A stretch of DNA of 64,000 nt, taken from Opitutaceae bacterium. Lineage in GTDB: Bacteria; Verrucomicrobiota; Verrucomicrobiia; Opitutales; Opitutaceae. The notes under the pieces are model-generated. The model did no database searches, had not been told where the DNA came from, and saw only the letters and a list, made by a program, of their open reading frames with translations. Shown here one piece after another: positions 1 to 64,000 of this stretch; the first letter of the stretch is position 1; the number at the start of each line of letters is the position of its first letter. The stretch covers positions 1-64,000 of the forward strand of contig JAUYAK010000068.1 of the NCBI GenBank assembly GCA_030693515.1. Direction: 5' to 3'. A program made the position numbers and the translations under genes.

Positions 1-2
1 GC

Positions 3-86
3 GCCGCGCCCGCGCCCGCCGGCGGCGGCTTGCTCGGCTCCGGCACCTTGCCCGGCGGCCTCGGCTTCTCGCTGCCCAAGCTCTGA
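3..86 (+). CDS. C-terminal end of an unidentified protein (partial)
   Basis: Only the last 27 codons are inside the window, in frame 3, ending at TGA 84-86. The visible tail is rich in Gly, Ala, Pro and Leu and ends in LPKL. The reading frame stays open from the window edge and stops 16 bases before the next start codon, so it probably belongs to the same transcription unit as the lipoprotein and tatA genes that follow. There is not enough sequence to recognise a family. The frame choice rests on it being open to the edge and ending just before the next gene; a short GC-rich stretch could also be open by chance. Confidence 0.4.
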   Translation, partial: AAPAPAGGGLLGSGTLPGGLGFSLPKL

Positions 87-102
87 GCCCCGGCACGCCG
101 CC

Positions 103-465
103 ATGAAGATCGCCGCCACCGTGGTCGCACCACTGGCGGCGATTTTGTTTCTGAGCGGCTGCCGGGTCATGCCGGCCAAATCCGCGCCCATCCTCGCCGA
201 GGGCGCGCTGATCCCCAGCCCGCGCTTGATCATCGGCCGCGTGGCCATGATCGAGGCCGGCCGTGGCATCGTAATCGTCGAACTCTCCGCTGATGCGCCA
301 ACCGGCGCCACGGCGGAGGGCGCGGAACTCATGACGCGCACCGCCGACCTGCGCGAAACCGCCCGGCTCCACGCCTCGCGCTACCTGCGTGGCCGCAGCT
401 TGGGCACCCAGCTCGTCAGTGGGCAGCCGGGGCCGGGCGACGAAGTCGTTTGGCTTGCGCCGTGA
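103..465 (+). CDS. Small predicted lipoprotein, unknown function
   Basis: This 120-residue protein starts with a basic N-terminus and a hydrophobic stretch that ends in a good lipobox, LSGC, with the acylated Cys at residue 20. It is therefore predicted to be exported and lipid-anchored. The rest has an Ile/Val-rich beta-like core (RLIIGRVAMIEAGRGIVIVEL) and a C-terminal part resembling a small barrel: a GRV segment, then RGRSLGTQLVSG and a DEVVWL ending. I do not recognise the family. It sits 16 bp after the preceding partial gene and 52 bp before tatA on the same strand, which suggests co-transcription. ATG 103 is chosen because it begins the signal peptide directly. Confidence 0.7.
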   Translation: MKIAATVVAPLAAILFLSGCRVMPAKSAPILAEGALIPSPRLIIGRVAMIEAGRGIVIVELSADAPTGATAEGAELMTRTADLRETARLHASRYLRGRSLGTQLVSGQPGPGDEVVWLAP

Positions 466-517
466 ATCCGATTTGTCGCTTTACAGCCTGAAGGTCCGGC
501 CTAGGTTCCGCACCACT

Positions 518-763
518 ATGGAAACCTCTTCCGTCGCCACCTTGGCCTTTATGGGCATGGGTCCCACCGAGCTGATCGTCATCTTGGTGATCCTCCTCGT
601 GCTGTTCGGCGGCGCGAAGCTGCCTGGCCTCGCGAAGGGCATCGGACAGTCGATCAAAGAATTCAAGAAGGCCTCGAAAGACGAACCCGAGTCACCTCCG
701 GCACCCAAAGTCGTCGAAGAAGCGAAGAAGACCGAGCCCGCCTCCCGTCCTGGCACCAGCTGA
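518..763 (+). CDS. tatA: Twin-arginine translocase subunit TatA/E
   Basis: An 81-residue protein with the TatA layout: a short periplasmic N-terminus, one transmembrane helix (about residues 15-34, PTELIVILVILLVLFGGAKL), the FG hinge, an amphipathic helix (LPGLAKGIGQSIKEFKKA) and an acidic, Lys/Pro-rich tail. TatA oligomers form the pore for folded proteins carrying twin-Arg signals, several of which are encoded in this window (the Tat amidases at 32-35 kb and the DUF1501 protein). ATG 518 is chosen over an upstream ATG that would overlap the lipoprotein gene out of frame; the internal ATGs near residues 12-14 are alternatives. A strong terminator follows. No tatB or tatC is visible here. Confidence 0.9.
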   Translation: METSSVATLAFMGMGPTELIVILVILLVLFGGAKLPGLAKGIGQSIKEFKKASKDEPESPPAPKVVEEAKKTEPASRPGTS

Positions 764-792
764 ATCAGACTTTCCCGGACCATCATTTTCCG

Positions 793-819
793 AAGCGCGC
801 CACCCGGCGCGCTTTTTTT
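793..819 (+). terminator. Rho-independent terminator after tatA
   Basis: A perfect 9-bp stem (793-801 with 806-814), loop ACCC, followed by a run of T residues to 819. It lies 30 bp after the tatA stop codon and 105 bp before mreB, so it separates the tatA unit from the mre operon. Confidence 0.85.
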
Positions 820-923
820 GCGATCCTCGGCCAGACCATTTCGCACGTTGACAGTCCCTCAGGCCAACGTTTCGGTCCCGAAGGCGAATCGCCGAATTAC
901 CCGCGCTCCCCCGAACCCGTAAC

Positions 924-1922
924 ATGGCGAACATCTTCGGCTATTTCTCGAACGACATCGGCATCGACCTCGGCACGGCCAACACCCTCGTCTACGTCAA
1001 GGGCAAGGGCATCGTCCTCCGCGAACCCTCCGTCGTGGCGCTCGACACCACGACCCGCAAGGTTCTCGCAGTCGGCGACGAGGCCAAGCGCATGCTCGGC
1101 CGCACCCCCGGCAACATCACCGCCATCCGCCCGATGAAGGACGGCGTCATCGCGGATTTCGATGTCACGGAGGAGATGCTCCGCTACTTCATTCGCAAGG
1201 TCACCGGCAGTGCGTTTCGCGCGCCGCCGCACGTCGTCATCGCCATTCCCTCCGGCATCACCGAAGTCGAGAAACGCGCGGTGATGGAGTCCGCCACCCA
1301 CGCCGGCGCGCGCAGTGTCGAGACCATCCCCGAACCCATGGCCGCCGCCATCGGCGTGGGCCTGCCGATCGAGGATCCGGCGGCCAACATGATCGTCGAC
1401 ATCGGCGGCGGCACCACGGAGATCGCGGTCATTTCGCTCTCCGGCATCGTGTTTTCCAAGTCCATCCGCGTGGCTGGCGACGAGCTCGACAGCGCGATCA
1501 TCAACTACATGAAGCGCGCCTACAATCTCCTCATCGGCGAGCGCACCGCCGAGGAGATCAAGTGCCGCGTCGGTTCCGCCTATCCGCTCGACGAGGAGAT
1601 CACGATGGAGGTCAAGGGCCGCGACTCCGTCGCCGGCCTGCCCAAGACCATCCACATCACCTCGCAGGAAATCCGCGAAGCCCTCGCCGACACCATCTCC
1701 GCCATCGTCGAGGCCGTGCGCTACACGCTCGAACGCTGCCCGCCCGAACTCTCCGCCGACCTCGTCGACCGGGGCTTCGTCATGGCCGGCGGCGGCGCGC
1801 TGATTCGCAACATCGACAAGCTTCTCAGCGAAAAAACCGGGCTGCCCGTCACCATTTCCGACGATCCGCTCTCCGCCGTGGCCAACGGCACCGGCACGTA
1901 TCTGGAGAACAAGGACCGCTGA
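924..1922 (+). CDS. mreB: Rod-shape-determining actin homologue MreB
   Basis: A 332-residue protein of normal MreB length. It has the actin-fold phosphate-1 loop DLGTANT (residues 15-21), a phosphate-2 loop [11 protein letters not shown] (about residues 159-169) and the adenosine motif [13 protein letters not shown] near the C-terminus. The N-terminus [13 protein letters not shown] resembles the membrane-binding amphipathic segment of MreB. It polymerises on the inner membrane and directs elongation-mode peptidoglycan synthesis. It heads a gene row mreB-mreC-mreD-mrdA, the classical order. The call is secure from full-length similarity. Confidence 0.97.
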
Positions 1923-1959
1923 TCGCGGCGCCGGCGCCGCCCGCGCCCCGCCTTCGCCC

Positions 1960-2790
1960 GTGCGCTTCAAACGCCTCGATCAAGCCCGGCCCTTCGTCAC
2001 CCTCGCGATCATCGCCGCGGCCTGGCTGATCGTGCCGACCGTGGTGAAGACCTTCGCGCGCGCGAGTTTCTTCGAGCTCACGGCCCCGGTGGCCGTCGCC
2101 GCCTCCCGTGCGCGCGACCTGCAGGAATACTGGGGCCTGCGCCTCCACTCCGAGCACGAGCTGATCGAGGCCGGGCGCGACCTCGCGCGGCTCACCGCCT
2201 CCTACGAATTCGGCGTGCAGCAGAACTCCGAGCTGCGCGCCGAGATCACGCGCCTCGAAAGCCTGCTGCGCCTGCCCTCGCTGCCCGCCTACCGCTACGA
2301 GCACGCGCGCGTGGCGCGGCGCGATTTCTCCGGCTGGTGGCAGCGGATCGTCATCCGCAAGGGCCGCAACTTTGGCATCTCCGTGGGCGCGCCCGTCGTG
2401 TTCACGGGCGGCGTCGTCGGCCGCGTGACCGAGGTGCATGCCACGACCGCCGTCGTCGAGCTTATCAGCAGCCCCAATGTCCGCCTCGCCGGCGCCATTG
2501 AGGGCGACTCGCGGACCGTCAGTTTCCAAGGCGGAATCAACCCCACCTTCGGGCCGCCGATGGGCGTCGTCGAATCCCTCCCTCTCGACGTCATTGTCAC
2601 GCCCAACGCGCCGAAACGCCTCGTCACCTCGGCCTACGGCGGCGTCTTCCCTCCGGGCCTCACCCTCGGCCTCGTCACGCGCGCCTCCGGCGGCAGCGAG
2701 GGCCTGTTTCAAACCGGCGACGTCAAGCTCGACGAGCGCCTCGGCTCGCTCACCGAGGTCACCGTGCTCGTGCCGGTGAACAAGGAGTGA
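1960..2790 (+). CDS. mreC: Rod-shape-determining protein MreC
   Basis: A 276-residue protein with a single N-terminal transmembrane helix (about residues 12-28), a coiled-coil region with E/L/R heptads (about residues 65-100, ending in ITRLESLLRLP) and the C-terminal double beta-barrel (VARRDFSGWWQRIVIRKGRN, then NVRLAGAIEGDSRTVSFQGG). This is the MreC plan: a periplasmic scaffold that links MreB and MreD to PBP2. The start codon is GTG at 1960; no in-frame ATG lies closer to the membrane helix. It is 37 bp downstream of mreB. Confidence 0.93.
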   Translation: MRFKRLDQARPFVTLAIIAAAWLIVPTVVKTFARASFFELTAPVAVAASRARDLQEYWGLRLHSEHELIEAGRDLARLTASYEFGVQQNSELRAEITRLESLLRLPSLPAYRYEHARVARRDFSGWWQRIVIRKGRNFGISVGAPVVFTGGVVGRVTEVHATTAVVELISSPNVRLAGAIEGDSRTVSFQGGINPTFGPPMGVVESLPLDVIVTPNAPKRLVTSAYGGVFPPGLTLGLVTRASGGSEGLFQTGDVKLDERLGSLTEVTVLVPVNKE

Positions 2791-2884
2791 ACAAGTGCCC
2801 GAAGGCGAAGGTTGAAAGTTAAGCGGCCCAATCCTCCGCTCTCGTTCGTCTTTTCGCCATCACCGTCCACCTTCCCTGTCATTC

Positions 2885-3394
2885 ATGCGCCGCACGCTTG
2901 TCCTCTTCGCCACGCTGCTGCTGCTGTGGGCGCTCGTCTCGCAGCTCAACGACGCGCTCGCGCCGCTGCGCGTGCATGTCTTTGCCGGCGGCCTGTTCGT
3001 GGTGTTCGCCGCCCTCACGCAGCCGCGGCGGCCGGGGCTCGCGGCCACGCTGCTCGCCGGCCTCGTCTGCGATGCGCATGCCCCGGTGATGTTTGGCCTC
3101 CATCTGCTGCTCTTCGCCGCCGCGCATGCACTGCTGTTTCACGTGCGCGAGCGCGTCGCGCGCGAGGATGCGATCTCAATCACGGTGGTCGCGCTGCTGA
3201 CGAACCTCGCGCTCTTCCTGCTCCTCTCCTTCACCCAGATCCACACCTCGCCCGCACCGGCCTCCGCATGGCCGCGCCTCATCGCGGATCTCGCGGCGTC
3301 GCAGCTCCTGCTCGCGCTTGTCACCCCGTGGTTTGCCGCGCTGCAGGCCCGTGCGCTTGGTGTGGCGCGTGTGCCGCGTTTCGACCTCGCCTGA
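2885..3394 (+). CDS. mreD: Rod-shape-determining membrane protein MreD
   Basis: A 169-residue, very hydrophobic protein with about five predicted transmembrane segments, the size and character of MreD. Sequence conservation in this family is low, so the assignment rests on position (directly between mreC and the PBP2 gene), length and hydrophobicity. MreD is an inner-membrane component of the elongasome. The 94-bp gap after mreC holds no recognisable gene. The gene ends 10 bp before the PBP2 start. Confidence 0.88.
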   Translation: MRRTLVLFATLLLLWALVSQLNDALAPLRVHVFAGGLFVVFAALTQPRRPGLAATLLAGLVCDAHAPVMFGLHLLLFAAAHALLFHVRERVAREDAISITVVALLTNLALFLLLSFTQIHTSPAPASAWPRLIADLAASQLLLALVTPWFAALQARALGVARVPRFDLA

Positions 3395-3404
3395 GCGCCG
3401 CGCC

Positions 3405-5378
3405 ATGCCCTCGACCGACACCAACCTCGCCGATCGCTCCGGCCAGCTCGTCGACCTGCATACGGCGCGCGACCCACGGATCGTGCTGTTCTATTTTTTT
3501 ATCGCCGTTCTCCTGGCCCTCCTCATCGGCGGCCTCGCCTACCAGCAGCTCGTCAAGGTGGACGCCTACGCGGACGCAGCCCGCCAGCAGACCCAGCGCC
3601 GCGTCTTTTATCCAGGCCCGCGCGGCGTAATCGAGGACCGCGAAGGCCGGCTGCTCGTGGGCAACCGCGCGCAGTTTTCCGTCCGCCTGATGCTGGACCA
3701 GCTGCGCCCTGAACTGCGCCGCGAACAAATCCGCATCCGCAACAACTACCGCGCCACCGGCGACAAGGACGTGCCCTCCCGCGATCAGCTCTCGCACCTC
3801 GCGCGCGTCTCCGTCGTGCAACGCTACCTCAACCAGGTCAACGCCCTCATCGGGCGCAATGAACAGGTCGATGGCCGCCGGCTGGGGCGCCACTTCGTGC
3901 GTGAGCTGCTGCTGCCCTACACGCTCATCGACGATCTCTCGGCCGCGGAATACGGGCGCCTCTGGGAAGGCCTGCCCGTCAACTCGCCCGCGCAGGTTTA
4001 CACCATGAGTGCCCGTGAGTATCCCTATGGCTCCGCCGCCGCACACACGCTCGGCTATGTGGGCGAGAGCGACGACGTCACGCCGGACGACTTTCCCGGC
4101 GAGGATCTGAAAACCTTTCGCATGAAAGGCACGACCGGCCGGGAGGGCATCGAGAAACGCTTCGAGGAAACCCTGCGCGGCGAAGCCGGCGGCGCCATCT
4201 ACCGGGTCGATCCGGCGGGCAACCGCATCAGCAAACCCATCGAGCAGGTCCTCCCCCGGCAGGGTAAAAACCTCCGCCTCTCACTCGACATCGATCTTCA
4301 GATCGCCGCGGAGGTGAAGCTGGCCGAGACCGAGATGGCCGGTGCCGCCGTCGTCCTCGACGTCTTGACCGGCGAGGTGCTCGTGCTTGCGAGCAAGCCT
4401 GACTACGACCTCGCGAAATTCTCCCCGCGTATCAGCGCCGCGACCTGGGCCGATGCCGAGGAGCGCGGCGCCTTTTTCAAGCGTGCCATCCAGGGTGCCT
4501 ACCCGCCCGGCTCGGCCTTCAAGATTCTCACCACCATCGCTGCCCTCCGCTCCGGCGTGATTACGACCGGGACCACCGTGAATTGCCCCGGGTTTTTCGT
4601 CATGGGCCGCAAATTCGCCTGCCACGACCACGCTGTTCACGGCGAGATCGGCCTGCGCGTCGCGATTGAGAAAAGCTGCAACGTTTACTTCTACAAATCC
4701 GGCTTCGACATGGGGCCCGATACGATCGCCGCCGAGGCGCGCCGCTTTCATCTCGACCGCCCGACTGGCATCGAGCTGCCCGACGAAACCCGTCGCATGA
4801 TCATTCCCAGTCCCGAGTGGAAACGCGAACGGCACAAGCAGGGCTGGGCAGGCGGCGATACCGTGCAGATGGCGATTGGCCAGGGCTTCGTGCTTGTGAC
4901 CCCGCTGCAAATGGCGTGCTTCGCCGCCTCCGTCGCCCGCAATGAAGTCTGGACGCAGCCCACCCTACTCCACGATCCCGAACGCCCGCGCCAGCGCACC
5001 GAGCCCATCGGCCTAAAACCCGAGCAGCGCGCCGCGCTCATCCAGGCGATGGAGGATGTCACCCTCACCGGCACCGCGAAAATTCTCACCAACGGCCGCC
5101 TGCTCCCGCAAATCCCCGGCCTCCGCATCGCCGGCAAGACCGGCACCGCGCAAAAGGACGCCGAAGGCGGCAAGAAGATCAACTTTGCCTGGTTCATCGG
5201 TTTCGCGCCCGCTGAAAACCCGCGCATCGCGATGGCCATCGCCATCGAGGGCGACACCCCCGGCGAAGAAACCGGCGGCGGCCGTTACGCCGCGCCCGTC
5301 GCGCACGCAATTCTCAAGACTTGGGCCGAGAAGCAGAGCCGGGCGGCGCAAGGCCTCGTGCGTTTTAAGAGCGAGTGA
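3405..5378 (+). CDS. mrdA: Penicillin-binding protein 2 (elongasome transpeptidase)
   Basis: A 657-residue class B PBP. It has an N-terminal membrane anchor (about residues 29-48, FYFFIAVLLALLIGGLAY), a dimerisation/pedestal region and a transpeptidase domain with all three motifs: SAFK (nucleophile about S370), SCN (about S424) and KTG (about K578). It cross-links lateral-wall peptidoglycan with RodA and MreBCD. RodA is not seen in this window. ATG 3405 follows mreD by 10 bp and gives a normal PBP2 N-terminus; an in-frame upstream extension would run into mreD. The 3' end overlaps the convergent transglutaminase gene by 14 bp. Confidence 0.94.
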   Translation: MPSTDTNLADRSGQLVDLHTARDPRIVLFYFFIAVLLALLIGGLAYQQLVKVDAYADAARQQTQRRVFYPGPRGVIEDREGRLLVGNRAQFSVRLMLDQLRPELRREQIRIRNNYRATGDKDVPSRDQLSHLARVSVVQRYLNQVNALIGRNEQVDGRRLGRHFVRELLLPYTLIDDLSAAEYGRLWEGLPVNSPAQVYTMSAREYPYGSAAAHTLGYVGESDDVTPDDFPGEDLKTFRMKGTTGREGIEKRFEETLRGEAGGAIYRVDPAGNRISKPIEQVLPRQGKNLRLSLDIDLQIAAEVKLAETEMAGAAVVLDVLTGEVLVLASKPDYDLAKFSPRISAATWADAEERGAFFKRAIQGAYPPGSAFKILTTIAALRSGVITTGTTVNCPGFFVMGRKFACHDHAVHGEIGLRVAIEKSCNVYFYKSGFDMGPDTIAAEARRFHLDRPTGIELPDETRRMIIPSPEWKRERHKQGWAGGDTVQMAIGQGFVLVTPLQMACFAASVARNEVWTQPTLLHDPERPRQRTEPIGLKPEQRAALIQAMEDVTLTGTAKILTNGRLLPQIPGLRIAGKTGTAQKDAEGGKKINFAWFIGFAPAENPRIAMAIAIEGDTPGEETGGGRYAAPVAHAILKTWAEKQSRAAQGLVRFKSE

Positions 5379-7590
5379 CGCGCCCCCGCGGCCGCGCCGT
5401 CCGCACCGTCTGACGCGCGCGACGAAACACCGCCTCCGGCTTCGCCCACGAAGCCCGCGCGCCAAACCGCAGCCGCAGCAAGTCCGCGCGCACCTCAGCA
5501 TGCTCCGGCGCCGGCTCCGCCTGCCCGAGCCGGCCGAGCCAGCGCCCCGCCTCGCGCCGCACCGGATCCTCGCCCCGCACCCCGCGTCGCAGCGCCAGCC
5601 GCCGCCACAGGCCGGGACCAAAGCGCCCGAGCAACCACACCGCCGCGCCGGCGAGCGCCACCACGCCAGCGACCCCGAGGCCGCGCGTCCAACCCCACGG
5701 CGCGGCCAGCCAGCCCTTGATCGCGGCGACGACGGCCTCGAGGCGCTCGCGCACTTCGCGGCCCGAACTGCGCGCCACATCCTTCACCGCCTGCAGCGCC
5801 TCCGCCTGCGCCTGCTGGTCGAAACTGACGATCCGTCGATACCACAGCATCCGCAGGCTATCCAGGCGCGCCTTCCAACTGCGATCCAAACGCGACGCCA
5901 CCGCCGCCTCACCCCGCACCTCATCCGCCGCCGAAGCGCCCGAGCCGAGCGGATCGGCGCGCAGCCACGCGCCAGAGCGTTCATCGAAAATCTCGGTCCA
6001 CGCGTGGGCGTCAGAATTGCGAATCGTGAAGTTGTTGGAGTAGCCGTTCCACGATCCGCCGCGGAACCCCGTCACGATGCGCGCGGGAAATCCCGCCTCC
6101 CGCGCCATCAGCACGAGCGAGCCCGCGAAAAGTTCGCAATGCCCGCTGCCGCGCGACGCGAGCCAGCGCACCAGCGCGTCGCCCTCGCCCGCCGGAATCT
6201 GCGGCGCGAGCGAATAGGCGTGCTGCCGCCGCAGCCACTCGCCGGCGAGCCGCGCAAACTCGCCTGCCTCGGGCCTCGCGCCACCGGTCGCCTCCGCCAC
6301 CGCGCGCTCCACCACCGCGTGCTCCGCCGCCGTGAGCGGGAGCGCCACCTGATGCTCCTCGCGCGGCGGCGCGCCCTCGGTCCGCGCCCGCCAGTTCTCG
6401 GCAAAGCGCAAGTCCGGCACCGTGCCGCTCAGATCGAAATCCTCCACGCGGTAAGCCGTCATTGTCACCGGCTCCTCCCGCAGCGCCACCATCGCGAGCC
6501 GCGGCGCGACCCGGAAGTGCTGCGCCTCGTGAAACGAAATCGTCTGGAACGGGCCGACCAGCGGCAGGAAACGGCTCACGCCTGACTCGAGGTAGAAGGT
6601 CCAGTAAACCGCCTCGCCGCGCCGCGGCCTCACTGCGCCGCCGGCCGTCGTGCCCGAACGCTCGGGCATGAGTTCGCGCTGCTTCAGCCGGCTCGACATG
6701 CGAAAGACCCCGCCCTCGTAGCTATCGAGCACGATCATCCGCCAATAGGGAGACGCCGGGATGTGCTTGTGATCCGAGACATCGACGCTGAGGGCGATGC
6801 TCGTGTCCTGTTGGATCTCGGTCACGTCGCCGAAACGAATCGAGTCGCTGAAGCCGGTCTTGGCCTTCTTCGCGATGAAACGCTCGAGAAACATGCTGTT
6901 CTCCAGCTGAAACCGCGGAATCGCGAGAAACAGCAGCGCCGACACGGCCACGACGCCGCCGAAAAGCACCGTGCCCAGCACGAGCACGCGCCAGTCGAGC
7001 ACGGCCCGCAGGCGTCCGATCAGGTGAGCCACGTCCGCCCGTTTGGCCCAGGCCGGCATCGCACCAGGCGCGAGCGGCGCGCGCGCCGCCGGGCCGGCGA
7101 GACTATCCGCGAGGGTCACGACGAGGAGCAGCGCCAGCGCGCACGCCGCAAACACGAGCAGCTGCACGGCAAACGTGGGCGAGACCGAGAGCACACCCGC
7201 CACGATGATGATGAAGAGCCCCAGCACGATCAGCTGCAGGTCGTCGCGCCGCTGCCGGTAGGTGATGTTGCGGTAGAGCAGGAGCAGAATATCGAGCCGC
7301 ACGATCGCTGGCAGCACCTCCCCGCGGCGCCACACATCGGCGATGAAAAACCCCACGATGAGAGGAAACGCCAGCGTGTGCACAAAGCCCGGCACCCGCG
7401 CCGGAAGCCCCGGCCGCAGCATGGTCGCGATCGTGCACGCCGCGGTGACACCCGTGAGCGTCCAAGCCTCGACCTCCAGGTAGAAGACCGCGCCGAGACC
7501 GACGAGCGTGAGCAAGGAGCCGAGCACCCACTTCAGGTGATGCAACTCGTCGAGCGTGAGCTGCGGGCGTGGTGCGGCCGTGGTGCTCAT
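5365..7590 (-). CDS. tgpA: Membrane transglutaminase-like protein (TgpA/DUF3488 type)
   Basis: A 741-residue protein. The N-terminal 200 or so residues form five or six transmembrane helices (DUF3488/TgpA N-terminal part), then a periplasmic transglutaminase-like cysteine-protease domain with Cys in SGHCELF (about C485), His in DAHAWTEIF (about H529) and Asp in LRADPLG (about D546), giving a complete Cys-His-Asp triad. Another hydrophobic helix follows near residue 640 and a short cytoplasmic tail. ATG 7590 is chosen because it overlaps the upstream DUF58 stop as ATGA, indicating translational coupling. The moxR-DUF58-tgpA order is a known conserved cluster linked to cell-envelope integrity; the substrate is unknown. 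Confidence 0.88.
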   Translation of the reverse strand: MSTTAAPRPQLTLDELHHLKWVLGSLLTLVGLGAVFYLEVEAWTLTGVTAACTIATMLRPGLPARVPGFVHTLAFPLIVGFFIADVWRRGEVLPAIVRLDILLLLYRNITYRQRRDDLQLIVLGLFIIIVAGVLSVSPTFAVQLLVFAACALALLLVVTLADSLAGPAARAPLAPGAMPAWAKRADVAHLIGRLRAVLDWRVLVLGTVLFGGVVAVSALLFLAIPRFQLENSMFLERFIAKKAKTGFSDSIRFGDVTEIQQDTSIALSVDVSDHKHIPASPYWRMIVLDSYEGGVFRMSSRLKQRELMPERSGTTAGGAVRPRRGEAVYWTFYLESGVSRFLPLVGPFQTISFHEAQHFRVAPRLAMVALREEPVTMTAYRVEDFDLSGTVPDLRFAENWRARTEGAPPREEHQVALPLTAAEHAVVERAVAEATGGARPEAGEFARLAGEWLRRQHAYSLAPQIPAGEGDALVRWLASRGSGHCELFAGSLVLMAREAGFPARIVTGFRGGSWNGYSNNFTIRNSDAHAWTEIFDERSGAWLRADPLGSGASAADEVRGEAAVASRLDRSWKARLDSLRMLWYRRIVSFDQQAQAEALQAVKDVARSSGREVRERLEAVVAAIKGWLAAPWGWTRGLGVAGVVALAGAAVWLLGRFGPGLWRRLALRRGVRGEDPVRREAGRWLGRLGQAEPAPEHAEVRADLLRLRFGARASWAKPEAVFRRARQTVRTARPRGRVTRS

Positions 7591-8798
7591 GCCCATGCGG
7601 TGACTTCCCCGCTCATGATTGCGATCACTCCGCTCGCGCCGTCCGGCGCAAACGTGATCAGGCCCGCCATCGAAGGCGGACGCTCTTCCGGTTCCAGCGC
7701 CTCGCGCGCGGGCAAAGCGACTGCCAGGCGGTTGAGCCAGATTTCCAGGTCCCGCGGGCGCCGCACCGGCAGCGGCGGCTCGCCGTTGATCGACACGCGC
7801 ATCAGGCGCCCCGTGCGAAACAGATCCTCGGCCATCGTGCCGGCAAAGCCGATGAGCCGCTCGAAACGCTCGCCCTCGCCCCACATCGCCGCATCGGTGC
7901 GCAGCCACAGCGCGTGGCTCTGCGCGCTGTCCGCTGCAAACTGCCGCACCAGCAGTTTGCCGGTCTTGGCGCTCGCCTTCCAATGGATGAGCCGGTGCGA
8001 GTCGCCCTGCGCGTAGCCGCGCAGCGCCAGCAGATCGCCGCTCGAACCGAGCCGCGATACGCGCTCGCCCCCGGCGCGGCGGCGCGGCGTGGCGACGGCC
8101 TGGCGGCGATACTCGACCGGCGCGGGCCACACCAGCGCGTCGGCCCGCGTCGCGGTGCCGAGACCTTTGCGCAGGAAACCGAACGGAAACAGCGAGCCGA
8201 CCGCCACGAGTTCCACGCGCACGCGACCGCGGCGCGCCGGCCGGAACGTCCATTCCACGCGGCCCTCGCCCTTGGGATCGAGGCGTTGGGCCAAAGCGAT
8301 GCGTTCGCCCTGCCCGTCCGCCGCCGCCTTGGCGAAGATCCGTTTCATCTCCGCCGCGCTCGCGGAGATCGTGCTGCCCGCCGCCGCCCCGGCATCATCC
8401 ATCACGCGGGCCGAAAATTCGAACCACAGTCCGTAGGTGGGCAAAAAGCGCTTCTGGTTGCGGAGCTCGAGCACGACGGTCGTCACCTGGCCCACGCGCA
8501 GCGGCGGCGCGAGCACCAGGCGCCACTGCACCCCGCGGAGGTTGAGCCAGGAAAGCACCCCGCTCAGGATCAGACAGGCGAGCAGGAGCGAGAGCGTGAT
8601 GAAGAGGATGTTGCTCGAGGAATTGTAGGCCGCGGTGCCGATGCCAAAGGCCAATCCGATCAAAATCACGCCCGGCACCGTGGGCACGATGCGGTTGCCC
8701 CGCTGCGGGTAGATGAACGACCACAGCAGACCGCTCCACGTGAATCGCCGGCGCGCCCGCCCGCGCGGCCCCTCCCACTCTGCCTCGTGCGAACTCAT
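7587..8798 (-). CDS. DUF58 domain protein
   Basis: A 403-residue protein with two transmembrane helices near the N-terminus (about residues 35-85) followed by a beta-rich region and the DUF58 signature, LREYA-like GDLLALRGYAQGDSHRLIHWKASAKTGKLLVR (read as the motif around residues 250-280). DUF58 proteins adopt a VWA-like fold and are partners of MoxR ATPases. The gene lies between moxR (40-bp gap) and tgpA (4-bp overlap), so the three are probably co-expressed and form one complex. The usual separate VWA-domain genes of larger moxR clusters are not seen. Molecular role is not established from sequence. Confidence 0.87.
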   Translation of the reverse strand: MSSHEAEWEGPRGRARRRFTWSGLLWSFIYPQRGNRIVPTVPGVILIGLAFGIGTAAYNSSSNILFITLSLLLACLILSGVLSWLNLRGVQWRLVLAPPLRVGQVTTVVLELRNQKRFLPTYGLWFEFSARVMDDAGAAAGSTISASAAEMKRIFAKAAADGQGERIALAQRLDPKGEGRVEWTFRPARRGRVRVELVAVGSLFPFGFLRKGLGTATRADALVWPAPVEYRRQAVATPRRRAGGERVSRLGSSGDLLALRGYAQGDSHRLIHWKASAKTGKLLVRQFAADSAQSHALWLRTDAAMWGEGERFERLIGFAGTMAEDLFRTGRLMRVSINGEPPLPVRRPRDLEIWLNRLAVALPAREALEPEERPPSMAGLITFAPDGASGVIAIMSGEVTAWA

Positions 8799-8838
8799 CG
8801 CCTTGCCTTTGTCCGCCCGCCACCCGCGGCCGCCGGAC

Positions 8839-9810
8839 TCAAGCCGGCGGCGGGATGGCCGCCACGATGCGTTTCAACGCCGCCGTCACGGCCCGCCGTT
8901 CCTCGAGCGCGTCGCTGCTCTGTCGCGCGAGGCCGAGGCGGTGCGAAAAGACCGGCGCAACGAGCTCCACCACGTCCTCCGGGAGGACAAAATCGCGGTT
9001 GAGCAGGAGCGCCCGCGCCTGCGCAGCCGTGCGCAGCGCCACGCCGGCGCGCACGCTCACGCCCGCGCGAAACTCCGTGTCCGTGCGCGTCGCCGTCACG
9101 ATCCGCAGGATGAACTCCAGCACGCTGTCCTCGACAAAGACCTGGGGCACGAGCGCCTGCAGCGCGAGGATCTCGCTGCGCGTGACGACGGGATTGAGCG
9201 CGATGGCATCGTAGCCGCCGTGCGCGGTGCGCAGAATCTCGCGCTCGTCCTCCGGCTGCGGGTAGCCCATGCGCAGCCGCATCAGGAAGCGATCCATCTG
9301 GCTCTCGGGCAGCGGGAACGTGCCTTCGAAATCCACCGGGTTCTGCGTCGCAAAAACCATGAACGGCGAGCCCACCGCATGCGACTCGCCATCGACCGTC
9401 ACACGCGCGCGATCCATCACCTCGAGCAGCGCCGATTGGGTCTTCGGCGTCGCGCGGTTGATCTCATCGGCGAGGACGATGTGCGCGAACACTGGGCCCT
9501 TTTTGAAGACAAACTCCTTCAGCGTCTCATCGTAAATCGCGACGCCCGTGACGTCACCCGGAAGCAAATCGCTCGTGAACTGCACGCGCGAGAAAGCGCA
9601 GTCCATTGAGCGCGCGAGCGAGTAGGCCAGCGTGGTCTTGCCCACGCCCGGCAAGTCCTCGATCAGCAGGTGGCCGCCGGCGACGAGGCACACGAGCACC
9701 TGATCGATCACCTCGTCCTTGCCGCGGATGGAGACGCGCATGTTGGCGCGCAGCCGGTTCAGACGCTGGGCCGCTTCGGAAATCTGCGCGGCCGGCACAA
9801 AGTCGCTCAT
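8839..9810 (-). CDS. MoxR-family AAA+ ATPase
   Basis: A 323-residue AAA+ protein. Visible motifs are Walker A GVGKTT in LLIEDLPGVGKTTLAYSLA, Walker B VLADEINRA, sensor-1 region VFATQNP and the family hallmark PLPESQMDRFLMRL. MoxR proteins act as chaperone-like ATPases for VWA/DUF58 partners, and the next gene encodes one. ATG 9810 gives the standard short N-terminus MSDFVPAAQI; an upstream in-frame ATG at 9852 would add 14 Gly/Pro-rich residues with no family support. It is the first gene of the minus-strand unit, so its promoter should lie in 9811-9980. Confidence 0.92.
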   Translation of the reverse strand: MSDFVPAAQISEAAQRLNRLRANMRVSIRGKDEVIDQVLVCLVAGGHLLIEDLPGVGKTTLAYSLARSMDCAFSRVQFTSDLLPGDVTGVAIYDETLKEFVFKKGPVFAHIVLADEINRATPKTQSALLEVMDRARVTVDGESHAVGSPFMVFATQNPVDFEGTFPLPESQMDRFLMRLRMGYPQPEDEREILRTAHGGYDAIALNPVVTRSEILALQALVPQVFVEDSVLEFILRIVTATRTDTEFRAGVSVRAGVALRTAAQARALLLNRDFVLPEDVVELVAPVFSHRLGLARQSSDALEERRAVTAALKRIVAAIPPPA

Positions 9811-9889
9811 GGCGGCCGAGGTTACGCCGCCACCCGGTCCGCGCAAGCGCACAGGCTATCGCTGGGTAATCTTACCGTCCCGGCCATGA

Positions 9890-9924
9890 GTGTTAACACG
9901 ATTACCATGCCAACGCCTGTTGGC
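9890..9924. promoter_or_regulatory. Palindromes upstream of moxR
   Basis: The 170-bp gap ahead of moxR contains a perfect 10-bp palindrome GTGTTAACAC (9890-9899) and a 6-bp stem GCCAAC/GTTGGC with loop GCCT (9909-9924). A GGTAAT at 9865-9870 is mirrored by ATTACC at 9901-9906. None is followed by a T-run on the minus strand, so an operator is as likely as a terminator for the phosphorylase gene that ends at 9981. No protein partner can be named. Confidence 0.35.
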
Positions 9925-9980
9925 GAAAACCAAGTGCCTCTCCCAGGATCGTGTCAGCCCCTCGTCTGCGCACGCTTCGC

Positions 9981-10679
9981 TCAGCCGAGGATCTCGAGCA
10001 ACCGGACGAAGAGCCGGTTCACCTTCGCCTGGTTGTCTTTCACCAGATCCTTGAATTTCGCGAAGTCGATTTCCGTGCCTTCGAGGCCGTTGGCGTAGTT
10101 GTCGATCAGGGCGAGGCTGTTGTAGCGCAGGCCGGCCTCGGTGCAGAGGTCGGCCTCGTGCGCCGCCGTCATGCCGATCACGTCGCCCCAATGTTGCACG
10201 ATTTTGATCTCGGCCTTGGTCTCGAAACGCGGACCGCGCATCTGCACGTAGGTTTTGCCCGGATGGATCACAAACTCGGGCGCGAGGGCGGAGATGATTT
10301 TCGGGATGAGGTTGTTCGCGATGCCGGGCGCGCCGCCCTTGAGCTCGGTGTCGAAGAACGTCGCCGGGCCCTGCTGCAGGCCGACGTAATCGCTGCACGA
10401 CACAAAGGTGCCCGGCGGCAGCTCCTTTTTCAGCGAGCCGACCGAGTTGAGCGACACGACGTCCACGCAGCCGAGCTCCGCCAGCGCCGCGATATTTGCC
10501 CGGTAATTGATCGAGTGCGGCGGCAGCGGGAACGCGTAGCCGTGGCGGTTGATGAGCGTGAAGTCCCCCTTGGTCTTATAGGTGACCGGGCCGTGCTGGG
10601 TCTCGATGGTCTTCACCGCCCACGCCGCGAAGAGCGTGGAATTGACGATGCTCGTGCCACTGAGGAACGCGACTTTCAT
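9981..10679 (-). CDS. MTAP/PNP-family purine nucleoside phosphorylase
   Basis: A 232-residue protein of the trimeric nucleoside-phosphorylase fold. Supporting segments are VSLNSVGSLKKELPPGTFV (base-site loop), MRGPRFETKAEIKIV (the family's GPRFET/S motif) and DVIGMTAAHEADLCTEAGL, equivalent to the ribose/phosphate-binding NMT region of 5'-methylthioadenosine phosphorylase. It should cleave a purine nucleoside (methylthioadenosine, or inosine/guanosine) with phosphate. Substrate cannot be settled by eye; the ET instead of ST variant and the HEADL segment suggest a divergent subgroup. ATG 10679 is chosen since it starts MKVAFLSGTS directly before the fold; upstream codons overlap the divergent esterase promoter. 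The protein is a little shorter than human MTAP. Confidence 0.82.
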   Translation of the reverse strand: MKVAFLSGTSIVNSTLFAAWAVKTIETQHGPVTYKTKGDFTLINRHGYAFPLPPHSINYRANIAALAELGCVDVVSLNSVGSLKKELPPGTFVSCSDYVGLQQGPATFFDTELKGGAPGIANNLIPKIISALAPEFVIHPGKTYVQMRGPRFETKAEIKIVQHWGDVIGMTAAHEADLCTEAGLRYNSLALIDNYANGLEGTEIDFAKFKDLVKDNQAKVNRLFVRLLEILG

Positions 10680-10758
10680 GCGGCGACTCACGCCGTCGCG
10701 CGTGGCGATGACAACGCGAAAACTTGCCGTCCGCCACGGCTCATCCTGCATTGCCCCC

Positions 10759-11733
10759 ATGCCGCTGATCGACAAACCGCTGCCCGAACTGCTCACGTAT
10801 GCCGGCCGCAACCCGCGTCCGGCGGACTTCGACGCCTATTGGGCCGCCGCGCTCGCCGAGCTCGAGGCCACGCCACCCCGGCCCGAGTTGCGTCCCACCA
10901 CGGTGCTCGCGCCGCGTAACGTCGAGGCGTTTGATCTGCGCTTCACGGGCGTGGGTGGCGCGCGCATCTACGCCAAATACCTGCGGCCAAAAGCCTCCGC
11001 GGCGCAGGGCGCGAAGCATCCCGCCGTGCTCCAATTCCACGGCTACTCCGGCCACACCGGCGACTGGCTCGACAAGTTTGGCTGGCCGGCCGAGGGCTTC
11101 TGCTACGCGGCGATGGACTGCCGCGGCCAGGGCGGGCGCTCCGAGGACAACGGCCAGGTGCAGGGCACGACGCTCCGCGGGCACATCATCCGCGGCCTCG
11201 ACGACCCCGATCCGCGGCGGCTCGCGTTCCGCCAGATTTTCCTCGATGCGGCGCAGCTCGCGCGCGTCGTCATGGGCTTTGCCGAAGTCGATGCGGGGCG
11301 CGTCGGCTGCTTCGGCGCCTCGCAGGGCGGCGCGCTGTCGATCGCGTGCGCCGCGCTTGAGCCGCGCATCCGCCGCACGGCGCCGGTCTTCCCGTTTCTC
11401 TGCGACTATCAGCGCGTGTGGGAAATGGACCTGGCCAAGGATGCCTACGAGGAGCTGCGGCTCTACTTTCGCAACCACGACCCGCGACACGAACGCGAGG
11501 CGGAGATTTTCACGCGGCTCGGCTACATCGACGTGCAGCACCTCGCCCCGCGCGTCCGCGCCGAGACCCTCATGTTCACGAGCCTGATGGACACCCTCTG
11601 CCCGCCCAGCTCGCAGTTCGCCGCCTACAACAAGATCACCGCGAAGAAGGACTTCGTGCTCTACCCCGACTTCGGGCACGAGCCGCTGCCGGGGCAAATT
11701 GATCGCACGTTTAGCTTCATGCGCGGGCTGTGA
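10759..11733 (+). CDS. CE7-family acetyl esterase (acetyl xylan esterase/cephalosporin-C deacetylase)
   Basis: A 324-residue alpha/beta-hydrolase of standard CE7 length. It has the family motifs DCRGQGGRSED, the nucleophile elbow GASQGG (about S188), a probable catalytic Asp in LMDTLCPP (about D278) and the His in FGHEPLPG (about H307). CE7 enzymes remove acetyl groups from xylo-oligosaccharides and other small substrates, usually in the cytoplasm; no signal peptide is seen. ATG 10759 begins the characteristic N-terminal segment PLPELLTYAGRNPRPADFDAYW. It is divergent from the phosphorylase gene with a 79-bp shared promoter gap. No xylanase genes are nearby, so the natural substrate is uncertain. 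Confidence 0.9.
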   Translation: MPLIDKPLPELLTYAGRNPRPADFDAYWAAALAELEATPPRPELRPTTVLAPRNVEAFDLRFTGVGGARIYAKYLRPKASAAQGAKHPAVLQFHGYSGHTGDWLDKFGWPAEGFCYAAMDCRGQGGRSEDNGQVQGTTLRGHIIRGLDDPDPRRLAFRQIFLDAAQLARVVMGFAEVDAGRVGCFGASQGGALSIACAALEPRIRRTAPVFPFLCDYQRVWEMDLAKDAYEELRLYFRNHDPRHEREAEIFTRLGYIDVQHLAPRVRAETLMFTSLMDTLCPPSSQFAAYNKITAKKDFVLYPDFGHEPLPGQIDRTFSFMRGL

Positions 11734-11777
11734 AATACCCGTCGCCCACGGCGTGAGGGCACTCCGCCCGCACAGCC

Positions 11778-12074
11778 CTACTTCACCCAAGCAATCTTCT
11801 CGATCCGCGTGGCGAGTTCCACGTCTTTGGCCGTCACCTTGCCGCCGGCATCGTGCGTGTTGAGCCGGATGGCGACGCGATTGTAGATGTTCGTCCACTC
11901 CGGGTGGTGGTTCAGCGCCTCGGCCTCGAAGCCGACCCGCACCATGAAGCTCAGCGCCTCGCGAAAGGAGCCGAACTGAAACGTCTTCGCCAGCGCCTCC
12001 CGCTCCGCGGTCCAGCCGCTGAGACGGCGGCACGCTTCCCCGATTTCTTCGTCCGTCAGTGGTTGTGATTTCAT
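11778..12074 (-). CDS. 4a-hydroxytetrahydrobiopterin dehydratase (PCD/DCoH)
   Basis: A 98-residue protein of the usual PCD length. It holds the active-site motif EALNHHPEWTNIYNRV followed by RLNTHDAGGKVTAKD, matching the conserved His residues and the second His of the dehydratase. It recycles the oxidised pterin cofactor made by aromatic amino-acid hydroxylases; some homologues act in molybdopterin metabolism. No hydroxylase gene lies in this window. It is convergent with the esterase (44-bp gap) and divergent from uppS (about 100-bp gap). Confidence 0.93.
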   Translation of the reverse strand: MKSQPLTDEEIGEACRRLSGWTAEREALAKTFQFGSFREALSFMVRVGFEAEALNHHPEWTNIYNRVAIRLNTHDAGGKVTAKDVELATRIEKIAWVK

Positions 12075-12177
12075 GCCGGTCAGCGTGCCCCTGGCTACGC
12101 ATTCGTCAATCGACGGGCACCATCAGTCTGACGGCTTGTCAACGCCCCCGCCCCCGCCCAACGTCGACGCTCAACGC

Positions 12178-12921
12178 ATGTCCGCCCCGGTCGAAAACGT
12201 CCCCCAGCACGTCGCCATCATCATGGATGGCAACGGGCGCTGGGCCAAGCAGCGCGGCCTCCCGCGCATCGAGGGGCACCGCCGCGGCGTGGAGACGGTG
12301 CGCACGACGACCTTTGCCGCCCGCGATCTGGGCGTGCGCATGCTCACGCTCTACGCCTTTTCGATCGAGAACTGGAAGCGCCCGCAGGACGAGGTCGGCG
12401 CGCTGATGGGGCTGCTCGAGTTTTACCTGAAGAAGGAGCTGGAAACCTTCGTGCGTGATCGCGTGCGGCTGCGCACCATCGGACGCACGGAGGAGCTGCC
12501 CACCGGCGTGCAAAAAGTCCTCCGCACCACGATGGAGGAGACCAAACATTTCACCGACTACACCCTCGTGCTCGCCCTGAACTACGGCGCCCGCACCGAG
12601 ATCGTCGATGCCGCGCGCGCCTACGCGGCCGCCGTCGCGACGGGCAAAGAGAAACTCAACGATAACTCTTGGGCGACCTTCAGTCGCTACCTCTACACCG
12701 GCGACATGCCCGACCCCGATCTCGTGATTCGCACCTCGGGCGAGACGCGCATCAGCAACTTCCTCCTCCCGCAGGCGGCCTACGCCGAATTCGTCTTCAC
12801 CAAGGTGCTTTGGCCCGACTTCACCAAGGCCGACCTCGCCGCGGCGATCGCCGATTACAACCGGCGCGAGCGGCGCTTCGGGCTCACGAGCGAGCAGTTG
12901 AAACCGGCGGCGGCGAAGTGA
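12178..12921 (+). CDS. uppS: Undecaprenyl diphosphate synthase (cis-prenyltransferase)
   Basis: A 247-residue protein of normal UppS length. It carries the catalytic motif IIMDGNGRWAKQRGLPRIEGHRRG (motif I with its Asp and Arg), YAFSIENWKRP, the LVLALNYGARTEI segment, and the C-terminal DLVIRTSGETRISNFLLPQAAYAE motif. It builds C55 isoprenoid carrier lipid for peptidoglycan synthesis. ATG 12178 sits just before the conserved N-terminus; an upstream GTG at 12073 would add 35 Pro-rich residues overlapping the divergent PCD start. First gene of the uppS-cdsA-dxr-rseP-ispG row. Confidence 0.96.
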   Translation: MSAPVENVPQHVAIIMDGNGRWAKQRGLPRIEGHRRGVETVRTTTFAARDLGVRMLTLYAFSIENWKRPQDEVGALMGLLEFYLKKELETFVRDRVRLRTIGRTEELPTGVQKVLRTTMEETKHFTDYTLVLALNYGARTEIVDAARAYAAAVATGKEKLNDNSWATFSRYLYTGDMPDPDLVIRTSGETRISNFLLPQAAYAEFVFTKVLWPDFTKADLAAAIADYNRRERRFGLTSEQLKPAAAK

Positions 12922-12959
12922 GGCCCAGTCTTAGGTAATCCCCCACCGTCCGACCCCGC

Positions 12960-13790
12960 ATGGGCAAACGCATTTTCAGCACAGTCGCGCTCTGGGTCAT
13001 CTTGGGCTGCGCGCTGTGGTATTTCCGCACCGCGGGCGCGCTCGTGCTCATCGGGCTCATCTCGGTGCTCACGCTGCGCGAGTTCTATGCGCTCATGCAG
13101 GCCTCGGGCTACGCTCCGTTTGCGAAGTTCGGGCTCGGCTTCGGCGCCCTCATCACGCTCTCGCCGTGGATCGAGGCGCAGTTCGGCTGGCCCATGGGGA
13201 TGGTGCTGCCGCTCGCGGTGATAGTGTTTGCCGTGCGCCTGCTGGGCGAGCGCACGCCCGACAAGCGTGTCGAGTCGCTGGCCGTGACGCTCTTCGGCCT
13301 CGTTTACGTGGCGCTGATGCTGCGCTATCTCACGGCCATCGTTACGCCGCTGCCGGGCGACACGATCTCAGCCGATGCGCGGCTGCTGCTCTGCCTCTGG
13401 CTCGTGGCGGTGACGAAGTTCTGCGACACCGGAGCCCTGCTGAGCGGCATGGCTTTCGGGAAACACAAGATGTCGCCGCAAATCAGCCCGAAGAAGACCT
13501 GGGAAGGCGCCGTGGGCGGCGTGCTCGTCTCGATGGGTATCGGTGCATTGATCGCGTGGCTCGCGCGCGGCGTGTTTCCGCCGCACATGACTCCGCTCGT
13601 CGCCGCTTTCATGGCCATGCCGATTGCGATCGTGGGCATCGTGGCCGATCTCGTCGAATCGGTGTTGAAGCGGCGCGCGGCCATGAAGGACTCGGGGCGC
13701 ACGATCCCCGGCATCGGCGGGATGTTTGACCTGAGCGACAGCCTCATCCTCGTCGCGCCCATCGGGTATTATTTTTTCCGGCTGCCGTGA
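12960..13790 (+). CDS. cdsA: Phosphatidate cytidylyltransferase
   Basis: A 276-residue integral membrane enzyme with about seven or eight hydrophobic segments. The C-terminal family signature is recognisable as ISPKKTWEGAVGG followed by KDSGRTIPGIGGMFDLSDS. It makes CDP-diacylglycerol from phosphatidate and CTP for phospholipid synthesis. The signature departs from the common form: the His of HGG is Ile (GIGG) and the DRxD element reads DLSD, though the acidic residues stay. It lies 38 bp after uppS and its stop overlaps the dxr GTG start by 4 bp, the familiar uppS-cdsA-dxr order. Confidence 0.93.
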   Translation: MGKRIFSTVALWVILGCALWYFRTAGALVLIGLISVLTLREFYALMQASGYAPFAKFGLGFGALITLSPWIEAQFGWPMGMVLPLAVIVFAVRLLGERTPDKRVESLAVTLFGLVYVALMLRYLTAIVTPLPGDTISADARLLLCLWLVAVTKFCDTGALLSGMAFGKHKMSPQISPKKTWEGAVGGVLVSMGIGALIAWLARGVFPPHMTPLVAAFMAMPIAIVGIVADLVESVLKRRAAMKDSGRTIPGIGGMFDLSDSLILVAPIGYYFFRLP

Positions 13791-14989
13791 GCGGTCCTTC
13801 GTTCAACCCCGCCCCGGCGCCGCGCCGGAAGCGCGTCGTCCTCCTCGGCGCCACCGGCTCGATCGGTGAAAATACCCTGCGCGTGATCGCGGCGCATCGC
13901 GACAAGCTCGAACTCGTCGCCATCGCAGCCCGCGCCAACTGGGAGAAACTCGCCGCCATCGCCCGGCAGTTCGACGTGCGGCACGTGGGTGTGTTTGACG
14001 ACGCGGCGTTCGGCGCCGCGCGCGCCAACGCGGCGGCGTTTCCCGCGGGCACGCAGCTCGTGGGCGGGCTGAGCGGCCTGACCGAACTCGCACAGCTCCC
14101 CGCCGCCGACATCGTGCTCGTCGCCGTCGTCGGCACGACGGGCCTTGAGCCCGCGCTCGCCGCGCTCGCCGCCGGCAAAGATCTTGCCCTCGCCTCGAAG
14201 GAAATCCTCGTGCTCGCGGGCAAGTTCGTCATGGCCGCGGCGAAGCAGCACGGCGCGAAGCTCCTGCCCGTGGACAGCGAGCACAACGCCGTCTTCCAAT
14301 GTCTCGAAGGCCACCCGACCGCAGGGGTGCGGCGGATTGTGCTCACCGCGAGCGGCGGCGCATTTCGCGACTGGCCGGTGGAGCAACTCGCGCACGTCAC
14401 GCCCGCCGACGCCCTCAAGCATCCCAACTGGGCGATGGGCCCGAAGATCACCGTCGATTCCGCCACGCTCGCCAACAAGGGCCTGGAGCTCATCGAGGCG
14501 CAGTGCCTCTTCGGCCTCGCGCCCGCGCAATGCACCGCGGTGCTGCATCCGCAGAGCATCGTGCATGCCTTGGTCGAGTTTGCCGATGGAGCGATGCTCG
14601 CGCAGCTCTGCCCGCCGTCGATGACGTTTCCCATCCAGCACGCGCTGCTCCATCCGGCCCGCGCGCCGGGCGTGGATCTGGCGCTGGATTTCACGCGTTT
14701 GGTCAGTCTCGATTTTCGCCCGGTGGACGAGGGCCGGTTCCCGATGCTGCGGCTCGCGCGCGAAACCATGGCCGCCGGCGGCGCTGCGCCCGCCGTTTAC
14801 AACGCGGCCAACGAAGTCGCGGTGGCGGCGTTTCTCGCGGGTCGCGTCCCTTTTCTTGCGATTCCGCGCATCGTCGGGCATACCTTGGCACGCGTGAAAA
14901 ATACCGAACCATCGTCCCTCGCCGAAGTCCTAGCCATGGATTGCGAGGCGCGCGCCATCGCCACCGCCCATTTCTCTTCCGCCCGCTGA
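13787..14989 (+). CDS. dxr: 1-deoxy-D-xylulose 5-phosphate reductoisomerase
   Basis: A 400-residue enzyme of normal length. The NADPH-binding LLGATGSIGENTLRVI is near residue 20, the metal/substrate motif LPVDSEHNAVFQCLEG is near residue 165, and LTASGGAFRDWP plus MGPKITVDSATLANKGLELIEA follow. It performs the first committed step of the MEP isoprenoid pathway, making MEP from DXP. ispG of the same pathway lies two genes downstream. The GTG start at 13787 overlaps the cdsA stop as GTGA, suggesting coupled translation. Confidence 0.97.
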   Translation: MSGPSFNPAPAPRRKRVVLLGATGSIGENTLRVIAAHRDKLELVAIAARANWEKLAAIARQFDVRHVGVFDDAAFGAARANAAAFPAGTQLVGGLSGLTELAQLPAADIVLVAVVGTTGLEPALAALAAGKDLALASKEILVLAGKFVMAAAKQHGAKLLPVDSEHNAVFQCLEGHPTAGVRRIVLTASGGAFRDWPVEQLAHVTPADALKHPNWAMGPKITVDSATLANKGLELIEAQCLFGLAPAQCTAVLHPQSIVHALVEFADGAMLAQLCPPSMTFPIQHALLHPARAPGVDLALDFTRLVSLDFRPVDEGRFPMLRLARETMAAGGAAPAVYNAANEVAVAAFLAGRVPFLAIPRIVGHTLARVKNTEPSSLAEVLAMDCEARAIATAHFSSAR

Positions 14990-14990
14990 T

Positions 14991-16409
14991 ATGCTCCAGC
15001 TGCTTCTCGCCATCGGACTGGTCACGCTGTCCATCTTCGTCCACGAACTGGGTCACTTCCTCGTCGCGCGATGGCGCGGGATGGTGGTGCCGCGGTTTTC
15101 CATCTTCGGCCTGGGGAAGCCCATCTTCAGCTGGCACTGGCGCGGCGTGGAATACTGCGTCTGCTGGCTGCCCATCGGCGCCTACGTGATGGTGCCGCAG
15201 CTCTCGGACCTCGGCGACTTTGAGGGCGAGGTGCCGGAAGGCACAAAAAATCTCCCGCCGGCCGGCTACGTTTCCAAGGTGCTCGTCGCCGGCGCCGGAC
15301 CCGCGGCCAACATCCTCTTCGCCCTGCTGCTCGGATGCATCGTGTGGGTGGCCGGTGTGAGGGTGCCCGCCGAGTTCAACCGCACCGATATCGGCGAGGT
15401 GAGCCGCGAAATGCGGACTTCCGACGGCAAGACCGTGCCCGGTCCCGCCGCCTTGGCCGGGCTGCAAGCGGGCGACGTGGTGCTCAAGGTCGATGACAAA
15501 CCCGTCGCCAGCTATCAGGACATTTTCACGACCATCGTGCTGGGCGCCGAGACGAATGCCAATGGACAGCGGGTCACCCGCATCACCTTTTCCCGCGAGG
15601 GCGCGACCCGCACCGTCGAGGTCATCCCCGCACTCGTGGGCCCGGAGGGCCTGCGCAGCATTGGCATCGGTCCCAGGACCAATCTCGTGGTCGACAAGGT
15701 CTCGCCCAATTCAGCTGCGGAGGCGGCCGGCCTCCTGGTCGGCGACCGCATCGTCTCCGTCGACGGCCGCCCCTTGGTGCGCCGCGAGGAACTGCGCGAG
15801 CACTTCCAGCGCAAGAACGCGGTCCCCAGCCACCTCGCGATCATCCGCAGCGGAGCCCAGACGTCCGCGACGATCCAGCCCGTGAAGCAAACCATCGAAG
15901 GGCAGAGTCTCTTCCTCATCGGCGTCACTTGGAGAATCGAGACCGAGGTCGTGCATCCCACGCCGTTTGCCCAGATCGGCGAGGCGATCCACCAAGTCTA
16001 TCAGACCCTCTCCAGCCTGGTTAATCGCAAGTCCGACATCGGGGTCCGGCACATGAGCGGCATCGTCGGCATCGTGGACAACCTGCAGCAGGTCGCCACC
16101 GTCGGCTTGGTGCCGGCGTTCGCGTTTCTCATCGCGATCAACGTGTCGCTCGCGATTTTCAACCTGCTGCCGATTCCCGTGCTGGACGGCGGGCATATTT
16201 TCTTCGCCACGCTGGCCAAGCTCCGCGGCCGCCCCCTCAAGCCCGCCTTCATGCAGAATGCCGTCGCCGCCTGCTTCTTCATGCTCATCGGGCTGATCGT
16301 TTACGTGACCTACAACGACATCAGGCGCGCGATCCAATCCCGCAGCGATGAGCGCCCGGCGGCCGTCGCGCCGGCGAAATCGCCGGAGCAGCCGGCTCCT
16401 GCCAAGTAA
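14991..16409 (+). CDS. rseP: RseP-type site-2 membrane metalloprotease
   Basis: A 472-residue site-2 protease with the zinc motif HELGH in the first helix (about residues 18-22), two central PDZ-like domains (one around AGLQAGDVVLKVDDKPV, one around AGLLVGDRIVSVDGRPL) and the second active-site motif NLLPIPVLDGGH near the C-terminal helices. It cleaves transmembrane anti-sigma factors or signal-peptide remnants within the inner membrane. It follows dxr by a single base, and the usual dxr-rseP linkage is preserved. A Pro/Ala-rich cytoplasmic tail ends the protein. Confidence 0.95.
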   Translation: MLQLLLAIGLVTLSIFVHELGHFLVARWRGMVVPRFSIFGLGKPIFSWHWRGVEYCVCWLPIGAYVMVPQLSDLGDFEGEVPEGTKNLPPAGYVSKVLVAGAGPAANILFALLLGCIVWVAGVRVPAEFNRTDIGEVSREMRTSDGKTVPGPAALAGLQAGDVVLKVDDKPVASYQDIFTTIVLGAETNANGQRVTRITFSREGATRTVEVIPALVGPEGLRSIGIGPRTNLVVDKVSPNSAAEAAGLLVGDRIVSVDGRPLVRREELREHFQRKNAVPSHLAIIRSGAQTSATIQPVKQTIEGQSLFLIGVTWRIETEVVHPTPFAQIGEAIHQVYQTLSSLVNRKSDIGVRHMSGIVGIVDNLQQVATVGLVPAFAFLIAINVSLAIFNLLPIPVLDGGHIFFATLAKLRGRPLKPAFMQNAVAACFFMLIGLIVYVTYNDIRRAIQSRSDERPAAVAPAKSPEQPAPAK

Positions 16410-16461
16410 TCGGCGTCGGCGCACCGGTCCGGTGCCGCTGCTCCGCCCGCCTCGCTCCCGC

Positions 16462-18495
<2,034 letters not shown>

Positions 18496-18629
18496 CGCCG
18501 CCGTGGGCGTATTCGTGCCGCGCTCCGGGCCGGCCCGTAGTGCAGACGGCCGCACCCCGGTCATCCGGCTTCGCAAGCCTCCGCAACGTGATTGTAACGT
18601 TGACCTAAATACAGCCTCCGGACTGATTT

Positions 18630-18643
18630 TTCAGGCGCCTGAA
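18630..18643. promoter_or_regulatory. 14-bp perfect palindrome upstream of dnaA
   Basis: TTCAGGCGCCTGAA is a perfect palindrome, flanked by GATT at 18625-18628 and ATC at 18643-18645 which extend the symmetry loosely. It is in the dnaA upstream region, about 340 bp before the start codon, and has no T-run, so a dimeric-protein operator is more likely than a terminator. Confidence 0.4.
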
Positions 18644-18679
18644 TCGGGCCCGCCGTGGCAACTAAAAAATCGCCGGAAG

Positions 18680-18714
18680 TTATCCGCGGGGCGATGTGAA
18701 CAAGTTGTGGGAAA
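18680..18714. promoter_or_regulatory. Cluster of DnaA-box-like sequences
   Basis: Three sequences resembling the TTATNCACA box lie within 35 bp: TTATCCGCG (18680-18688, plus strand), TGTGAACAA (18695-18703, reverse complement TTGTTCACA) and TGTGGGAAA (18706-18714, reverse complement TTTCCCACA). None is a perfect consensus match, but their spacing and orientation are suggestive of DnaA binding for dnaA autoregulation or origin function. Confidence 0.4.
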
Positions 18715-18863
18715 GTTGGCCTTGAAACGCTTTTTGGGTTCACAGTTATTGGTCCCTCGTCCACTTCTGCACCGTCCCCGGATCGTTCTTTCCCATGTCG
18801 CGTGAGTCCGCCTCTCCGACGCCCACTGTAACACCGGCCTTTAGCCACTGGCCACCAACATTT

Positions 18864-18869
18864 TATAAT
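18864..18869 (+). promoter_or_regulatory. Candidate -10 hexamer for dnaA
   Basis: A perfect TATAAT within an AT-rich block (18860-18874), 111 bp before the dnaA start. The possible -35 at 18840-18845 (TTTAGC, 18-bp spacing) is poor, so the assignment is tentative. Confidence 0.35.
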
Positions 18870-18978
18870 TTTCCATGTCCCTGCCCTTTAACCGTTGGTG
18901 CCAAGACACCCATTTCGTTACCGCGTGAGCGCCCAGAGACGACAATCCGGCATGAGATGGCAGGACCCACCGACGCAG

Positions 18979-18987
18979 TGTGAATAA
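18979..18987 (-). promoter_or_regulatory. Perfect DnaA box overlapping the dnaA start codon
   Basis: TGTGAATAA is the reverse complement of TTATTCACA, a full match to the TTATNCACA DnaA box. The GTG start codon of the long dnaA frame (18980-18982) lies inside it. DnaA bound here would sit on the translation start region, or, if translation really begins at ATG 19010, in the leader. Confidence 0.55.
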
Positions 18988-20416
18988 ATCCGCCATCCCT
19001 CACCCGTCCATGCCCTCCACGTCCCTCTCCCCCAGTCTCTGGGAAACGGTGAAATGCGACTTCAAGTCGCTCTTCCCCGAGGACGTTTTCCAGATGTGGT
19101 TCGAGCCCGTCGTCTGCCTTGAGGCCGGCCCGGACTCGCTCACGCTCGGCGTGCCGAACGACTTCGCCGCGATCTGGATTCACGACAACTACCTCGACCT
19201 GATCACCCAGCGCCTCCGCCTCACGGCCGGACGGTCTGTCAGCGTCACGTTGCGCAAGACCGAGGCCGCCGCCCGGCCCGCCCCCGCCGCGACCGCGAAT
19301 GGCAGCAGATCCGCGCAGCCCGACGCCGCCTCCGCCGGCCGCGGTCGCGCACCCCTGCCCCGCCGCGCCGTGCGGCACGACGACCGCGGCCACACCGCGG
19401 CCCTCAACCCCCGCAATACCTTCGAGAGCTTCGTCGTCGGCTCCAACAACCAGATGGCCCACGCCGCCGCCATGGCCGTCGCGCAGGCCCCCGGGCAGGC
19501 CTACAACCCCCTCTTCCTCTACGGCGAGACGGGGCTCGGCAAGACCCACCTGATGCACGCCATCGGGCACACCGTCCTGCGGCACAACCCCGATTGCCGC
19601 GTGGCCTACCTCTCGACGGAAAAGTTCACCAACGAGTTCATCCAAGCCCTCCAGGAAAACGCCCTCACCAAGTTCCGCCAGCGCTACCGCCACGTGGACA
19701 TCCTGCTCATCGACGATGTGCAGTTCCTCGCCAGCAAAGAGCGCATCCAGGAGGAGTTCTTCCACACCTTCAACGACCTCTTCGAGTCCGGCAAACAGGT
19801 CGTCCTCACCAGCGACCGCCGCGCCAGCGAGATTCAGAAACTCGAGTCGCGCCTCGTCTCCCGCTTCGAATGGGGCCTGCCCGCCGACATCCAGGCGCCC
19901 GATTTCGAGACCCGCCTCGCCATCCTCCGCACCAAGGCGCAGACGCTCAACTGCACCCTGCCCGACCCCATCCTCAGCTTCATCGCGCAGAACATCACCA
20001 AGAACATCCGCCGCCTCGAGGGCGCGCTGCTCAAGGTCTCCAGCTACTCCGCGCTCACCAGCAAGCCCATCGACCTCGCGACCGCCGAGCGCCTCCTGCA
20101 CGACGTGCTCATGGAACAGGCGCAAAACATCCTCACCATCGAGACCATCCAGAAACGCGTCGCCGATCACTTCCAGATCCGCCACAGCGACATGACGAGC
20201 AAGCGCCGCCCCGCCAACATCGCCTTCCCCCGGCAGGTCGCGATGTATCTCGCCCGCACGCTCACCAAGCACTCCCTCCAGGAAATCGGCGACCTCTTCG
20301 GCGGCCGCGACCACGGCACCGTCATCCACGCCTGCAAAACCGTGGACAACATGTGCGAGCAGGACGCCTCCACCCGGGGCAGCGTGGATTTCCTGAAGAC
20401 GCAGCTCTCGAAGTGA
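18980..20416 (+). CDS. dnaA: Chromosomal replication initiator DnaA
   Basis: A 478-residue DnaA with four domains: N-terminal oligomerisation domain (LWETVKCDFKSLFPEDVFQMWF), a Pro/Ala/Arg-rich linker (about residues 95-140), the AAA+ domain with Walker A GETGLGKTH, Walker B DILLIDDVQFL and sensor region, and the C-terminal DNA-binding domain with the signature FGGRDHGTVIHACKTV. It binds DnaA boxes and opens the origin. Two starts are possible: GTG 18980, giving ten extra residues, or ATG 19010, which begins MPSTSLSPSLWE and is closer to the family N-terminus. GTG 18980 is reported as the longest frame, but the internal ATG is equally plausible. Confidence 0.96.
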   Translation: MNKSAIPHPSMPSTSLSPSLWETVKCDFKSLFPEDVFQMWFEPVVCLEAGPDSLTLGVPNDFAAIWIHDNYLDLITQRLRLTAGRSVSVTLRKTEAAARPAPAATANGSRSAQPDAASAGRGRAPLPRRAVRHDDRGHTAALNPRNTFESFVVGSNNQMAHAAAMAVAQAPGQAYNPLFLYGETGLGKTHLMHAIGHTVLRHNPDCRVAYLSTEKFTNEFIQALQENALTKFRQRYRHVDILLIDDVQFLASKERIQEEFFHTFNDLFESGKQVVLTSDRRASEIQKLESRLVSRFEWGLPADIQAPDFETRLAILRTKAQTLNCTLPDPILSFIAQNITKNIRRLEGALLKVSSYSALTSKPIDLATAERLLHDVLMEQAQNILTIETIQKRVADHFQIRHSDMTSKRRPANIAFPRQVAMYLARTLTKHSLQEIGDLFGGRDHGTVIHACKTVDNMCEQDASTRGSVDFLKTQLSK

Positions 20417-20453
20417 GCGGCCGCGTGCGGCACTCGCGGCACGCTCAACGCGC

Positions 20454-20559
20454 AAGCTGAGAGTCCAGAGCCCAGAGCTGAGAGCCAGGCGGCCAGCCGC
20501 TTGCGAAGCCGGTGATTCCGCATTCTTGCTCTAGACTCTCCGCCCTCAGCTCTTAGCTT
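20454..20559. repeat. Imperfect inverted repeat between dnaA and the next gene
   Basis: The 151-bp gap after dnaA is built of mirrored segments: GAGAGTCCAGAGC (20459-20471) pairs with GCTCTAGACTCTC (20528-20540) with one mismatch, AAGCTGAGAG (20454-20463) pairs with CTCTTAGCTT (20550-20559) with one mismatch, and AGAGCTGAG (20474-20482) pairs exactly with CTCAGCTCT (20545-20553). The alternative pairings suggest a dispersed palindromic element rather than a simple terminator; there is no T-run. Confidence 0.5.
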
Positions 20560-20567
20560 CTTCCCTC

Positions 20568-21146
20568 ATGCCGCTAACTCCCGAGCAAAAAACCGCCGTC
20601 TCCTCCTGGGTCGCCGCCGGCGACAACCTCTCCGCAGTGCAGAAAAAACTCATCGAGCACTTCAAGCTCTCGATGACCTACCGCGACGTCCGCTTCCTCG
20701 TCGACGACCTCAACCTCGAACTCAAGGACGCCGCCCCCAAGGTGGACACCAGCGACGTTTCCAAGCCCCAGCCCGCCGCCCCGGGAGCCGCGGCACCTGC
20801 GCCGCGGTCAACCCCCAAAGACAAGCTCAGCCCCGCCGATCACGACTCGCCCGACGCCGACGATCCCGAACTCGCCGCCGATCCCGCCGCGCTCGACGAA
20901 GCCGAGGCTCCGCCGCCCGGCCTCGCCAACGTGAAGGTCGAGGTGGACAAGGCCACGCTCATCCCCGGCGCGATCGCGAGCGGCAGCGTGACCTTCAGCG
21001 ACGGCGTCACCGGCCAATGGGTGGTCGATCAATACGGCCGCCCCGGCTTCACAAAGATCAGCCAGGAAGGCTACCGTCCCACCCCCGACGACGGCCAGGC
21101 CTTCATGCAGGAACTCAGCCTCCAGCTGCAGCAGCGCGGGTTTTAA
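20568..21146 (+). CDS. Conserved-looking hypothetical protein, unknown function
   Basis: A 192-residue acidic protein in three parts. The first 50 residues are predicted helical (TPEQKTAVSSWVAAGDNLSAVQKKLIEHF, then YRDVRFLVDDLNLEL), like a small DNA- or protein-binding helical domain. Residues 55-115 form an Ala/Pro/Asp-rich linker. The C-terminal 75 residues look beta-rich (GSVTFSDGVTGQWVVDQYGRPGF) and end in a helix. No signal peptide, Cys or enzyme motif is visible. ATG 20568 follows a pyrimidine-rich leader typical of starts in this window. It is followed 17 bp later by a lipoprotein gene. I do not recognise the family. Confidence 0.75.
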   Translation: MPLTPEQKTAVSSWVAAGDNLSAVQKKLIEHFKLSMTYRDVRFLVDDLNLELKDAAPKVDTSDVSKPQPAAPGAAAPAPRSTPKDKLSPADHDSPDADDPELAADPAALDEAEAPPPGLANVKVEVDKATLIPGAIASGSVTFSDGVTGQWVVDQYGRPGFTKISQEGYRPTPDDGQAFMQELSLQLQQRGF

Positions 21147-21163
21147 GAGCATCGATCCCTGCC

Positions 21164-21535
21164 ATGCGCTGGCTCTTCATCTCGGCCGCCTTGCTCGTGG
21201 CGCTTGCTGGTTGCGCCCGAAAAGAAACATGGCTCGACGGCCGGGAGATCGTCTCTCGGACAGAAAAAGGCATCATCAAGGTTATCATTCCCGAAGGGTT
21301 CAAAACCGACGCTCCTGCGGCCTCATTCGATCGCATCGTCGAAGTCGCCCGCGCGGAGTTACCGCGCTACACCTCCGATCCCGCGAGCTGGGAATTGGAC
21401 AACATCACGCGGTGGCACCGTATTCCCCCGCTTTTCCTGACGGTGACCTTTACCCGCGGAACAGGCTACGAAGAGCGAATTCTGATTCCCCTGTCGCCCG
21501 ATAGCCGCGTCTTGGCGTCCCCATCCGATCCGTAG
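21164..21535 (+). CDS. Small predicted lipoprotein, unknown function
   Basis: A 123-residue protein with a signal peptide ending in the lipobox LAGC (Cys 17). The mature part contains KGIIKVIIPEGFKTDAPA, an ALPRYTSDPASWELDNITRWH segment and a beta-strand end RILIPLSPDSR. No catalytic motif is apparent. It may be co-transcribed with the hypothetical gene 17 bp upstream. ATG 21164 begins the signal peptide exactly. Downstream is a gene-poor stretch with a pseudogene. Confidence 0.7.
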   Translation: MRWLFISAALLVALAGCARKETWLDGREIVSRTEKGIIKVIIPEGFKTDAPAASFDRIVEVARAELPRYTSDPASWELDNITRWHRIPPLFLTVTFTRGTGYEERILIPLSPDSRVLASPSDP

Positions 21536-21866
21536 CTCATTCTGAGCAACCGATCGCATGAACATCACTCTGCTTCGTCTGCCATTGGTTGATGCCTCGT
21601 TCACGAACAGCCTTCGCTAACCCAACAGATCGCGCAGGATATCTTGCCGACTCGGACTGGCTAACCCTGCAGGCCACCATGCGCCCTCCTGCCCCCACTC
21701 CAAGTCACAGCGCACCATCAATCCAGGACGCAAGAGGCCAAGTCGCCCTTCCACGGCGGTATGGTGGATCAATGTGCGGCTCGGACTGCTCGGTTTGATC
21801 CAATTCCTGCCACTTTTTGCCAGACGACTGCGCTGATCCCGGAGCACCCGACGACGATTCGGAAAA
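21536..21866. other. Gene-poor stretch before the ligA remnant
   Basis: No frame here shows a credible gene: the open frames have mixed, Arg-rich, low-complexity translations without family similarity. The base composition is less GC-rich than in the neighbouring genes. Together with the adjacent truncated ligA copy it looks like decayed DNA. Confidence 0.45.
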
Positions 21867-22334
<468 letters not shown>

Positions 22335-22391
22335 TTATGCTCATGCGACGCGCTATCCCCGGTGCTGGCATCGGCAGTGCTAAGCCGAGGT

Positions 22392-22403
22392 TGCCAATCA
22401 CTC
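22392..22403 (+). promoter_or_regulatory. TGCCAATCACTC motif, copy 1
   Basis: An exact copy of the 12-base motif lies 28 bp before the TonB-dependent receptor start codon. Further exact copies lie at 35678, 36854 and 42770 (minus strand), and a copy with one mismatch at 35971. See the findings. Confidence 0.4.
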
Positions 22404-22431
22404 GCCAGTCAAACCGCAAGAAGGGAAAATT

Positions 22432-25185
22432 ATGGGAACTTCCATGCCTGTCCGCGCGCTGCTTCATGCTGCGCTCATCGTCACACTGCTCGCGTCTGCG
22501 GCCTCACCCCAACTCCGGGCGCAGGCCGCCCCGGCGCAACCCGCCGCCAGGCCCGAGGACATCCTGGTCCTCGAGAAATTCGTCGCCTCCGACACGAAGG
22601 AGGACGCCAACCGCATCGTGCCCAACCAGGCGACGCGCTCCGTGCTCGGCCTCGACAAGTCGCTCTACGAGACGCCTCGCTCCGCGACCAACATCAGCTC
22701 CGAGTTCCTGAAGACCCTCGCGATCCGCAACTCGGAGGATATCGCGCGCATCGCGCCGAGCACGTTCTCCAATTTCCGCTTCGGCCTGCAGGGCAACGTC
22801 AGCGTGCGCAACCAGACGTCGGATTTCTACTTCCGCGGCATGCGCCGCATCGATCCGCAGGGCAACTACCGCACCATCTTCGCCGCCAACGATTCGATCG
22901 AGATCGTGCGCGGACCGCCGTCGCCGATCTATGGCCTCGGCCGCATCGGCGGCTATCTGAACTTCAACCCGAAGACCGCGCGCCTCGAGAAAACCGGCAA
23001 ATACCTCGACAAGCCCACCGGCTACCTCAGCTACACCTACGGCTCCTACGAGAAGAACATCGTCAACCTCGACGTCGGCGGCCCCCTGAAGATCGCCGGG
23101 CGCAACGGCGGCTACCAAGTCTTCGCCTATGTCGAGGACAGCGACAGCTACTACGCCTACTCCCCCGACGACAAGCACCGCATCGTGCAGGCCACGCTCA
23201 CGCTCGATCTCAACAAGACCGGGCTGCGTCTCGAGGCCGGCGGCGTCGGCCAATATTCCTACGGCGGCCTGCCGGGCGGCATCAACCGCACCACGCAGGA
23301 CTTCGTGAACACCGGCCGCTATTGGACCGGCACGTTCAGCCACAACATCGACACCGACGGCGACGGCCGCCTCTCCGACAGCGAGATCTTTAACTCCTAC
23401 TTCAACGGCCTTCCGCAGCGCCGCGGCGCCTCCGGCGGCAGCACCATCGCCGCCAACGCCAACTACGTCGGTCAGGTCAACGCTCCTCTCAACCGCCGCT
23501 TCCCGTGGCAGGGCGGCCCCGTCAATGGCGGCACGATCACGCTCGATCAATTCCGCGCAGGTTTCCTCGATACCGCGCCCGCACTTGTCGGCGGTGCTGC
23601 CTATCAGCGTCAAGGCTACCAGATCTCGGTCTATCCTACCGACTCCACCGGCCTGCCCAACACCGCCGTGGCCAAGCAAACCTATTATCTGCCGCCCGCC
23701 TTCGATCCGCTGGCCGGCTCGTGGTCACAGGTTCCGTTCAACTACCGCAACAGCTTCGGCGAAGACTACTACGAGGCGTATGTGTGGACGGGCTTCGTCG
23801 ACTTCGTCAACGACACCAACCCCGACTTCACCTTCAAGAACCAGATCCTCGTCGACATCCAGGATCAGGAGAAGACCGGGCGGAATCCGTTCTCGCAGTT
23901 CCAAAACATCTTCCAGCTCGAGGAGAAATTCACCGTGGTGAAGAAATGGCAGCCCAAATGGGACTGGCTCGAGCTTACCACGCTCGGCTCGGTCAACGGC
24001 GTGTATTACGACGGCGGCCGGCGCACCGACAACACAGTCGACTATGATTATCGCCGCAGCCTGATGACGGGCTTCACGCCGAACGACACGTTCTCCGCCT
24101 TCACCAAGAATTCAGGTTTCGAGGGCAGCGCGCTCTCCCAGTTCATCCAGTCGAACTACCTCTCTTACGGCGTCGGCGTGCTCAACGACATCACGCTCTT
24201 CAAGCGCGCCAATCTCCTGCTCGGCGGCCGTGTGGACAGCATCGACTCCGAGGCCTATGTGCCCGCCGGGATCTTCAACCGCAACGGCAACGGCGCGCTC
24301 ACCGTCGCGAGCACCAACCCCGCCTTCAAGGGCTATGCCGATTATGGCAAGACCAACGACGTCGGCTGGTCCTGGTCCGCGAGCCTCACCGTGCCGGTGA
24401 CCGATCATCTCCGCCCCTACTTCACCTACGCGATCCAGTCTGCGGTCATTGGCGACGCCTCCACCGGTGGCGTGCCCATCGCCAATGTGAAGCGCGGCCC
24501 GCTCGGCGAATCCCTGCTCAAGGAAGCGGGCGTCAAAGGCAGCTTCTTCGGCGGCAAGCTCTTCTTCGGCCTCGCCGCCTACGAGCAGACGCGAAACAAC
24601 TTCGACGCCAACGATGGTGCGGGCGTTATCGGCGCCACGCTCGGCCGCGGCTTCGAGGGCGAGTTCCGCTGGGTTGTCAGCAAGCAGCTCTCACTCAGCG
24701 GCGGCTTCAGCCTCTCGAAGACCGTCAACCTGATCTCTTCGGGCACCGTCAACACCACTACCCGTTTTCTCGGCTACCCCGATGTGGTCGATGCCACCGG
24801 CAAGGTTGTCATCCCCGCCGAAGCCTGGGGCTGGGGCGGCATCGTCTCCACCGCGATCCCGGCGAGTGATCGCAACTACCAGGAAGTTCACGCTATCCCC
24901 GGCACAATCGTGAACATGACCGCGATCTACAATCTCACCAAGAAGCTCTCCGTCCGCGCGACCGGCTACTACCAGAGCAAATTCTCCGCGGATCGCCTGA
25001 AGACCGTCACCGTGCCTTCGGCCACGGTGATGGACGCCGGCCTCAACTACGCCTGGCGCGACTACGAGGTGCGGCTCAATGTGATCAACGTCTTCGACAA
25101 GCTCTACTTTAACGGCGGCTCGTTCAACTCCGTCGCCGCCCGCCTGCCGAGGAATTTCGACGTCACGCTGACACGGAATTTCTGA
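22432..25185 (+). CDS. TonB-dependent outer-membrane receptor
   Basis: A 917-residue protein with a signal peptide (cleavage about residue 32, after LRAQA), a plug domain (about residues 55-200: YETPRSATNISSEFL, then DSIEIVRGPPSPIYG, the standard plug motif) and a 22-strand beta-barrel with alternating aromatic residues. It ends in Phe (VTLTRNF), the outer-membrane assembly signal. The plug has the form found in siderophore-type receptors, but the substrate cannot be read from it. One of the few convincing ribosome-binding sites of the window (AAGGGA, 22422-22427) supports ATG 22432; ATG 22444 is an alternative. It leads a row of seven exported amide hydrolases, suggesting it imports their substrate. 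Confidence 0.93.
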   Translation: MGTSMPVRALLHAALIVTLLASAASPQLRAQAAPAQPAARPEDILVLEKFVASDTKEDANRIVPNQATRSVLGLDKSLYETPRSATNISSEFLKTLAIRNSEDIARIAPSTFSNFRFGLQGNVSVRNQTSDFYFRGMRRIDPQGNYRTIFAANDSIEIVRGPPSPIYGLGRIGGYLNFNPKTARLEKTGKYLDKPTGYLSYTYGSYEKNIVNLDVGGPLKIAGRNGGYQVFAYVEDSDSYYAYSPDDKHRIVQATLTLDLNKTGLRLEAGGVGQYSYGGLPGGINRTTQDFVNTGRYWTGTFSHNIDTDGDGRLSDSEIFNSYFNGLPQRRGASGGSTIAANANYVGQVNAPLNRRFPWQGGPVNGGTITLDQFRAGFLDTAPALVGGAAYQRQGYQISVYPTDSTGLPNTAVAKQTYYLPPAFDPLAGSWSQVPFNYRNSFGEDYYEAYVWTGFVDFVNDTNPDFTFKNQILVDIQDQEKTGRNPFSQFQNIFQLEEKFTVVKKWQPKWDWLELTTLGSVNGVYYDGGRRTDNTVDYDYRRSLMTGFTPNDTFSAFTKNSGFEGSALSQFIQSNYLSYGVGVLNDITLFKRANLLLGGRVDSIDSEAYVPAGIFNRNGNGALTVASTNPAFKGYADYGKTNDVGWSWSASLTVPVTDHLRPYFTYAIQSAVIGDASTGGVPIANVKRGPLGESLLKEAGVKGSFFGGKLFFGLAAYEQTRNNFDANDGAGVIGATLGRGFEGEFRWVVSKQLSLSGGFSLSKTVNLISSGTVNTTTRFLGYPDVVDATGKVVIPAEAWGWGGIVSTAIPASDRNYQEVHAIPGTIVNMTAIYNLTKKLSVRATGYYQSKFSADRLKTVTVPSATVMDAGLNYAWRDYEVRLNVINVFDKLYFNGGSFNSVAARLPRNFDVTLTRNF

Positions 25186-25206
25186 GTTCCGATCCGTCAC
25201 CCGCGC

Positions 25207-25226
25207 GGCCGCGCGCTCTCGCGGCC
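25207..25226 (+). promoter_or_regulatory. Hairpin between receptor and amidase genes
   Basis: GGCCGCG (25207-25213) and CGCGGCC (25220-25226) form a perfect 7-bp stem with loop CGCTCT in the 51-bp gap after the receptor gene. There is no T-run. This is the widest gap of the operon, so the hairpin may protect or attenuate the message between receptor and enzymes. Confidence 0.35.
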
Positions 25227-25236
25227 TCCCTTCGTC

Positions 25237-26832
25237 ATGCACTCCTCCCTCCTCCGCGTGCTCGCCTGCACGCTCGCGTTCGCCGGTTCGGCCCGCGCTC
25301 GCACGTTTGACCTCGAGACCGCCGGCATCCCCGAGATCCAGGCGGCCGTCGATGCCGGCGCGCTCACCTACGAAAAGCTTGTCGCGCTCTACCTCGCCCG
25401 CATCGCCGCCTACGATCAGCAGGGACCGGCGCTGAACACCGTCATCACGCCCAACCCGCAGGCGCTCGCCACCGCGCGCGCGCTCGATGCGGAATTCAAG
25501 GCCCGCGGCCGGCGCACGCCGATCCACGGCATTCCGGTGCTCGTGAAGGACAACTTCGACACCACCGATCTGCCGACGACAGGCGGCGCGTTCTACCTCG
25601 AAGGATCCATGACGGCCGAGGATGCGTTCATGATCCGCAAGCTGCGCGAGGCCGGCGCCATCCTCCTCGCCAAGGTCAACCTCGACGAGCTCGCCGGCGG
25701 CGGCACGGGTTTCTCCTCCCTGTGGGGGCAGACAAAGAACCCGCACGATCTCGCGCGCGTGCCTGCCGGTTCGTCGGGCGCCACAGGCGCCGGGCTCGCT
25801 GCATGGTTTGCGCCACTCGGCCTCGGCACCGACACGGGCGGCTCGATCCGCGGTCCCTGCGCCGCCAACGGCGTGCCCGGCATCAAGCCCACCAACGGGC
25901 TGCTCTCGCGCGCCGGCATCATCCCCCGCGTGCTCTCGCTCGACACCGGCGGCCCGATGGCCCGCACGGTTTACGACGTGGCGCTCGCCCTCGGCTTCAT
26001 GACCGGCCTCGACCCCAAGGATCCCCTCACGGAGAAAAGCGCCGGACTCTTCTACTCGGACTACGTGCAGTTCCTGCGCAAGGACGCGCTCAAGGGCGCG
26101 CGCATCGGCATCCTCCGCGAAGGACTCGGCAAGGAAGCCGACATCGATGCGGTGTTCAACCAAGCCGTGGCCGAGTTGAAATCCCTCGGTGCTATCGTCA
26201 TTGATCCCGTGCACTATCCAACCGTCGTGCTCGAGGGCCGCACCGGCATCTCGGAGATCATCCGCCAGGCGGACATCCGCGAGGAACTCGGCCACTACCT
26301 CGCCACGCTCAAGCCGGGCCATCCGAAATCTCTCGATGAGATTCTCGCGCTGCACGACGGCTTGAAGGAGCCGCGTGGCCGCGTCTCCCCAAATCCACGT
26401 CTCTACAAGGCGCTCCGCGACTCCAACACCGGCCTCAAGTCCACCGATGCGCTCTACATCTCCGCCAAGACGCACGGTATGGCGATGATTCGCGACGCCG
26501 TGCTGAGCACGTTCACGCAGAGCCGCCTCGACGCGATCGTCTACGCGACGCGCGGCGAGTCGCCCAAACTGATCAGCGAGTCGTCGCCGACCGATACCTC
26601 CGCGCGTCTCGGCGGCTCGCTCACGAGCATCGCCAACATGACGCAGCTCCCCGATGTGATCGTGCCCGCAGGCGCGACCAAGGCCGCGCTGCCCGTGGCA
26701 ATTTCCTTTCTCGGCACCGCGTTCAGCGAACCACGACTGCTCGCCTACGCCTATGCCTACGAGCAGGCCACGCAGCGCCGCATCTCGCCGAAGACCACAC
26801 CCGCGCTCCCCGGCGAACGCTTCGACTACTGA
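25237..26832 (+). CDS. Exported amidase-signature hydrolase 1
   Basis: A 531-residue amidase-signature (AS) family enzyme with a Sec signal peptide (cleavage about residue 20). The full Ser-cisSer-Lys triad is present: K104 in VLVKDNFDT, S179 in AGSSGATG and S203 in TDTGGSIRGP, with the canonical spacing of 75 and 24 residues. AS enzymes hydrolyse C-N amide bonds using an acyl-enzyme on the second Ser. The exported location and the position after a TonB receptor suggest periplasmic cleavage of an imported amide. It shares its N-terminal plan (FDLETAGIPEIQAAVDAGALT) with the next two genes. Substrate unknown; it is not GatA, which is cytoplasmic and comes with gatB and gatC. Confidence 0.92.
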   Translation: MHSSLLRVLACTLAFAGSARARTFDLETAGIPEIQAAVDAGALTYEKLVALYLARIAAYDQQGPALNTVITPNPQALATARALDAEFKARGRRTPIHGIPVLVKDNFDTTDLPTTGGAFYLEGSMTAEDAFMIRKLREAGAILLAKVNLDELAGGGTGFSSLWGQTKNPHDLARVPAGSSGATGAGLAAWFAPLGLGTDTGGSIRGPCAANGVPGIKPTNGLLSRAGIIPRVLSLDTGGPMARTVYDVALALGFMTGLDPKDPLTEKSAGLFYSDYVQFLRKDALKGARIGILREGLGKEADIDAVFNQAVAELKSLGAIVIDPVHYPTVVLEGRTGISEIIRQADIREELGHYLATLKPGHPKSLDEILALHDGLKEPRGRVSPNPRLYKALRDSNTGLKSTDALYISAKTHGMAMIRDAVLSTFTQSRLDAIVYATRGESPKLISESSPTDTSARLGGSLTSIANMTQLPDVIVPAGATKAALPVAISFLGTAFSEPRLLAYAYAYEQATQRRISPKTTPALPGERFDY

Positions 26833-26842
26833 CGCCCACTTC

Positions 26843-28477
26843 ATGAAATCACCACGCCTCCGCCCCCTGCCGCTCATAGCCTGCTGGCTGGGTTCCGCCC
26901 TCGGCCTTCACGCCGCCACCCTCGATCTCGAGACCGCCACGATCCTCGATCTTCAGAAAGCCTACGCCGCTGGAGTTCCGTCGGAGAAGATCGTCGAGAT
27001 TTATCTCAAGCGCATCGCGGCCTACGACCAAGCCGGCCCGAAACTCAACTCGATCCTCTTTCTGAATCCCAATGCCCTCGCCGAGGCCCGCGCCCTCGAC
27101 GCCGAGCGCAAGGCCCAGGGCCCGCGCTCGCTCCTCCACGGCGTGCCGGTCGTGCTCAAGGACAACTTCGACACCTTCGACATGCCCACCACCGGCGGCT
27201 CGAAAGCGCTCAAGGATTCCAAGCCGCTCTACGACGCCTTCACCGTGAAGAAACTCCGCGCCGCCGGCGCGATCTTCATCGCCAAGACCAATCTCGACGA
27301 GTTCGCGCGCGGCGCCACCGGCACCAGTTCGCTCGGAGGGCAGACACTCAATCCCTACAACCTCGAAAAAATTCCCGGTGGCTCCAGCGCCGGCACCGGC
27401 GCCGCCGTGGCCGCGTTGTTCGCGCAGATCGGCACCGGCACCGAGACCGGATCATCGATCCGCAATCCTTCCACGAAGAACAATCTCGTCGGCTTCTCGC
27501 CCAGCGAGGGTCTTGTCTCACGCCAAGGCATCATCCCGATCTCGATTACCTACGACCGCGGCGGACCGATGGCGCGCAGCGTCACCGACGCCGCGATCAT
27601 GATGAGTGTGATGGCCGGCACCGACGCCGCCGATCTCTTCACGCTCAATTCGCTCGGTCGTGTGCCCGCCGACAACTACCTCGGTGCCCTGAAAAAGGAC
27701 GGTCTCAAGGGCGCACGTATCGGCGTCCTCCGCGATCTTATGGGCTCCGAGGAAGCCGACCAGCCCGCCCTCGCACTCGTCGACGCCGCGATCAAGGTCC
27801 TGAAAGATCAGGGCGCCACCGTCCTCGACCCGATGCCCACGGGCGCGAACCTCTGGCAGATGGCGCGCGAGACCACCACCGGCACGGGCGAATACCGGCA
27901 GGCCATCGACTCGTATTTCGCCGCCCGCGGCACGGCCACGCCGGTCCGCAATCTCACCGAGCTCATCGCCTCCGGCGGCTACCTCGGCCGGCTGAAGAAA
28001 ATGTATGAGGATTCCAACGCCGTCGGCGAGATGACCACCAACCCCGACTACATCGGGAAGATCAAAGCCCGCTGGCTCCTCCGCGCGCACGTGGCCGAGG
28101 TGATGAAGCACTGGCAGCTCGATGCCGTGGTGTTCCCGCACGAGACGAAGCCCGCGCGCACCATTGCCGACGCCGTGCCCAACAAGGGCGCGACCGCCGT
28201 CGCCGGCGGCGAGGCCGCCAACAACCGCGTCCCCGGCACCGGCAATCGCCTCAGCACGGCCACCGGCCTGCCAACGATCGTCGTGCCCATCGGCTTCAAC
28301 AGCGACGGCGTAAGCGTCGGCCTCGAGTTTCTCGGCCAGCTCTACGACGAAGCCACGGTCATCCGCCTCGCCTACGCCTTCGAGCAGGCCGCGCCCAATC
28401 GGAAACTCCCGACAACCACCCCGCTGCTCGGCATCGAAAAAATCACCTACGGTGAGACCACCGTCGCCGCGAAATAA
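26843..28477 (+). CDS. Exported amidase-signature hydrolase 2
   Basis: A 544-residue paralogue of the preceding amidase, with a Sec signal peptide (ending near LGLHA). Catalytic residues are intact: K106 in VVLKDNFDT, S181 in PGGSSAGTG and S205 in TETGSSIRNP, with the same 75/24 spacing. A Gly to Ser change precedes the nucleophile (GSSIR). It has an extended C-terminal part containing a Gly/Asn/Ala-rich loop (NKGATAVAGGEAANN, about residues 447-461) missing from the other paralogues, which may shape substrate choice. ATG 26843 is 10 bp after the previous stop and starts the signal peptide; a longer in-frame extension overlaps the upstream gene. Confidence 0.92.
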   Translation: MKSPRLRPLPLIACWLGSALGLHAATLDLETATILDLQKAYAAGVPSEKIVEIYLKRIAAYDQAGPKLNSILFLNPNALAEARALDAERKAQGPRSLLHGVPVVLKDNFDTFDMPTTGGSKALKDSKPLYDAFTVKKLRAAGAIFIAKTNLDEFARGATGTSSLGGQTLNPYNLEKIPGGSSAGTGAAVAALFAQIGTGTETGSSIRNPSTKNNLVGFSPSEGLVSRQGIIPISITYDRGGPMARSVTDAAIMMSVMAGTDAADLFTLNSLGRVPADNYLGALKKDGLKGARIGVLRDLMGSEEADQPALALVDAAIKVLKDQGATVLDPMPTGANLWQMARETTTGTGEYRQAIDSYFAARGTATPVRNLTELIASGGYLGRLKKMYEDSNAVGEMTTNPDYIGKIKARWLLRAHVAEVMKHWQLDAVVFPHETKPARTIADAVPNKGATAVAGGEAANNRVPGTGNRLSTATGLPTIVVPIGFNSDGVSVGLEFLGQLYDEATVIRLAYAFEQAAPNRKLPTTTPLLGIEKITYGETTVAAK

Positions 28478-28488
28478 TCTCCCACCCC

Positions 28489-30057
28489 GTGAAATATATC
28501 CGTCTCTTCTTCCTGCTGGGCCTGCTGTTCGCGTCGCTTCGCGCCGCGCAGTTCGATCTGGCTACCGCCACCATCGCCGACGTCCAGGCCGCGATGCAAA
28601 GTGGCGCGCTCACTGCCGAAAAACTCGTGCAACTCTACCTCGCGCGCGTCGAGGCCTACGATAAGCAGGGGCCGAGGCTTGCTGCGTTCCTAACGCTCAA
28701 CCCGGGCGCCCGCGACGAAGCCCGCGCCCTCGACGCTGAGCGCAAAGCAGGAAAAATCCGCGGCCCACTGCACGGCACCGTCGCCGTGGTTAAGGATGTG
28801 TTCGACACCGCCGATCTGCCGACGACCGGTGGCTACGTGGTGCTCAAGGGTGTGAAACCGACAAAGGATGCTTTCGTCGTGAAGAAGCTCCGCGAGGCCG
28901 GTGTCGTCATACTTGGCAAGACCAACCAATCCGACTGGTATGCGCAGCCACCGCTCATCGCCTCGAGCACGCTCGGCGGCAATTCGCTGAATCCCTACGA
29001 TCTCAAGCGCACGCCGGGCTGGTCCAGCTCCGGCACGTCCGCCGCGCTCGCCGCCGTCTTCGGCACCATCGGCCTCGGGAGCGAGACGGGCTTCTCGATC
29101 CGCACACCCACGAGCGACGGGAATCTCTACGGGCTCGCCAGCACCTCGGGTCTCATCTCGCGCGATGGCATGATGTGGAGCTACGTCACCGGCGAGCGGG
29201 GCGGGCCGATGGCTCGCTCGATGCATGATCTCGCGGTGACGCTCGACGCGATCGCGGGCTTCGACGCGTTTGATCTGTGGACGGCGCAGAGCCTCGGCCA
29301 GATGCCGGCGCAATCCTACGTCTCGTTCCTCGACAAATCCGGGCTCCGCGGCGCGCGCATCGGCGTGCTGAAGGAAGCGTGGGACTTTCTCCCCTCCGAG
29401 CCCGAGGTCCTCGATCTCGCGAAGAAGGCGATCGCGGTTTTCCCCGCCGGCGGTGCCAAGGTCTTCGATACCGTTTCGATCGGCCTCGATCTCCGGCAGT
29501 ATCTCACGGCCAACACCTCGCCGAGCCGCTACGAGCGCATCACCGCGATCAACCACTACCTCGCGCGGCAAGGGCCAAGCTACCCGTTCAAGGACGCCGC
29601 CGCGCTGCTCCTCGGCCACAAGGATGTGCCGGGCCGCCCCGCCGACGCCGCCGCGCTCGCCAAGCCGATCGATCTCAACCGCGATCCGGAATACCGCGCC
29701 ACGCTCGCGGGCAAGGCCGCGCTCCAGCAGGCCGTGCTCGCGCTGATGGATCGCTACAAGCTCGACGCGCTCATCTACCCGCACCGCCTGCGTCGCGCCG
29801 AGCTGATCGCGCCGCGCCCGAGCGACGCCGTTTACTCCGGCACGATCCAGCTCAGCCCGATCACGGGTTTCCCGGCGATGGTGGTGCCGATGGGCTTCAC
29901 GCCCGACGGCAATCCCGTGGGCCTTGAGATTCTCGGCCGCCCGTGGAGCGAGCCCCTGCTCATCAAAATCGCCAGCGGCTACGAGGCCGCCACGCCGAAG
30001 AACCGCCAGCTGCCCAAGACCACGCCGCCGCTCGCGGGCGAGTCGTTCACCTACTGA
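28489..30057 (+). CDS. Exported amidase-signature hydrolase 3
   Basis: A 522-residue AS-family enzyme with a Sec signal peptide (cleavage about residue 20, after LRAAQ) and a GTG start 11 bp after the previous gene. The triad is present as K102 in VVKDVFDT, S179 in PGWSSSGT and S203 in SETGFSIRTP. It is the most divergent of the first three: DNF becomes DVF, PGGS becomes PGWS and GGS becomes GFS, changes that line the active site. It lacks the Gly-rich C-terminal loop of amidase 2. It should still be catalytic, with a substrate range different from its neighbours. Confidence 0.9.
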   Translation: MKYIRLFFLLGLLFASLRAAQFDLATATIADVQAAMQSGALTAEKLVQLYLARVEAYDKQGPRLAAFLTLNPGARDEARALDAERKAGKIRGPLHGTVAVVKDVFDTADLPTTGGYVVLKGVKPTKDAFVVKKLREAGVVILGKTNQSDWYAQPPLIASSTLGGNSLNPYDLKRTPGWSSSGTSAALAAVFGTIGLGSETGFSIRTPTSDGNLYGLASTSGLISRDGMMWSYVTGERGGPMARSMHDLAVTLDAIAGFDAFDLWTAQSLGQMPAQSYVSFLDKSGLRGARIGVLKEAWDFLPSEPEVLDLAKKAIAVFPAGGAKVFDTVSIGLDLRQYLTANTSPSRYERITAINHYLARQGPSYPFKDAAALLLGHKDVPGRPADAAALAKPIDLNRDPEYRATLAGKAALQQAVLALMDRYKLDALIYPHRLRRAELIAPRPSDAVYSGTIQLSPITGFPAMVVPMGFTPDGNPVGLEILGRPWSEPLLIKIASGYEAATPKNRQLPKTTPPLAGESFTY

Positions 30058-30068
30058 TCACTTTTCCT

Positions 30069-31124
30069 ATGCAACGTCTCCCTTCCCGCCTGCGCCGCGC
30101 CTTCGCGTTTCTTTGTTTCGCGACCGCCGCCGTTTCGTGCGCCGCCAATGGCGCACTCCCCACCGTCAAGCTGTTCACCACCGGCGGCACCATCCAGTCG
30201 AAGGGCGCCCACCGCGGCAAACTCTCCGAATACAGCGACGGCCGAGTCACCCCGCAGGAGCTGATCGACGATCTGCCCGAGCTGAAGACCGTCGCGCAGC
30301 TCGAGGTCGTCGAGATTTCTAACATCGGCAGCGGTGGCATGAACGCCGACCTCCTGCTCAAGCTCGCCAAGGGCATCAACGCCGAGCTCGCCAAACCCGG
30401 CGTCGCGGGCGCCGTCGTCACGCACGGCACGGGCACGCTCGAGGAGACGGCGTATTTCCTCAACCTCACGGTGAAGTCGGCCAAGCCCGTCGTCGTCGTG
30501 GGCGCGATGCGGCCCTTCACCGCGATCAGCCGCGACGGGCCGTTCAACCTCTACAACGCCGTGCGCGTGGCCGCCACGCCCGAGGCCGCGGGCAAGGGCG
30601 TGATGGTGCTGCTCAACGACACCATCCACGCCGCGCGCTTCGTCACCAAGAACAACACGTATCGCATCGAGACCTTCGTGGCCCGCGAGCTCGGCCCGCT
30701 GGGTTTCGCCGATTCAGATCGGATCGCGTTCTACCGCACGCCGCTCGGCCGGCACACGGCCACGAGCGAGTTCGACATCAGCAAGCTCGAGTCGCTACCC
30801 GCCGTCGATGTCGTCTACGGCTATCAGGAGGCGTCACCCGCGCCCATCGAGGCGCTCGTGGCCGCCGGCGTGAAAGGCATCGTGCTCGTGGATGGCTCGC
30901 CGTCCTTCGCCAAGGCGATCGCGCTCGCCCAATCGAAGGGCGTGGTCGTCGTGCAATCCGACCGCAAAGGCTCCGGACGCGTGCTTCTCAGCGAGCGCAG
31001 CGCGGGCCGCGGCCTGATCTCGGCCGACAATCTCAACGGCCAGAAAGCGCGCATTTTGCTCCGGCTCGCACTCACCAAGACCACCGAGGCGAAGGAACTC
31101 CAACGCATCTTCAACGAATACTGA
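30069..31124 (+). CDS. Exported asparaginase-family protein 1 (active-site Asp replaced by Gly)
   Basis: A 351-residue type II asparaginase-fold protein with an N-terminal signal sequence (about 26 residues; a weak lipobox-like AVSC is present). The first Thr motif is intact (TTGGTIQSKG, T41) and so is the Lys region (LNDTIHAARFVTKNNTYRIETF, K194). The second motif reads THGTGTLEETAYFL, so the Asp of THGTDT (D90 of E. coli AnsB, which binds the substrate amino group) is Gly122. The C-terminal end GLISADNLNGQKARILLRLALTKT is typical of the family. Loss of that Asp suggests a substrate without a free alpha-amino group, or loss of activity. ATG 30069 gives a clean signal peptide. Confidence 0.88.
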   Translation: MQRLPSRLRRAFAFLCFATAAVSCAANGALPTVKLFTTGGTIQSKGAHRGKLSEYSDGRVTPQELIDDLPELKTVAQLEVVEISNIGSGGMNADLLLKLAKGINAELAKPGVAGAVVTHGTGTLEETAYFLNLTVKSAKPVVVVGAMRPFTAISRDGPFNLYNAVRVAATPEAAGKGVMVLLNDTIHAARFVTKNNTYRIETFVARELGPLGFADSDRIAFYRTPLGRHTATSEFDISKLESLPAVDVVYGYQEASPAPIEALVAAGVKGIVLVDGSPSFAKAIALAQSKGVVVVQSDRKGSGRVLLSERSAGRGLISADNLNGQKARILLRLALTKTTEAKELQRIFNEY

Positions 31125-31142
31125 GCGCCCGCTCCTCCCACC

Positions 31143-32306
31143 ATGAAACGTTCCCGCCTCCTGCCCACCGTCTCCTGCCTCCTGTTCTGCACTCTCGCCT
31201 CCGCCCGTGCCCAGGAAATCCCCGGCATCCTCCCGCCCGGCCTGAAGCTCCCGCGCATCACGCTGCTCTCGATGGGCGGCACCATCGCGAGCCGCGGCGA
31301 CACGCGCCTCAACGTCACCAACTATGGCGGCCCCGGCGCGCCTCGCGTCGACCCCGAGCACTGGGTCGCGGATCTGCCCGACATGGCACTCGTGGCCAAG
31401 ATCACCACGGAGGATTTCCGCCCGCCGCAGCCCCCGCCACCCGCCCCCGGCACGGCCGCCCCGACTGGAGGCGCGGCCGGCGGCACGACCAGCGAACAGC
31501 TCTACAAGGTCGCGCGCCGACTGCAGGAACTAGCGGCAGATGACACGGTGGACGGCATCGTCGTCACGCACGGCACCAACACGATGGCGGAGTCGGCGTG
31601 GTTCATGAACCTCGTCGTCTCGATCAAGAAGCCCGTGGTCTTCGTCGGCTCGCAGCGACCGTGGACCGGCATGAGCGGCGATGGCCCGCTCAACATGCTC
31701 AACGCCGTGCGCGTCGCCGCCACCCCAGCCGCCGCCGGGAAAGGCGTGCTGCACTGCATGAACCAGAACATCAATCCGGCCCGCGACGTCACCAAGCTCA
31801 GCGCGTATCGCATGGACACCTTTAGCAGCATCGATCTCGGTGTCATCGGCGTCGCCGATCCCGATGTCGTCAAGTTCTACGCCGAGCCGGTGCGCCGGCA
31901 CACGTTCAAGAGCGAGTTCAACATCGCGTCCCTCCCGGCCGACCCCAAGACGCTGCCCGCCGTCGAGTGTGTCTATGCCTACACCGAGGCGCCCGGCTAC
32001 CTGATCGACGCGCTCACCGAACGCGGCGTGAAGGGCATCATCGTCGACGGCACCGGCGCGGGCAGTCCCACCGGTGGCCCCACCGGTCAGACGGAAGCGA
32101 TCAAGCGCGCGCAGGCCAAGGGCATCGTCGTCGCCGTGACCGCCCGCACCCGCGGCGGCCGTGTGCAGGACACACCGCGCCGTCGCGAGTCCGGCATCAT
32201 CCCCGCCGACAACCTCACGCCGGAAAAAGCGCGGATGCTCCTCCAAATCGCGCTCACCAAGACCACCGATCCGAAGGAGCTCAAACGCATCTTCGACGAA
32301 TATTGA
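31143..32306 (+). CDS. Exported asparaginase-family protein 2 (active-site Asp replaced by Asn)
   Basis: A 387-residue relative of the preceding gene with a Sec signal peptide (cleavage about residue 23, after ARAQ). T47 lies in SMGGTIASRG, K218 in INPARDVTKLSAYRMDTF, and the second motif is THGTNTMAESAWFM, so the family Asp is Asn146 here. A Pro/Gly/Ala-rich insert of about 25 residues (93-117) interrupts the N-terminal domain and accounts for the extra length. As in its neighbour, the residue that recognises the amino-acid amino group is changed. Annotated asparaginases with THGTNT exist as I recall, so this may be a functional subgroup. Confidence 0.88.
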   Translation: MKRSRLLPTVSCLLFCTLASARAQEIPGILPPGLKLPRITLLSMGGTIASRGDTRLNVTNYGGPGAPRVDPEHWVADLPDMALVAKITTEDFRPPQPPPPAPGTAAPTGGAAGGTTSEQLYKVARRLQELAADDTVDGIVVTHGTNTMAESAWFMNLVVSIKKPVVFVGSQRPWTGMSGDGPLNMLNAVRVAATPAAAGKGVLHCMNQNINPARDVTKLSAYRMDTFSSIDLGVIGVADPDVVKFYAEPVRRHTFKSEFNIASLPADPKTLPAVECVYAYTEAPGYLIDALTERGVKGIIVDGTGAGSPTGGPTGQTEAIKRAQAKGIVVAVTARTRGGRVQDTPRRRESGIIPADNLTPEKARMLLQIALTKTTDPKELKRIFDEY

Positions 32307-32318
32307 ACGTCCGCTTCC

Positions 32319-33854
32319 ATGACACCCATCCTTCACTCTCCGCCCTCGCTCAACCGACGCCGCTTCCTCGCTGCGCTGGGGGCCACGGGCGCCGCTTCGG
32401 CCGTGCTCGCGTCGCGCCTGCGCGCCGCCACCGCCGCGACCCCCTCCAAGATCCCCGATGATCCGCTGTTCGCCTCGGCCACGCGCCTGGCCGAGTTGAT
32501 CCGGACCAAAAAGCTCTCCGCCACCGAGGTCGTCACCGCGCACATCAAGCGCATCGAAGCCGTCAACCCGAAGCTGAACGCCGTGGTCTTTGCGACGTTT
32601 GAGCGGGCGCTCGCCGAGGCGAAGTTCGCCGATGAGGCCACGGCCAAGGGCCGTTCGTTCGGCCCGCTCCACGGCGTGCCCTGCACCATGAAGGACTCGC
32701 ACGAGGTCGCGGGCGTGGTCTCCACCGGCGGCACACTCGGACGCAAGGGCCACATCCCCTCCCGCGACGCGACCTATGTCGCGCGGGTGCGTGCCGCCGG
32801 CGCCATCGTGCTCGGCAAGACCAACACGCCCGAGCTCACGCTCTCCGGGCAGACGACCAACCTGATCTACGGCAAGACGCACAACCCCTACAAACTCGGC
32901 TACCAACCCGGCGGCTCCACGGGCGGCGGCGCCTCGATCATCGCCGCGGGCGGCTCTCCCTTCGACATCGGCACTGATTTCGGCGGCTCGATTCGCGGGC
33001 CTTCGCACTTCTGTGGCATCGCGGGCATCAAGCCCACGACCGGCCGCGTGCCGCGCACCGGTCATATCGTGGACTACGGCGGGTTCTTCGATGCGTTCCA
33101 GGTCATCGGCCCGATGGCGCGTTGGGTCGAGGATCTCGCCCTCATCATGCCGCTCATCGCGGGCCCGGACTATATCGACGCTGCCATCGCCCCCGCCCCG
33201 TGGCTCGATCCGAAGGCCGTCGATCTGAAAAAGATGAAGGTCGTCTATTACCTCAACAACGGTTCCGAGAAACCGCTCACCCCCGAGACCGAAACAGCCG
33301 TGAAAGCCACCGTGAAGCTGTTCTCGGATCTCGGCGTGACGGTCGTGGAGGACTGCCCCAAAGCTCTCATCCGCGAGTCGCAGGACATGCGCAACGCGCT
33401 GTCCACCGCCGACGGCCGCGGCTGGGTGAAGCGCATGCTGCGGAAATACGGCACCACGCAGGTCTCGCCCGTCATCAGCCTCACCGACTCGCCGCAGTGC
33501 GATGTCGCCGAGTTCACGCGCCTCGCCAGCGCCCTCGACGCGAACCGCTCGAAGTTCCTCCAATGGATCCAGCCCTACGACCTCCTGATCTGCCCGGTGA
33601 ACCGCGCCCCCGCCGAGCCGTGGCCGGAGGATCCGAAGCCGACGCCACCTGACCCAAAGAACATCGGCTATACCACGACCTACAACAACACCGGGTGGCC
33701 CGGCACGGTCGTGCGCGCCGGTTTCTCCCCCGACGGACTGCCCATCGGCGTGCAGCTCATCGCCCAGCCGTGGCGCGAGGATGTCTCGCTCGCCGCCGCC
33801 GCGTTTGTCGAGGCCACGACCGGGTTCGGCTTCCAGAAACCCACTGCCGTCTAA
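32319..33854 (+). CDS. Tat-exported amidase-signature hydrolase 4
   Basis: A 511-residue AS-family enzyme with a twin-arginine signal peptide (LNRRRFLAALGATG) instead of the Sec signal of the three upstream paralogues, so it is exported folded. The triad is complete: K125 in TMKDSHEVAG, S200 in PGGSTGGG and S224 in TDFGGSIRGP, spaced 75 and 24. The set of motifs FGPLHGVP, STGGTLGRKG and GIKPTTGRVPRTGHI resembles amidases of the 6-aminohexanoate-cyclic-dimer hydrolase type more than GatA. It lies 12 bp after asparaginase 2 in the same row. Substrate unknown. Confidence 0.91.
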   Translation: MTPILHSPPSLNRRRFLAALGATGAASAVLASRLRAATAATPSKIPDDPLFASATRLAELIRTKKLSATEVVTAHIKRIEAVNPKLNAVVFATFERALAEAKFADEATAKGRSFGPLHGVPCTMKDSHEVAGVVSTGGTLGRKGHIPSRDATYVARVRAAGAIVLGKTNTPELTLSGQTTNLIYGKTHNPYKLGYQPGGSTGGGASIIAAGGSPFDIGTDFGGSIRGPSHFCGIAGIKPTTGRVPRTGHIVDYGGFFDAFQVIGPMARWVEDLALIMPLIAGPDYIDAAIAPAPWLDPKAVDLKKMKVVYYLNNGSEKPLTPETETAVKATVKLFSDLGVTVVEDCPKALIRESQDMRNALSTADGRGWVKRMLRKYGTTQVSPVISLTDSPQCDVAEFTRLASALDANRSKFLQWIQPYDLLICPVNRAPAEPWPEDPKPTPPDPKNIGYTTTYNNTGWPGTVVRAGFSPDGLPIGVQLIAQPWREDVSLAAAAFVEATTGFGFQKPTAV

Positions 33855-33868
33855 ATCACTCCGCTCCT

Positions 33869-35434
33869 ATGCGCTCCCACACTTCTGCTCCCTCACGTCG
33901 TGATTTCATCGGCCAGCTCGGCGCCGGTTCCGCCGGCGCGCTGCTCGCCTCACTGCCCGCGCTCACGTATGCCAATGGCACCTCAGCGGACGCCAAGCCC
34001 TCCTGGCTCACCTCCAAAGATCCGTCGGATGAGATCATCTGGATGTCGGCCACCAAGCTCGCACAGCTCATCCGGGGGGAAAAAATCTCCGCGCGCGACG
34101 CGGTTGAGGCGCACCTCCGGCGCATCGAGCAGGTGAACCCGAAGCTCAACGCCGTCGTGCAAACGTGCTTCGATCGCGCGCGCACCGAGGCCAAAGCCGC
34201 CGACGAAGCGCTCGCTGCCGGCCGCATCATGGGTCCGCTGCACGGTGTGCCGTTCACGATCAAGGATTCGTTCGACACCGCGGGCGTCATTTCGACCGGC
34301 GGCACGGTCGGGCGCGCGAACTTCATCCCGTCCGAAGACGCGACCGTCGTCGCGCGCGTGCGTGCCGCGGGCGCGATTCTCCTCGGGAAAACCAACACCC
34401 CCGAATTTACGCTCGCCGGCGGCGGCATCCCCGGCGTCAGCACGACGGCCAACATCATCTATGGCATCTCGAAAAATCCATGGGACCAGCAGCGCTCCAC
34501 CGCCGGATCCTCCGGCGGCGCGGGCGCGATCGTGGCGGCGGGCGGCGCGTCATTCGACATCGGCTCCGACTACGGCGGCTCGATTCGCATGCCCGCGCAT
34601 AACAACGGCTGCTGCGGCCTCAAGCCCACGTTCGGCCGCGTGCCGCGCACCGGCCACATCGTGGACTACGGCGGGATTTTCGACTCTTGGCAGGAGACCG
34701 GCCCGCTCGCGCGCCGCGTCGAGGACCTCAACCTCATCACCGCGATCATCGCCGGGCCCGACTACAAGGACGCCGCGATGGTCCCGATCCCGTGGCGCGA
34801 TCCGGCCGCGGTGCAGGTGAAGGGCCTGCGGGTCGGATTTTACGCGGAGAACGGCATCGCCGAGGTGTCGCCAGAAACAATCGCAATTGTGAAGCAGGCG
34901 GCGGCCTATTTCGCCGAGCTGGGCTGCCCGGTGCAGGAGGATTTCCCGAAGGCCATCATCATGGAGCTGGAGGAAATCCGCTCCAAGCTCTCGCCCGCCT
35001 CCGGCCCCGGGCTCCTGCGCCTCGCCGAGAAGTGGGGCACCAAGGCCATCTCCCCCACGATCCTTGCGCGCGCGAAGCAAGAGATGGTTTCGACCGCCGA
35101 ACTCGTCGAGCTGCTTGAGAAACAGGACGCCAGCCGCAGCCGGCTCCTCGGCTGGATGAAGAACTACGATATCATCATCAACCCCGCCATGCCCAAACCC
35201 GCCCAGCTGATAAACCTCGGGGACCAGCCCAACGCCCGCCGTCCGGGCAGCAGCTTCATGGGCACGCACAACACCAGCGGATATCCCGCCGCCGTCGTGC
35301 CCGCAGGCAAGTCCACCGAAGGCCTGCCCATCGGCGTGCAGCTCATCGGCCAGCCGTGGATGGAGGATAAGGTCCTCGCCGCCGCCGCGTTTCTCGAAAC
35401 AAAAACCGGCGGCTGGCAAAAGCCGCCCGTGTGA
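33869..35434 (+). CDS. Tat-exported amidase-signature hydrolase 5
   Basis: A 521-residue AS-family enzyme, the closest paralogue of the preceding gene, again with a twin-arginine signal (PSRRDFIGQLGAG). Catalytic residues are K132 in TIKDSFDTAG, S214 in TAGSSGGAG and S238 in SDYGGSIRMP; a seven-residue Gly-rich insert (GGGIPGV) enlarges the gap between Lys and the first Ser to 82. It shares GRVPRTGHIVDYGG exactly with amidase 4. ATG 33869 is 14 bp after the previous stop and preceded by AAATCACTCC, a partial version of the recurring motif. It is the last gene of the 13-kb row. Confidence 0.91.
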   Translation: MRSHTSAPSRRDFIGQLGAGSAGALLASLPALTYANGTSADAKPSWLTSKDPSDEIIWMSATKLAQLIRGEKISARDAVEAHLRRIEQVNPKLNAVVQTCFDRARTEAKAADEALAAGRIMGPLHGVPFTIKDSFDTAGVISTGGTVGRANFIPSEDATVVARVRAAGAILLGKTNTPEFTLAGGGIPGVSTTANIIYGISKNPWDQQRSTAGSSGGAGAIVAAGGASFDIGSDYGGSIRMPAHNNGCCGLKPTFGRVPRTGHIVDYGGIFDSWQETGPLARRVEDLNLITAIIAGPDYKDAAMVPIPWRDPAAVQVKGLRVGFYAENGIAEVSPETIAIVKQAAAYFAELGCPVQEDFPKAIIMELEEIRSKLSPASGPGLLRLAEKWGTKAISPTILARAKQEMVSTAELVELLEKQDASRSRLLGWMKNYDIIINPAMPKPAQLINLGDQPNARRPGSSFMGTHNTSGYPAAVVPAGKSTEGLPIGVQLIGQPWMEDKVLAAAAFLETKTGGWQKPPV

Positions 35435-35677
35435 GCGCCCCGGTGCGCCGCAATCCGCCGCAGTGACCATGACTCCGCCCACGGCCCCCACCCCGGACGT
35501 TGCGCCGAGGATTTCCGCGCCGGCATTGGAGGCGTTCGTCGCCGCGTTTCTCAGCGGCTCGGGCCGCACGCCTGAAAGCTACGACGATTCCTGGGCCGCC
35601 ACAGTTTTTCCGGTTCCGCCGCCGCTGGATAACAAAGGGCCTGAAAGAGCCCCGGGGTAACGCCTGCCGCTGAATAA

Positions 35678-35689
35678 TGCCAATCACTC
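35678..35689 (+). promoter_or_regulatory. TGCCAATCACTC motif, copy 2
   Basis: An exact copy in the gene-poor stretch, about 300 bp before the next gene. It is not adjacent to any intact start codon, and may mark a lost gene or an upstream promoter. Confidence 0.35.
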
Positions 35690-35970
35690 AACCGCACTCG
35701 CACTTCCAGAAACCCAATCAGGCTGGTGGAAAAGACGCACACCGTTCCGCGCGTTGGCAATTTCATTCATCGCCACGACGCGTGGCATTCATGCGAAGCA
35801 CGTGCCGCGCGAACTCCCCGCGCGCGTTTCTCCTCTGGGAAACGCCCGCGGCCCTCGCGTCTTCATTCGTTGCATCGCGCAGATGAAATCATTTCAGGCC
35901 AGCGATCCTTTACTCTCGCGCGAGACGCAGTAGCCGTTTTTTGGTCCACGGCATCCGCCGCAGACAAAAA

Positions 35971-35981
35971 TCCAATCACTC
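35971..35981 (+). promoter_or_regulatory. TGCCAATCACTC-like motif, copy 3
   Basis: TCCAATCACTC, which matches the motif from its third base onward, lies 13 bp before ATG 35995 of the exported hypothetical protein, in the same relation to the start as the copy at 42770. Confidence 0.35.
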
Positions 35982-35994
35982 AGTCCCCCATCGC

Positions 35995-36705
35995 ATGAAA
36001 ACCCTAAGAACATTGCTCGCCGCGGGCGCCCTGCTCGCCGCTTATTCCCCTGTCTTCGGCTCCGTCGAAGCACCCGCCCAATCCCGCGCCGAAGGCTGGC
36101 TCACCCGCTACTACGAGAATCCCCGGCCCGACGACCTGCTTGTCTCCGTCCACCGTCTGAGCGCCGACGGCTTCTTCGAGCGCGCCGGCCACACCGCGAT
36201 GGCGATCGGCTTTTTCGCCGAGGTCTTCGCCCAGCACCCGCATCGGGTCGGCCCGTGGCTCGGCCAGACCGCCACGCTGCCCGCGGCCCACCGCCGCATC
36301 CTCGCCGCCGCCGCGTGGCAGGCCGGCCATCCCCGCGGGCTCGCGCTGATGCGCGAGTTCAACAGCACCGACGAGGCCTCCTCGCGGATGCAGGTCAACG
36401 AACTCCTCCGCCGCGGACCCGCACCCGTCGCCGGCACGCCCGTCGTCTCGGAGTCGTCGCTCCGTCTCCAGTGGGGCGCGTTCCTCGCCACCGGCCGTGA
36501 TGAGCATGTCGTCGCGATGCTCCAGGCCCTCGGCAAGAACGAGCGCGACCTCACCCTCGCGGTGCGCTACGCGATCGCGGAGAACGCCGTCAGCCATCGC
36601 CGCGTGCTCGAAATCTGCCGCGCTCAGCTCGACAAGCAGCCCGAGTCTGTGCGCTCCGAGCTCCGCGCCGCCCTCAAGGAGGCCGCGATCCAGCCCCGCA
36701 TCTGA
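35995..36705 (+). CDS. Exported hypothetical protein, helical repeat type
   Basis: A 236-residue protein with a Sec signal peptide (cleavage about residue 20, after SPVFG). The mature part is helix-rich, with an Arg/Ala/His composition and short helix pairs (GHTAMAIGFFAEVFAQHP, RILAAAAWQAGHPRGLALM, HVVAMLQALGKNERDL) reminiscent of TPR or Sel1-like solenoids, but no repeat signature is clear. No catalytic motif is recognised. It is preceded by a copy of the recurring motif and followed by a strong terminator, so it is a single-gene unit. It might be an accessory periplasmic protein of the amide locus; this is inference from position only. Confidence 0.75.
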   Translation: MKTLRTLLAAGALLAAYSPVFGSVEAPAQSRAEGWLTRYYENPRPDDLLVSVHRLSADGFFERAGHTAMAIGFFAEVFAQHPHRVGPWLGQTATLPAAHRRILAAAAWQAGHPRGLALMREFNSTDEASSRMQVNELLRRGPAPVAGTPVVSESSLRLQWGAFLATGRDEHVVAMLQALGKNERDLTLAVRYAIAENAVSHRRVLEICRAQLDKQPESVRSELRAALKEAAIQPRI

Positions 36706-36730
36706 TCCGCCACCCGATTCATCTCCGCAG

Positions 36731-36758
36731 GCCGGCCCGTTCGCGGGCCGGCTTTTTT
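36731..36758 (+). terminator. Rho-independent terminator with TTCG tetraloop
   Basis: A perfect 9-bp stem GCCGGCCCG/CGGGCCGGC (36731-36739 with 36744-36752) closed by the stable TTCG loop and followed by six T residues. It ends the unit of the exported hypothetical gene, whose stop is 25 bp upstream. Confidence 0.92.
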
Positions 36759-36852
36759 GTGTGCGTCGTTCACAGCCAGTGGGACGCGCGTGAAACCTCT
36801 TCATGCCGGGCCCGGCTTCGGGCGCGGGGCACAACGGCTGCTCTCCCGGCCC

Positions 36853-37407
36853 ATGCCAATCACTCGCCGCCTCCCATCTGGAAACGGTCGGTTCCTCGCC
36901 GCGGGCCTGCTCTCCGCGCTGCTTCACTCCGCGCCCTGCGCCGCGGCGCCGGTCGCCGTGGCGATCATCCAAGAGGCTCCCTGGTCGCCCGGCGACGACA
37001 CCCGCGAGGGCGCGGGCGAATTCGCCGTGCTGATGCAGATCGCGGAGCTGCGCCGCAGCGGCGCCTGCGCGGGCCTGCTGGGCGTGGGCGCCGCGCGCGG
37101 CGTCTTCGCGCCCGGCGCCGAGCGCGCGCTGCGCTTTGCCGCGCTGAACGGCGTCGCAGTCGTGAAACTCGGGGCCCGCGGCGACGTCGCGCCCTGCCCC
37201 GACGAGATTTTCGCCGATGCAGGCGGGCTCACAACGGCCGAAGCGCAGCGCACCCTGCGCGACGCGCTCGCCATTCTCGGCTCACCGCCGCGCGCGGCCA
37301 ATCCGCTCGCCCCGACCGTGGACGAAATCGCCGCGGTGCGCGCGCACATGCGGCGGCTCCAGCAGCATTTCATTTTGGCGAATGCGACCGTTGTAGCGCG
37401 CAACTGA
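36853..37407 (+). CDS. Exported protein resembling the asparaginase C-terminal domain
   Basis: A 184-residue protein with a Sec signal peptide (cleavage about residue 32, after CAAA). The mature region follows the order of an asparaginase C-terminal domain: VAIIQEAPWSP (compare VYGYQEASPAP in the asparaginase at 30 kb), a GACAGLLGVGAARG turn, AALNGVAVVKLGARG (compare AQSKGVVVVQSDRKG), then IFADAGGLTTAEAQRTLRDAL (compare LISADNLNGQKARILLRLAL). The catalytic N-terminal domain is absent. This relationship is my reading of a weak pattern and is not certain. ATG 36853 is itself part of a TGCCAATCACTC copy. Its stop abuts the convergent RND gene stop with no gap. Confidence 0.6.
   Translation: MPITRRLPSGNGRFLAAGLLSALLHSAPCAAAPVAVAIIQEAPWSPGDDTREGAGEFAVLMQIAELRRSGACAGLLGVGAARGVFAPGAERALRFAALNGVAVVKLGARGDVAPCPDEIFADAGGLTTAEAQRTLRDALAILGSPPRAANPLAPTVDEIAAVRAHMRRLQQHFILANATVVARN
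36854..36865 (+). promoter_or_regulatory. TGCCAATCACTC motif, copy 4
   Basis: An exact copy that overlaps the apparent ATG start of the asparaginase-like exported protein and codes for the residues PIT after Met. If the true start is elsewhere, it lies in the leader, as in the other copies. Confidence 0.35.
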
Positions 37408-40400
37408 TCACTTCGCCAGCGCCGCCGCCGTCAACTCGACGGTCGGCGGCGTTTCCTTTTTCTCCCGCCGCCGCGGCGCACAGATCACGTAAACCGCCGG
37501 GATCACGAAGATCGCCAGCGCCGTGCCGGCCGTGAGCCCACCGATCACCGCAATGCCCATCGACACGCGGCTCTCCGCACCGGCCCCCAAGGCCAGGGCG
37601 ATCGGCAGGATGCCCAGCACCGTCGCGAGCGAGGTCATCAGGATCGGCCGCAGTCGCGCCGTCGCCGCTTCCTGCGCGGCCGACAGCGGGTCGCCGCCGT
37701 GCGCCGCGAGCCGGTGGTTCGCAAACTCCACGATCAAAATTCCGTTCTTCGTCACCAGGCCGATCAGCATGATGAGCCCGATTTGGGAGAAGATGTTCAG
37801 CGTCTGGCCGAACAGCCACAGCGCCCCCACTGCGCCGGCGACCGCGAGCGGCACGGTGAACAGGATCACAAACGGCGCGCGGAAGCTCTCGAACTGCGCC
37901 GCGAGCACGAGATAGATCAGCACCAGCGCCAGCGCAAACACCCAGCCGAGCGACGACGAACTCTCGACAAAGTCCCGCGCCGACCCCGCCAGCGCGGTCG
38001 TAAAGCGCCCGTCGAGCGTCGCCCGCGCCGCGGCGTCGAGCACTGCGATGCCCTCGCCCATCGTGCGGCCGGCGGCGAGCGTGCCCGAGACGGTCGCGGC
38101 GGCATAGCGGTTGTAACGGTAGAGTTCCGGCGGCGAGCTGCGCTCCTCGAGCGTCACCAGGTTGTCGAGCCGCACGAGTTCCCCGCCCGCCGCGCGCACC
38201 GCAAGGTTGCCGAGATCCCCGGGCCGGGCGCGGAAGTCGCGCGTCATCTGGCCGATCACCTCGTATTGCTTGCCGTCCCGGATGAAGTAGCCGAACCGCT
38301 GCCCGCTCAGCGTGGCTTGCAGCGTCTGCGCGATGTCGAGCGCGCTCACGCCCACGGTCTGGGCCTTGTCCCGGTCGATGCGCAGCCGCACCTCCGGCTT
38401 GTTGAACTTGAGGTCACTGTCCACGAACGAGAACACCGGGCTCTTCCGCACCTCCTCCACAAAGTCTGGCAGCCGCTGCCCGAGCAGGTCGAGGTCCGCC
38501 GCCAGCACGACGAACTGCACGCCGCTCATGCTGGCGCGGCGCTCGCCGATGCTCGCGTCCTGCGTGAGGTTCACGCGGGCGCCGGAGAACCGCCGCACCA
38601 ACGGCTGCAGCGCATCGACAATCTGCTGCTGCGACCGCGTGCGCTGCTCCCGGTCGGCGAGGAAGACGCGCACAAAGCCGCTGTTCACCACGCCCTGCGA
38701 TCCGGGCGCGCCGCCGGAGCCGGGCACCTGCGTCATCATGATGCGCGCCTCCGGCACATGGTCGGCGACGGCCAGCGCGAGATCATCCATGAAGCCAGCC
38801 ATGGAGTCGAAGCCCGTGCCCTCCGGCCCCGTCGCGCGCACCCAGATGCGCCCCCGGTCCTCGAGCGGCGCGAGTTCGCGCGGCAGCACGCGCAGCCCGA
38901 GCCAGATGCCGCCGAGCGCGGCCGCCAGCACCGCGGCCGTCAGCCAGCGCATCCGCATAAATCGCCCGAGCATCGCCGCGTAACCGCGCTCAAGACCGGC
39001 GAAAAACGGTTCGGTTGCACGAAACAGCCAGCCATGCGCCGCGTGCCTCTTCAGGAGCCGCGCGCTCAGCATCGGAGTGAGCGTGAGCGCCACCACCGCG
39101 GAGATGATCACTGCGCCCGCGATCGTGACACCAAATTCCCGGAAGAGCCGCCCCGAGAGCCCGCCCATGAACAGCAGCGGCAGAAACACCACCGCCAGCA
39201 CGACCGTCGTGGCGATGACCGCGCCGAATATCTCCCGCGTGCCCTCCACGCCGGCCTGCATCGGCGGCATGCCCCGCTCGATCTTCGCGTAGATGTTCTC
39301 GAGGACCACGATCGCGTCGTCCACCACGAGCCCGATCGCCAGCACCACGCCGAGGAGCGTGAGCACATTGATCGAGAAGCCCGCGGCCTTCATCACGGCA
39401 AACGCGCCGATGATCGACACCGGGATCGCGAGCACCGGGATGAGCGTCGTCCGCCACTCGCGGAAAAACGCGAACACCACGAGGAGCACCAGCAGGAATG
39501 CCACGATGATGGTCTCCTCCACCTCCGCCAGCGAACGCCGCACATACAGCGTGCTGTCGTAGGCCACCTCGACCGTGATGTCGGACGGCACCTCCTGCTT
39601 CATCCGCTCGATCCGCCGGAGCAGTTCGTCGACGATCTCGATCTGGTTGGCGCCGGGCTGAGGCCGGAAATACAGCCCGGCGATCGGCGTCCGCCCGGCC
39701 TTGAGCATCCCCCGCTCGTTAAGCGCGCCGAGCTCCGCGTGGCCCACGTCGCGGAAGCGCACGAGCCGGTCCTCGCTGCGGCGGATGACGACGTTGTTGA
39801 AGTCCTCCGGGGTGTTGAGCCGCGACAGTGTTTTCACGGGCAGCTCCACGGTGTCGCCTTCGATCCGGCCGGAGGGCAGCTCGACATTCTCCCGGTTCAG
39901 GGCCTGGCGCACGTCGAGCGGCGTGAGTCCGCAGGCCGCCAGCCGGTCCGGATCGATCCAGAGGCGCATCGCGTAACGTTTCTCCGCGGGCTGGTCGACG
40001 GCAGCCACGCCAGGCACGGTTTGGAGGCGTTCCTTCAGCACGTCGGCGAAGGCGGACAGCTCGAGCTGGGAGCGGCGATCGCTGCGAATCGCGAGACCGA
40101 AGATGGGACTCGAGTCGGCATTGGACTTGATGAGGATCGGCGGGTTGGCATCGGGCGGGAGATTGCGCGCCGCGCGGGAGAGTTGATCCCGCACGTCGCT
40201 CGCCGCGGTATCGAGGTTCGTGTCGAGCGTGAACTCCGCCGTGATCTGGCTCGTGCCCTCGCGGCTCGTCGCCATGAGCGTGCGGATGCCGGCGACGGAA
40301 TTCACCGCCTCCTCGATTGGCGCGGTAATCTGCGCCTCGACCACCTCCGCCGCGGCGCCCGGGTAGGCGGTGGAGATCGAGAGCGTCGGCGGATCGACCG

Positions 40401-40515
40401 CGGGATACTCGCGCACGCCGAGGCCGGCCAAGCCGATCCCGCCGAAAAGCATGATCAACAGCGACAGCACCACGGTGAACACCGGCCGTCGAATGGAGAG
40501 GCCCGCAAGGTCCAT
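37408..40515 (-). CDS. RND efflux permease (HAE-1 family, AcrB-like)
   Basis: A 1035-residue RND transporter of typical length with twelve predicted transmembrane helices and two large periplasmic loops. It starts with LSIRRPVFTVVLSLLIMLFGGIG and contains the proton-relay motif GLVVDDAIVVLENIYAKIERG, the two Asp of AcrB D407/D408, and the helix-4 segment SIIGAFAVMKAAGFSINVLTLLG. It would pump hydrophobic or amphiphilic compounds across the envelope using the proton gradient, with an adaptor and an outer-membrane channel. The adaptor gene lies 3 bp upstream but is broken; no TolC-type gene is seen in the window. Substrates cannot be inferred. Confidence 0.94.
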   Translation of the reverse strand: MDLAGLSIRRPVFTVVLSLLIMLFGGIGLAGLGVREYPAVDPPTLSISTAYPGAAAEVVEAQITAPIEEAVNSVAGIRTLMATSREGTSQITAEFTLDTNLDTAASDVRDQLSRAARNLPPDANPPILIKSNADSSPIFGLAIRSDRRSQLELSAFADVLKERLQTVPGVAAVDQPAEKRYAMRLWIDPDRLAACGLTPLDVRQALNRENVELPSGRIEGDTVELPVKTLSRLNTPEDFNNVVIRRSEDRLVRFRDVGHAELGALNERGMLKAGRTPIAGLYFRPQPGANQIEIVDELLRRIERMKQEVPSDITVEVAYDSTLYVRRSLAEVEETIIVAFLLVLLVVFAFFREWRTTLIPVLAIPVSIIGAFAVMKAAGFSINVLTLLGVVLAIGLVVDDAIVVLENIYAKIERGMPPMQAGVEGTREIFGAVIATTVVLAVVFLPLLFMGGLSGRLFREFGVTIAGAVIISAVVALTLTPMLSARLLKRHAAHGWLFRATEPFFAGLERGYAAMLGRFMRMRWLTAAVLAAALGGIWLGLRVLPRELAPLEDRGRIWVRATGPEGTGFDSMAGFMDDLALAVADHVPEARIMMTQVPGSGGAPGSQGVVNSGFVRVFLADREQRTRSQQQIVDALQPLVRRFSGARVNLTQDASIGERRASMSGVQFVVLAADLDLLGQRLPDFVEEVRKSPVFSFVDSDLKFNKPEVRLRIDRDKAQTVGVSALDIAQTLQATLSGQRFGYFIRDGKQYEVIGQMTRDFRARPGDLGNLAVRAAGGELVRLDNLVTLEERSSPPELYRYNRYAAATVSGTLAAGRTMGEGIAVLDAAARATLDGRFTTALAGSARDFVESSSSLGWVFALALVLIYLVLAAQFESFRAPFVILFTVPLAVAGAVGALWLFGQTLNIFSQIGLIMLIGLVTKNGILIVEFANHRLAAHGGDPLSAAQEAATARLRPILMTSLATVLGILPIALALGAGAESRVSMGIAVIGGLTAGTALAIFVIPAVYVICAPRRREKKETPPTVELTAAALAK

Positions 40516-40518
40516 CGG

Positions 40519-41612
40519 CTATTGGGCGCTGCGCACCACGGGCAGCGGCGTCTCGGGCGCGCCTTGCTCCGGCTTCTCCACGACCACCGGCAGCCCCGCG
40601 CGCATCTGCTGCAGGCCCGATGTAATCACAAGATCGCCGGGCCTCAGCCCCTCGAGGATCTGCACCGCGGTCTCGCTGCGCGTGCCGGTGCGCACGGCCC
40701 GGCGCACCGCCCTGCCGTCGACCATGACGAAGACGTTCTTCTCCGTCACACCGGGCACAATGGCGGCGGCGGGCACTTGGATGGCGTCGGGAATTTCCGC
40801 GAGTGTGATCTCCACGCTGGCAAAGCCGCCGGGCAGCAGGCGGCGGCCGGGATTGGGCGCGGCGGCGCGCACCTGCAGCGTGCGCGTGCCGGGGTCGATG
40901 CGCGGCTCGAGCGCGATGATCGCGCCGCGCACGGCGCGCTCGCCGCCGGAAACGGTGAACGTCACCGGCGACGACCCGTCAGCCGGGCGGCATGGCGCTC
41001 CGGCACGGAAAAATCGATCTTGATGCGCTCGACGCTCTGCAGCGTGGCGATGCGCGTGGTGGCGTTGACGAACGCGCCCTCGCTTACGTAACGCAGCCCG
41101 ACCACGCCATCGAAGGGCGCCCGGATTTCCGTCTTGGCGATCTGGGCCTCGATGAGCGCGATCTCCGCGCGCTGCACATTCACCTCGTTGAGCGCGTTGT
41201 CGTATTCCTCCTGCGTGAGGCTGGCGCCGCGCTGGAGCAGGCTCTCGAGCCGGCGCTCCTTCGCGTCAGCCAACTCCTTCTTCCAGGCGGCGCGCTGGAG
41301 CGAGGCGCGGAGATCGGCGTCGTTGAGCTTCACGAGCAAATCACCGCGGCGCACCGGCGAGCCCTCCGCGATGCGCAGCAGCACGATGCGACCGTTGACC
41401 TCGGCCTGCAGCTCGACGCCCTCGTCAGCGCGCAGTGTGCCGGTAGCCGTGATGGTTTCCACCAGCGGCGCGGGCGTCGCATTGACGACGGAGACCCGCA
41501 ACGGGGCGGCGGCCGGCCGGGCGGCGGACTTTTCCGCCGCGGCCGGGGCAGAGGGACGCGCGCACGCACTGAGCAGTGCGAACGCAGCGAGCGGGAGATG
41601 GCGGTGCGGCAT
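40519..41612 (-). pseudogene. RND periplasmic adaptor (HlyD/AcrA family), split by a frameshift
   Basis: The adaptor is spread over two frames. The first (41612-40962, 216 codons) has a lipoprotein signal (LLSAC, Cys 17), the lipoyl and hairpin regions (GVELQAEVNGRIVLLRIAEGSPV, then a coiled coil around ERRLESLLQRGASLTQEEYDNAL) and ends at FSVPERHAARLTG. The second (40965-40519) continues with VTFTVSGGERAVRGAIIALEPRIDPGTRTLQV, the next part of the same domain. A single missing base near 40975 joins them. The frames overlap as GTGA, so two coupled polypeptides could in principle be made, but a simple frameshift or sequencing error is more likely. An intact protein would have about 360 residues. 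Confidence 0.8.
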
Positions 41613-41624
41613 GGCGCTGCAGTC

Positions 41625-42761
41625 TCAGCGACCGCGAAACCAGTAGCGGTTAGTCTCGTCCAGAAAGAGGCGCTTGGGGATCATCGCGTGGATGCCCTGC
41701 GTGCCGTCCACGACCTGCGTGACGCGGAAATCGACGCCGATGCTCGCGAGCGCATAGGCGTGGAAGAAATCGTAGCCGCGCTTCTCCTTCAGAAACCCGA
41801 CCGTCTCCGTCATCGCCATGCGCATCGCCTGGTCGAGATCGGGATCGAGGCCGAAGGTGAGCCAGTGCGTCGCAGTCTCGGCGCGCGGGGCGGCGAGCTT
41901 TTTCCCCTTGTGCAAAATGAACTGAAACACCGCGGTGTTGGCCGTCTCGATCGCGTTGATCGTGATCTCGCCGTCGCCCTGGGCGGCATGACAGTCGCCG
42001 GTGTAAAAGAGCGCGCCCTGCTGGAAGACCGGGAGGTAAAGCGTGGCGCCGGCGGTGAGTTCCTTGCAGTCGAGGTTGCCACCGAATACCCCGGGCGGAC
42101 CCGAGCGGCGCTGCGGCCCATCGGAGTCCGGCGGGCACGTGCCCATCACACCGTTGAACGGCGCGAGCGGCACCTCGGTGTTGGCGTCGAAGATGCCGGC
42201 GTTGCGCGCGAGATCGAGCGGCACGACCTTGTTCCAGGGCCGTGGGACCAGATCGGGCAGGCCGCCGCGCCCGGGCGTCGCGCCGACGGTGCCATAAGGG
42301 ATGCGCGGTGTGACTTCGAGAATGCGAATCTCCAAGGAATCACCCGGCTCGGCCCCCTCGATGTGAACAGGCCCGACGAGCAGGTGGCCACCGGTCGGCA
42401 CGGGCAGGCCGGTCGCGCCCGAGGTGGCAACCGGGCCCGGGGTGGGCGGGAGCCGGTGCGGCGTTTCCTTGAGCACGCGCGCGGTCTCGGCGAGCGCGGG
42501 GTTGGTCGCGAGCGTGGCGGGGATGTTGTTTTCGCGCAGCCAGGCGTCGGGATCCTCCTCGCGCCAACGCGCGCCTCCGCCACCGTCGATGCGCACCGTC
42601 GCGCCGGACTTCACGGTGAGGACAGGTTTCTTGGTCGGCGAGAAATGCCCGATGATCGCCGTCTCCGGCGTGAAGGGGACGTGGTGTTCCGCGGGCACGG
42701 CGGCGGAGACCGGCAACGCAGTCGCGGCAAAAGCGACCGCCAGGAGGCGGAGGGAATTCAT
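41625..42761 (-). CDS. Exported acetamidase/formamidase (FmdA/AmdA family)
   Basis: A 378-residue FmdA_AmdA-family protein with a Sec signal peptide (cleavage about residue 20, after PVSA). Family segments include TGGHLLVGPVHIEGAEPGD, the long middle region ending APFNGVMGTCP, GGNLDCKELTAGATLYLPV and the zinc-site-like GDCHAAQGDGEI. Members hydrolyse short aliphatic amides such as formamide or acetamide to ammonia and the acid. Export is unusual, since well-studied members are cytoplasmic. The start is ATG 42761, placed just after a TGCCAATCACTC copy; an in-frame GTG at 42782 would put seven extra residues ahead of the signal peptide. It adds a further amide hydrolase to the region. Confidence 0.9.
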   Translation of the reverse strand: MNSLRLLAVAFAATALPVSAAVPAEHHVPFTPETAIIGHFSPTKKPVLTVKSGATVRIDGGGGARWREEDPDAWLRENNIPATLATNPALAETARVLKETPHRLPPTPGPVATSGATGLPVPTGGHLLVGPVHIEGAEPGDSLEIRILEVTPRIPYGTVGATPGRGGLPDLVPRPWNKVVPLDLARNAGIFDANTEVPLAPFNGVMGTCPPDSDGPQRRSGPPGVFGGNLDCKELTAGATLYLPVFQQGALFYTGDCHAAQGDGEITINAIETANTAVFQFILHKGKKLAAPRAETATHWLTFGLDPDLDQAMRMAMTETVGFLKEKRGYDFFHAYALASIGVDFRVTQVVDGTQGIHAMIPKRLFLDETNRYWFRGR

Positions 42762-42769
42762 GGTGGCGG

Positions 42770-42781
42770 GAGTGATTGGCA
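42770..42781 (-). promoter_or_regulatory. TGCCAATCACTC motif, copy 5 (minus strand)
   Basis: An exact copy on the minus strand, 8 bp before the ATG of the exported acetamidase gene and oriented toward it, as are the other gene-proximal copies. Confidence 0.4.
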
Positions 42782-42837
42782 CACACCGCCAAGCCGGAAG
42801 CGTGCCACGGGCGGGACGGATGCCCGACGTAAGCGCG

Positions 42838-45222
<2,385 letters not shown>

Positions 45223-45249
45223 TCAGGCCACCAAACCAACGCACGTAAA

Positions 45250-45543
45250 ATGAACGCTGAGCTAGTCCGCAAGAGGTGGTTGTTTCGAGAGTGGGAGGTT
45301 TCCCTTCCAACGGGAAAATTCCGTGTGGCTTATGCTGGTCATGGCTATGGCTACGAGTCAGTTTTGATCGATGGAGTCACAGCCGTGAGAACGCGGAGCA
45401 TATTTTGGTATGTTCCTCGGTTTGAGTTTTCTGTCGGAAACATGCCTGCGTTCGTCGAGGTGCGAGTATGGCCGTGGCTGACGTTGCGCGCTATTCGGCT
45501 GCGCATCGGCAGCGAGATTTGTTACACGGAAGGATCTTTTTAG
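45250..45543 (+). CDS. Small hypothetical protein, possibly acquired
   Basis: A 97-residue protein rich in aromatic residues and Arg (KRWLFREWEVSLPTGKFRV, HGYGYESVLIDG, FWYVPRFEFSVG, VEVRVWPWLTLRAIRLRIG), consistent with a small all-beta fold. There is no signal peptide or enzyme motif. Its base composition is clearly lower in GC, and codon use more mixed, than the neighbouring ligA. It stands alone, divergent from ligA. I do not recognise the family; the composition suggests horizontal acquisition or weak selection. Confidence 0.6.
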   Translation: MNAELVRKRWLFREWEVSLPTGKFRVAYAGHGYGYESVLIDGVTAVRTRSIFWYVPRFEFSVGNMPAFVEVRVWPWLTLRAIRLRIGSEICYTEGSF

Positions 45544-45614
45544 CTGTGATGAATGTGGCCCAAAAACTGGGCAGCAACCAACTGGCCGCTGGCTGAAACA
45601 CCGCGTTGCGTTTT

Positions 45615-45662
45615 GTAGGGCCTCAGCTTGCTGAGGCCGGCCTGAGCAAGCTCAGGCCCTAC
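45615..45662. repeat. REP-like palindrome A
   Basis: A 48-bp inverted repeat: the left arm (45615-45638, beginning GTAGGGCCTCAGCTTGCTGA) pairs with the right arm (45639-45662) with two mismatches and no loop. Each arm also has internal symmetry around AGCTTGCT. This is the layout of REP elements spread by RAYT transposases. It touches the last codon of the TPR remnant. Confidence 0.75.
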
Positions 45663-45790
45663 GGAGCGGACTCGATCTGCTGCAGCCACGCGCGCGCCTG
45701 CGCGTGATCGGGTTTTTGCTGGAGGGCGGTGCGGAGGGCGCGGAGGGCTTCGTCGCGGCAGCCGAGGTGCGTGAGCCCGCGTTGGCCGCG
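45659..45790 (-). pseudogene. 3' fragment of a tetratricopeptide-repeat gene
   Basis: The minus-strand frame ending at 45659 encodes about 43 residues, RGLTHLGCRDEALRALRTALQQKPDHAQARAWL and a short end, which is a clear TPR unit (the pattern G..A......P.....A). Upstream the frame loses similarity and runs through the terminator of the next gene, so only the 3' end survives. TPR proteins, DUF4331 and HupE genes occur together in other bacteria as I recall, and both of the latter are next door, so this may be the broken third member of that set. Confidence 0.5.
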
Positions 45791-45803
45791 GGGAGGGCGA
45801 AAC

Positions 45804-45830
45804 AAAAAGGCCCGCCGTGGGGCGGGCCTT
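45804..45830 (-). terminator. Rho-independent terminator after the DUF4331 gene
   Basis: Read on the minus strand: a perfect 10-bp stem AAGGCCCGCC/GGCGGGCCTT (45821-45830 with 45807-45816), loop CCAC and a T-run. It lies about 190 bp after the stop of the minus-strand DUF4331 gene. Confidence 0.85.
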
Positions 45831-46016
45831 CGATTCGAGCCGGGCACTTGCGCCGGTCCGCGGACAACGTCCCGGAAGATGGAGATTATTCCGAGGTGGG
45901 GCCGCTTCTCCGCAAGCGGCCTGGGTTCACGGGTGCAAATCGTCCTGCAACCCAGGCCGGCTCGGAGAGCCGGCTCCACCTCGGAACGTCTGTTTCAATC
46001 GGGATGTTGATATTAA

Positions 46017-47915
46017 TTACTGCGCGAGGAAGGCCTCGACGATGGCGACGCCGGTCGCGCCGTTCTTGCCGCGCACGATCGTGGTGTAGGCACCGGGCTC
46101 GAGTGTCACGAGGATCGCGGAATCCGAGTCGGACCCCGGGGCGTAGCCGGTCGCGGTGATGGCGGCCTGCTGCGTGGATTTCCAATCGTCGTTGGTCCGG
46201 ATGATCGTCTGGCCTTGGTAGAGATCGAGCGTGGTGTCGGCCAGGGCGCCGGCGACGCCAAACGCGGTGAGCGACTGGCCCATGGCGCGGACGACGACCT
46301 GCACGGGCTGCGTGCCCCGGATGATAAAGCCGCCGATCAAGGAGTTGGCGCCGCCGCCAGCCACGCCGCGGGCGGAGATGTTGAGCAACGGCGAGGCGGC
46401 CTGGCGCGGGTTATGGTCGTAGTTGCGGCCGTTGTGCGGCGTGGGGCTGTAGGGGAAGACCTTGTTGAGGATGGCGTCGTTGGTGTCCACGTTGTCGATG
46501 CCCGCCGCCGAGCGGATGGTGAGCGGGAGCGAGCGCAGGTCGCTGATCACGGCGGTCACACCGATGTCGATCACATCTTCGCCGAAGCGGCGGCCGTTGG
46601 GCCAGCCACCGGGGACGTAGAACTTGGAGGCGTCGGCGCCGAGGGCGCTGCCGGGGAGGCGGAACGGGTGGCCGCTCGCGACCGGGCTCTCAAGCACATC
46701 GCCGCCGAAGATGCTCAGGCGTGAGTAACCGGCATCGTCGGGCAGCACGCTGTTCGTGGCTCCGCCGCCGGCGAGACGGGCGCGGCTGGTGGAGAGATCG
46801 ACCTTGATGACATCGGGGATGAAGATCGCGGCGAGGTCAGCGCGGTTGGTCACAGGCGCGACGTTGCCCTTGAGCACGAGGGCGTTGATCAGCACGCCGA
46901 GCTCGGGGTTCTCCGCGTAGGTGCGGAAGAGCGCGGCGTCGCTCGTGGGCTTCGTGCGGTTGTAGAGATCCTTGTCCTTGATCGCGATGAAGGCTTCGCA
47001 GAAGAGCGGGTTGCCTTGACGGCCGACCTGCACCCACGGACCGGTCGCGGCGGTGCCCGCGGAGTTGGCGCCGTCGGTCAGGACCGTGTTGGCGCGGCGA
47101 CTGGTGGTGGCATAGACGCCCATCGTCTGGTTGGCGCCGCCGGGAATCTCAGAGAACGGAATCTCGAGCACGATGGCGTGGACGTTGAAACCGCCTTGGC
47201 TGTCGAAGCGCTGGTTGCCCGACTTCAGCGAGAGCAGATCGAAGATGGCGTTGATGTCGCCGTAGAACGCGTCGTCGCGCTGGCCGGCGAAGGAGCGGTA
47301 GCCGCCGCTCAGCGTCGCGATGGCCGTGCGGGTGTAGTCGTCGAGCTGCGTGGCGTCACCGACGCCGTCCTTGGCGGGCTGGTTGCCGTCGTTGCCCTTG
47401 TTGTAGCGGGGCGTGGCGATGCCCTGGTTGTTGGGCGGCACGGTGCCGTTGCCGAGCGGGGTGCTGGCGGCGCCCACGACCTTGGTCACGGTGTAGGTCT
47501 GCGTGAGGTTCTGCGCGGAGTCGCCGTTGGCGCCGACGACGCCGGTGTAGGACTGCAGGATAGTGTTCTGCGTCTTGTAGTTTTCGGCGAACTGGAACTG
47601 GTAGGCGACCAAGTCCGCGCCGGTCGTGGGATTGGCGAGGAAGATTTGGTAGAGGACGTTGGGGTCGAAATTGTATTTATTGGGGCCGACGCCGGGCTCC
47701 TGGTGCGGATAGACCGCGAGCGCGACATCGAGGAACTTCTGGCCGTTGCGCTCCACGACGAACGCATACACGTCCGTGGTATTGGCGGATTGGTCGAGGG
47801 TGATGCTCGGCGCATCCATGTGACTGGAGGCGCGGATCGGCGTGAGGCCGATCGAGGCGGAGAGGGCGAGCGCGAGGAAGGCGCGTGCCGGGCTGGGGGT
47901 GGATTTTGATTTCAT
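46017..47915 (-). CDS. Exported DUF4331 protein with C-terminal LSTR-type domain
   Basis: A 632-residue protein with a Sec signal peptide (cleavage about residue 30, after PIRASS). The body is a DUF4331 domain, shown by SSHMDAPSITLDQSANTTDVYAFV at the N-terminus, LDDYTRTAIATLSGGYRSFAGQRDDAFYGD and the QGGFNVHAIVLEIPFSEIP segment. The last 125 residues (from LLNISARGVAGGGANSLIGGF) form the same domain found twice each in the proteins at 52 kb and 58 kb. No enzymatic role is known for DUF4331. ATG 47915 starts the signal peptide. It follows the sigma factor/cupin/HupE operon by 192 bp and probably belongs to its regulon. Confidence 0.9.
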   Translation of the reverse strand: MKSKSTPSPARAFLALALSASIGLTPIRASSHMDAPSITLDQSANTTDVYAFVVERNGQKFLDVALAVYPHQEPGVGPNKYNFDPNVLYQIFLANPTTGADLVAYQFQFAENYKTQNTILQSYTGVVGANGDSAQNLTQTYTVTKVVGAASTPLGNGTVPPNNQGIATPRYNKGNDGNQPAKDGVGDATQLDDYTRTAIATLSGGYRSFAGQRDDAFYGDINAIFDLLSLKSGNQRFDSQGGFNVHAIVLEIPFSEIPGGANQTMGVYATTSRRANTVLTDGANSAGTAATGPWVQVGRQGNPLFCEAFIAIKDKDLYNRTKPTSDAALFRTYAENPELGVLINALVLKGNVAPVTNRADLAAIFIPDVIKVDLSTSRARLAGGGATNSVLPDDAGYSRLSIFGGDVLESPVASGHPFRLPGSALGADASKFYVPGGWPNGRRFGEDVIDIGVTAVISDLRSLPLTIRSAAGIDNVDTNDAILNKVFPYSPTPHNGRNYDHNPRQAASPLLNISARGVAGGGANSLIGGFIIRGTQPVQVVVRAMGQSLTAFGVAGALADTTLDLYQGQTIIRTNDDWKSTQQAAITATGYAPGSDSDSAILVTLEPGAYTTIVRGKNGATGVAIVEAFLAQ

Positions 47916-48107
47916 AATCGTGGGACCGAACGGAGGAACGCGATGGATCCCCGCGCCAGCCACCGGGCCGGACAAAATGAAACGGGGAGTGAGACAGACC
48001 TCGCCCCTCTTTCGTGCAACGCGGCGTCCGGGATGCGTCGCGATCGGAAAAGTTTCCCTGGAAAAAATTTTTGCATCCGCCCGCGAGGCACGGACGTATT
48101 AACGCAT

Positions 48108-49259
48108 TCAGCCGAGCACGGTGCGCTGGATCAGCCAAAACATACCCGCAAGCACGACGAGCACGGAGATGGCGGGCACACCGCGGGTGACAAATTTTTC
48201 GTTGCACCTCAGCCACAACAGCCCCGGCAGCAGGATCGCCGCGACCGCGATCTGGCCCAGCTCGACACCGAGGTTGAAGGTGAGCAGCGGCATCACGACA
48301 CTCCCGCCATCGCGGCCGAGCCCGAGATCGCGCAACACACCGGCGAACCCGAAGCCGTGCATCAGGCCGAGGGCAAACGTCAGCACCCAGCGCCCGCGCG
48401 GCTCTGCGCCGCGGCGCAGCAGGTTCTCCACCCCGACCAGCACGATCGACGCCGCAATCACGGGCTCCACAAGCCGCGGCGGCAGGCTCACGACATCAAG
48501 CGCGGCGAGCGCCAGCGTGATGGAGTGCGCCAGCGTGAATGACGTAATGATCACGACGCAGGCGCGGAAGCTCCGGCACACCACGAGCAGCGCGACGAGA
48601 AACAACAGGTGATCGTAGCCCGTCCAGATGTGGTGCGCGCCGAGCTTGATGAATTCCCACCACGTCGCGGCCTCGCTGGGCCCGGCTCCGGGTGGCGGCG
48701 GTGACGCTGGCGGCGAGGCGGCGGTGAGGCCGGCCACGTGCTCCACCGTCGCGAGCGGCAGCGCGACCGCGGCGTCCTCGGCCTTGAGGAGCTTTTTCAC
48801 CAGCACCGATCCCCGCACATCCGCCACGATGACAAACTGCCGGTGCCCCGAGGGCAGATCGCCGATTTTCAGGGCGCGCAGGGTGAGCGGCGCGTGCTCC
48901 GCGCCGAGCGCATAGACCGCGCGGAAGCTCACATTGTCGCCCGGCAGGAGTTCCGCGCGCGTCTCGCTGGGAGTGAGCCGGGCTTCGCCCGCGCGCACCT
49001 CCCAAAGCTGCGGTGCCAGCGCCAGCAGCCGGTCGCGCACCGCGTCGAACTCCGCCTGCGTCCAGGCGGTGTCGCGCCGCAGCTCCGGCGGAAGCAGTTG
49101 CTCCACATCGGCGGGCGCGAAACCCGTCACGAGCAGCAACGCATCGGAAAGCAGTTCGCCCTGCGCCGTGCTGATGCCGGGATCGTGCGCCCGCCCGGTC
49201 GCAGCCAAGGCCACGAACCCGAGCGCGAGGCGAAACACCAGCCGGCGCGCCGCGTTCAT
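48108..49259 (-). CDS. HupE/UreJ-family membrane protein
   Basis: A 383-residue protein with a signal peptide (after RAHD), a periplasmic beta-rich domain of about 190 residues and a C-terminal membrane part with six or seven helices. The HupE/UreJ_2 signature HHIWTGYDHLLFLVALL is present, together with FTLAHSITLALAAL and LGLMHGFGFAGVL, whose His and Asp residues are likely metal ligands. HupE and UreJ relatives transport nickel or cobalt; for this long periplasmic-domain subgroup the substrate is not established. ATG 49259 overlaps the upstream stop as ATGA, so translation is coupled with the cupin gene. Confidence 0.88.
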   Translation of the reverse strand: MNAARRLVFRLALGFVALAATGRAHDPGISTAQGELLSDALLLVTGFAPADVEQLLPPELRRDTAWTQAEFDAVRDRLLALAPQLWEVRAGEARLTPSETRAELLPGDNVSFRAVYALGAEHAPLTLRALKIGDLPSGHRQFVIVADVRGSVLVKKLLKAEDAAVALPLATVEHVAGLTAASPPASPPPPGAGPSEAATWWEFIKLGAHHIWTGYDHLLFLVALLVVCRSFRACVVIITSFTLAHSITLALAALDVVSLPPRLVEPVIAASIVLVGVENLLRRGAEPRGRWVLTFALGLMHGFGFAGVLRDLGLGRDGGSVVMPLLTFNLGVELGQIAVAAILLPGLLWLRCNEKFVTRGVPAISVLVVLAGMFWLIQRTVLG

Positions 49260-49792
49260 ACGGAGACTTGCTGCCGCCATTGGCGCCAGGCGCGCGCGGT
49301 CAGCGTCAGGAGCGCGGTGCAACCGCCCGGGCTCACCGTCGCGCCCTGCGACGATCCCTCGGCGGCGAAATAATAGTCGCCGGCCCGCATCAGGCGGCCG
49401 CCCGTGACAACATCGCCGGAGAGCACCAGGCCCTCTTCCGCGCCCAAGGCATGCACGTGATCGGGAAACGTGGAGCCGGGCGCCATCTCCATCAGCAGCA
49501 TCACCAGATCGCGCGCCTCGTCGACGGAGAGGGTCTTGAACCGCACGCCGGGAATCCGCGATGCGCGCCAGCCCGAGGCATCCTGCGCGGAGTCAAAGCG
49601 CCAGCCGGGCGCGGCCCGGTTTTCGGCCGCCGCGCGGATGCGAGCGAGCAGCGTCTCCTTCACGTGCGGCGACGGCGCGGCCGCGACGGGCGCCGCGAGC
49701 GCGAGCTTCGCCGCAACCGGGCCGAGCGGGGCATCCGGAGCCAGGGTCTCGGCCGCCCCAGACCGGGGCTTTTTGTTGGGTCGCAAGCTCAT
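49256..49792 (-). CDS. Cupin protein, ChrR-like, lacking a zinc anti-sigma domain
   Basis: A 178-residue protein whose C-terminal half is a single cupin with a near-canonical first motif, GSTFPDHVHALGAEEGLVLSG (His, His, Glu ligands). It resembles the C-terminal cupin of ChrR anti-sigma factors. The N-terminal 60 residues are Ala/Pro-rich and contain no Cys, so the zinc-binding anti-sigma domain of ChrR is missing or replaced. It lies 6 bp after the ECF sigma gene and 4 bp into the HupE gene. It could still modulate the sigma factor by another contact, or act as a metal or ligand sensor. Function is inferred from context. Confidence 0.8.
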   Translation of the reverse strand: MSLRPNKKPRSGAAETLAPDAPLGPVAAKLALAAPVAAAPSPHVKETLLARIRAAAENRAAPGWRFDSAQDASGWRASRIPGVRFKTLSVDEARDLVMLLMEMAPGSTFPDHVHALGAEEGLVLSGDVVTGGRLMRAGDYYFAAEGSSQGATVSPGGCTALLTLTARAWRQWRQQVSV

Positions 49793-49798
49793 GGTCGG

Positions 49799-50371
49799 TC
49801 AGCCGTTGGCAGCAGGACGCACGCGGGCGAGGGCCGGTTTCAGTTTGAGCAGGCCGCGGCGGATGCGCGCCTTGATGGTGCCGACGGGCGCGCGCAGGGC
49901 TTGGGCAATCTCGTCGTGCGTGAGACCGTCAAAGAAGGCGAGCGCGATGGCGTGGCGCTCCGCGGGATTGAGCTTCGCGAGGGCGGCGCGCACGGCCGCG
50001 CCGCTCTCGCCCGACGTGAGCGATTCGAGCGCGGCCGGCGCGATCCAGTCGTCGTCGTTGCGCAGGCCCTGCGCCTCCTCGATGCGACGCAGATGGCGGG
50101 CGTTGGCCCGGAGGCGATCGATGGCCTTGCGGCGCGCGATGGTCACGACCCACGAGAACGGAGAGCCGACTTCCGCCCGGAAATCCGGTGCGCGCTCCCA
50201 CACCTGCCAAAACGCCTCCTGCAGCACTTCCTCGGCCTCGGTGCGCGAGCGCAGCACGCGCACCACGAGCGAGAACACGGGCCGCGACAGCCGCTCGTAG
50301 AGTTCGGCAAACGCCGCTTCGTCGCGCAGCGCCACGGCTCGCAGCAGGGTCGCATCGTCGCGGGCGTTCAT
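49799..50371 (-). CDS. ECF-type RNA polymerase sigma factor
   Basis: A 190-residue group 4 sigma factor. Region 2 is seen as VVRVLRSRTEAEEVLQEAFWQVWERAPDF with the region 2.4 part SWVVTIARRKAIDRLRA, and region 4 as LNPAERHAIALAFFDGLTHDEIAQALRAPVGTIKARIRRGLLKL, a standard helix-turn-helix. It is the first gene of a unit with a cupin protein and a HupE-like protein, and probably also controls the DUF4331 gene downstream. Most such units are autoregulated; upstream sequence GCGGATGCA plus a T-rich tract (50440-50455, minus strand) is shared with the DUF4331 upstream region. Confidence 0.93.
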   Translation of the reverse strand: MNARDDATLLRAVALRDEAAFAELYERLSRPVFSLVVRVLRSRTEAEEVLQEAFWQVWERAPDFRAEVGSPFSWVVTIARRKAIDRLRANARHLRRIEEAQGLRNDDDWIAPAALESLTSGESGAAVRAALAKLNPAERHAIALAFFDGLTHDEIAQALRAPVGTIKARIRRGLLKLKPALARVRPAANG

Positions 50372-50539
50372 CAGTAAAGGGAAGGGTCAGCGAAGCGCCG
50401 CGGCGACAGCGCAGGCAAGGTATTATGCCGCGCGCCGCGAAAAAAATGCATCCGCGCCTCGCCGGCTGCCGAACTGTCGCGGCCCGAGCTGTGCGCTCGA
50501 CGGCCGGCGCGGAGTCCGCCACACCAAATTGCCCGCCGC

Positions 50540-51205
50540 ATGACCGCACTGGAATGGCCTGAACCCGATCCCGACGATGAGCTCGGCCTCGTGGCGCTCG
50601 ACTACAATCTCGCGCCCGCCCGCATCGTCTCGGCCTACCGGCACGGGATTTTTCCTTGGCCCGACGCGGAGGCCCGTCGCCCGATCCCGTGGGTCTGCCC
50701 GCCACAGCGCGCGATTCTGGAGTTCGATTCGCTGCACGTGCCGAGGAGTCTCCGCCAGGCGCAGCGCGCGCTCGGCCCCCGGCTGCGTTTCACTATCGAC
50801 CGCGACTTCGCGGGCGTCATCCGCGCGTGCGCCGCCGCGCCGCGGCCCGGCCAAGGCGGCACCTGGATCGGACCCGCCATGATTGCGGCGTATCTCGAGG
50901 TGCATCGCCTCGGTCACGCGCACAGCATCGAGGCCTGGGAAAGCGACACGCTGGTGGGTGGGCTCTACGGCGTGAGCGCGGCGGGCGTGTTCGCGGGCGA
51001 GAGCATGTTTCACCGCATCAGCGAGGTCTCAAAGCTCTGCGTCCTGCACCTGATCGAGCACCTGCGCGCCCGGGGCTCCACCTGGATCGACATCCAGCAG
51101 CTCACGCCGCATTTCGCGGCGCTGGGGGCGCGGGAGATGCCACGCGCGGAATTCCTGCAGAAACTCGCCGCGGAGCGCACAGCGGCGCGCGTGCTTTTCC
51201 CGTAG
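50540..51205 (+). CDS. aat: Leucyl/phenylalanyl-tRNA-protein transferase
   Basis: A 221-residue Aat protein of usual length. Key segments are the N-terminal YRHGIFPWPDAEARRPIPWVCPPQRAI, the central GTWIGPAMIAAYLEVHRLGHAHSIEAWE and VGGLYGVSAAGVFAGESMFHR, all diagnostic of the family. It adds Leu or Phe to proteins with N-terminal Lys or Arg, marking them for ClpAP degradation by the N-degron pathway. The gene is divergent from the sigma-factor unit and convergent with prmA; a REP-like palindrome separates the two convergent genes. Confidence 0.96.
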   Translation: MTALEWPEPDPDDELGLVALDYNLAPARIVSAYRHGIFPWPDAEARRPIPWVCPPQRAILEFDSLHVPRSLRQAQRALGPRLRFTIDRDFAGVIRACAAAPRPGQGGTWIGPAMIAAYLEVHRLGHAHSIEAWESDTLVGGLYGVSAAGVFAGESMFHRISEVSKLCVLHLIEHLRARGSTWIDIQQLTPHFAALGAREMPRAEFLQKLAAERTAARVLFP

Positions 51206-51231
51206 GATTTTCGCAGCCTGGCGGTGACTTT

Positions 51232-51295
51232 CCTGTGGGAGCGAGCTTGCTCGCGACTCGACCGCCTTTGTCGCGAGCAAGCTCGCTCCCACAGG
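51232..51295. repeat. REP-like palindrome B
   Basis: A perfect 26-bp inverted repeat: the left arm 51232-51257 (starting CCTGTGGGAGCGAGCTTGCT) pairs with 51270-51295 without mismatch around a 12-base loop. It lies between the convergent aat and prmA genes. The arm sequence closely resembles REP elements familiar from Pseudomonas (CTGTGGGAGC...TTGCTCGCGA), as I recall them, and could also act as a bidirectional transcription stop. Confidence 0.85.
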
Positions 51296-51314
51296 GCAAC
51301 CGGTTTGCCGCACC

Positions 51315-52214
51315 TCAGGCTGGCCGCGTCAGCACGATATCGCTCCACTCGCCCATCACCCGCGTATCGATGGCCCAGTCCGGCGCTGCGGCGGCGAAGG
51401 CGGCCTGCACTTGCGCGTTTTCCTGCGCAAGGATGCCGCTCAGCACCAGCGTGCCGCCGGGCGCGACCGCGGCGACGAGTTCGCGCGCGAACCGCATGAG
51501 CACATCGGCCTGGATGTTGGCGAGCACAACGTCCGCCGTATGACCCGCCAGCCCCGTCACGAGGTCACCGGTGGAAAAACGCACACGGTCGGTCAGGCCG
51601 TTGAGCGCGGCATTCTCCTCGCTCACCCGCACGGCCTCGGGATCGTTGTCAAAGCCGCGCACGTGGCGGAAGCCGAGCAGCGCCGCCGAGAGCGCGAGAA
51701 TGCCGGAGCCGCAGCCGGCATCGATCACGCGGCGCCCTTCCACCGTTGATTTTCCATCGGCTTTTTCCTCGGCGAGCGTGACAAGGCGCTCGACGCAGAG
51801 GCGCGTCGTCTCGTGGTTGCCCGTGCCAAAAGCCAGTCCTGGGTCGAGCCACAGCACGGCCCCGCCCGGCGGGAGGCGAAACGTCTCGCGCTCCCACACC
51901 GGCACCCAGTGCAGCCGGCCGAAACGCCACGCGTGGAAATGCACCTTGTAGCTGTCGCGCCAGTCGGCATCGGCCATGGCGCGCTCCGCAGGCTCACCGA
52001 CCGTGTGCACCCCGGCCTCAGTCAGCACGGCTTGCAGCCCCACCCACTCCGCCCGCAGCCCCGCCGCCTCGGCCCCGAGGCCCACGAGCCAGGCGCGACG
52101 CGCGATGGCATCCTCAAGCACGCTCCAGTTTTCCGCGCCGCGCTCGAGCAGAGCATCATCGACCGCGGACGCGTCGCCGGCAGGAACCTCGACCTTGAGT
52201 TCAAAAAGGGCCAT
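51315..52214 (-). CDS. prmA: Ribosomal protein L11 methyltransferase
   Basis: A 299-residue PrmA. An N-terminal substrate-recognition domain ([32 protein letters not shown]) precedes a class I SAM methyltransferase with [17 protein letters not shown], motif [20 protein letters not shown], the post-I acidic FDNDPEAV and the NIQADVL catalytic-loop motif. It trimethylates Lys and the N-terminus of L11. ATG 52214 gives the family N-terminus; a longer frame would add 36 residues without similarity. Confidence 0.95.
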
Positions 52215-52388
52215 TTTAAGCCTGTGAAGTTCCGCGCCGAACCGCCGCCGGGCAAGGGAATTGCCGAGTTTTACCCAGAAATGGCGATTCAGGTTTTGAC
52301 GTCCTGCGCCGATGATATTCATCCGTTACGTCACTCCTCTTACCCCCAAGCGAACAGCCCCCACTCGTCCGCCTCCATCATCTGAACT

Positions 52389-55300
52389 ATGCTTCGCATG
52401 AAACTGCTTCGCATCCTCCCTGTCGCCCTTGCCCTCGCGTCCCTGACATTCGCGCAAGTGCCGAGCCTCACCAACCTCTCCACCCGCGCGCAAGTCGGCA
52501 CCGGCGGCGACATCATCATCTCCGGCTTCAACATCGGGCCCGGCGGTAACAAGACCGTGCTCATCCGTGCGAGCGGCCCCGCTCTCACCGGCTTCGGTGT
52601 GGCCGGCGCCCTCACCGATCCACAGCTCACGCTTTTCAACTCTGCCAACACTCCGATCGCGCGGAACGACAACTGGAACACGCCCATCGGTGATGCCACG
52701 CCGCTCACGGTCGCGACGTTTTCCGGCGTCGGTGCGTTTGCCTTCACCAACAATTCCCGCGACGCCGCGCTGCTCGTTACCCTCGCCCCCGGACCCTACA
52801 CGGCGCAAGTCAGCGGCATCGGCGGCGGCACCGGCGTCTCGTTGATCGAGGTGTATGAAGTCGGCGCCGGCACATCCCGCCTCACCAATCTCTCCACCCG
52901 CGCGCTCGTCGGCGCCGGGGCCAACCAGCTGATTCCCGGCATCGTCGTCTCGCCGGGCGGCGGCAATCGCCGCCTGCTCATCCGCGCCGCCGGCCCGGCC
53001 TTGGCCGCCTTTGGCACGCCCGGCACGATCGCTGATCCGACCATCACGGTAACGAACGCGCCCGGCACGCCAGCCTTCTCCGCCCTCAACGACAACTGGG
53101 GCACGCCCGTCGGGGCCAGCGCCGCCACCGCCGCCACAATCACCGCCGCCGCTTTGCAGGCCGGCGCCTTCGCGTTCACCCCCGGCAGCCGCGATTCTGC
53201 CCTCATCGTCGATCTGCCCGCCGGCAGCTACTCGATTCAGACCAGCGGCGTCAGCGGCGGCACGGGCGTGGCCCTCGTGGAGGTTTACGACCTCACGCCG
53301 GCCAACCCACCCATCGTCACCATTATTGCGACCAAGCCCGCAGCGGACGAGACCGGCACCAACCCCGGAGAATTCACCATCTCGCGCACCGGCGAGACCA
53401 CCTTCCCGCTCACCGTCAACTACGGCGTCGGCGGCTCCGCGGTCAACGGCTTCGACTATCCCGCCCTGCTCGGCTCCGTCGTCATCCCCGCCGGCGAGTC
53501 CTCGGTGAAAATCCCGCTCTCGCCCAATCCCGATGTGCAGAACGAGGGCACCGACACCGTCGTTGTCACCCTCACAGCCGCCAACGGCTATTTCGTCGGC
53601 CCGCAGAATAGCGCGACCGTCACCATCGCCGATAGCCCGGCCACACTCTATGTAGCGTCGGTGCGCGCCACCCCGGCCGCAGTCGGCGGCTCCACCGCCT
53701 CCGGTTACGCCTCCATTTTGCTGAGTTCGAGCGGCACGCTCGCGGCGGTCAACGTGACCTTCACCGGCCTCAGCTCCACGCAGGTCACCGCGCACCTGGT
53801 CTTTGGCAACACCGACGACTACGTCTTCAACCTGCCCAACGGCCAGGTAACCGGCGCGCAATGGACGTTCACCCCCACCGGCTCCTACACGAGCGCGCAG
53901 TTGCTCGACGCGCTGCGCAACGGCAACATCACCGTCCGCATCGACTCCGCGAAATTCCCCGGCGGCGAGCTCAAGGGCTCGTTCATCGCGGGCACGGGCT
54001 CGCAGAACTTTGTCGCCCCCGCCGCCCCGCCCGCTGTCTCGCTCACTGGCATCACCGCCACCGAAGCCGCGCGCTTCCTCACCCAGGCCACCTTCGGGCC
54101 CACCAAGGCCGAGATCGATGCGCTCACGGGCGGCAGCATCGACGCATGGGTCACACAGCAGCTTGCGCTGCCCTTCACCTCGCACCGAGCCGCCATCGTC
54201 TCGGACCGCACGAATTTCGGCGGCAGCAGCAGTTTCACCAACTGGAACGCCACCCATGCGCCCAACCGCCAGGCCGCCTGGTTCAAGACGATCCTCACCG
54301 CGCCCGACCAACTCCGCCAGCGCGTGGCCTTCGCCCTTAGCCAGATCCTCGTCGTCTCCGATATCGCGCTTGCCGACGACAGTCGCGCCGAACCCGTCGC
54401 CAATTTCTACGATCACCTTGGCAATGGCGCTTTCGGCAATTTCCGCACCCTGCTGGAGACGATCACCCTCTCCCCGATGATGGGCGAATACCTCAGCTCG
54501 GTGCGCAACGCCAAGGCCACCTTCGACAGCACCGGCGCCACCATCACGACGCCTGACGAGAATTACGCCCGCGAGGTCATGCAGCTCTTCACCATCGGCC
54601 TCGTGCGTCTCCAGCCCGACGGCACGCTGCAACTCGGGGCCGACGGCCTCCCGATCCCGACCTACCATCAGACCACGATCACCGAACTCGCGAAAGTCTT
54701 CACCGGCTGGTCCTACTTCAACACCAACACGAGCAACACCAATTTCCGGAGCGGCGGATCGAACTACTACAATTCGATGTCGCTCTTCCCCGGCTTCCAC
54801 GACGATACCGTGAAGAACCTCGCGCCCGTCAGCGCCACCCCCATCCCGGCCAATCAGGGCGGCCTAAACGACCTGCGGCTCGCGCTCGACGCGCTCTTCA
54901 CCCACCCCAACACCGCGCCCTTCATCTCCAAACTTCTCATCCAGCGCCTCGTCACGAGCAATCCGAGCCCGGGCTACGTCTATCGCGTCGCGCAGAAGTT
55001 CGAGAACAACGGCACCGGCACCCGCGGCGACCTCGCCGCGGTCGTGCGCGCCATCTACACCGATCACGAGGCCCGCTCCTCCGCGGTCGCCAGCAACGTC
55101 TCCTTCGGCAAACTCAAGGAGCCCCTCCTGCGTCTCACCGCCCTGATGCGTGGCCTCGGGGCCAGCTCGCAGTCCGGCCGCCTCCTCGGCTACCGCCACC
55201 ACGTCAACGGCACCGTCATCACCAGCGCCACTCCGCGCCCCGCCACACAGGCCGAGATCGGCACCTACTCGAGTTCGATCAACACCTTCACCGTCCTCGG

Positions 55301-55733
55301 CAACATCGCCCAAGCCGCGCTCCGCTCACCCTCGGTCTTCAACTTCTACCACGCCGACTACGTGCTCCCCGGTCCGCTCGCCGCCGCCGGTCTCGTCGCC
55401 CCCGAGTTCGAGATCACCGACGACAACTTCGCCATCAATGTGCCCAACTACCTGCGCACCTACGTGAATGCGACGACCACGAACATCGCCGCCACCATCC
55501 AGCCCTACGTCATCACGCTCAACACCACCTACGAGCAGACGCTGGTCGGCAATCCCACCGCCCTCCTCGACCACCTCAGCCTGCTGTTCTCCGCGAGCAA
55601 TCTGAGCGACGCCGCCCGCGCGCGCATGGTCACCGCCCTCAACGCCCTGCCCGCCTCGACCAGCGCCGAGGATCGGGTCCGCACGGCGATCCTGCTGGTG
55701 CTCACCAGCCCCGCCGCCGCGATTCAAAAATAA
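52389..55733 (+). CDS. Large exported DUF1800 protein with LSTR, Calx-beta and CHRD domains
   Basis: A 1114-residue protein with a signal peptide (cleavage about residue 21). It contains two tandem LSTR-type domains (about residues 24-158 and 162-302), a Calx-beta-like domain (about 310-418, EFTISRTGETTFPLTVNYGVGGSA), a CHRD domain (about 419-538, HLVFGNTDDYVFNLPNGQVTG and FPGGELKGSF) and a DUF1800 domain to the C-terminus (ATEAARFLTQATFGPTKAEI, ARFL/FYNHL-type segment VANFYDHLGNGAF, and EVMQLFTIGL). DUF1800 proteins are usually encoded next to DUF1501 proteins, as here (32-bp gap). Function unknown; a surface or polymer-related role is assumed. ATG 52398 is an alternative start. Confidence 0.91.
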   Translation: MLRMKLLRILPVALALASLTFAQVPSLTNLSTRAQVGTGGDIIISGFNIGPGGNKTVLIRASGPALTGFGVAGALTDPQLTLFNSANTPIARNDNWNTPIGDATPLTVATFSGVGAFAFTNNSRDAALLVTLAPGPYTAQVSGIGGGTGVSLIEVYEVGAGTSRLTNLSTRALVGAGANQLIPGIVVSPGGGNRRLLIRAAGPALAAFGTPGTIADPTITVTNAPGTPAFSALNDNWGTPVGASAATAATITAAALQAGAFAFTPGSRDSALIVDLPAGSYSIQTSGVSGGTGVALVEVYDLTPANPPIVTIIATKPAADETGTNPGEFTISRTGETTFPLTVNYGVGGSAVNGFDYPALLGSVVIPAGESSVKIPLSPNPDVQNEGTDTVVVTLTAANGYFVGPQNSATVTIADSPATLYVASVRATPAAVGGSTASGYASILLSSSGTLAAVNVTFTGLSSTQVTAHLVFGNTDDYVFNLPNGQVTGAQWTFTPTGSYTSAQLLDALRNGNITVRIDSAKFPGGELKGSFIAGTGSQNFVAPAAPPAVSLTGITATEAARFLTQATFGPTKAEIDALTGGSIDAWVTQQLALPFTSHRAAIVSDRTNFGGSSSFTNWNATHAPNRQAAWFKTILTAPDQLRQRVAFALSQILVVSDIALADDSRAEPVANFYDHLGNGAFGNFRTLLETITLSPMMGEYLSSVRNAKATFDSTGATITTPDENYAREVMQLFTIGLVRLQPDGTLQLGADGLPIPTYHQTTITELAKVFTGWSYFNTNTSNTNFRSGGSNYYNSMSLFPGFHDDTVKNLAPVSATPIPANQGGLNDLRLALDALFTHPNTAPFISKLLIQRLVTSNPSPGYVYRVAQKFENNGTGTRGDLAAVVRAIYTDHEARSSAVASNVSFGKLKEPLLRLTALMRGLGASSQSGRLLGYRHHVNGTVITSATPRPATQAEIGTYSSSINTFTVLGNIAQAALRSPSVFNFYHADYVLPGPLAAAGLVAPEFEITDDNFAINVPNYLRTYVNATTTNIAATIQPYVITLNTTYEQTLVGNPTALLDHLSLLFSASNLSDAARARMVTALNALPASTSAEDRVRTAILLVLTSPAAAIQK

Positions 55734-55765
55734 ACCTCCCTCCACCGCCCACCTTCCCGCGCGCC

Positions 55766-57199
55766 ATGAACAAGAAGACCGCCCCCATCCCCACCCGCCG
55801 CGAATTCCTCGGTTCCGCCTGCTGCGCCGCCGTCGGCGCCACCGGCCTGCTCTCGACCCTCGGCAGTCTCCGCCTCATGGGCGCCGCCGCGAGTCCCGCC
55901 AACGGCCCGCAGGAGCCCGCCCGCGCCGGGGCCATCGCCGGCGACTACAAGGCCCTCGTTTGCCTCTTCCTCAACGGCGGCAACGATGCCAACAACCTCA
56001 TCGTCCCGATGGGCTCCGGCTACGCCGCCTATCGCACCGCCCGCTCCAACCTCGCCCTGCCCGAGGCCAGCCTCCTCGGCATCTCGCCCACCACGTCCGA
56101 CGGCCGCTCTTGGGGCCTCCACCCCTCGGTCACCGACCTGCACAACCTGTTCAACAGCGGCAAGGCCGCCTTGGTCGCCAATGTCGGCACGCTCGTCTAT
56201 CCGACCAGCAAGACCCAATACACCGCCCGCAGCGTGCCGCTCCCGCCCCAGCTCTTCTCGCACAGCGACCAGCAGGTCCAGTGGCAGCACAGCGTGCCCG
56301 ACAGACCCGCCACCACCGGCTGGGGCGGCCGCATCGCCGACCTCCTGAGCGCCTTCAACACCAGCGACCAGATCTCGATGTCGATCAGCATCGCCGGCAA
56401 GAACACCTTCCAGATTGGCAACAAGATTAGCCAATACGCCATTGGCACCGGCGGCGCCACCACGCTCTCCGGCAGCACCTCCAGCGCCACCAGCCTCGAC
56501 GGCATCCGCTTCCGCGCGCAGAAGGACATCTTTGCCCTCAGCCAGCCCGGCCTGTTCGACACCGCCTTCGGCAGCGCCACCGGCGATGCCATTGTGAGCG
56601 CCGATCTGCTCAACACCGTGCTCACCGCCTCGGACACCATCGCGACGACCTTTCCCAACACCACTGTCGGCAACCAGCTCCGCATGGTCGCGCGCCTCAT
56701 CGCCGCTTCGCCCACCCTCGGCCTCAAGCGCCAGGTCTTCTTCGTGCAGCTCGGCGGCTGGGACCTCCACGCCGGCCAGCTCACCAACACCGATCCCGTC
56801 ACCGGCGCCCACGCCAACCTCCTCGCCCAAGTCAGCCAGGGCCTCAACGCCTTCTACAACGCCACCATCGAGCTCGGCGTCGCCAACCAAGTCACGACCT
56901 TCACCGCCTCCGACTTCGGCCGCACCTACCGCTCGAACGGCGACGGTTCCGACCACGGCTGGGGCAGCCACGCCATGGTCGTCGGCGGCGCCGTCAAGGG
57001 CACCAACCTCTACGGCACGATGCCCAACCTCGCCATCAACGGCCCCGATGACACCGGCCTCGGCCGCTGGATTCCCACCACCAGCGTCGATGAGTATGCC
57101 GCGACGCTCGCCCGGTGGTTCGGCGTCAGCGCCACCGATCTCCCCGTCGTCCTCCCCAATATCGGCCGCTTCCAACGGCCGAACCTCGGCTTCCTCTGA
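55766..57199 (+). CDS. Tat-exported DUF1501 protein
   Basis: A 477-residue protein with a twin-arginine signal (PTRREFLGSACCAAVGATG) and the DUF1501 pattern: ALVCLFLNGGNDANNLIVPM near the N-terminus, FFVQLGGWDLHAGQ in the middle, and FTASDFGRTYRSNGDGSDHGWGSHAMVVGG near the C-terminus, with Asp and His residues in the arrangement of sulfatase/phosphatase-like metalloenzymes. It follows its DUF1800 partner by 32 bp and overlaps the start of the next gene as TGATG. Activity is not established. Confidence 0.93.
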   Translation: MNKKTAPIPTRREFLGSACCAAVGATGLLSTLGSLRLMGAAASPANGPQEPARAGAIAGDYKALVCLFLNGGNDANNLIVPMGSGYAAYRTARSNLALPEASLLGISPTTSDGRSWGLHPSVTDLHNLFNSGKAALVANVGTLVYPTSKTQYTARSVPLPPQLFSHSDQQVQWQHSVPDRPATTGWGGRIADLLSAFNTSDQISMSISIAGKNTFQIGNKISQYAIGTGGATTLSGSTSSATSLDGIRFRAQKDIFALSQPGLFDTAFGSATGDAIVSADLLNTVLTASDTIATTFPNTTVGNQLRMVARLIAASPTLGLKRQVFFVQLGGWDLHAGQLTNTDPVTGAHANLLAQVSQGLNAFYNATIELGVANQVTTFTASDFGRTYRSNGDGSDHGWGSHAMVVGGAVKGTNLYGTMPNLAINGPDDTGLGRWIPTTSVDEYAATLARWFGVSATDLPVVLPNIGRFQRPNLGFL

Positions 57200-57720
57200 T
57201 GGGGCCCCGCCGCGTCCTCGTCGCCGCGCTCGCGCTGCTGGCATTCGCGATCTTCGTCTGGCAATTCCGCCGCGCCGCGGTCGAAGCGCCCTCCACCGGG
57301 GCAACCCCCGCCGTCGCGCTTTCACCGGCGGGGACTCAATTGCCGAAAATCCCCGGCCCGCCGCCCCCGGTCCTAGAGCGCTCGACGCTCGCCGATGCGC
57401 TCAACTCCCCCGCGACCGAGATCCGCGCCGACCTGCGCCTCGTGTCCGACATCCTCGACACCTTCCGCACCAATTTCCCGCAGACCGGCAACCCCGTCGG
57501 CGCCAACGCCGAGATCACCGCTGTGCTCGCCGGAAAAAACAAGCTGGGCCTCGCCCTCATCCCGCCCGATCACAAAGCCATCAACCGGGCCGGCGAACTC
57601 TGCGACCGCTGGGGCACGCCCTTTTTCTTCCACGCCGAGAGTGCCAGTCGCATGGAAATCCGCAGCGCCGGCCCCGACAAAAAAATGTGGACCGCCGACG
57701 ACGAGACCTTCGCGCCGTAG
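57199..57720 (+). CDS. Small membrane-anchored protein with GspG-like tail
   Basis: A 173-residue protein with an N-terminal transmembrane or signal-anchor helix (MGPRRVLVAALALLAFAIFVW), a Pro/Ala-rich linker and a C-terminal part ending RWGTPFFFHAESASRMEIRSAGPDKKMWTADDE. The last segment resembles the C-terminal beta-part of type II secretion pseudopilin GspG (DPWGNPY...RSAGPDG..GTDDD pattern), where it binds calcium. No prepilin cleavage motif is seen. It is translationally coupled to the DUF1501 gene (TGATG) and so likely works with the DUF1800/DUF1501 pair. Confidence 0.8.
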   Translation: MGPRRVLVAALALLAFAIFVWQFRRAAVEAPSTGATPAVALSPAGTQLPKIPGPPPPVLERSTLADALNSPATEIRADLRLVSDILDTFRTNFPQTGNPVGANAEITAVLAGKNKLGLALIPPDHKAINRAGELCDRWGTPFFFHAESASRMEIRSAGPDKKMWTADDETFAP

Positions 57721-57735
57721 GCGCCCGCATGGGGT

Positions 57736-57822
57736 GGGCGGGCGCGTCCCTGCGCCCGCATTGAAAATCGTCCGCTCCGCAGCCCCCGAAAACCGAACGC
57801 AGGCACCGGGACGCGCCCGCCC
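57736..57822. repeat. REP-like palindrome C
   Basis: GGGCGGGCGCGTCCC (57736-57750) is repeated exactly in inverse at 57808-57822, and the pairing continues imperfectly inward (TGCGCCCGC against the GCAGGCACC side). A smaller hairpin GCGCCCGC/GCGGGCGC occupies 57721-57745. The unit lies just after the coupled gene pair, in the intergenic position typical of REP elements. Confidence 0.65.
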
Positions 57823-57906
57823 ATCCGCCGACTTTCGCGCTATGTTGGGAACACAGTAGCGGGTTTCGTTATCATGCTTGTCATTCGCTTGAGGAGCCCC
57901 GGCCCA

Positions 57907-60900
57907 ATGCGAACTCCCACCATGCCAAGCCTCCGCCCTCAGTGCTCACTCCGCCTCCGTTTCGTCCTGCCTCTCGCCTTGTTTTTCGTGGCCGGACTGG
58001 AATCGCGGCTGCGAGCCCAAGCGAACTGGGCGGCGGTGCCTTCACATGTCGCCACCAACCTCTGGGGTGTCTGCCACGGTGGCGGCCAGTTCGTCGCCGT
58101 TGGTGAGCACGGCGTCATCCTAACCTCGCCCGACGGTCTCGCGTGGACCCCGCGCCCGAGCGGCACGACCGCCTGGCTCACCTCCGTCGCCTACGGTTTC
58201 AACCGCTATGTCGCGGTCGGAGCCGACCGCACCGTGCTGCTTTCCTTCGACGCGATCACGTGGACGCCGTTCAACGAATTCACCGCCGTCACCCCGCGAG
58301 AGCGGCTCAACGTCGTCGGCTTCGACCACGGCCGCTTCCTCGCCTACGGGGAACGGGACTTCGCGTTCACGCTGCAACTGCCGCCGCGCGCCACATGGTT
58401 TCAGTCCTCCCCTGGCCCCAGGCCCGTCGCCTGGTGGCGAGCGTTCGCGACCGGCCTAGGCCGCGTCGTCGTCACGGGCGAAACCGGCCTCACGGTCTTC
58501 ATCTCAGAGGCTCCGTTCAGCAACGATCGCCTGCCCACGATCATTCCGCCCGGCACGCGCGCGCTTTCCGGCGTCATCTTCGACCGCGACGTTTTCACGG
58601 CGGTCGGCGACGGCGGCGTGATTCTCATCTCCACTGACACCGCCACGTGGACCGCACAACCTTCCGGCACGACTTCCAATCTCCAGGCCATCGCCGCGTT
58701 CAATAACACCCTCGTCGCCGTCGGCACCGGCGGCACGATCCTTTCGCAGAACGAACTCGGTGCATGGACTCGCCGCGCATCCCCCACCGCCGAACTCCTG
58801 CTCGCCGTCGCCGCGAGCGACACCACCGCGATTACCGTCGGCACCGGCGGCACGATTCTCCGCGCTGTCGCCACACCGCTCGCCCCCACGCTCGCCGTCT
58901 CGCCCGCCAGCGTCACCGAGACGCTAACCGGCGCCGCCTCTTTCGTTGCACGAGCCCGCGGTTCGCTCCCGCTGTCCTACCAATGGTCGCGCAACAGCAC
59001 CGCCCTCCCCGGCGAAACACGCGCCGATCTGATCCGCACCCCACTCACCGCCGCCGACGCCGGCAGCTACACGGTTTCCGTCACCAACTCCGCCGGCACC
59101 ATCACCTCCGTGCCCGCCACGCTCGCGCTGCTGCCCGCTCCCACTCCCGTCGTCGATGCGACGTTCCAAGCCGACGCCACGCTCACGGGCACACCGATCT
59201 CCCTGCTCGCTCTCCCCGATGGCGGCGTGCTCGTCTCGCTCGCCGACACCTCCGCCCGCGTGTTGAAGCTTACGGTCACCGGCGCGCTCGATCCCGCGTG
59301 GGCCGCCAACCTTTTCGACTTCGCGCCCTCCGTGCTCATCGCCCAGCCGGACGGGCGCATTCTCGTGGGAGGCTCCTTCGCCTCGCACAACGGTCAGTCG
59401 CGCGTCCGCCTGCTCCGCCTCAATCGCGACGGCACACTGGACTCCGCCTTCGCACCCGCGCCGGAGGCCATCGCCCAGCCGACACCCGCCCTCGCCGTCC
59501 AGGCCGACGGAAAAATCCTCGTCGCCAACGGCGGCCCGGTTCCGCTGCGCCTGCTCGCGGACGGCCGGCTCGACTCATCGTTTCAACCTCAGGCGCTACC
59601 ACCGGTTCCTCTGCCGCCCTTCACCGAATCGCGAGCATGGACTGCCCGAGTCGTGGACGTGGCGAGCGACGGCGCGATCTACATTGGTTATCTAGTGAGT
59701 CTCACAGTCACACTCATGGCGCCCCGCGCGGAGATCACGGTCGTGCGATTCCTCCCCGGAGGTGCCGTCGATCCCTCGTTTTCGCCGCCGCGGCGCGCCG
59801 CCTCGAGCCTACTGATGCGTGCGCTCGATGACCACGGGGTAATCCTGATCACGACGACCCGCCTGACGAATTCCAGCCCGCTCGAGAGCGTGGCCTCACG
59901 CTTCAGCCGCGACGGCACAGCGCTCCCCACCTACCAGTCGCCATCGCTCCAGCCCTTCGGCCCGCGCTTCATCTATCCCGATGGCCGGCTGCTTAGCATC
60001 GGCAATTCGCAAAGCTCCCCCGTCCGCTACATCGCCCTCGGCACCCTCGATCCAACGTTCACGGGCGGCGTCGGCAACCCCACGGCGTTCGCCGCCACCG
60101 CCGGTGATCGCGTTTTCGTCGCGGGCAATTTCACGCTCTACGACGGCATCGCCAGCAATCGCGTCGCACGCCTCAACGCCGTGCGCAACGACACGCCCAC
60201 CCCCCCGCGCATCCTCGGCCTCACCGTGGACCGCCCGGTCGCAACCCATGGCGAGAGCATCACCGTCCGCGCCGCCGTCACCGGCTCCGGTGCGCTCACC
60301 TACGATTGGACGGGCGAGCCCAGCAGCTATTCGGACACGCCGTTCCGCACCGCTTCACCCACGATCAACGTCCCGATCGAATCCACCAATCAGCGCCGCT
60401 GGGTGCAACTCACCGTGCGCAACAACCGCGGCGAAGCCACCAGCGCCCGACTCGATCTCACGGTGCTGCCGGCGGCGCCTGTCATCACCCAGCAGCCCAC
60501 GCGCATCTCCGCGCAGTCCGGCCGCCAGCTCACGCTCACGATCTCCGCCAACTTCGGCTCCGGGAACAACGAGTTCTTCTGGCATCGCGACGGCCAGCCC
60601 CTCCTCGCAAGCGACCGCCTCGTGTTCTACTATAGCGGGATCCACTTTCCGAGCGTCGCCGCCGCCGACGCCGGCACCTATCGCGTCACGCTCCGCAACG
60701 CCACTGGCGCCACCATCATGAGTGCGCCCATCGTGCTCACGATCGACGACTCTTCGCGGTTCGTGAATCTGAGCACACGCGCATTCGTCGGGGCCGGCGA
60801 GCAGGTCGCCATCGCCGGCTTCGTCGTCGCGGGCCCGAACACGCGCCGCATGTTGATCCGTGGCGTCGGACCCGGCCTCGCGCCGTTCGGCGTCGTCAAC

Positions 60901-61572
60901 CCTCTGCCCGATCCGCAGCTCGCGCTGTTTGACGCCAACGGAAAAATTTTGGGCTCCTACGTCAACGACGACTGGACCGCCGGTTCCACAGATGCGGGAC
61001 AGAGTTTCCAGAATATTTTTCGCAGCGTCGGCGCCTTCACACTTGAGCCTGGCAGCAAGGATGCAGTGCTCATCGGCACGCTCGCGCCCGGCACCTACAC
61101 GGCGCAGCTCAGCGGCAAGCCGGGCCAGACCGGCACCGCGCTCCTCGAAATCTACGAGGCCGACAACGACGCCGCGCGCATCCTCAACCTTTCCACGCGC
61201 GCGCTCGTCACCCCCGCCGCGCCCGTGATCGCCGGCTTCGTCATCCAAGGTCCCGTCGCCAAGGAGGTGCTCGTCCGCGCCGCCGGTCCCGCGCTCACAC
61301 CGTTTGGCGTCGCGGCCGCGCTGCCCAACCCTCGCTTGGAAATCCGCGATGGCCGCGGCGTCACGGTGGCCCGCAACGAAGACTGGGAAGTCGACTCCGA
61401 CCGCTCCGCCCTCCTGCGCGCATTTCAATCCACTGGCGCGTTTCCCTTTCCCACCGGCAGCCGCGACGCCGCTGTGCTCGCACGCCTCCCGCCCGGCAAC
61501 TACAGCGCAATCGTCGATTCCGCGCCCGCCGCTGCCGGCCTCGTGCTGGTGGAGGTTTACGAGCTGCCGTAG
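57907..61572 (+). CDS. Very large exported protein: propeller, Ig-like, delta-60 repeats and two LSTR domains
   Basis: A protein of about 1220 residues with a signal peptide (ending near RLRAQ). From the N-terminus it has photosystem-stability/Ycf48-like propeller repeats (GHGGQFVAVGEHGVILTS-like units with WT..PSGTT and GTGGTIL), an Ig-like domain (LPLSYQWSRNSTALPG to DAGSYTVSVTNSAGT), delta-60 repeats (QPDGRILVGGSFASHNG, LRLNRDGTLDSAF), two further Ig-like domains (one with HRDGQPLLASDRL), and two C-terminal LSTR-type domains. It is a secreted or surface-displayed multidomain protein; no enzymatic motif is seen. ATGs at 57874, 57907 and 57922 are all possible; the last gives the most compact signal peptide. 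Confidence 0.85.
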   Translation: MRTPTMPSLRPQCSLRLRFVLPLALFFVAGLESRLRAQANWAAVPSHVATNLWGVCHGGGQFVAVGEHGVILTSPDGLAWTPRPSGTTAWLTSVAYGFNRYVAVGADRTVLLSFDAITWTPFNEFTAVTPRERLNVVGFDHGRFLAYGERDFAFTLQLPPRATWFQSSPGPRPVAWWRAFATGLGRVVVTGETGLTVFISEAPFSNDRLPTIIPPGTRALSGVIFDRDVFTAVGDGGVILISTDTATWTAQPSGTTSNLQAIAAFNNTLVAVGTGGTILSQNELGAWTRRASPTAELLLAVAASDTTAITVGTGGTILRAVATPLAPTLAVSPASVTETLTGAASFVARARGSLPLSYQWSRNSTALPGETRADLIRTPLTAADAGSYTVSVTNSAGTITSVPATLALLPAPTPVVDATFQADATLTGTPISLLALPDGGVLVSLADTSARVLKLTVTGALDPAWAANLFDFAPSVLIAQPDGRILVGGSFASHNGQSRVRLLRLNRDGTLDSAFAPAPEAIAQPTPALAVQADGKILVANGGPVPLRLLADGRLDSSFQPQALPPVPLPPFTESRAWTARVVDVASDGAIYIGYLVSLTVTLMAPRAEITVVRFLPGGAVDPSFSPPRRAASSLLMRALDDHGVILITTTRLTNSSPLESVASRFSRDGTALPTYQSPSLQPFGPRFIYPDGRLLSIGNSQSSPVRYIALGTLDPTFTGGVGNPTAFAATAGDRVFVAGNFTLYDGIASNRVARLNAVRNDTPTPPRILGLTVDRPVATHGESITVRAAVTGSGALTYDWTGEPSSYSDTPFRTASPTINVPIESTNQRRWVQLTVRNNRGEATSARLDLTVLPAAPVITQQPTRISAQSGRQLTLTISANFGSGNNEFFWHRDGQPLLASDRLVFYYSGIHFPSVAAADAGTYRVTLRNATGATIMSAPIVLTIDDSSRFVNLSTRAFVGAGEQVAIAGFVVAGPNTRRMLIRGVGPGLAPFGVVNPLPDPQLALFDANGKILGSYVNDDWTAGSTDAGQSFQNIFRSVGAFTLEPGSKDAVLIGTLAPGTYTAQLSGKPGQTGTALLEIYEADNDAARILNLSTRALVTPAAPVIAGFVIQGPVAKEVLVRAAGPALTPFGVAAALPNPRLEIRDGRGVTVARNEDWEVDSDRSALLRAFQSTGAFPFPTGSRDAAVLARLPPGNYSAIVDSAPAAAGLVLVEVYELP

Positions 61573-61721
61573 CAGCGGAGGACGCCCCAGCCCGTCGGTT
61601 CAGGATCTTCGGCCAACCGCAGCGGGCAGAGACGCCCGCCACTGCGCGTCCGCCCGCCGCTAAATTCCTTTCCGGAATAACCGTTTGCCCTCCGTGCTCT
61701 CATCGCTACCTTCACCTCGTC

Positions 61722-62075
61722 ATGGTCCGCCGCCTTTTCACCCTGCTGCTCGCCGTCGCCTGCGCCTGTGCGCCGGCGCTCGCCGTCGTCACCCCGGTGA
61801 ACCATGAGGCCGCCGAGTGCTGCTGCGCCGGCCAGTGCCCCTGCGCGCCGACGGAATCCACCGCGCCCGGCACCAGCGGCACCTGCGTCACGGCCGCCGC
61901 CCCCGCGGCGGTTGAGGAGCGCGCCAAGGCCCGCAAGCCCGCGCTGCGCCGCGCCCAGGCGCTCCCGCATCGTCTCCTTTTCTCTTCGACGGCCCCGGCC
62001 GACGCGCCCCGCGCGTGGCCGGCCTCCGCTGCAACCGTCGCGCTGTATCGCGCGCATTGCAGCTGGCTGATCTGA
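61722..62075 (+). CDS. Small exported Cys-rich protein of the metal-efflux locus
   Basis: A 117-residue protein with a Sec signal peptide (cleavage about residue 21). Directly after it comes a short His/Cys cluster, NHEAAECCCAGQCPC, which could bind soft metal ions; the rest is Ala/Arg-rich and has no recognisable domain. It is followed by another Cys-containing exported protein and a CusB-like adaptor, so a role in copper or silver handling is likely. The family is not recognised, and parts of the C-terminal half could be untranslated leader if the start is misplaced. Confidence 0.65.
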   Translation: MVRRLFTLLLAVACACAPALAVVTPVNHEAAECCCAGQCPCAPTESTAPGTSGTCVTAAAPAAVEERAKARKPALRRAQALPHRLLFSSTAPADAPRAWPASAATVALYRAHCSWLI

Positions 62076-62251
62076 TCCTAGGCGCGCGCGGGCTTGGTGT
62101 GCCCGCATCCCGGCATCCCCGCGTGGATGCCCGCCTCGCATCCTCTCGGGGGGTTCCGCTCCCGGGGACGCCGCCTCCGCATTCGATCCTTCGACTGCCG
62201 TTCCGCCTCGATCATCCGACCTTCCTCTGCCGCTGCATTCAATTTTTCGCC

Positions 62252-62569
62252 ATGAAAACCAAAACCATCCTGTTCCTCGCCACTGCGCTGCTCAGTGCTG
62301 CCGTCGCCGGCTTTGCCGCCGACTCCAAGAAAAAGGCCGACGCCTATCCGCTCACGACCTGCCTCGTCGCCGGCGATCCGCTCGGCGCCAACGACTACAT
62401 CACCTACGTGCACAAGGAGACCGGCAAGCCCGACCGCACCATCCGCCTCTGCTGCGACGGCTGCATCGACGACTTCAAGAAGGAGCCCGCCAAGTTCCTC
62501 GCCAAGCTCGACGCCGCCGAAGCCGAGGCCCGGGCAAAGGCCAAGTCCGGCAAGGCCAAGAAATCCTAA
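62252..62569 (+). CDS. Small exported YHS-like metal-binding protein
   Basis: A 105-residue protein with a Sec signal peptide (cleavage about residue 23, after GFAAD). The mature part contains PLTTCLVAGDPLGANDYITYVH and RLCCDGCIDDFKKEPAKFLAKLD, in the manner of YHS/TRASH-type metal-binding modules (a Cys followed later by a CCDGC group and an F..EP..FL end). It ends in a Lys/Ala-rich tail. Such proteins accompany heavy-metal RND efflux genes; a CusB-like gene starts 235 bp downstream. The exact metal is not evident. Confidence 0.8.
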   Translation: MKTKTILFLATALLSAAVAGFAADSKKKADAYPLTTCLVAGDPLGANDYITYVHKETGKPDRTIRLCCDGCIDDFKKEPAKFLAKLDAAEAEARAKAKSGKAKKS

Positions 62570-62586
62570 CCCGTCCGCTGCCGCCC

Positions 62587-62625
62587 GCGCCGCCGCTTCC
62601 CCGGCGGCGCGGGGCCGGCCCCTTT
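62587..62625 (+). terminator. Candidate terminator or hairpin after the YHS-like gene
   Basis: GCGCCGCCG/CGGCGGCGC (62587-62595 with 62602-62610) forms a perfect 9-bp stem, followed directly by the palindrome GGGGCCGGCCCC (62611-62622) and TTT. The T-run is short, so termination would be partial. Confidence 0.45.
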
Positions 62626-62702
62626 GCAAAAATGCCCGGAGTAAAACTTCGGGGCACTCGACCAATCCACCCAGCATGTCCTCACCCCGTAATCCGGTTC
62701 CG

Positions 62703-62758
62703 GTAGCTGCGAGCGTGAGCGAGTGGACCAGCCACCACTCGCTCACGCTCGCGGCTAC
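62703..62758. repeat. REP-like palindrome D
   Basis: The left arm 62703-62726 (starting GTAGCTGCGAGCGTGAGCGA) pairs with 62735-62758 with one mismatch around an 8-base loop. It lies between the YHS-like gene and the CusB-like gene. Confidence 0.75.
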
Positions 62759-62804
62759 GCCCACCCAGCCGAAGCACGCCTCGGGGGATCAGTCCTTTCC
62801 GCCA

Positions 62805-64000
62805 TGAAATTCGCCGCCCTTTTTCTCTCCTGCTGCGCGCTGCTCGTTGCCGCTGCTCCCGGCGGCGCACTCTACCGCTGCCCCATGCACCCGGCCGTGA
62901 CGTCGCCTGTCCCGGCCAAATGCACCATCTGCGGCATGGCCTTGGTCGCGGCCTCGGCGCTCAACGCCCAGCCCGCGGCGGCCGGCGCCTCGCTGATCGC
63001 GCTCAGCCCCTCCGCCGTCACCACCCTCGGCGTCGAGACCTCCGTGGTCGCCCGCCAGCCGCTCACGCGCACGCTCCGCGTCACCGGCCGCATCGAGGAC
63101 GACGACACGCGCCACCGCATTCTCTCCGCCCGCGTCCCCGGCCGGATCGAAAAGCTCCACATCAACTACGTCGGCGCCGAGGTCGCCGCCGGCGATCCAC
63201 TCATCACGCTCTTCAGCCCCGAGGTGCTCACCGCGCAGCGCGTGTTCGTCGAGCGCGTGAAGGGCCAGGGCGCGTTCCCCGTCGCCGAGCTGGCGGCCGC
63301 GCGCGAGCGCCTGATCGAGCTGGGACTCACCGAGCCCGATCTCGCCGTGCTCGAAAAAAATCTCACGCCCACCTCCACCGTCGTCGTCCGCGCCCCCGCC
63401 GCGGGCACCGTCGTCGCCAAGTCCGTTTACGAGGGCCAATACGTGCAGGCCAGCGACCGGCTCCTCGAACTCGCCGACTTTTCGCGCATGTGGTTTGTCT
63501 TCGACGCCTACGCGCAGGACATCCCGTGGCTCCACCGCGGCCAGACCATCGAAATCACCACGCGCGCGGTGCCGGGCGAGGTCATCACCGCCCCCATCGA
63601 GTTCATCGATCCGAATTTCTCCGAGATGTCGCAGACCGCGCGCGTCCGCGCCGTCCTGCCCAATCCCCACTACAGCAGCGCCGGCGGCGAGCCGCACCGC
63701 CTCCCGCACCGCGTGCTCGCCGAAGGCCGCGTGCTCGTCGAATCGCCCGCCGTGCTCGCCGCGCCGCGCTCCGCCATCCTCGACGCCGGTGATGGTCCCC
63801 TCGCCTACGTCGAGGCGAGCCCCAACCATTACGAGCAACGCAAGCTCAAGCTCGGCCGCCGGGGCGACGCGCTGGCGGAAATCCTCTCCGGCCTCGCCGA
63901 GCACGAGAAGGTCGTCACCACCGGTGCGCTCCTCATCGACGCCCAGGCCCAGCTCACCCACACGCCCTCGACGCACACCCACGCGGCGCCTGCCGTCGAG
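62805..64000 (+). CDS. CusB-like heavy-metal RND efflux adaptor (partial, runs off the window)
   Basis: The frame is open from ATG 62805 to the window edge (398 codons seen). A short signal peptide (cleavage about residue 20) leads to a heavy-metal-binding module YRCPMHPAVTSPVPAKCTICGMALV, typical of the CusB/adaptor proteins of Cu/Ag efflux. Then come the HlyD-type parts: the barrel start RTLRVTGRIEDDDTRHRILSA, the lipoyl half PGRIEKLHINYVGAEVAAGDPLI, a helical hairpin, VRAPAAGTVVAKSVYEGQYV and the beta-barrel region ADFSRMWFVFDAY. It should link a CusA-type pump with an outer-membrane channel; those genes would lie beyond the window. The visible His-rich end (HTPSTHTHAAP) may also bind metal. 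Confidence 0.92.

Follow-up and report, generated by a model that had tools for sequence, protein, structure and literature searches.

Why would a bacterium line up a TonB-dependent receptor and seven exported amide hydrolases in one row of genes? The question is raised by the window studied here, a stretch of 64,000 nucleotides from an Opitutaceae bacterium (contig JAUYAK010000068.1 of assembly GCA_030693515.1), for which a sequence-only reading had proposed a dedicated system that imports nitrogen-containing material and strips it of amide nitrogen. Our analysis leads to a related answer, namely that the row belongs to a TonB-dependent amide-utilization locus in which import by a receptor, a periplasmic panel of amide hydrolases and efflux are combined, and we put the probability of this at about 0.53.

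Layout and extent of the locus

The row consists of eight open reading frames on the forward strand (22432-35434), and their common direction and the seven gaps between them (51, 10, 11, 11, 18, 12 and 14 bp) were reproduced exactly as the sequence-only reading had given them (Table 1). The boundaries that it had drawn did not hold as well as the row itself: it had placed the start at 22392, while the receptor's reading frame has its first ATG at 22432, and its end at 35434 is too short, the conserved system being larger than eight genes, with 13 proteins and an extent to 42782. Its list of parts was right for the eight genes and did not include the two small exported proteins, the RND permease and adaptor or the hydrolase of the FmdA family. 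Pfam assigns one Plug, five Amidase and two Asparaginase (N- plus C-terminal) proteins to the row, each above the curated cut-off. The window genome (6.65 Mb in 130 contigs) carries 10 AS genes, five of them in the row, and three asparaginase-fold genes, two of them in the row. The clustering of the row is not a matter of chance, with five of ten AS genes within 10 kb having a probability of at most 6.4e-9 under random placement.

Table 1. Genes of the 13-protein system in the window, with the evidence for each assignment
Feature	Position	Strand	Evidence and remarks
TonB-dependent receptor, 917 aa	22432..25185	+	Pfam Plug 34.1 bits, cut-off 23.9
AS1, Sec-type AS amidase, peptide-amidase-like	25237..26832	+	PF01425 289.7 bits
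AS2, Sec-type AS amidase	26843..28477	+	PF01425 316.2 bits
AS3, Sec-type AS amidase, GTG start, GFSIR nucleophile motif	28489..30057	+	PF01425 229.5 bits
AN1, exported asparaginase-fold protein	30069..31124	+	PF00710 and PF17763
AN2, exported asparaginase-fold protein	31143..32306	+	PF00710 and PF17763
AS4, Tat-type AS amidase	32319..33854	+	PF01425 316.0 bits; RRRFL motif
AS5, Tat-type AS amidase	33869..35434	+	PF01425 327.1 bits; RRDFI motif
Small protein, export-type N-terminus (by eye)	35941..36705	+	no Pfam family; ATG at residue 19 likelier start
Small protein resembling AN3 C-terminal part	36757..37407	+	no Pfam match; true start probably internal ATG
RND efflux permease (AcrB type)	37408..40515	-	PF00873 954.9 bits
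RND adaptor (membrane fusion protein), frameshifted	40962..41612	-	HlyD_D23; 216 aa
Acetamidase/formamidase-family (FmdA) protein, export-type N-terminus (by eye)	41625..42782	-	PF03069 112.4 bits, cut-off 27

Both small proteins that follow the row have counterparts in Opitutaceae EW11. The first is 41% identical over 237 positions to an EW11 protein adjoining adaptor-pump genes, and the second is 42% identical over 139 positions to its EW11 counterpart and 30% identical over 145 positions to AN3 of G030, a closed genome of the same family; AN3 is a degenerate asparaginase-like protein of ~590 aa found in other loci (595 aa in G030). In EW11, the two counterparts, an adaptor and a 70% identical permease lie together on one strand, ~13 kb past the last AS gene of the array. 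No full-length AN3 was found in the window genome, which contains only the C-terminal-like ORF and weak asparaginase matches. The permease and adaptor genes of a tripartite RND pump are both present by the PF00873 and HlyD models, with the adaptor ORF truncated by a frameshift in the window assembly (216 aa, versus 357 aa for the intact adaptor of G018, a genome of the same genus) and its remainder recovered by a two-frame match in another frame, between the adaptor ORF and the permease. The FmdA protein shares the PF03069 family with FmdA/AmdA but differs from them in its export-type N-terminus and in falling far under the formamidase equivalog NF045496 (67.3 bits, cut-off 500); its nearest solved chain, 3b9t, was deposited as a Tat-signal protein.

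Relatives of the window receptor are found in G018 (96% identity), G030 (50%, partial), G058 (46%), G057 (44%) and G116 (40%). When its profile was compared with solved chains, the nearest were metallophore/siderophore receptors and one unnamed receptor, in weak matches that cover mainly the N-terminal plug part. Since the window genome has at least 150 plug-domain matches, an adjoining receptor alone proves little. In G030, genes for TonB, two ExbD and one ExbB lie upstream of its receptors; TonB/ExbD/ExbB-like genes were also seen by eye close to the EW11 array.

Control of the row by sigma-54 (nitrogen) was considered and rejected: the one-mismatch match at 22366, 66 bp before the receptor and common to G018, is no better than chance. 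A sigma-54 score of at least 9 was reached by 116 of 1000 random 250-mers, the window contains 3 sigma-54-like matches against 7.55 expected, and no such site was found at the equivalent place before the four receptors compared, those of G058, G057, G116 and G473. A search of positions 21400-37000 found no sigma-70-type promoters. A plasmid origin was rejected as well, with no plasmid record encoding AN2 at E ≤ 1e-60 and all plasmid-borne FmdA relatives less than 60% identical.

AS amidases and altered asparaginase relatives

Alignment confirmed that all five window AS proteins have the full Lys-cisSer-Ser triad and the varied nucleophile motifs previously reported for them (GGSIR, GSSIR, GFSIR, GGSIR and GGSIR for AS1 to AS5). 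AS4 has Thr in place of the second GSS serine, a position that we take not to belong to the triad (FAAH numbering). The proposed export of all seven hydrolases and its Sec/Tat split were also seen by eye, in the form of twin-arginine motifs in AS4 and AS5 and hydrophobic Sec-like N-termini in AS1-AS3, AN1 and AN2, with the N-terminus of AS2 slightly below the threshold of a crude export-signal scorer. The closest solved relative of AS1 is the peptide amidase 1m21, which shares the AS family and the triad; the peptide amidase (Pam) of 1m21/1m22 is the Stenotrophomonas maltophilia enzyme. AS1-AS3 differ from it in lying under the 534-bit cut-off of the peptide amidase-like equivalog PRK08137 (395.8, 373.3 and 327.3 bits, respectively), which is the best or second-best NCBIfam model for all three. 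Nearest to AS5 among solved structures are GatA, the UMG-SP urethanases and 6-aminohexanoate-cyclic-dimer hydrolase, the latter two being known to us as single enzymes and not from such arrays.

From the window and the array regions of other genomes we gathered 162 AS ORFs, 146 of which (at least 460 aa) were aligned, with the 16 shorter ones set aside. Gene calls in the related loci are simple longest ORFs, so the AS counts given below can only be approximate: fragments left by contig ends and frameshifts are counted too, most of all in G057 and the Cellvibrionaceae MAG. The triad is kept in all 146 long proteins, and 138 of them have a Sec- or Tat-like N-terminus in the crude export-signal test, the eight failures including window AS2 and some proteins with a late or absent start. 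In a FastTree phylogeny of the 146 proteins, 12 maximal clades of 3-14 leaves (support ≥95) mix Verrucomicrobiota with Gammaproteobacteria and together cover 87 proteins; window AS1, AS3 and AS4 fall within such clades, and AS2 and AS5 fall outside them. The smallest clade that holds two window AS proteins has 23 leaves, and the nearest tree neighbor comes from the same genome for 19 of the 146. Given these mixed-phylum clades, the arrays are largely ancient sets of distinct enzymes common to both phyla rather than recent copies.

AN1 and AN2 belong to the same family as E. coli AnsB, and alignment (for AN1 to 3eca; AnsB numbering used throughout) indicates that they keep Thr12, Tyr25, Thr89 and Lys162. 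They differ from AnsB in having Gly (AN1) or Asn (AN2) instead of Asp90; in addition, Gln59 is Gly in AN1, and a Pro-rich insert takes the place of the Ser58/Gln59 loop in AN2. Among 20 AN1 and 19 AN2 non-redundant proteins (counted after removal of 11 duplicates and without three AN3 rows), the four residues are kept in 39/39 and Asp90 is lost in 39/39, position 90 being Gly, Ala, Ser or Thr in every AN1 and Asn in every AN2. Position 59 is Gly or Pro in all 20 AN1 proteins. Both Asp90 and Gln59 are retained by C27, the third asparaginase-fold protein of the window genome and a paralogue outside the array. The type II L-asparaginase model TIGR00520 (cut-off 314.3 bits) gives 374.5 bits for AN1 and 281.7 bits for AN2.

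PMC8256714 names Asp90 as one of five residues crucial for L-asparaginase catalysis, and PMC6667453 describes it as an invariant residue of L-asparaginases on which the binding of canonical substrates critically depends. With this residue gone from AN1 and AN2, their five-residue type II set (Thr12, Tyr25, Thr89, Asp90, Lys162) is incomplete, and because it is called invariant and crucial in print, we do not file them as asparaginases. Judging from these substitutions, AN1 and AN2 may act on amides that have no free alpha-amino group. Given the role of Asp90, they could alternatively be catalytically inactive; that the other four residues are strictly conserved favors catalysis over loss of activity.

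Recurrence in other genomes

The closest occurrence is in an Opitutaceae MAG of the same genus (L005/G018), which has the entire eight-gene operon at 91-96% identity. In EW11, which has 8 AS genes, the receptor is followed by six of them and preceded by AN1, AN2, AS4-like and AS5-like genes. The locus of G030 spans ~50 kb and contains a receptor, 22 AS genes, six genes of the AN1/AN2 type, AN3, FmdA and a lipocalin-like gene, all on one strand that is broken by one opposite-strand transporter-like gene (SulP type by eye). G116, from another family of the class, has a receptor, 10 AS genes, AN1, AN2, AN3, an adaptor and an RND permease in a single co-directional row. A further Opitutae MAG, G057, has 28 AS ORFs on four contigs, with end fragments counted, and tandem AS genes also occur in a Cellvibrionaceae MAG (several split by frameshifts) and in a Nevskia MAG. 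The content of the locus therefore recurs in other genera, other families and another phylum, which bears out the earlier idea of a dedicated system with exported paralogues; the expectation that gene order would also be conserved in relatives was borne out for the content only, as the order varies and the receptor was not recognized in every locus.

At E ≤ 1e-50, the window genome has 10 AS genes, G018 has 8 and the other 21 of its 22 relatives (≥95% complete) have 1-6; AN2 was not found in these 21, among which G008 has a three-gene AS row. At E ≤ 1e-60, AN2 was present in 3 of 57 genomes, namely the window genome (G000), G018 and G030. AN1 at E ≤ 1e-110 was found in 4 of 384 genomes of the class (G000, G030, G116 and G195, the last of which we take to be EW11), and the top four RND permease matches among the same 384 (100, 71, 71 and 63% identity) come from exactly these four. 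The probability of this coincidence is 1.1e-9 with kinship ignored; the four genomes cannot be treated as independent, though G116 comes from a different family, and the fifth match, at 60% in an AN1-free genome, leaves only a small margin to G030. G444, G473, G438 and the Cellvibrionaceae MAG likewise have permeases of 67-72% identity in their array regions, and one of 63-66% adjoins the array region of G030. By contrast, the array-region permeases of G439 (26%) and the Nevskia MAG (33-34%) belong to different lineages, and no RND gene was found in the array stretches examined of G469 and G452.

Among 85 genomes from the order to which the Nevskia MAG belongs, AN1 was found at E ≤ 1e-110 in 13. 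Across the 13 short loci read there, AN2 lies beside AN1 in 11 and a window-like FmdA is present in 9; FmdA relatives in array regions of this order are 56-60% identical and mostly adjoin AN1-AN2. A window-like receptor was recognized in two of six longer stretches, at 32-34% identity, and not in the other four. A membrane protein without a Pfam family (MEM598) lies upstream of AN1 in 11 of the 13 loci by eye and in all six longer stretches by BLAST. As a core part of the system it was rejected, having been found at E ≤ 1e-5 in one of seven genomes searched (G060) and not in G000, G018, G030, G057, G058 and G116. Next to or inside the arrays of G030, G438 and the Nevskia MAG there are also SPFH and heavy-metal ATPase genes, which amide utilization leaves unexplained.

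Proposed function and competing explanations

We propose that an amide-rich compound, or a mix of related ones, would pass the outer membrane through the receptor. The Sec- and Tat-exported AS panel, AN1 and AN2 with their altered pockets and the FmdA-type hydrolase would then cut different amide bonds in the periplasm, which would free small acids, amines or ammonia for use as nutrients, and the RND pump would clear unused or harmful intermediates from this compartment. As substrate we favor a peptide-like compound in which no free alpha-amino group adjoins the amide that is attacked. Recurrence of high-AS loci in L005/G018, G030, EW11, G057, G116, the Cellvibrionaceae and the Nevskia order argues for amide utilization, as do the single co-directional row of G116, the match between AN1 and one RND lineage, the TonB-ExbD-ExbB genes of G030, the intact triads and export-type N-termini of the AS proteins and the kinship of AS1 to peptide amidase; against it count the four of six Nevskia-order stretches in which no window-like receptor was recognized, the four loci in which the pump was not seen or is of another lineage, the failure to find a nitrogen-control site and the loss of Asp90 in AN1 and AN2.

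Polysaccharide utilization loci are TonB-dependent nutrient loci, and the window locus resembles them in pairing a TonB-dependent receptor with many paralogous exported hydrolases, in the TonB-ExbD-ExbB set of G030 and in its accessory, patchy occurrence. It differs in that the hydrolases are amide-cutting, in the absence by Pfam of any carbohydrate enzyme among the 13 proteins and in the attached RND pump. Each of the protein families is known; their combination, the size of the array and the altered asparaginase pair appear to be new. Our literature search, which covered titles and the beginnings of abstracts with most subscription papers beyond reach, found no description of an AS-asparaginase-receptor array, and there is a fair chance that the locus is a class of its own. 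At somewhat less than even odds, we would tentatively go further and see in it a new class of utilization locus, an amide counterpart of the polysaccharide utilization locus that is common to Verrucomicrobiota and Gammaproteobacteria and digests one abundant, unrecognized class of amides. Such a locus would combine a receptor, TonB energy, an attached efflux pump and up to ~30 periplasmic proteins of amide-hydrolase families, including two new asparaginase-derived enzymes for amides without a free alpha-amino group.

The main rival is detoxification or resistance, with exported amidases destroying amide toxins or xenobiotics in the periplasm and the RND pump expelling them. An AcrB-type multidrug pump is indeed tied to the system, the many paralogues would fit a changing set of toxins, and the spread is as patchy as the AN1 counts given above (4/384 and 13/85) indicate. 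We nevertheless regard this explanation as unlikely, since the receptor, equipped in G030 with its own TonB-ExbD-ExbB genes, would bring the toxin in; in addition, none of the seven proteins examined out of the 13 matched a PADLOC model, and an anti-phage defence system was rejected on the same result. Another possibility is that the locus matures or recycles a metallophore or some other product of secretion, with the hydrolases processing an amide-bonded compound that the pump exports and the receptor retrieves. This draws on the pyochelin, pyoverdine and pseudopaline receptors nearest to the receptor profile and on the heavy-metal P-type ATPase genes in three loci. By eye, the G473 and G438 receptors also have FecR/sigma-factor-like neighbors, and the edge of the G473 stretch carries an adenylation fragment resembling that of a peptide synthetase. 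We gave this possibility more weight because of the adenylation fragment and the loci without a window-type pump, and still judge it quite improbable: the matches of the receptor are weak and fall largely within the plug part, Pfam detects no synthetase among the 13 proteins, and up to 22 AS proteins seems excessive for maturation.

Stripping amide nitrogen from Asn/Gln-rich or cyanophycin-like material, which the sequence-only reading had listed among its candidates, is in keeping with the export of the enzymes and with the TIGR00520 scores, above the cut-off for AN1 and below it for AN2. Against it stand the loss of Asp90 in every AN1 and AN2 and of Gln59 in every AN1, both residues being kept in C27, and the absence by Pfam of a cyanophycinase among the 13 proteins, and we now consider that proposal highly unlikely. 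A last alternative, that the AS genes were duplicated in tandem neutrally and share no function, would account for the 19 AS proteins with a same-genome nearest neighbor. It is barely credible given the mixed-phylum clades covering 87 of 146 proteins, the 23 leaves at which two window AS proteins first unite and the unrelated families that travel with the AS genes.

If amide utilization is the correct explanation, an environmental class of amides would be digested by dedicated machinery that different phyla have in common, and annotation family by family would split this machinery into "amidase," "asparaginase" and "multidrug efflux pump." An AcrB-type pump adjoining such an array should be interpreted with caution, as it may serve catabolism and not drug resistance. 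The arrays bring together dozens of natural exported AS proteins, of possible use in peptide-amide, urethane and polyamide chemistry, and the two asparaginase-derived groups with Asp90 replaced in 39/39 offer natural variants for probing the role of this residue.

A scan of named genomes with AS3 yielded 10 loci, eight of which contain relatives at 60-95% identity, in Opitutaceae/Opitutae, Cellvibrionaceae, Nevskia and MAGs labelled Chloroflexi/Dehalococcoidia. In a MAG labelled Chloroflexi, the AS3 homologue has a peptide-type solute-binding protein (SBP_bac_5) on one side and a CoA-transferase on the other, a neighborhood that is a faint pointer to peptide-like substrates.

Surroundings of the array in the window

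A gene located about 2 kb ahead of the operon encodes a product that, judged by its sequence, appears to be a DnaA-like protein, and because of this proximity the replication origin may lie close to the array. Further along, the gene for the RND adaptor carries a frameshift in the window assembly while the copy in the same-genus genome G018 is intact; this frameshift could reflect either a sequencing error or a real loss.

Coordinates of features discussed in this part
Feature	Genome or locus	Position
DnaA-like gene	Window	18980-20416
RND adaptor gene	Window	40962-41612
Second receptor-AS row	Window genome, contig C42 (L001)	6836-15501
Row of three AS genes	G008, contig C3	62494-67156
Membrane-type protein	L008	12611-14407
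Membrane-type protein	G444, G473, G439, G469, G452, G438	
SPFH proteins and ATPase	L025	2256-7915
SPFH proteins and ATPase	G438	
SPFH proteins and ATPase	G060, contig C198	26817-32774
AN3	L026	8662-10449
Adenylation fragment	G473, contig C3 (L071)	325003-325878

Other AS genes

The window genome has a second row that consists, on a single strand, of a receptor, an AS protein, an isochorismatase-family hydrolase, a Pfam-less permease-like protein and another AS protein. Its receptor is 28% identical to the window receptor, and the row looks like a separate catabolic locus of the urea or amide type. The same-genus genome G008, which gave no AN2 match at E<=1e-60, carries three AS genes in a row, perhaps a different small array. 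Three MAGs labelled Dehalococcoidia/Chloroflexi (L010, L011 and L012) each encode one AS3 homologue (60-63%), in which a signal peptide was not evident by eye; the L011 homologue has a peptide-type binding protein on one side and a CoA-transferase on the other.

Proteins accompanying related arrays

AN3 proteins (~590 aa) retain asparaginase remnants, lack the Thr12 motif and are conserved at 52-75% across phyla; AN3 is perhaps an enzyme-derived binding protein. In gammaproteobacterial loci, a membrane-type protein of ~570-600 aa that belongs to no Pfam family is encoded directly upstream of AN1; His-rich motifs are visible in it by eye, and it is possibly a membrane enzyme. SPFH (HflK/HflC-like) proteins and a heavy-metal P-type ATPase recur near arrays in three genomes from two phyla. 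At the edge of the G473 stretch, about 12 kb from the RND genes of this Nevskia-order genome, lies an adenylation fragment that by eye appears peptide-synthetase-like.
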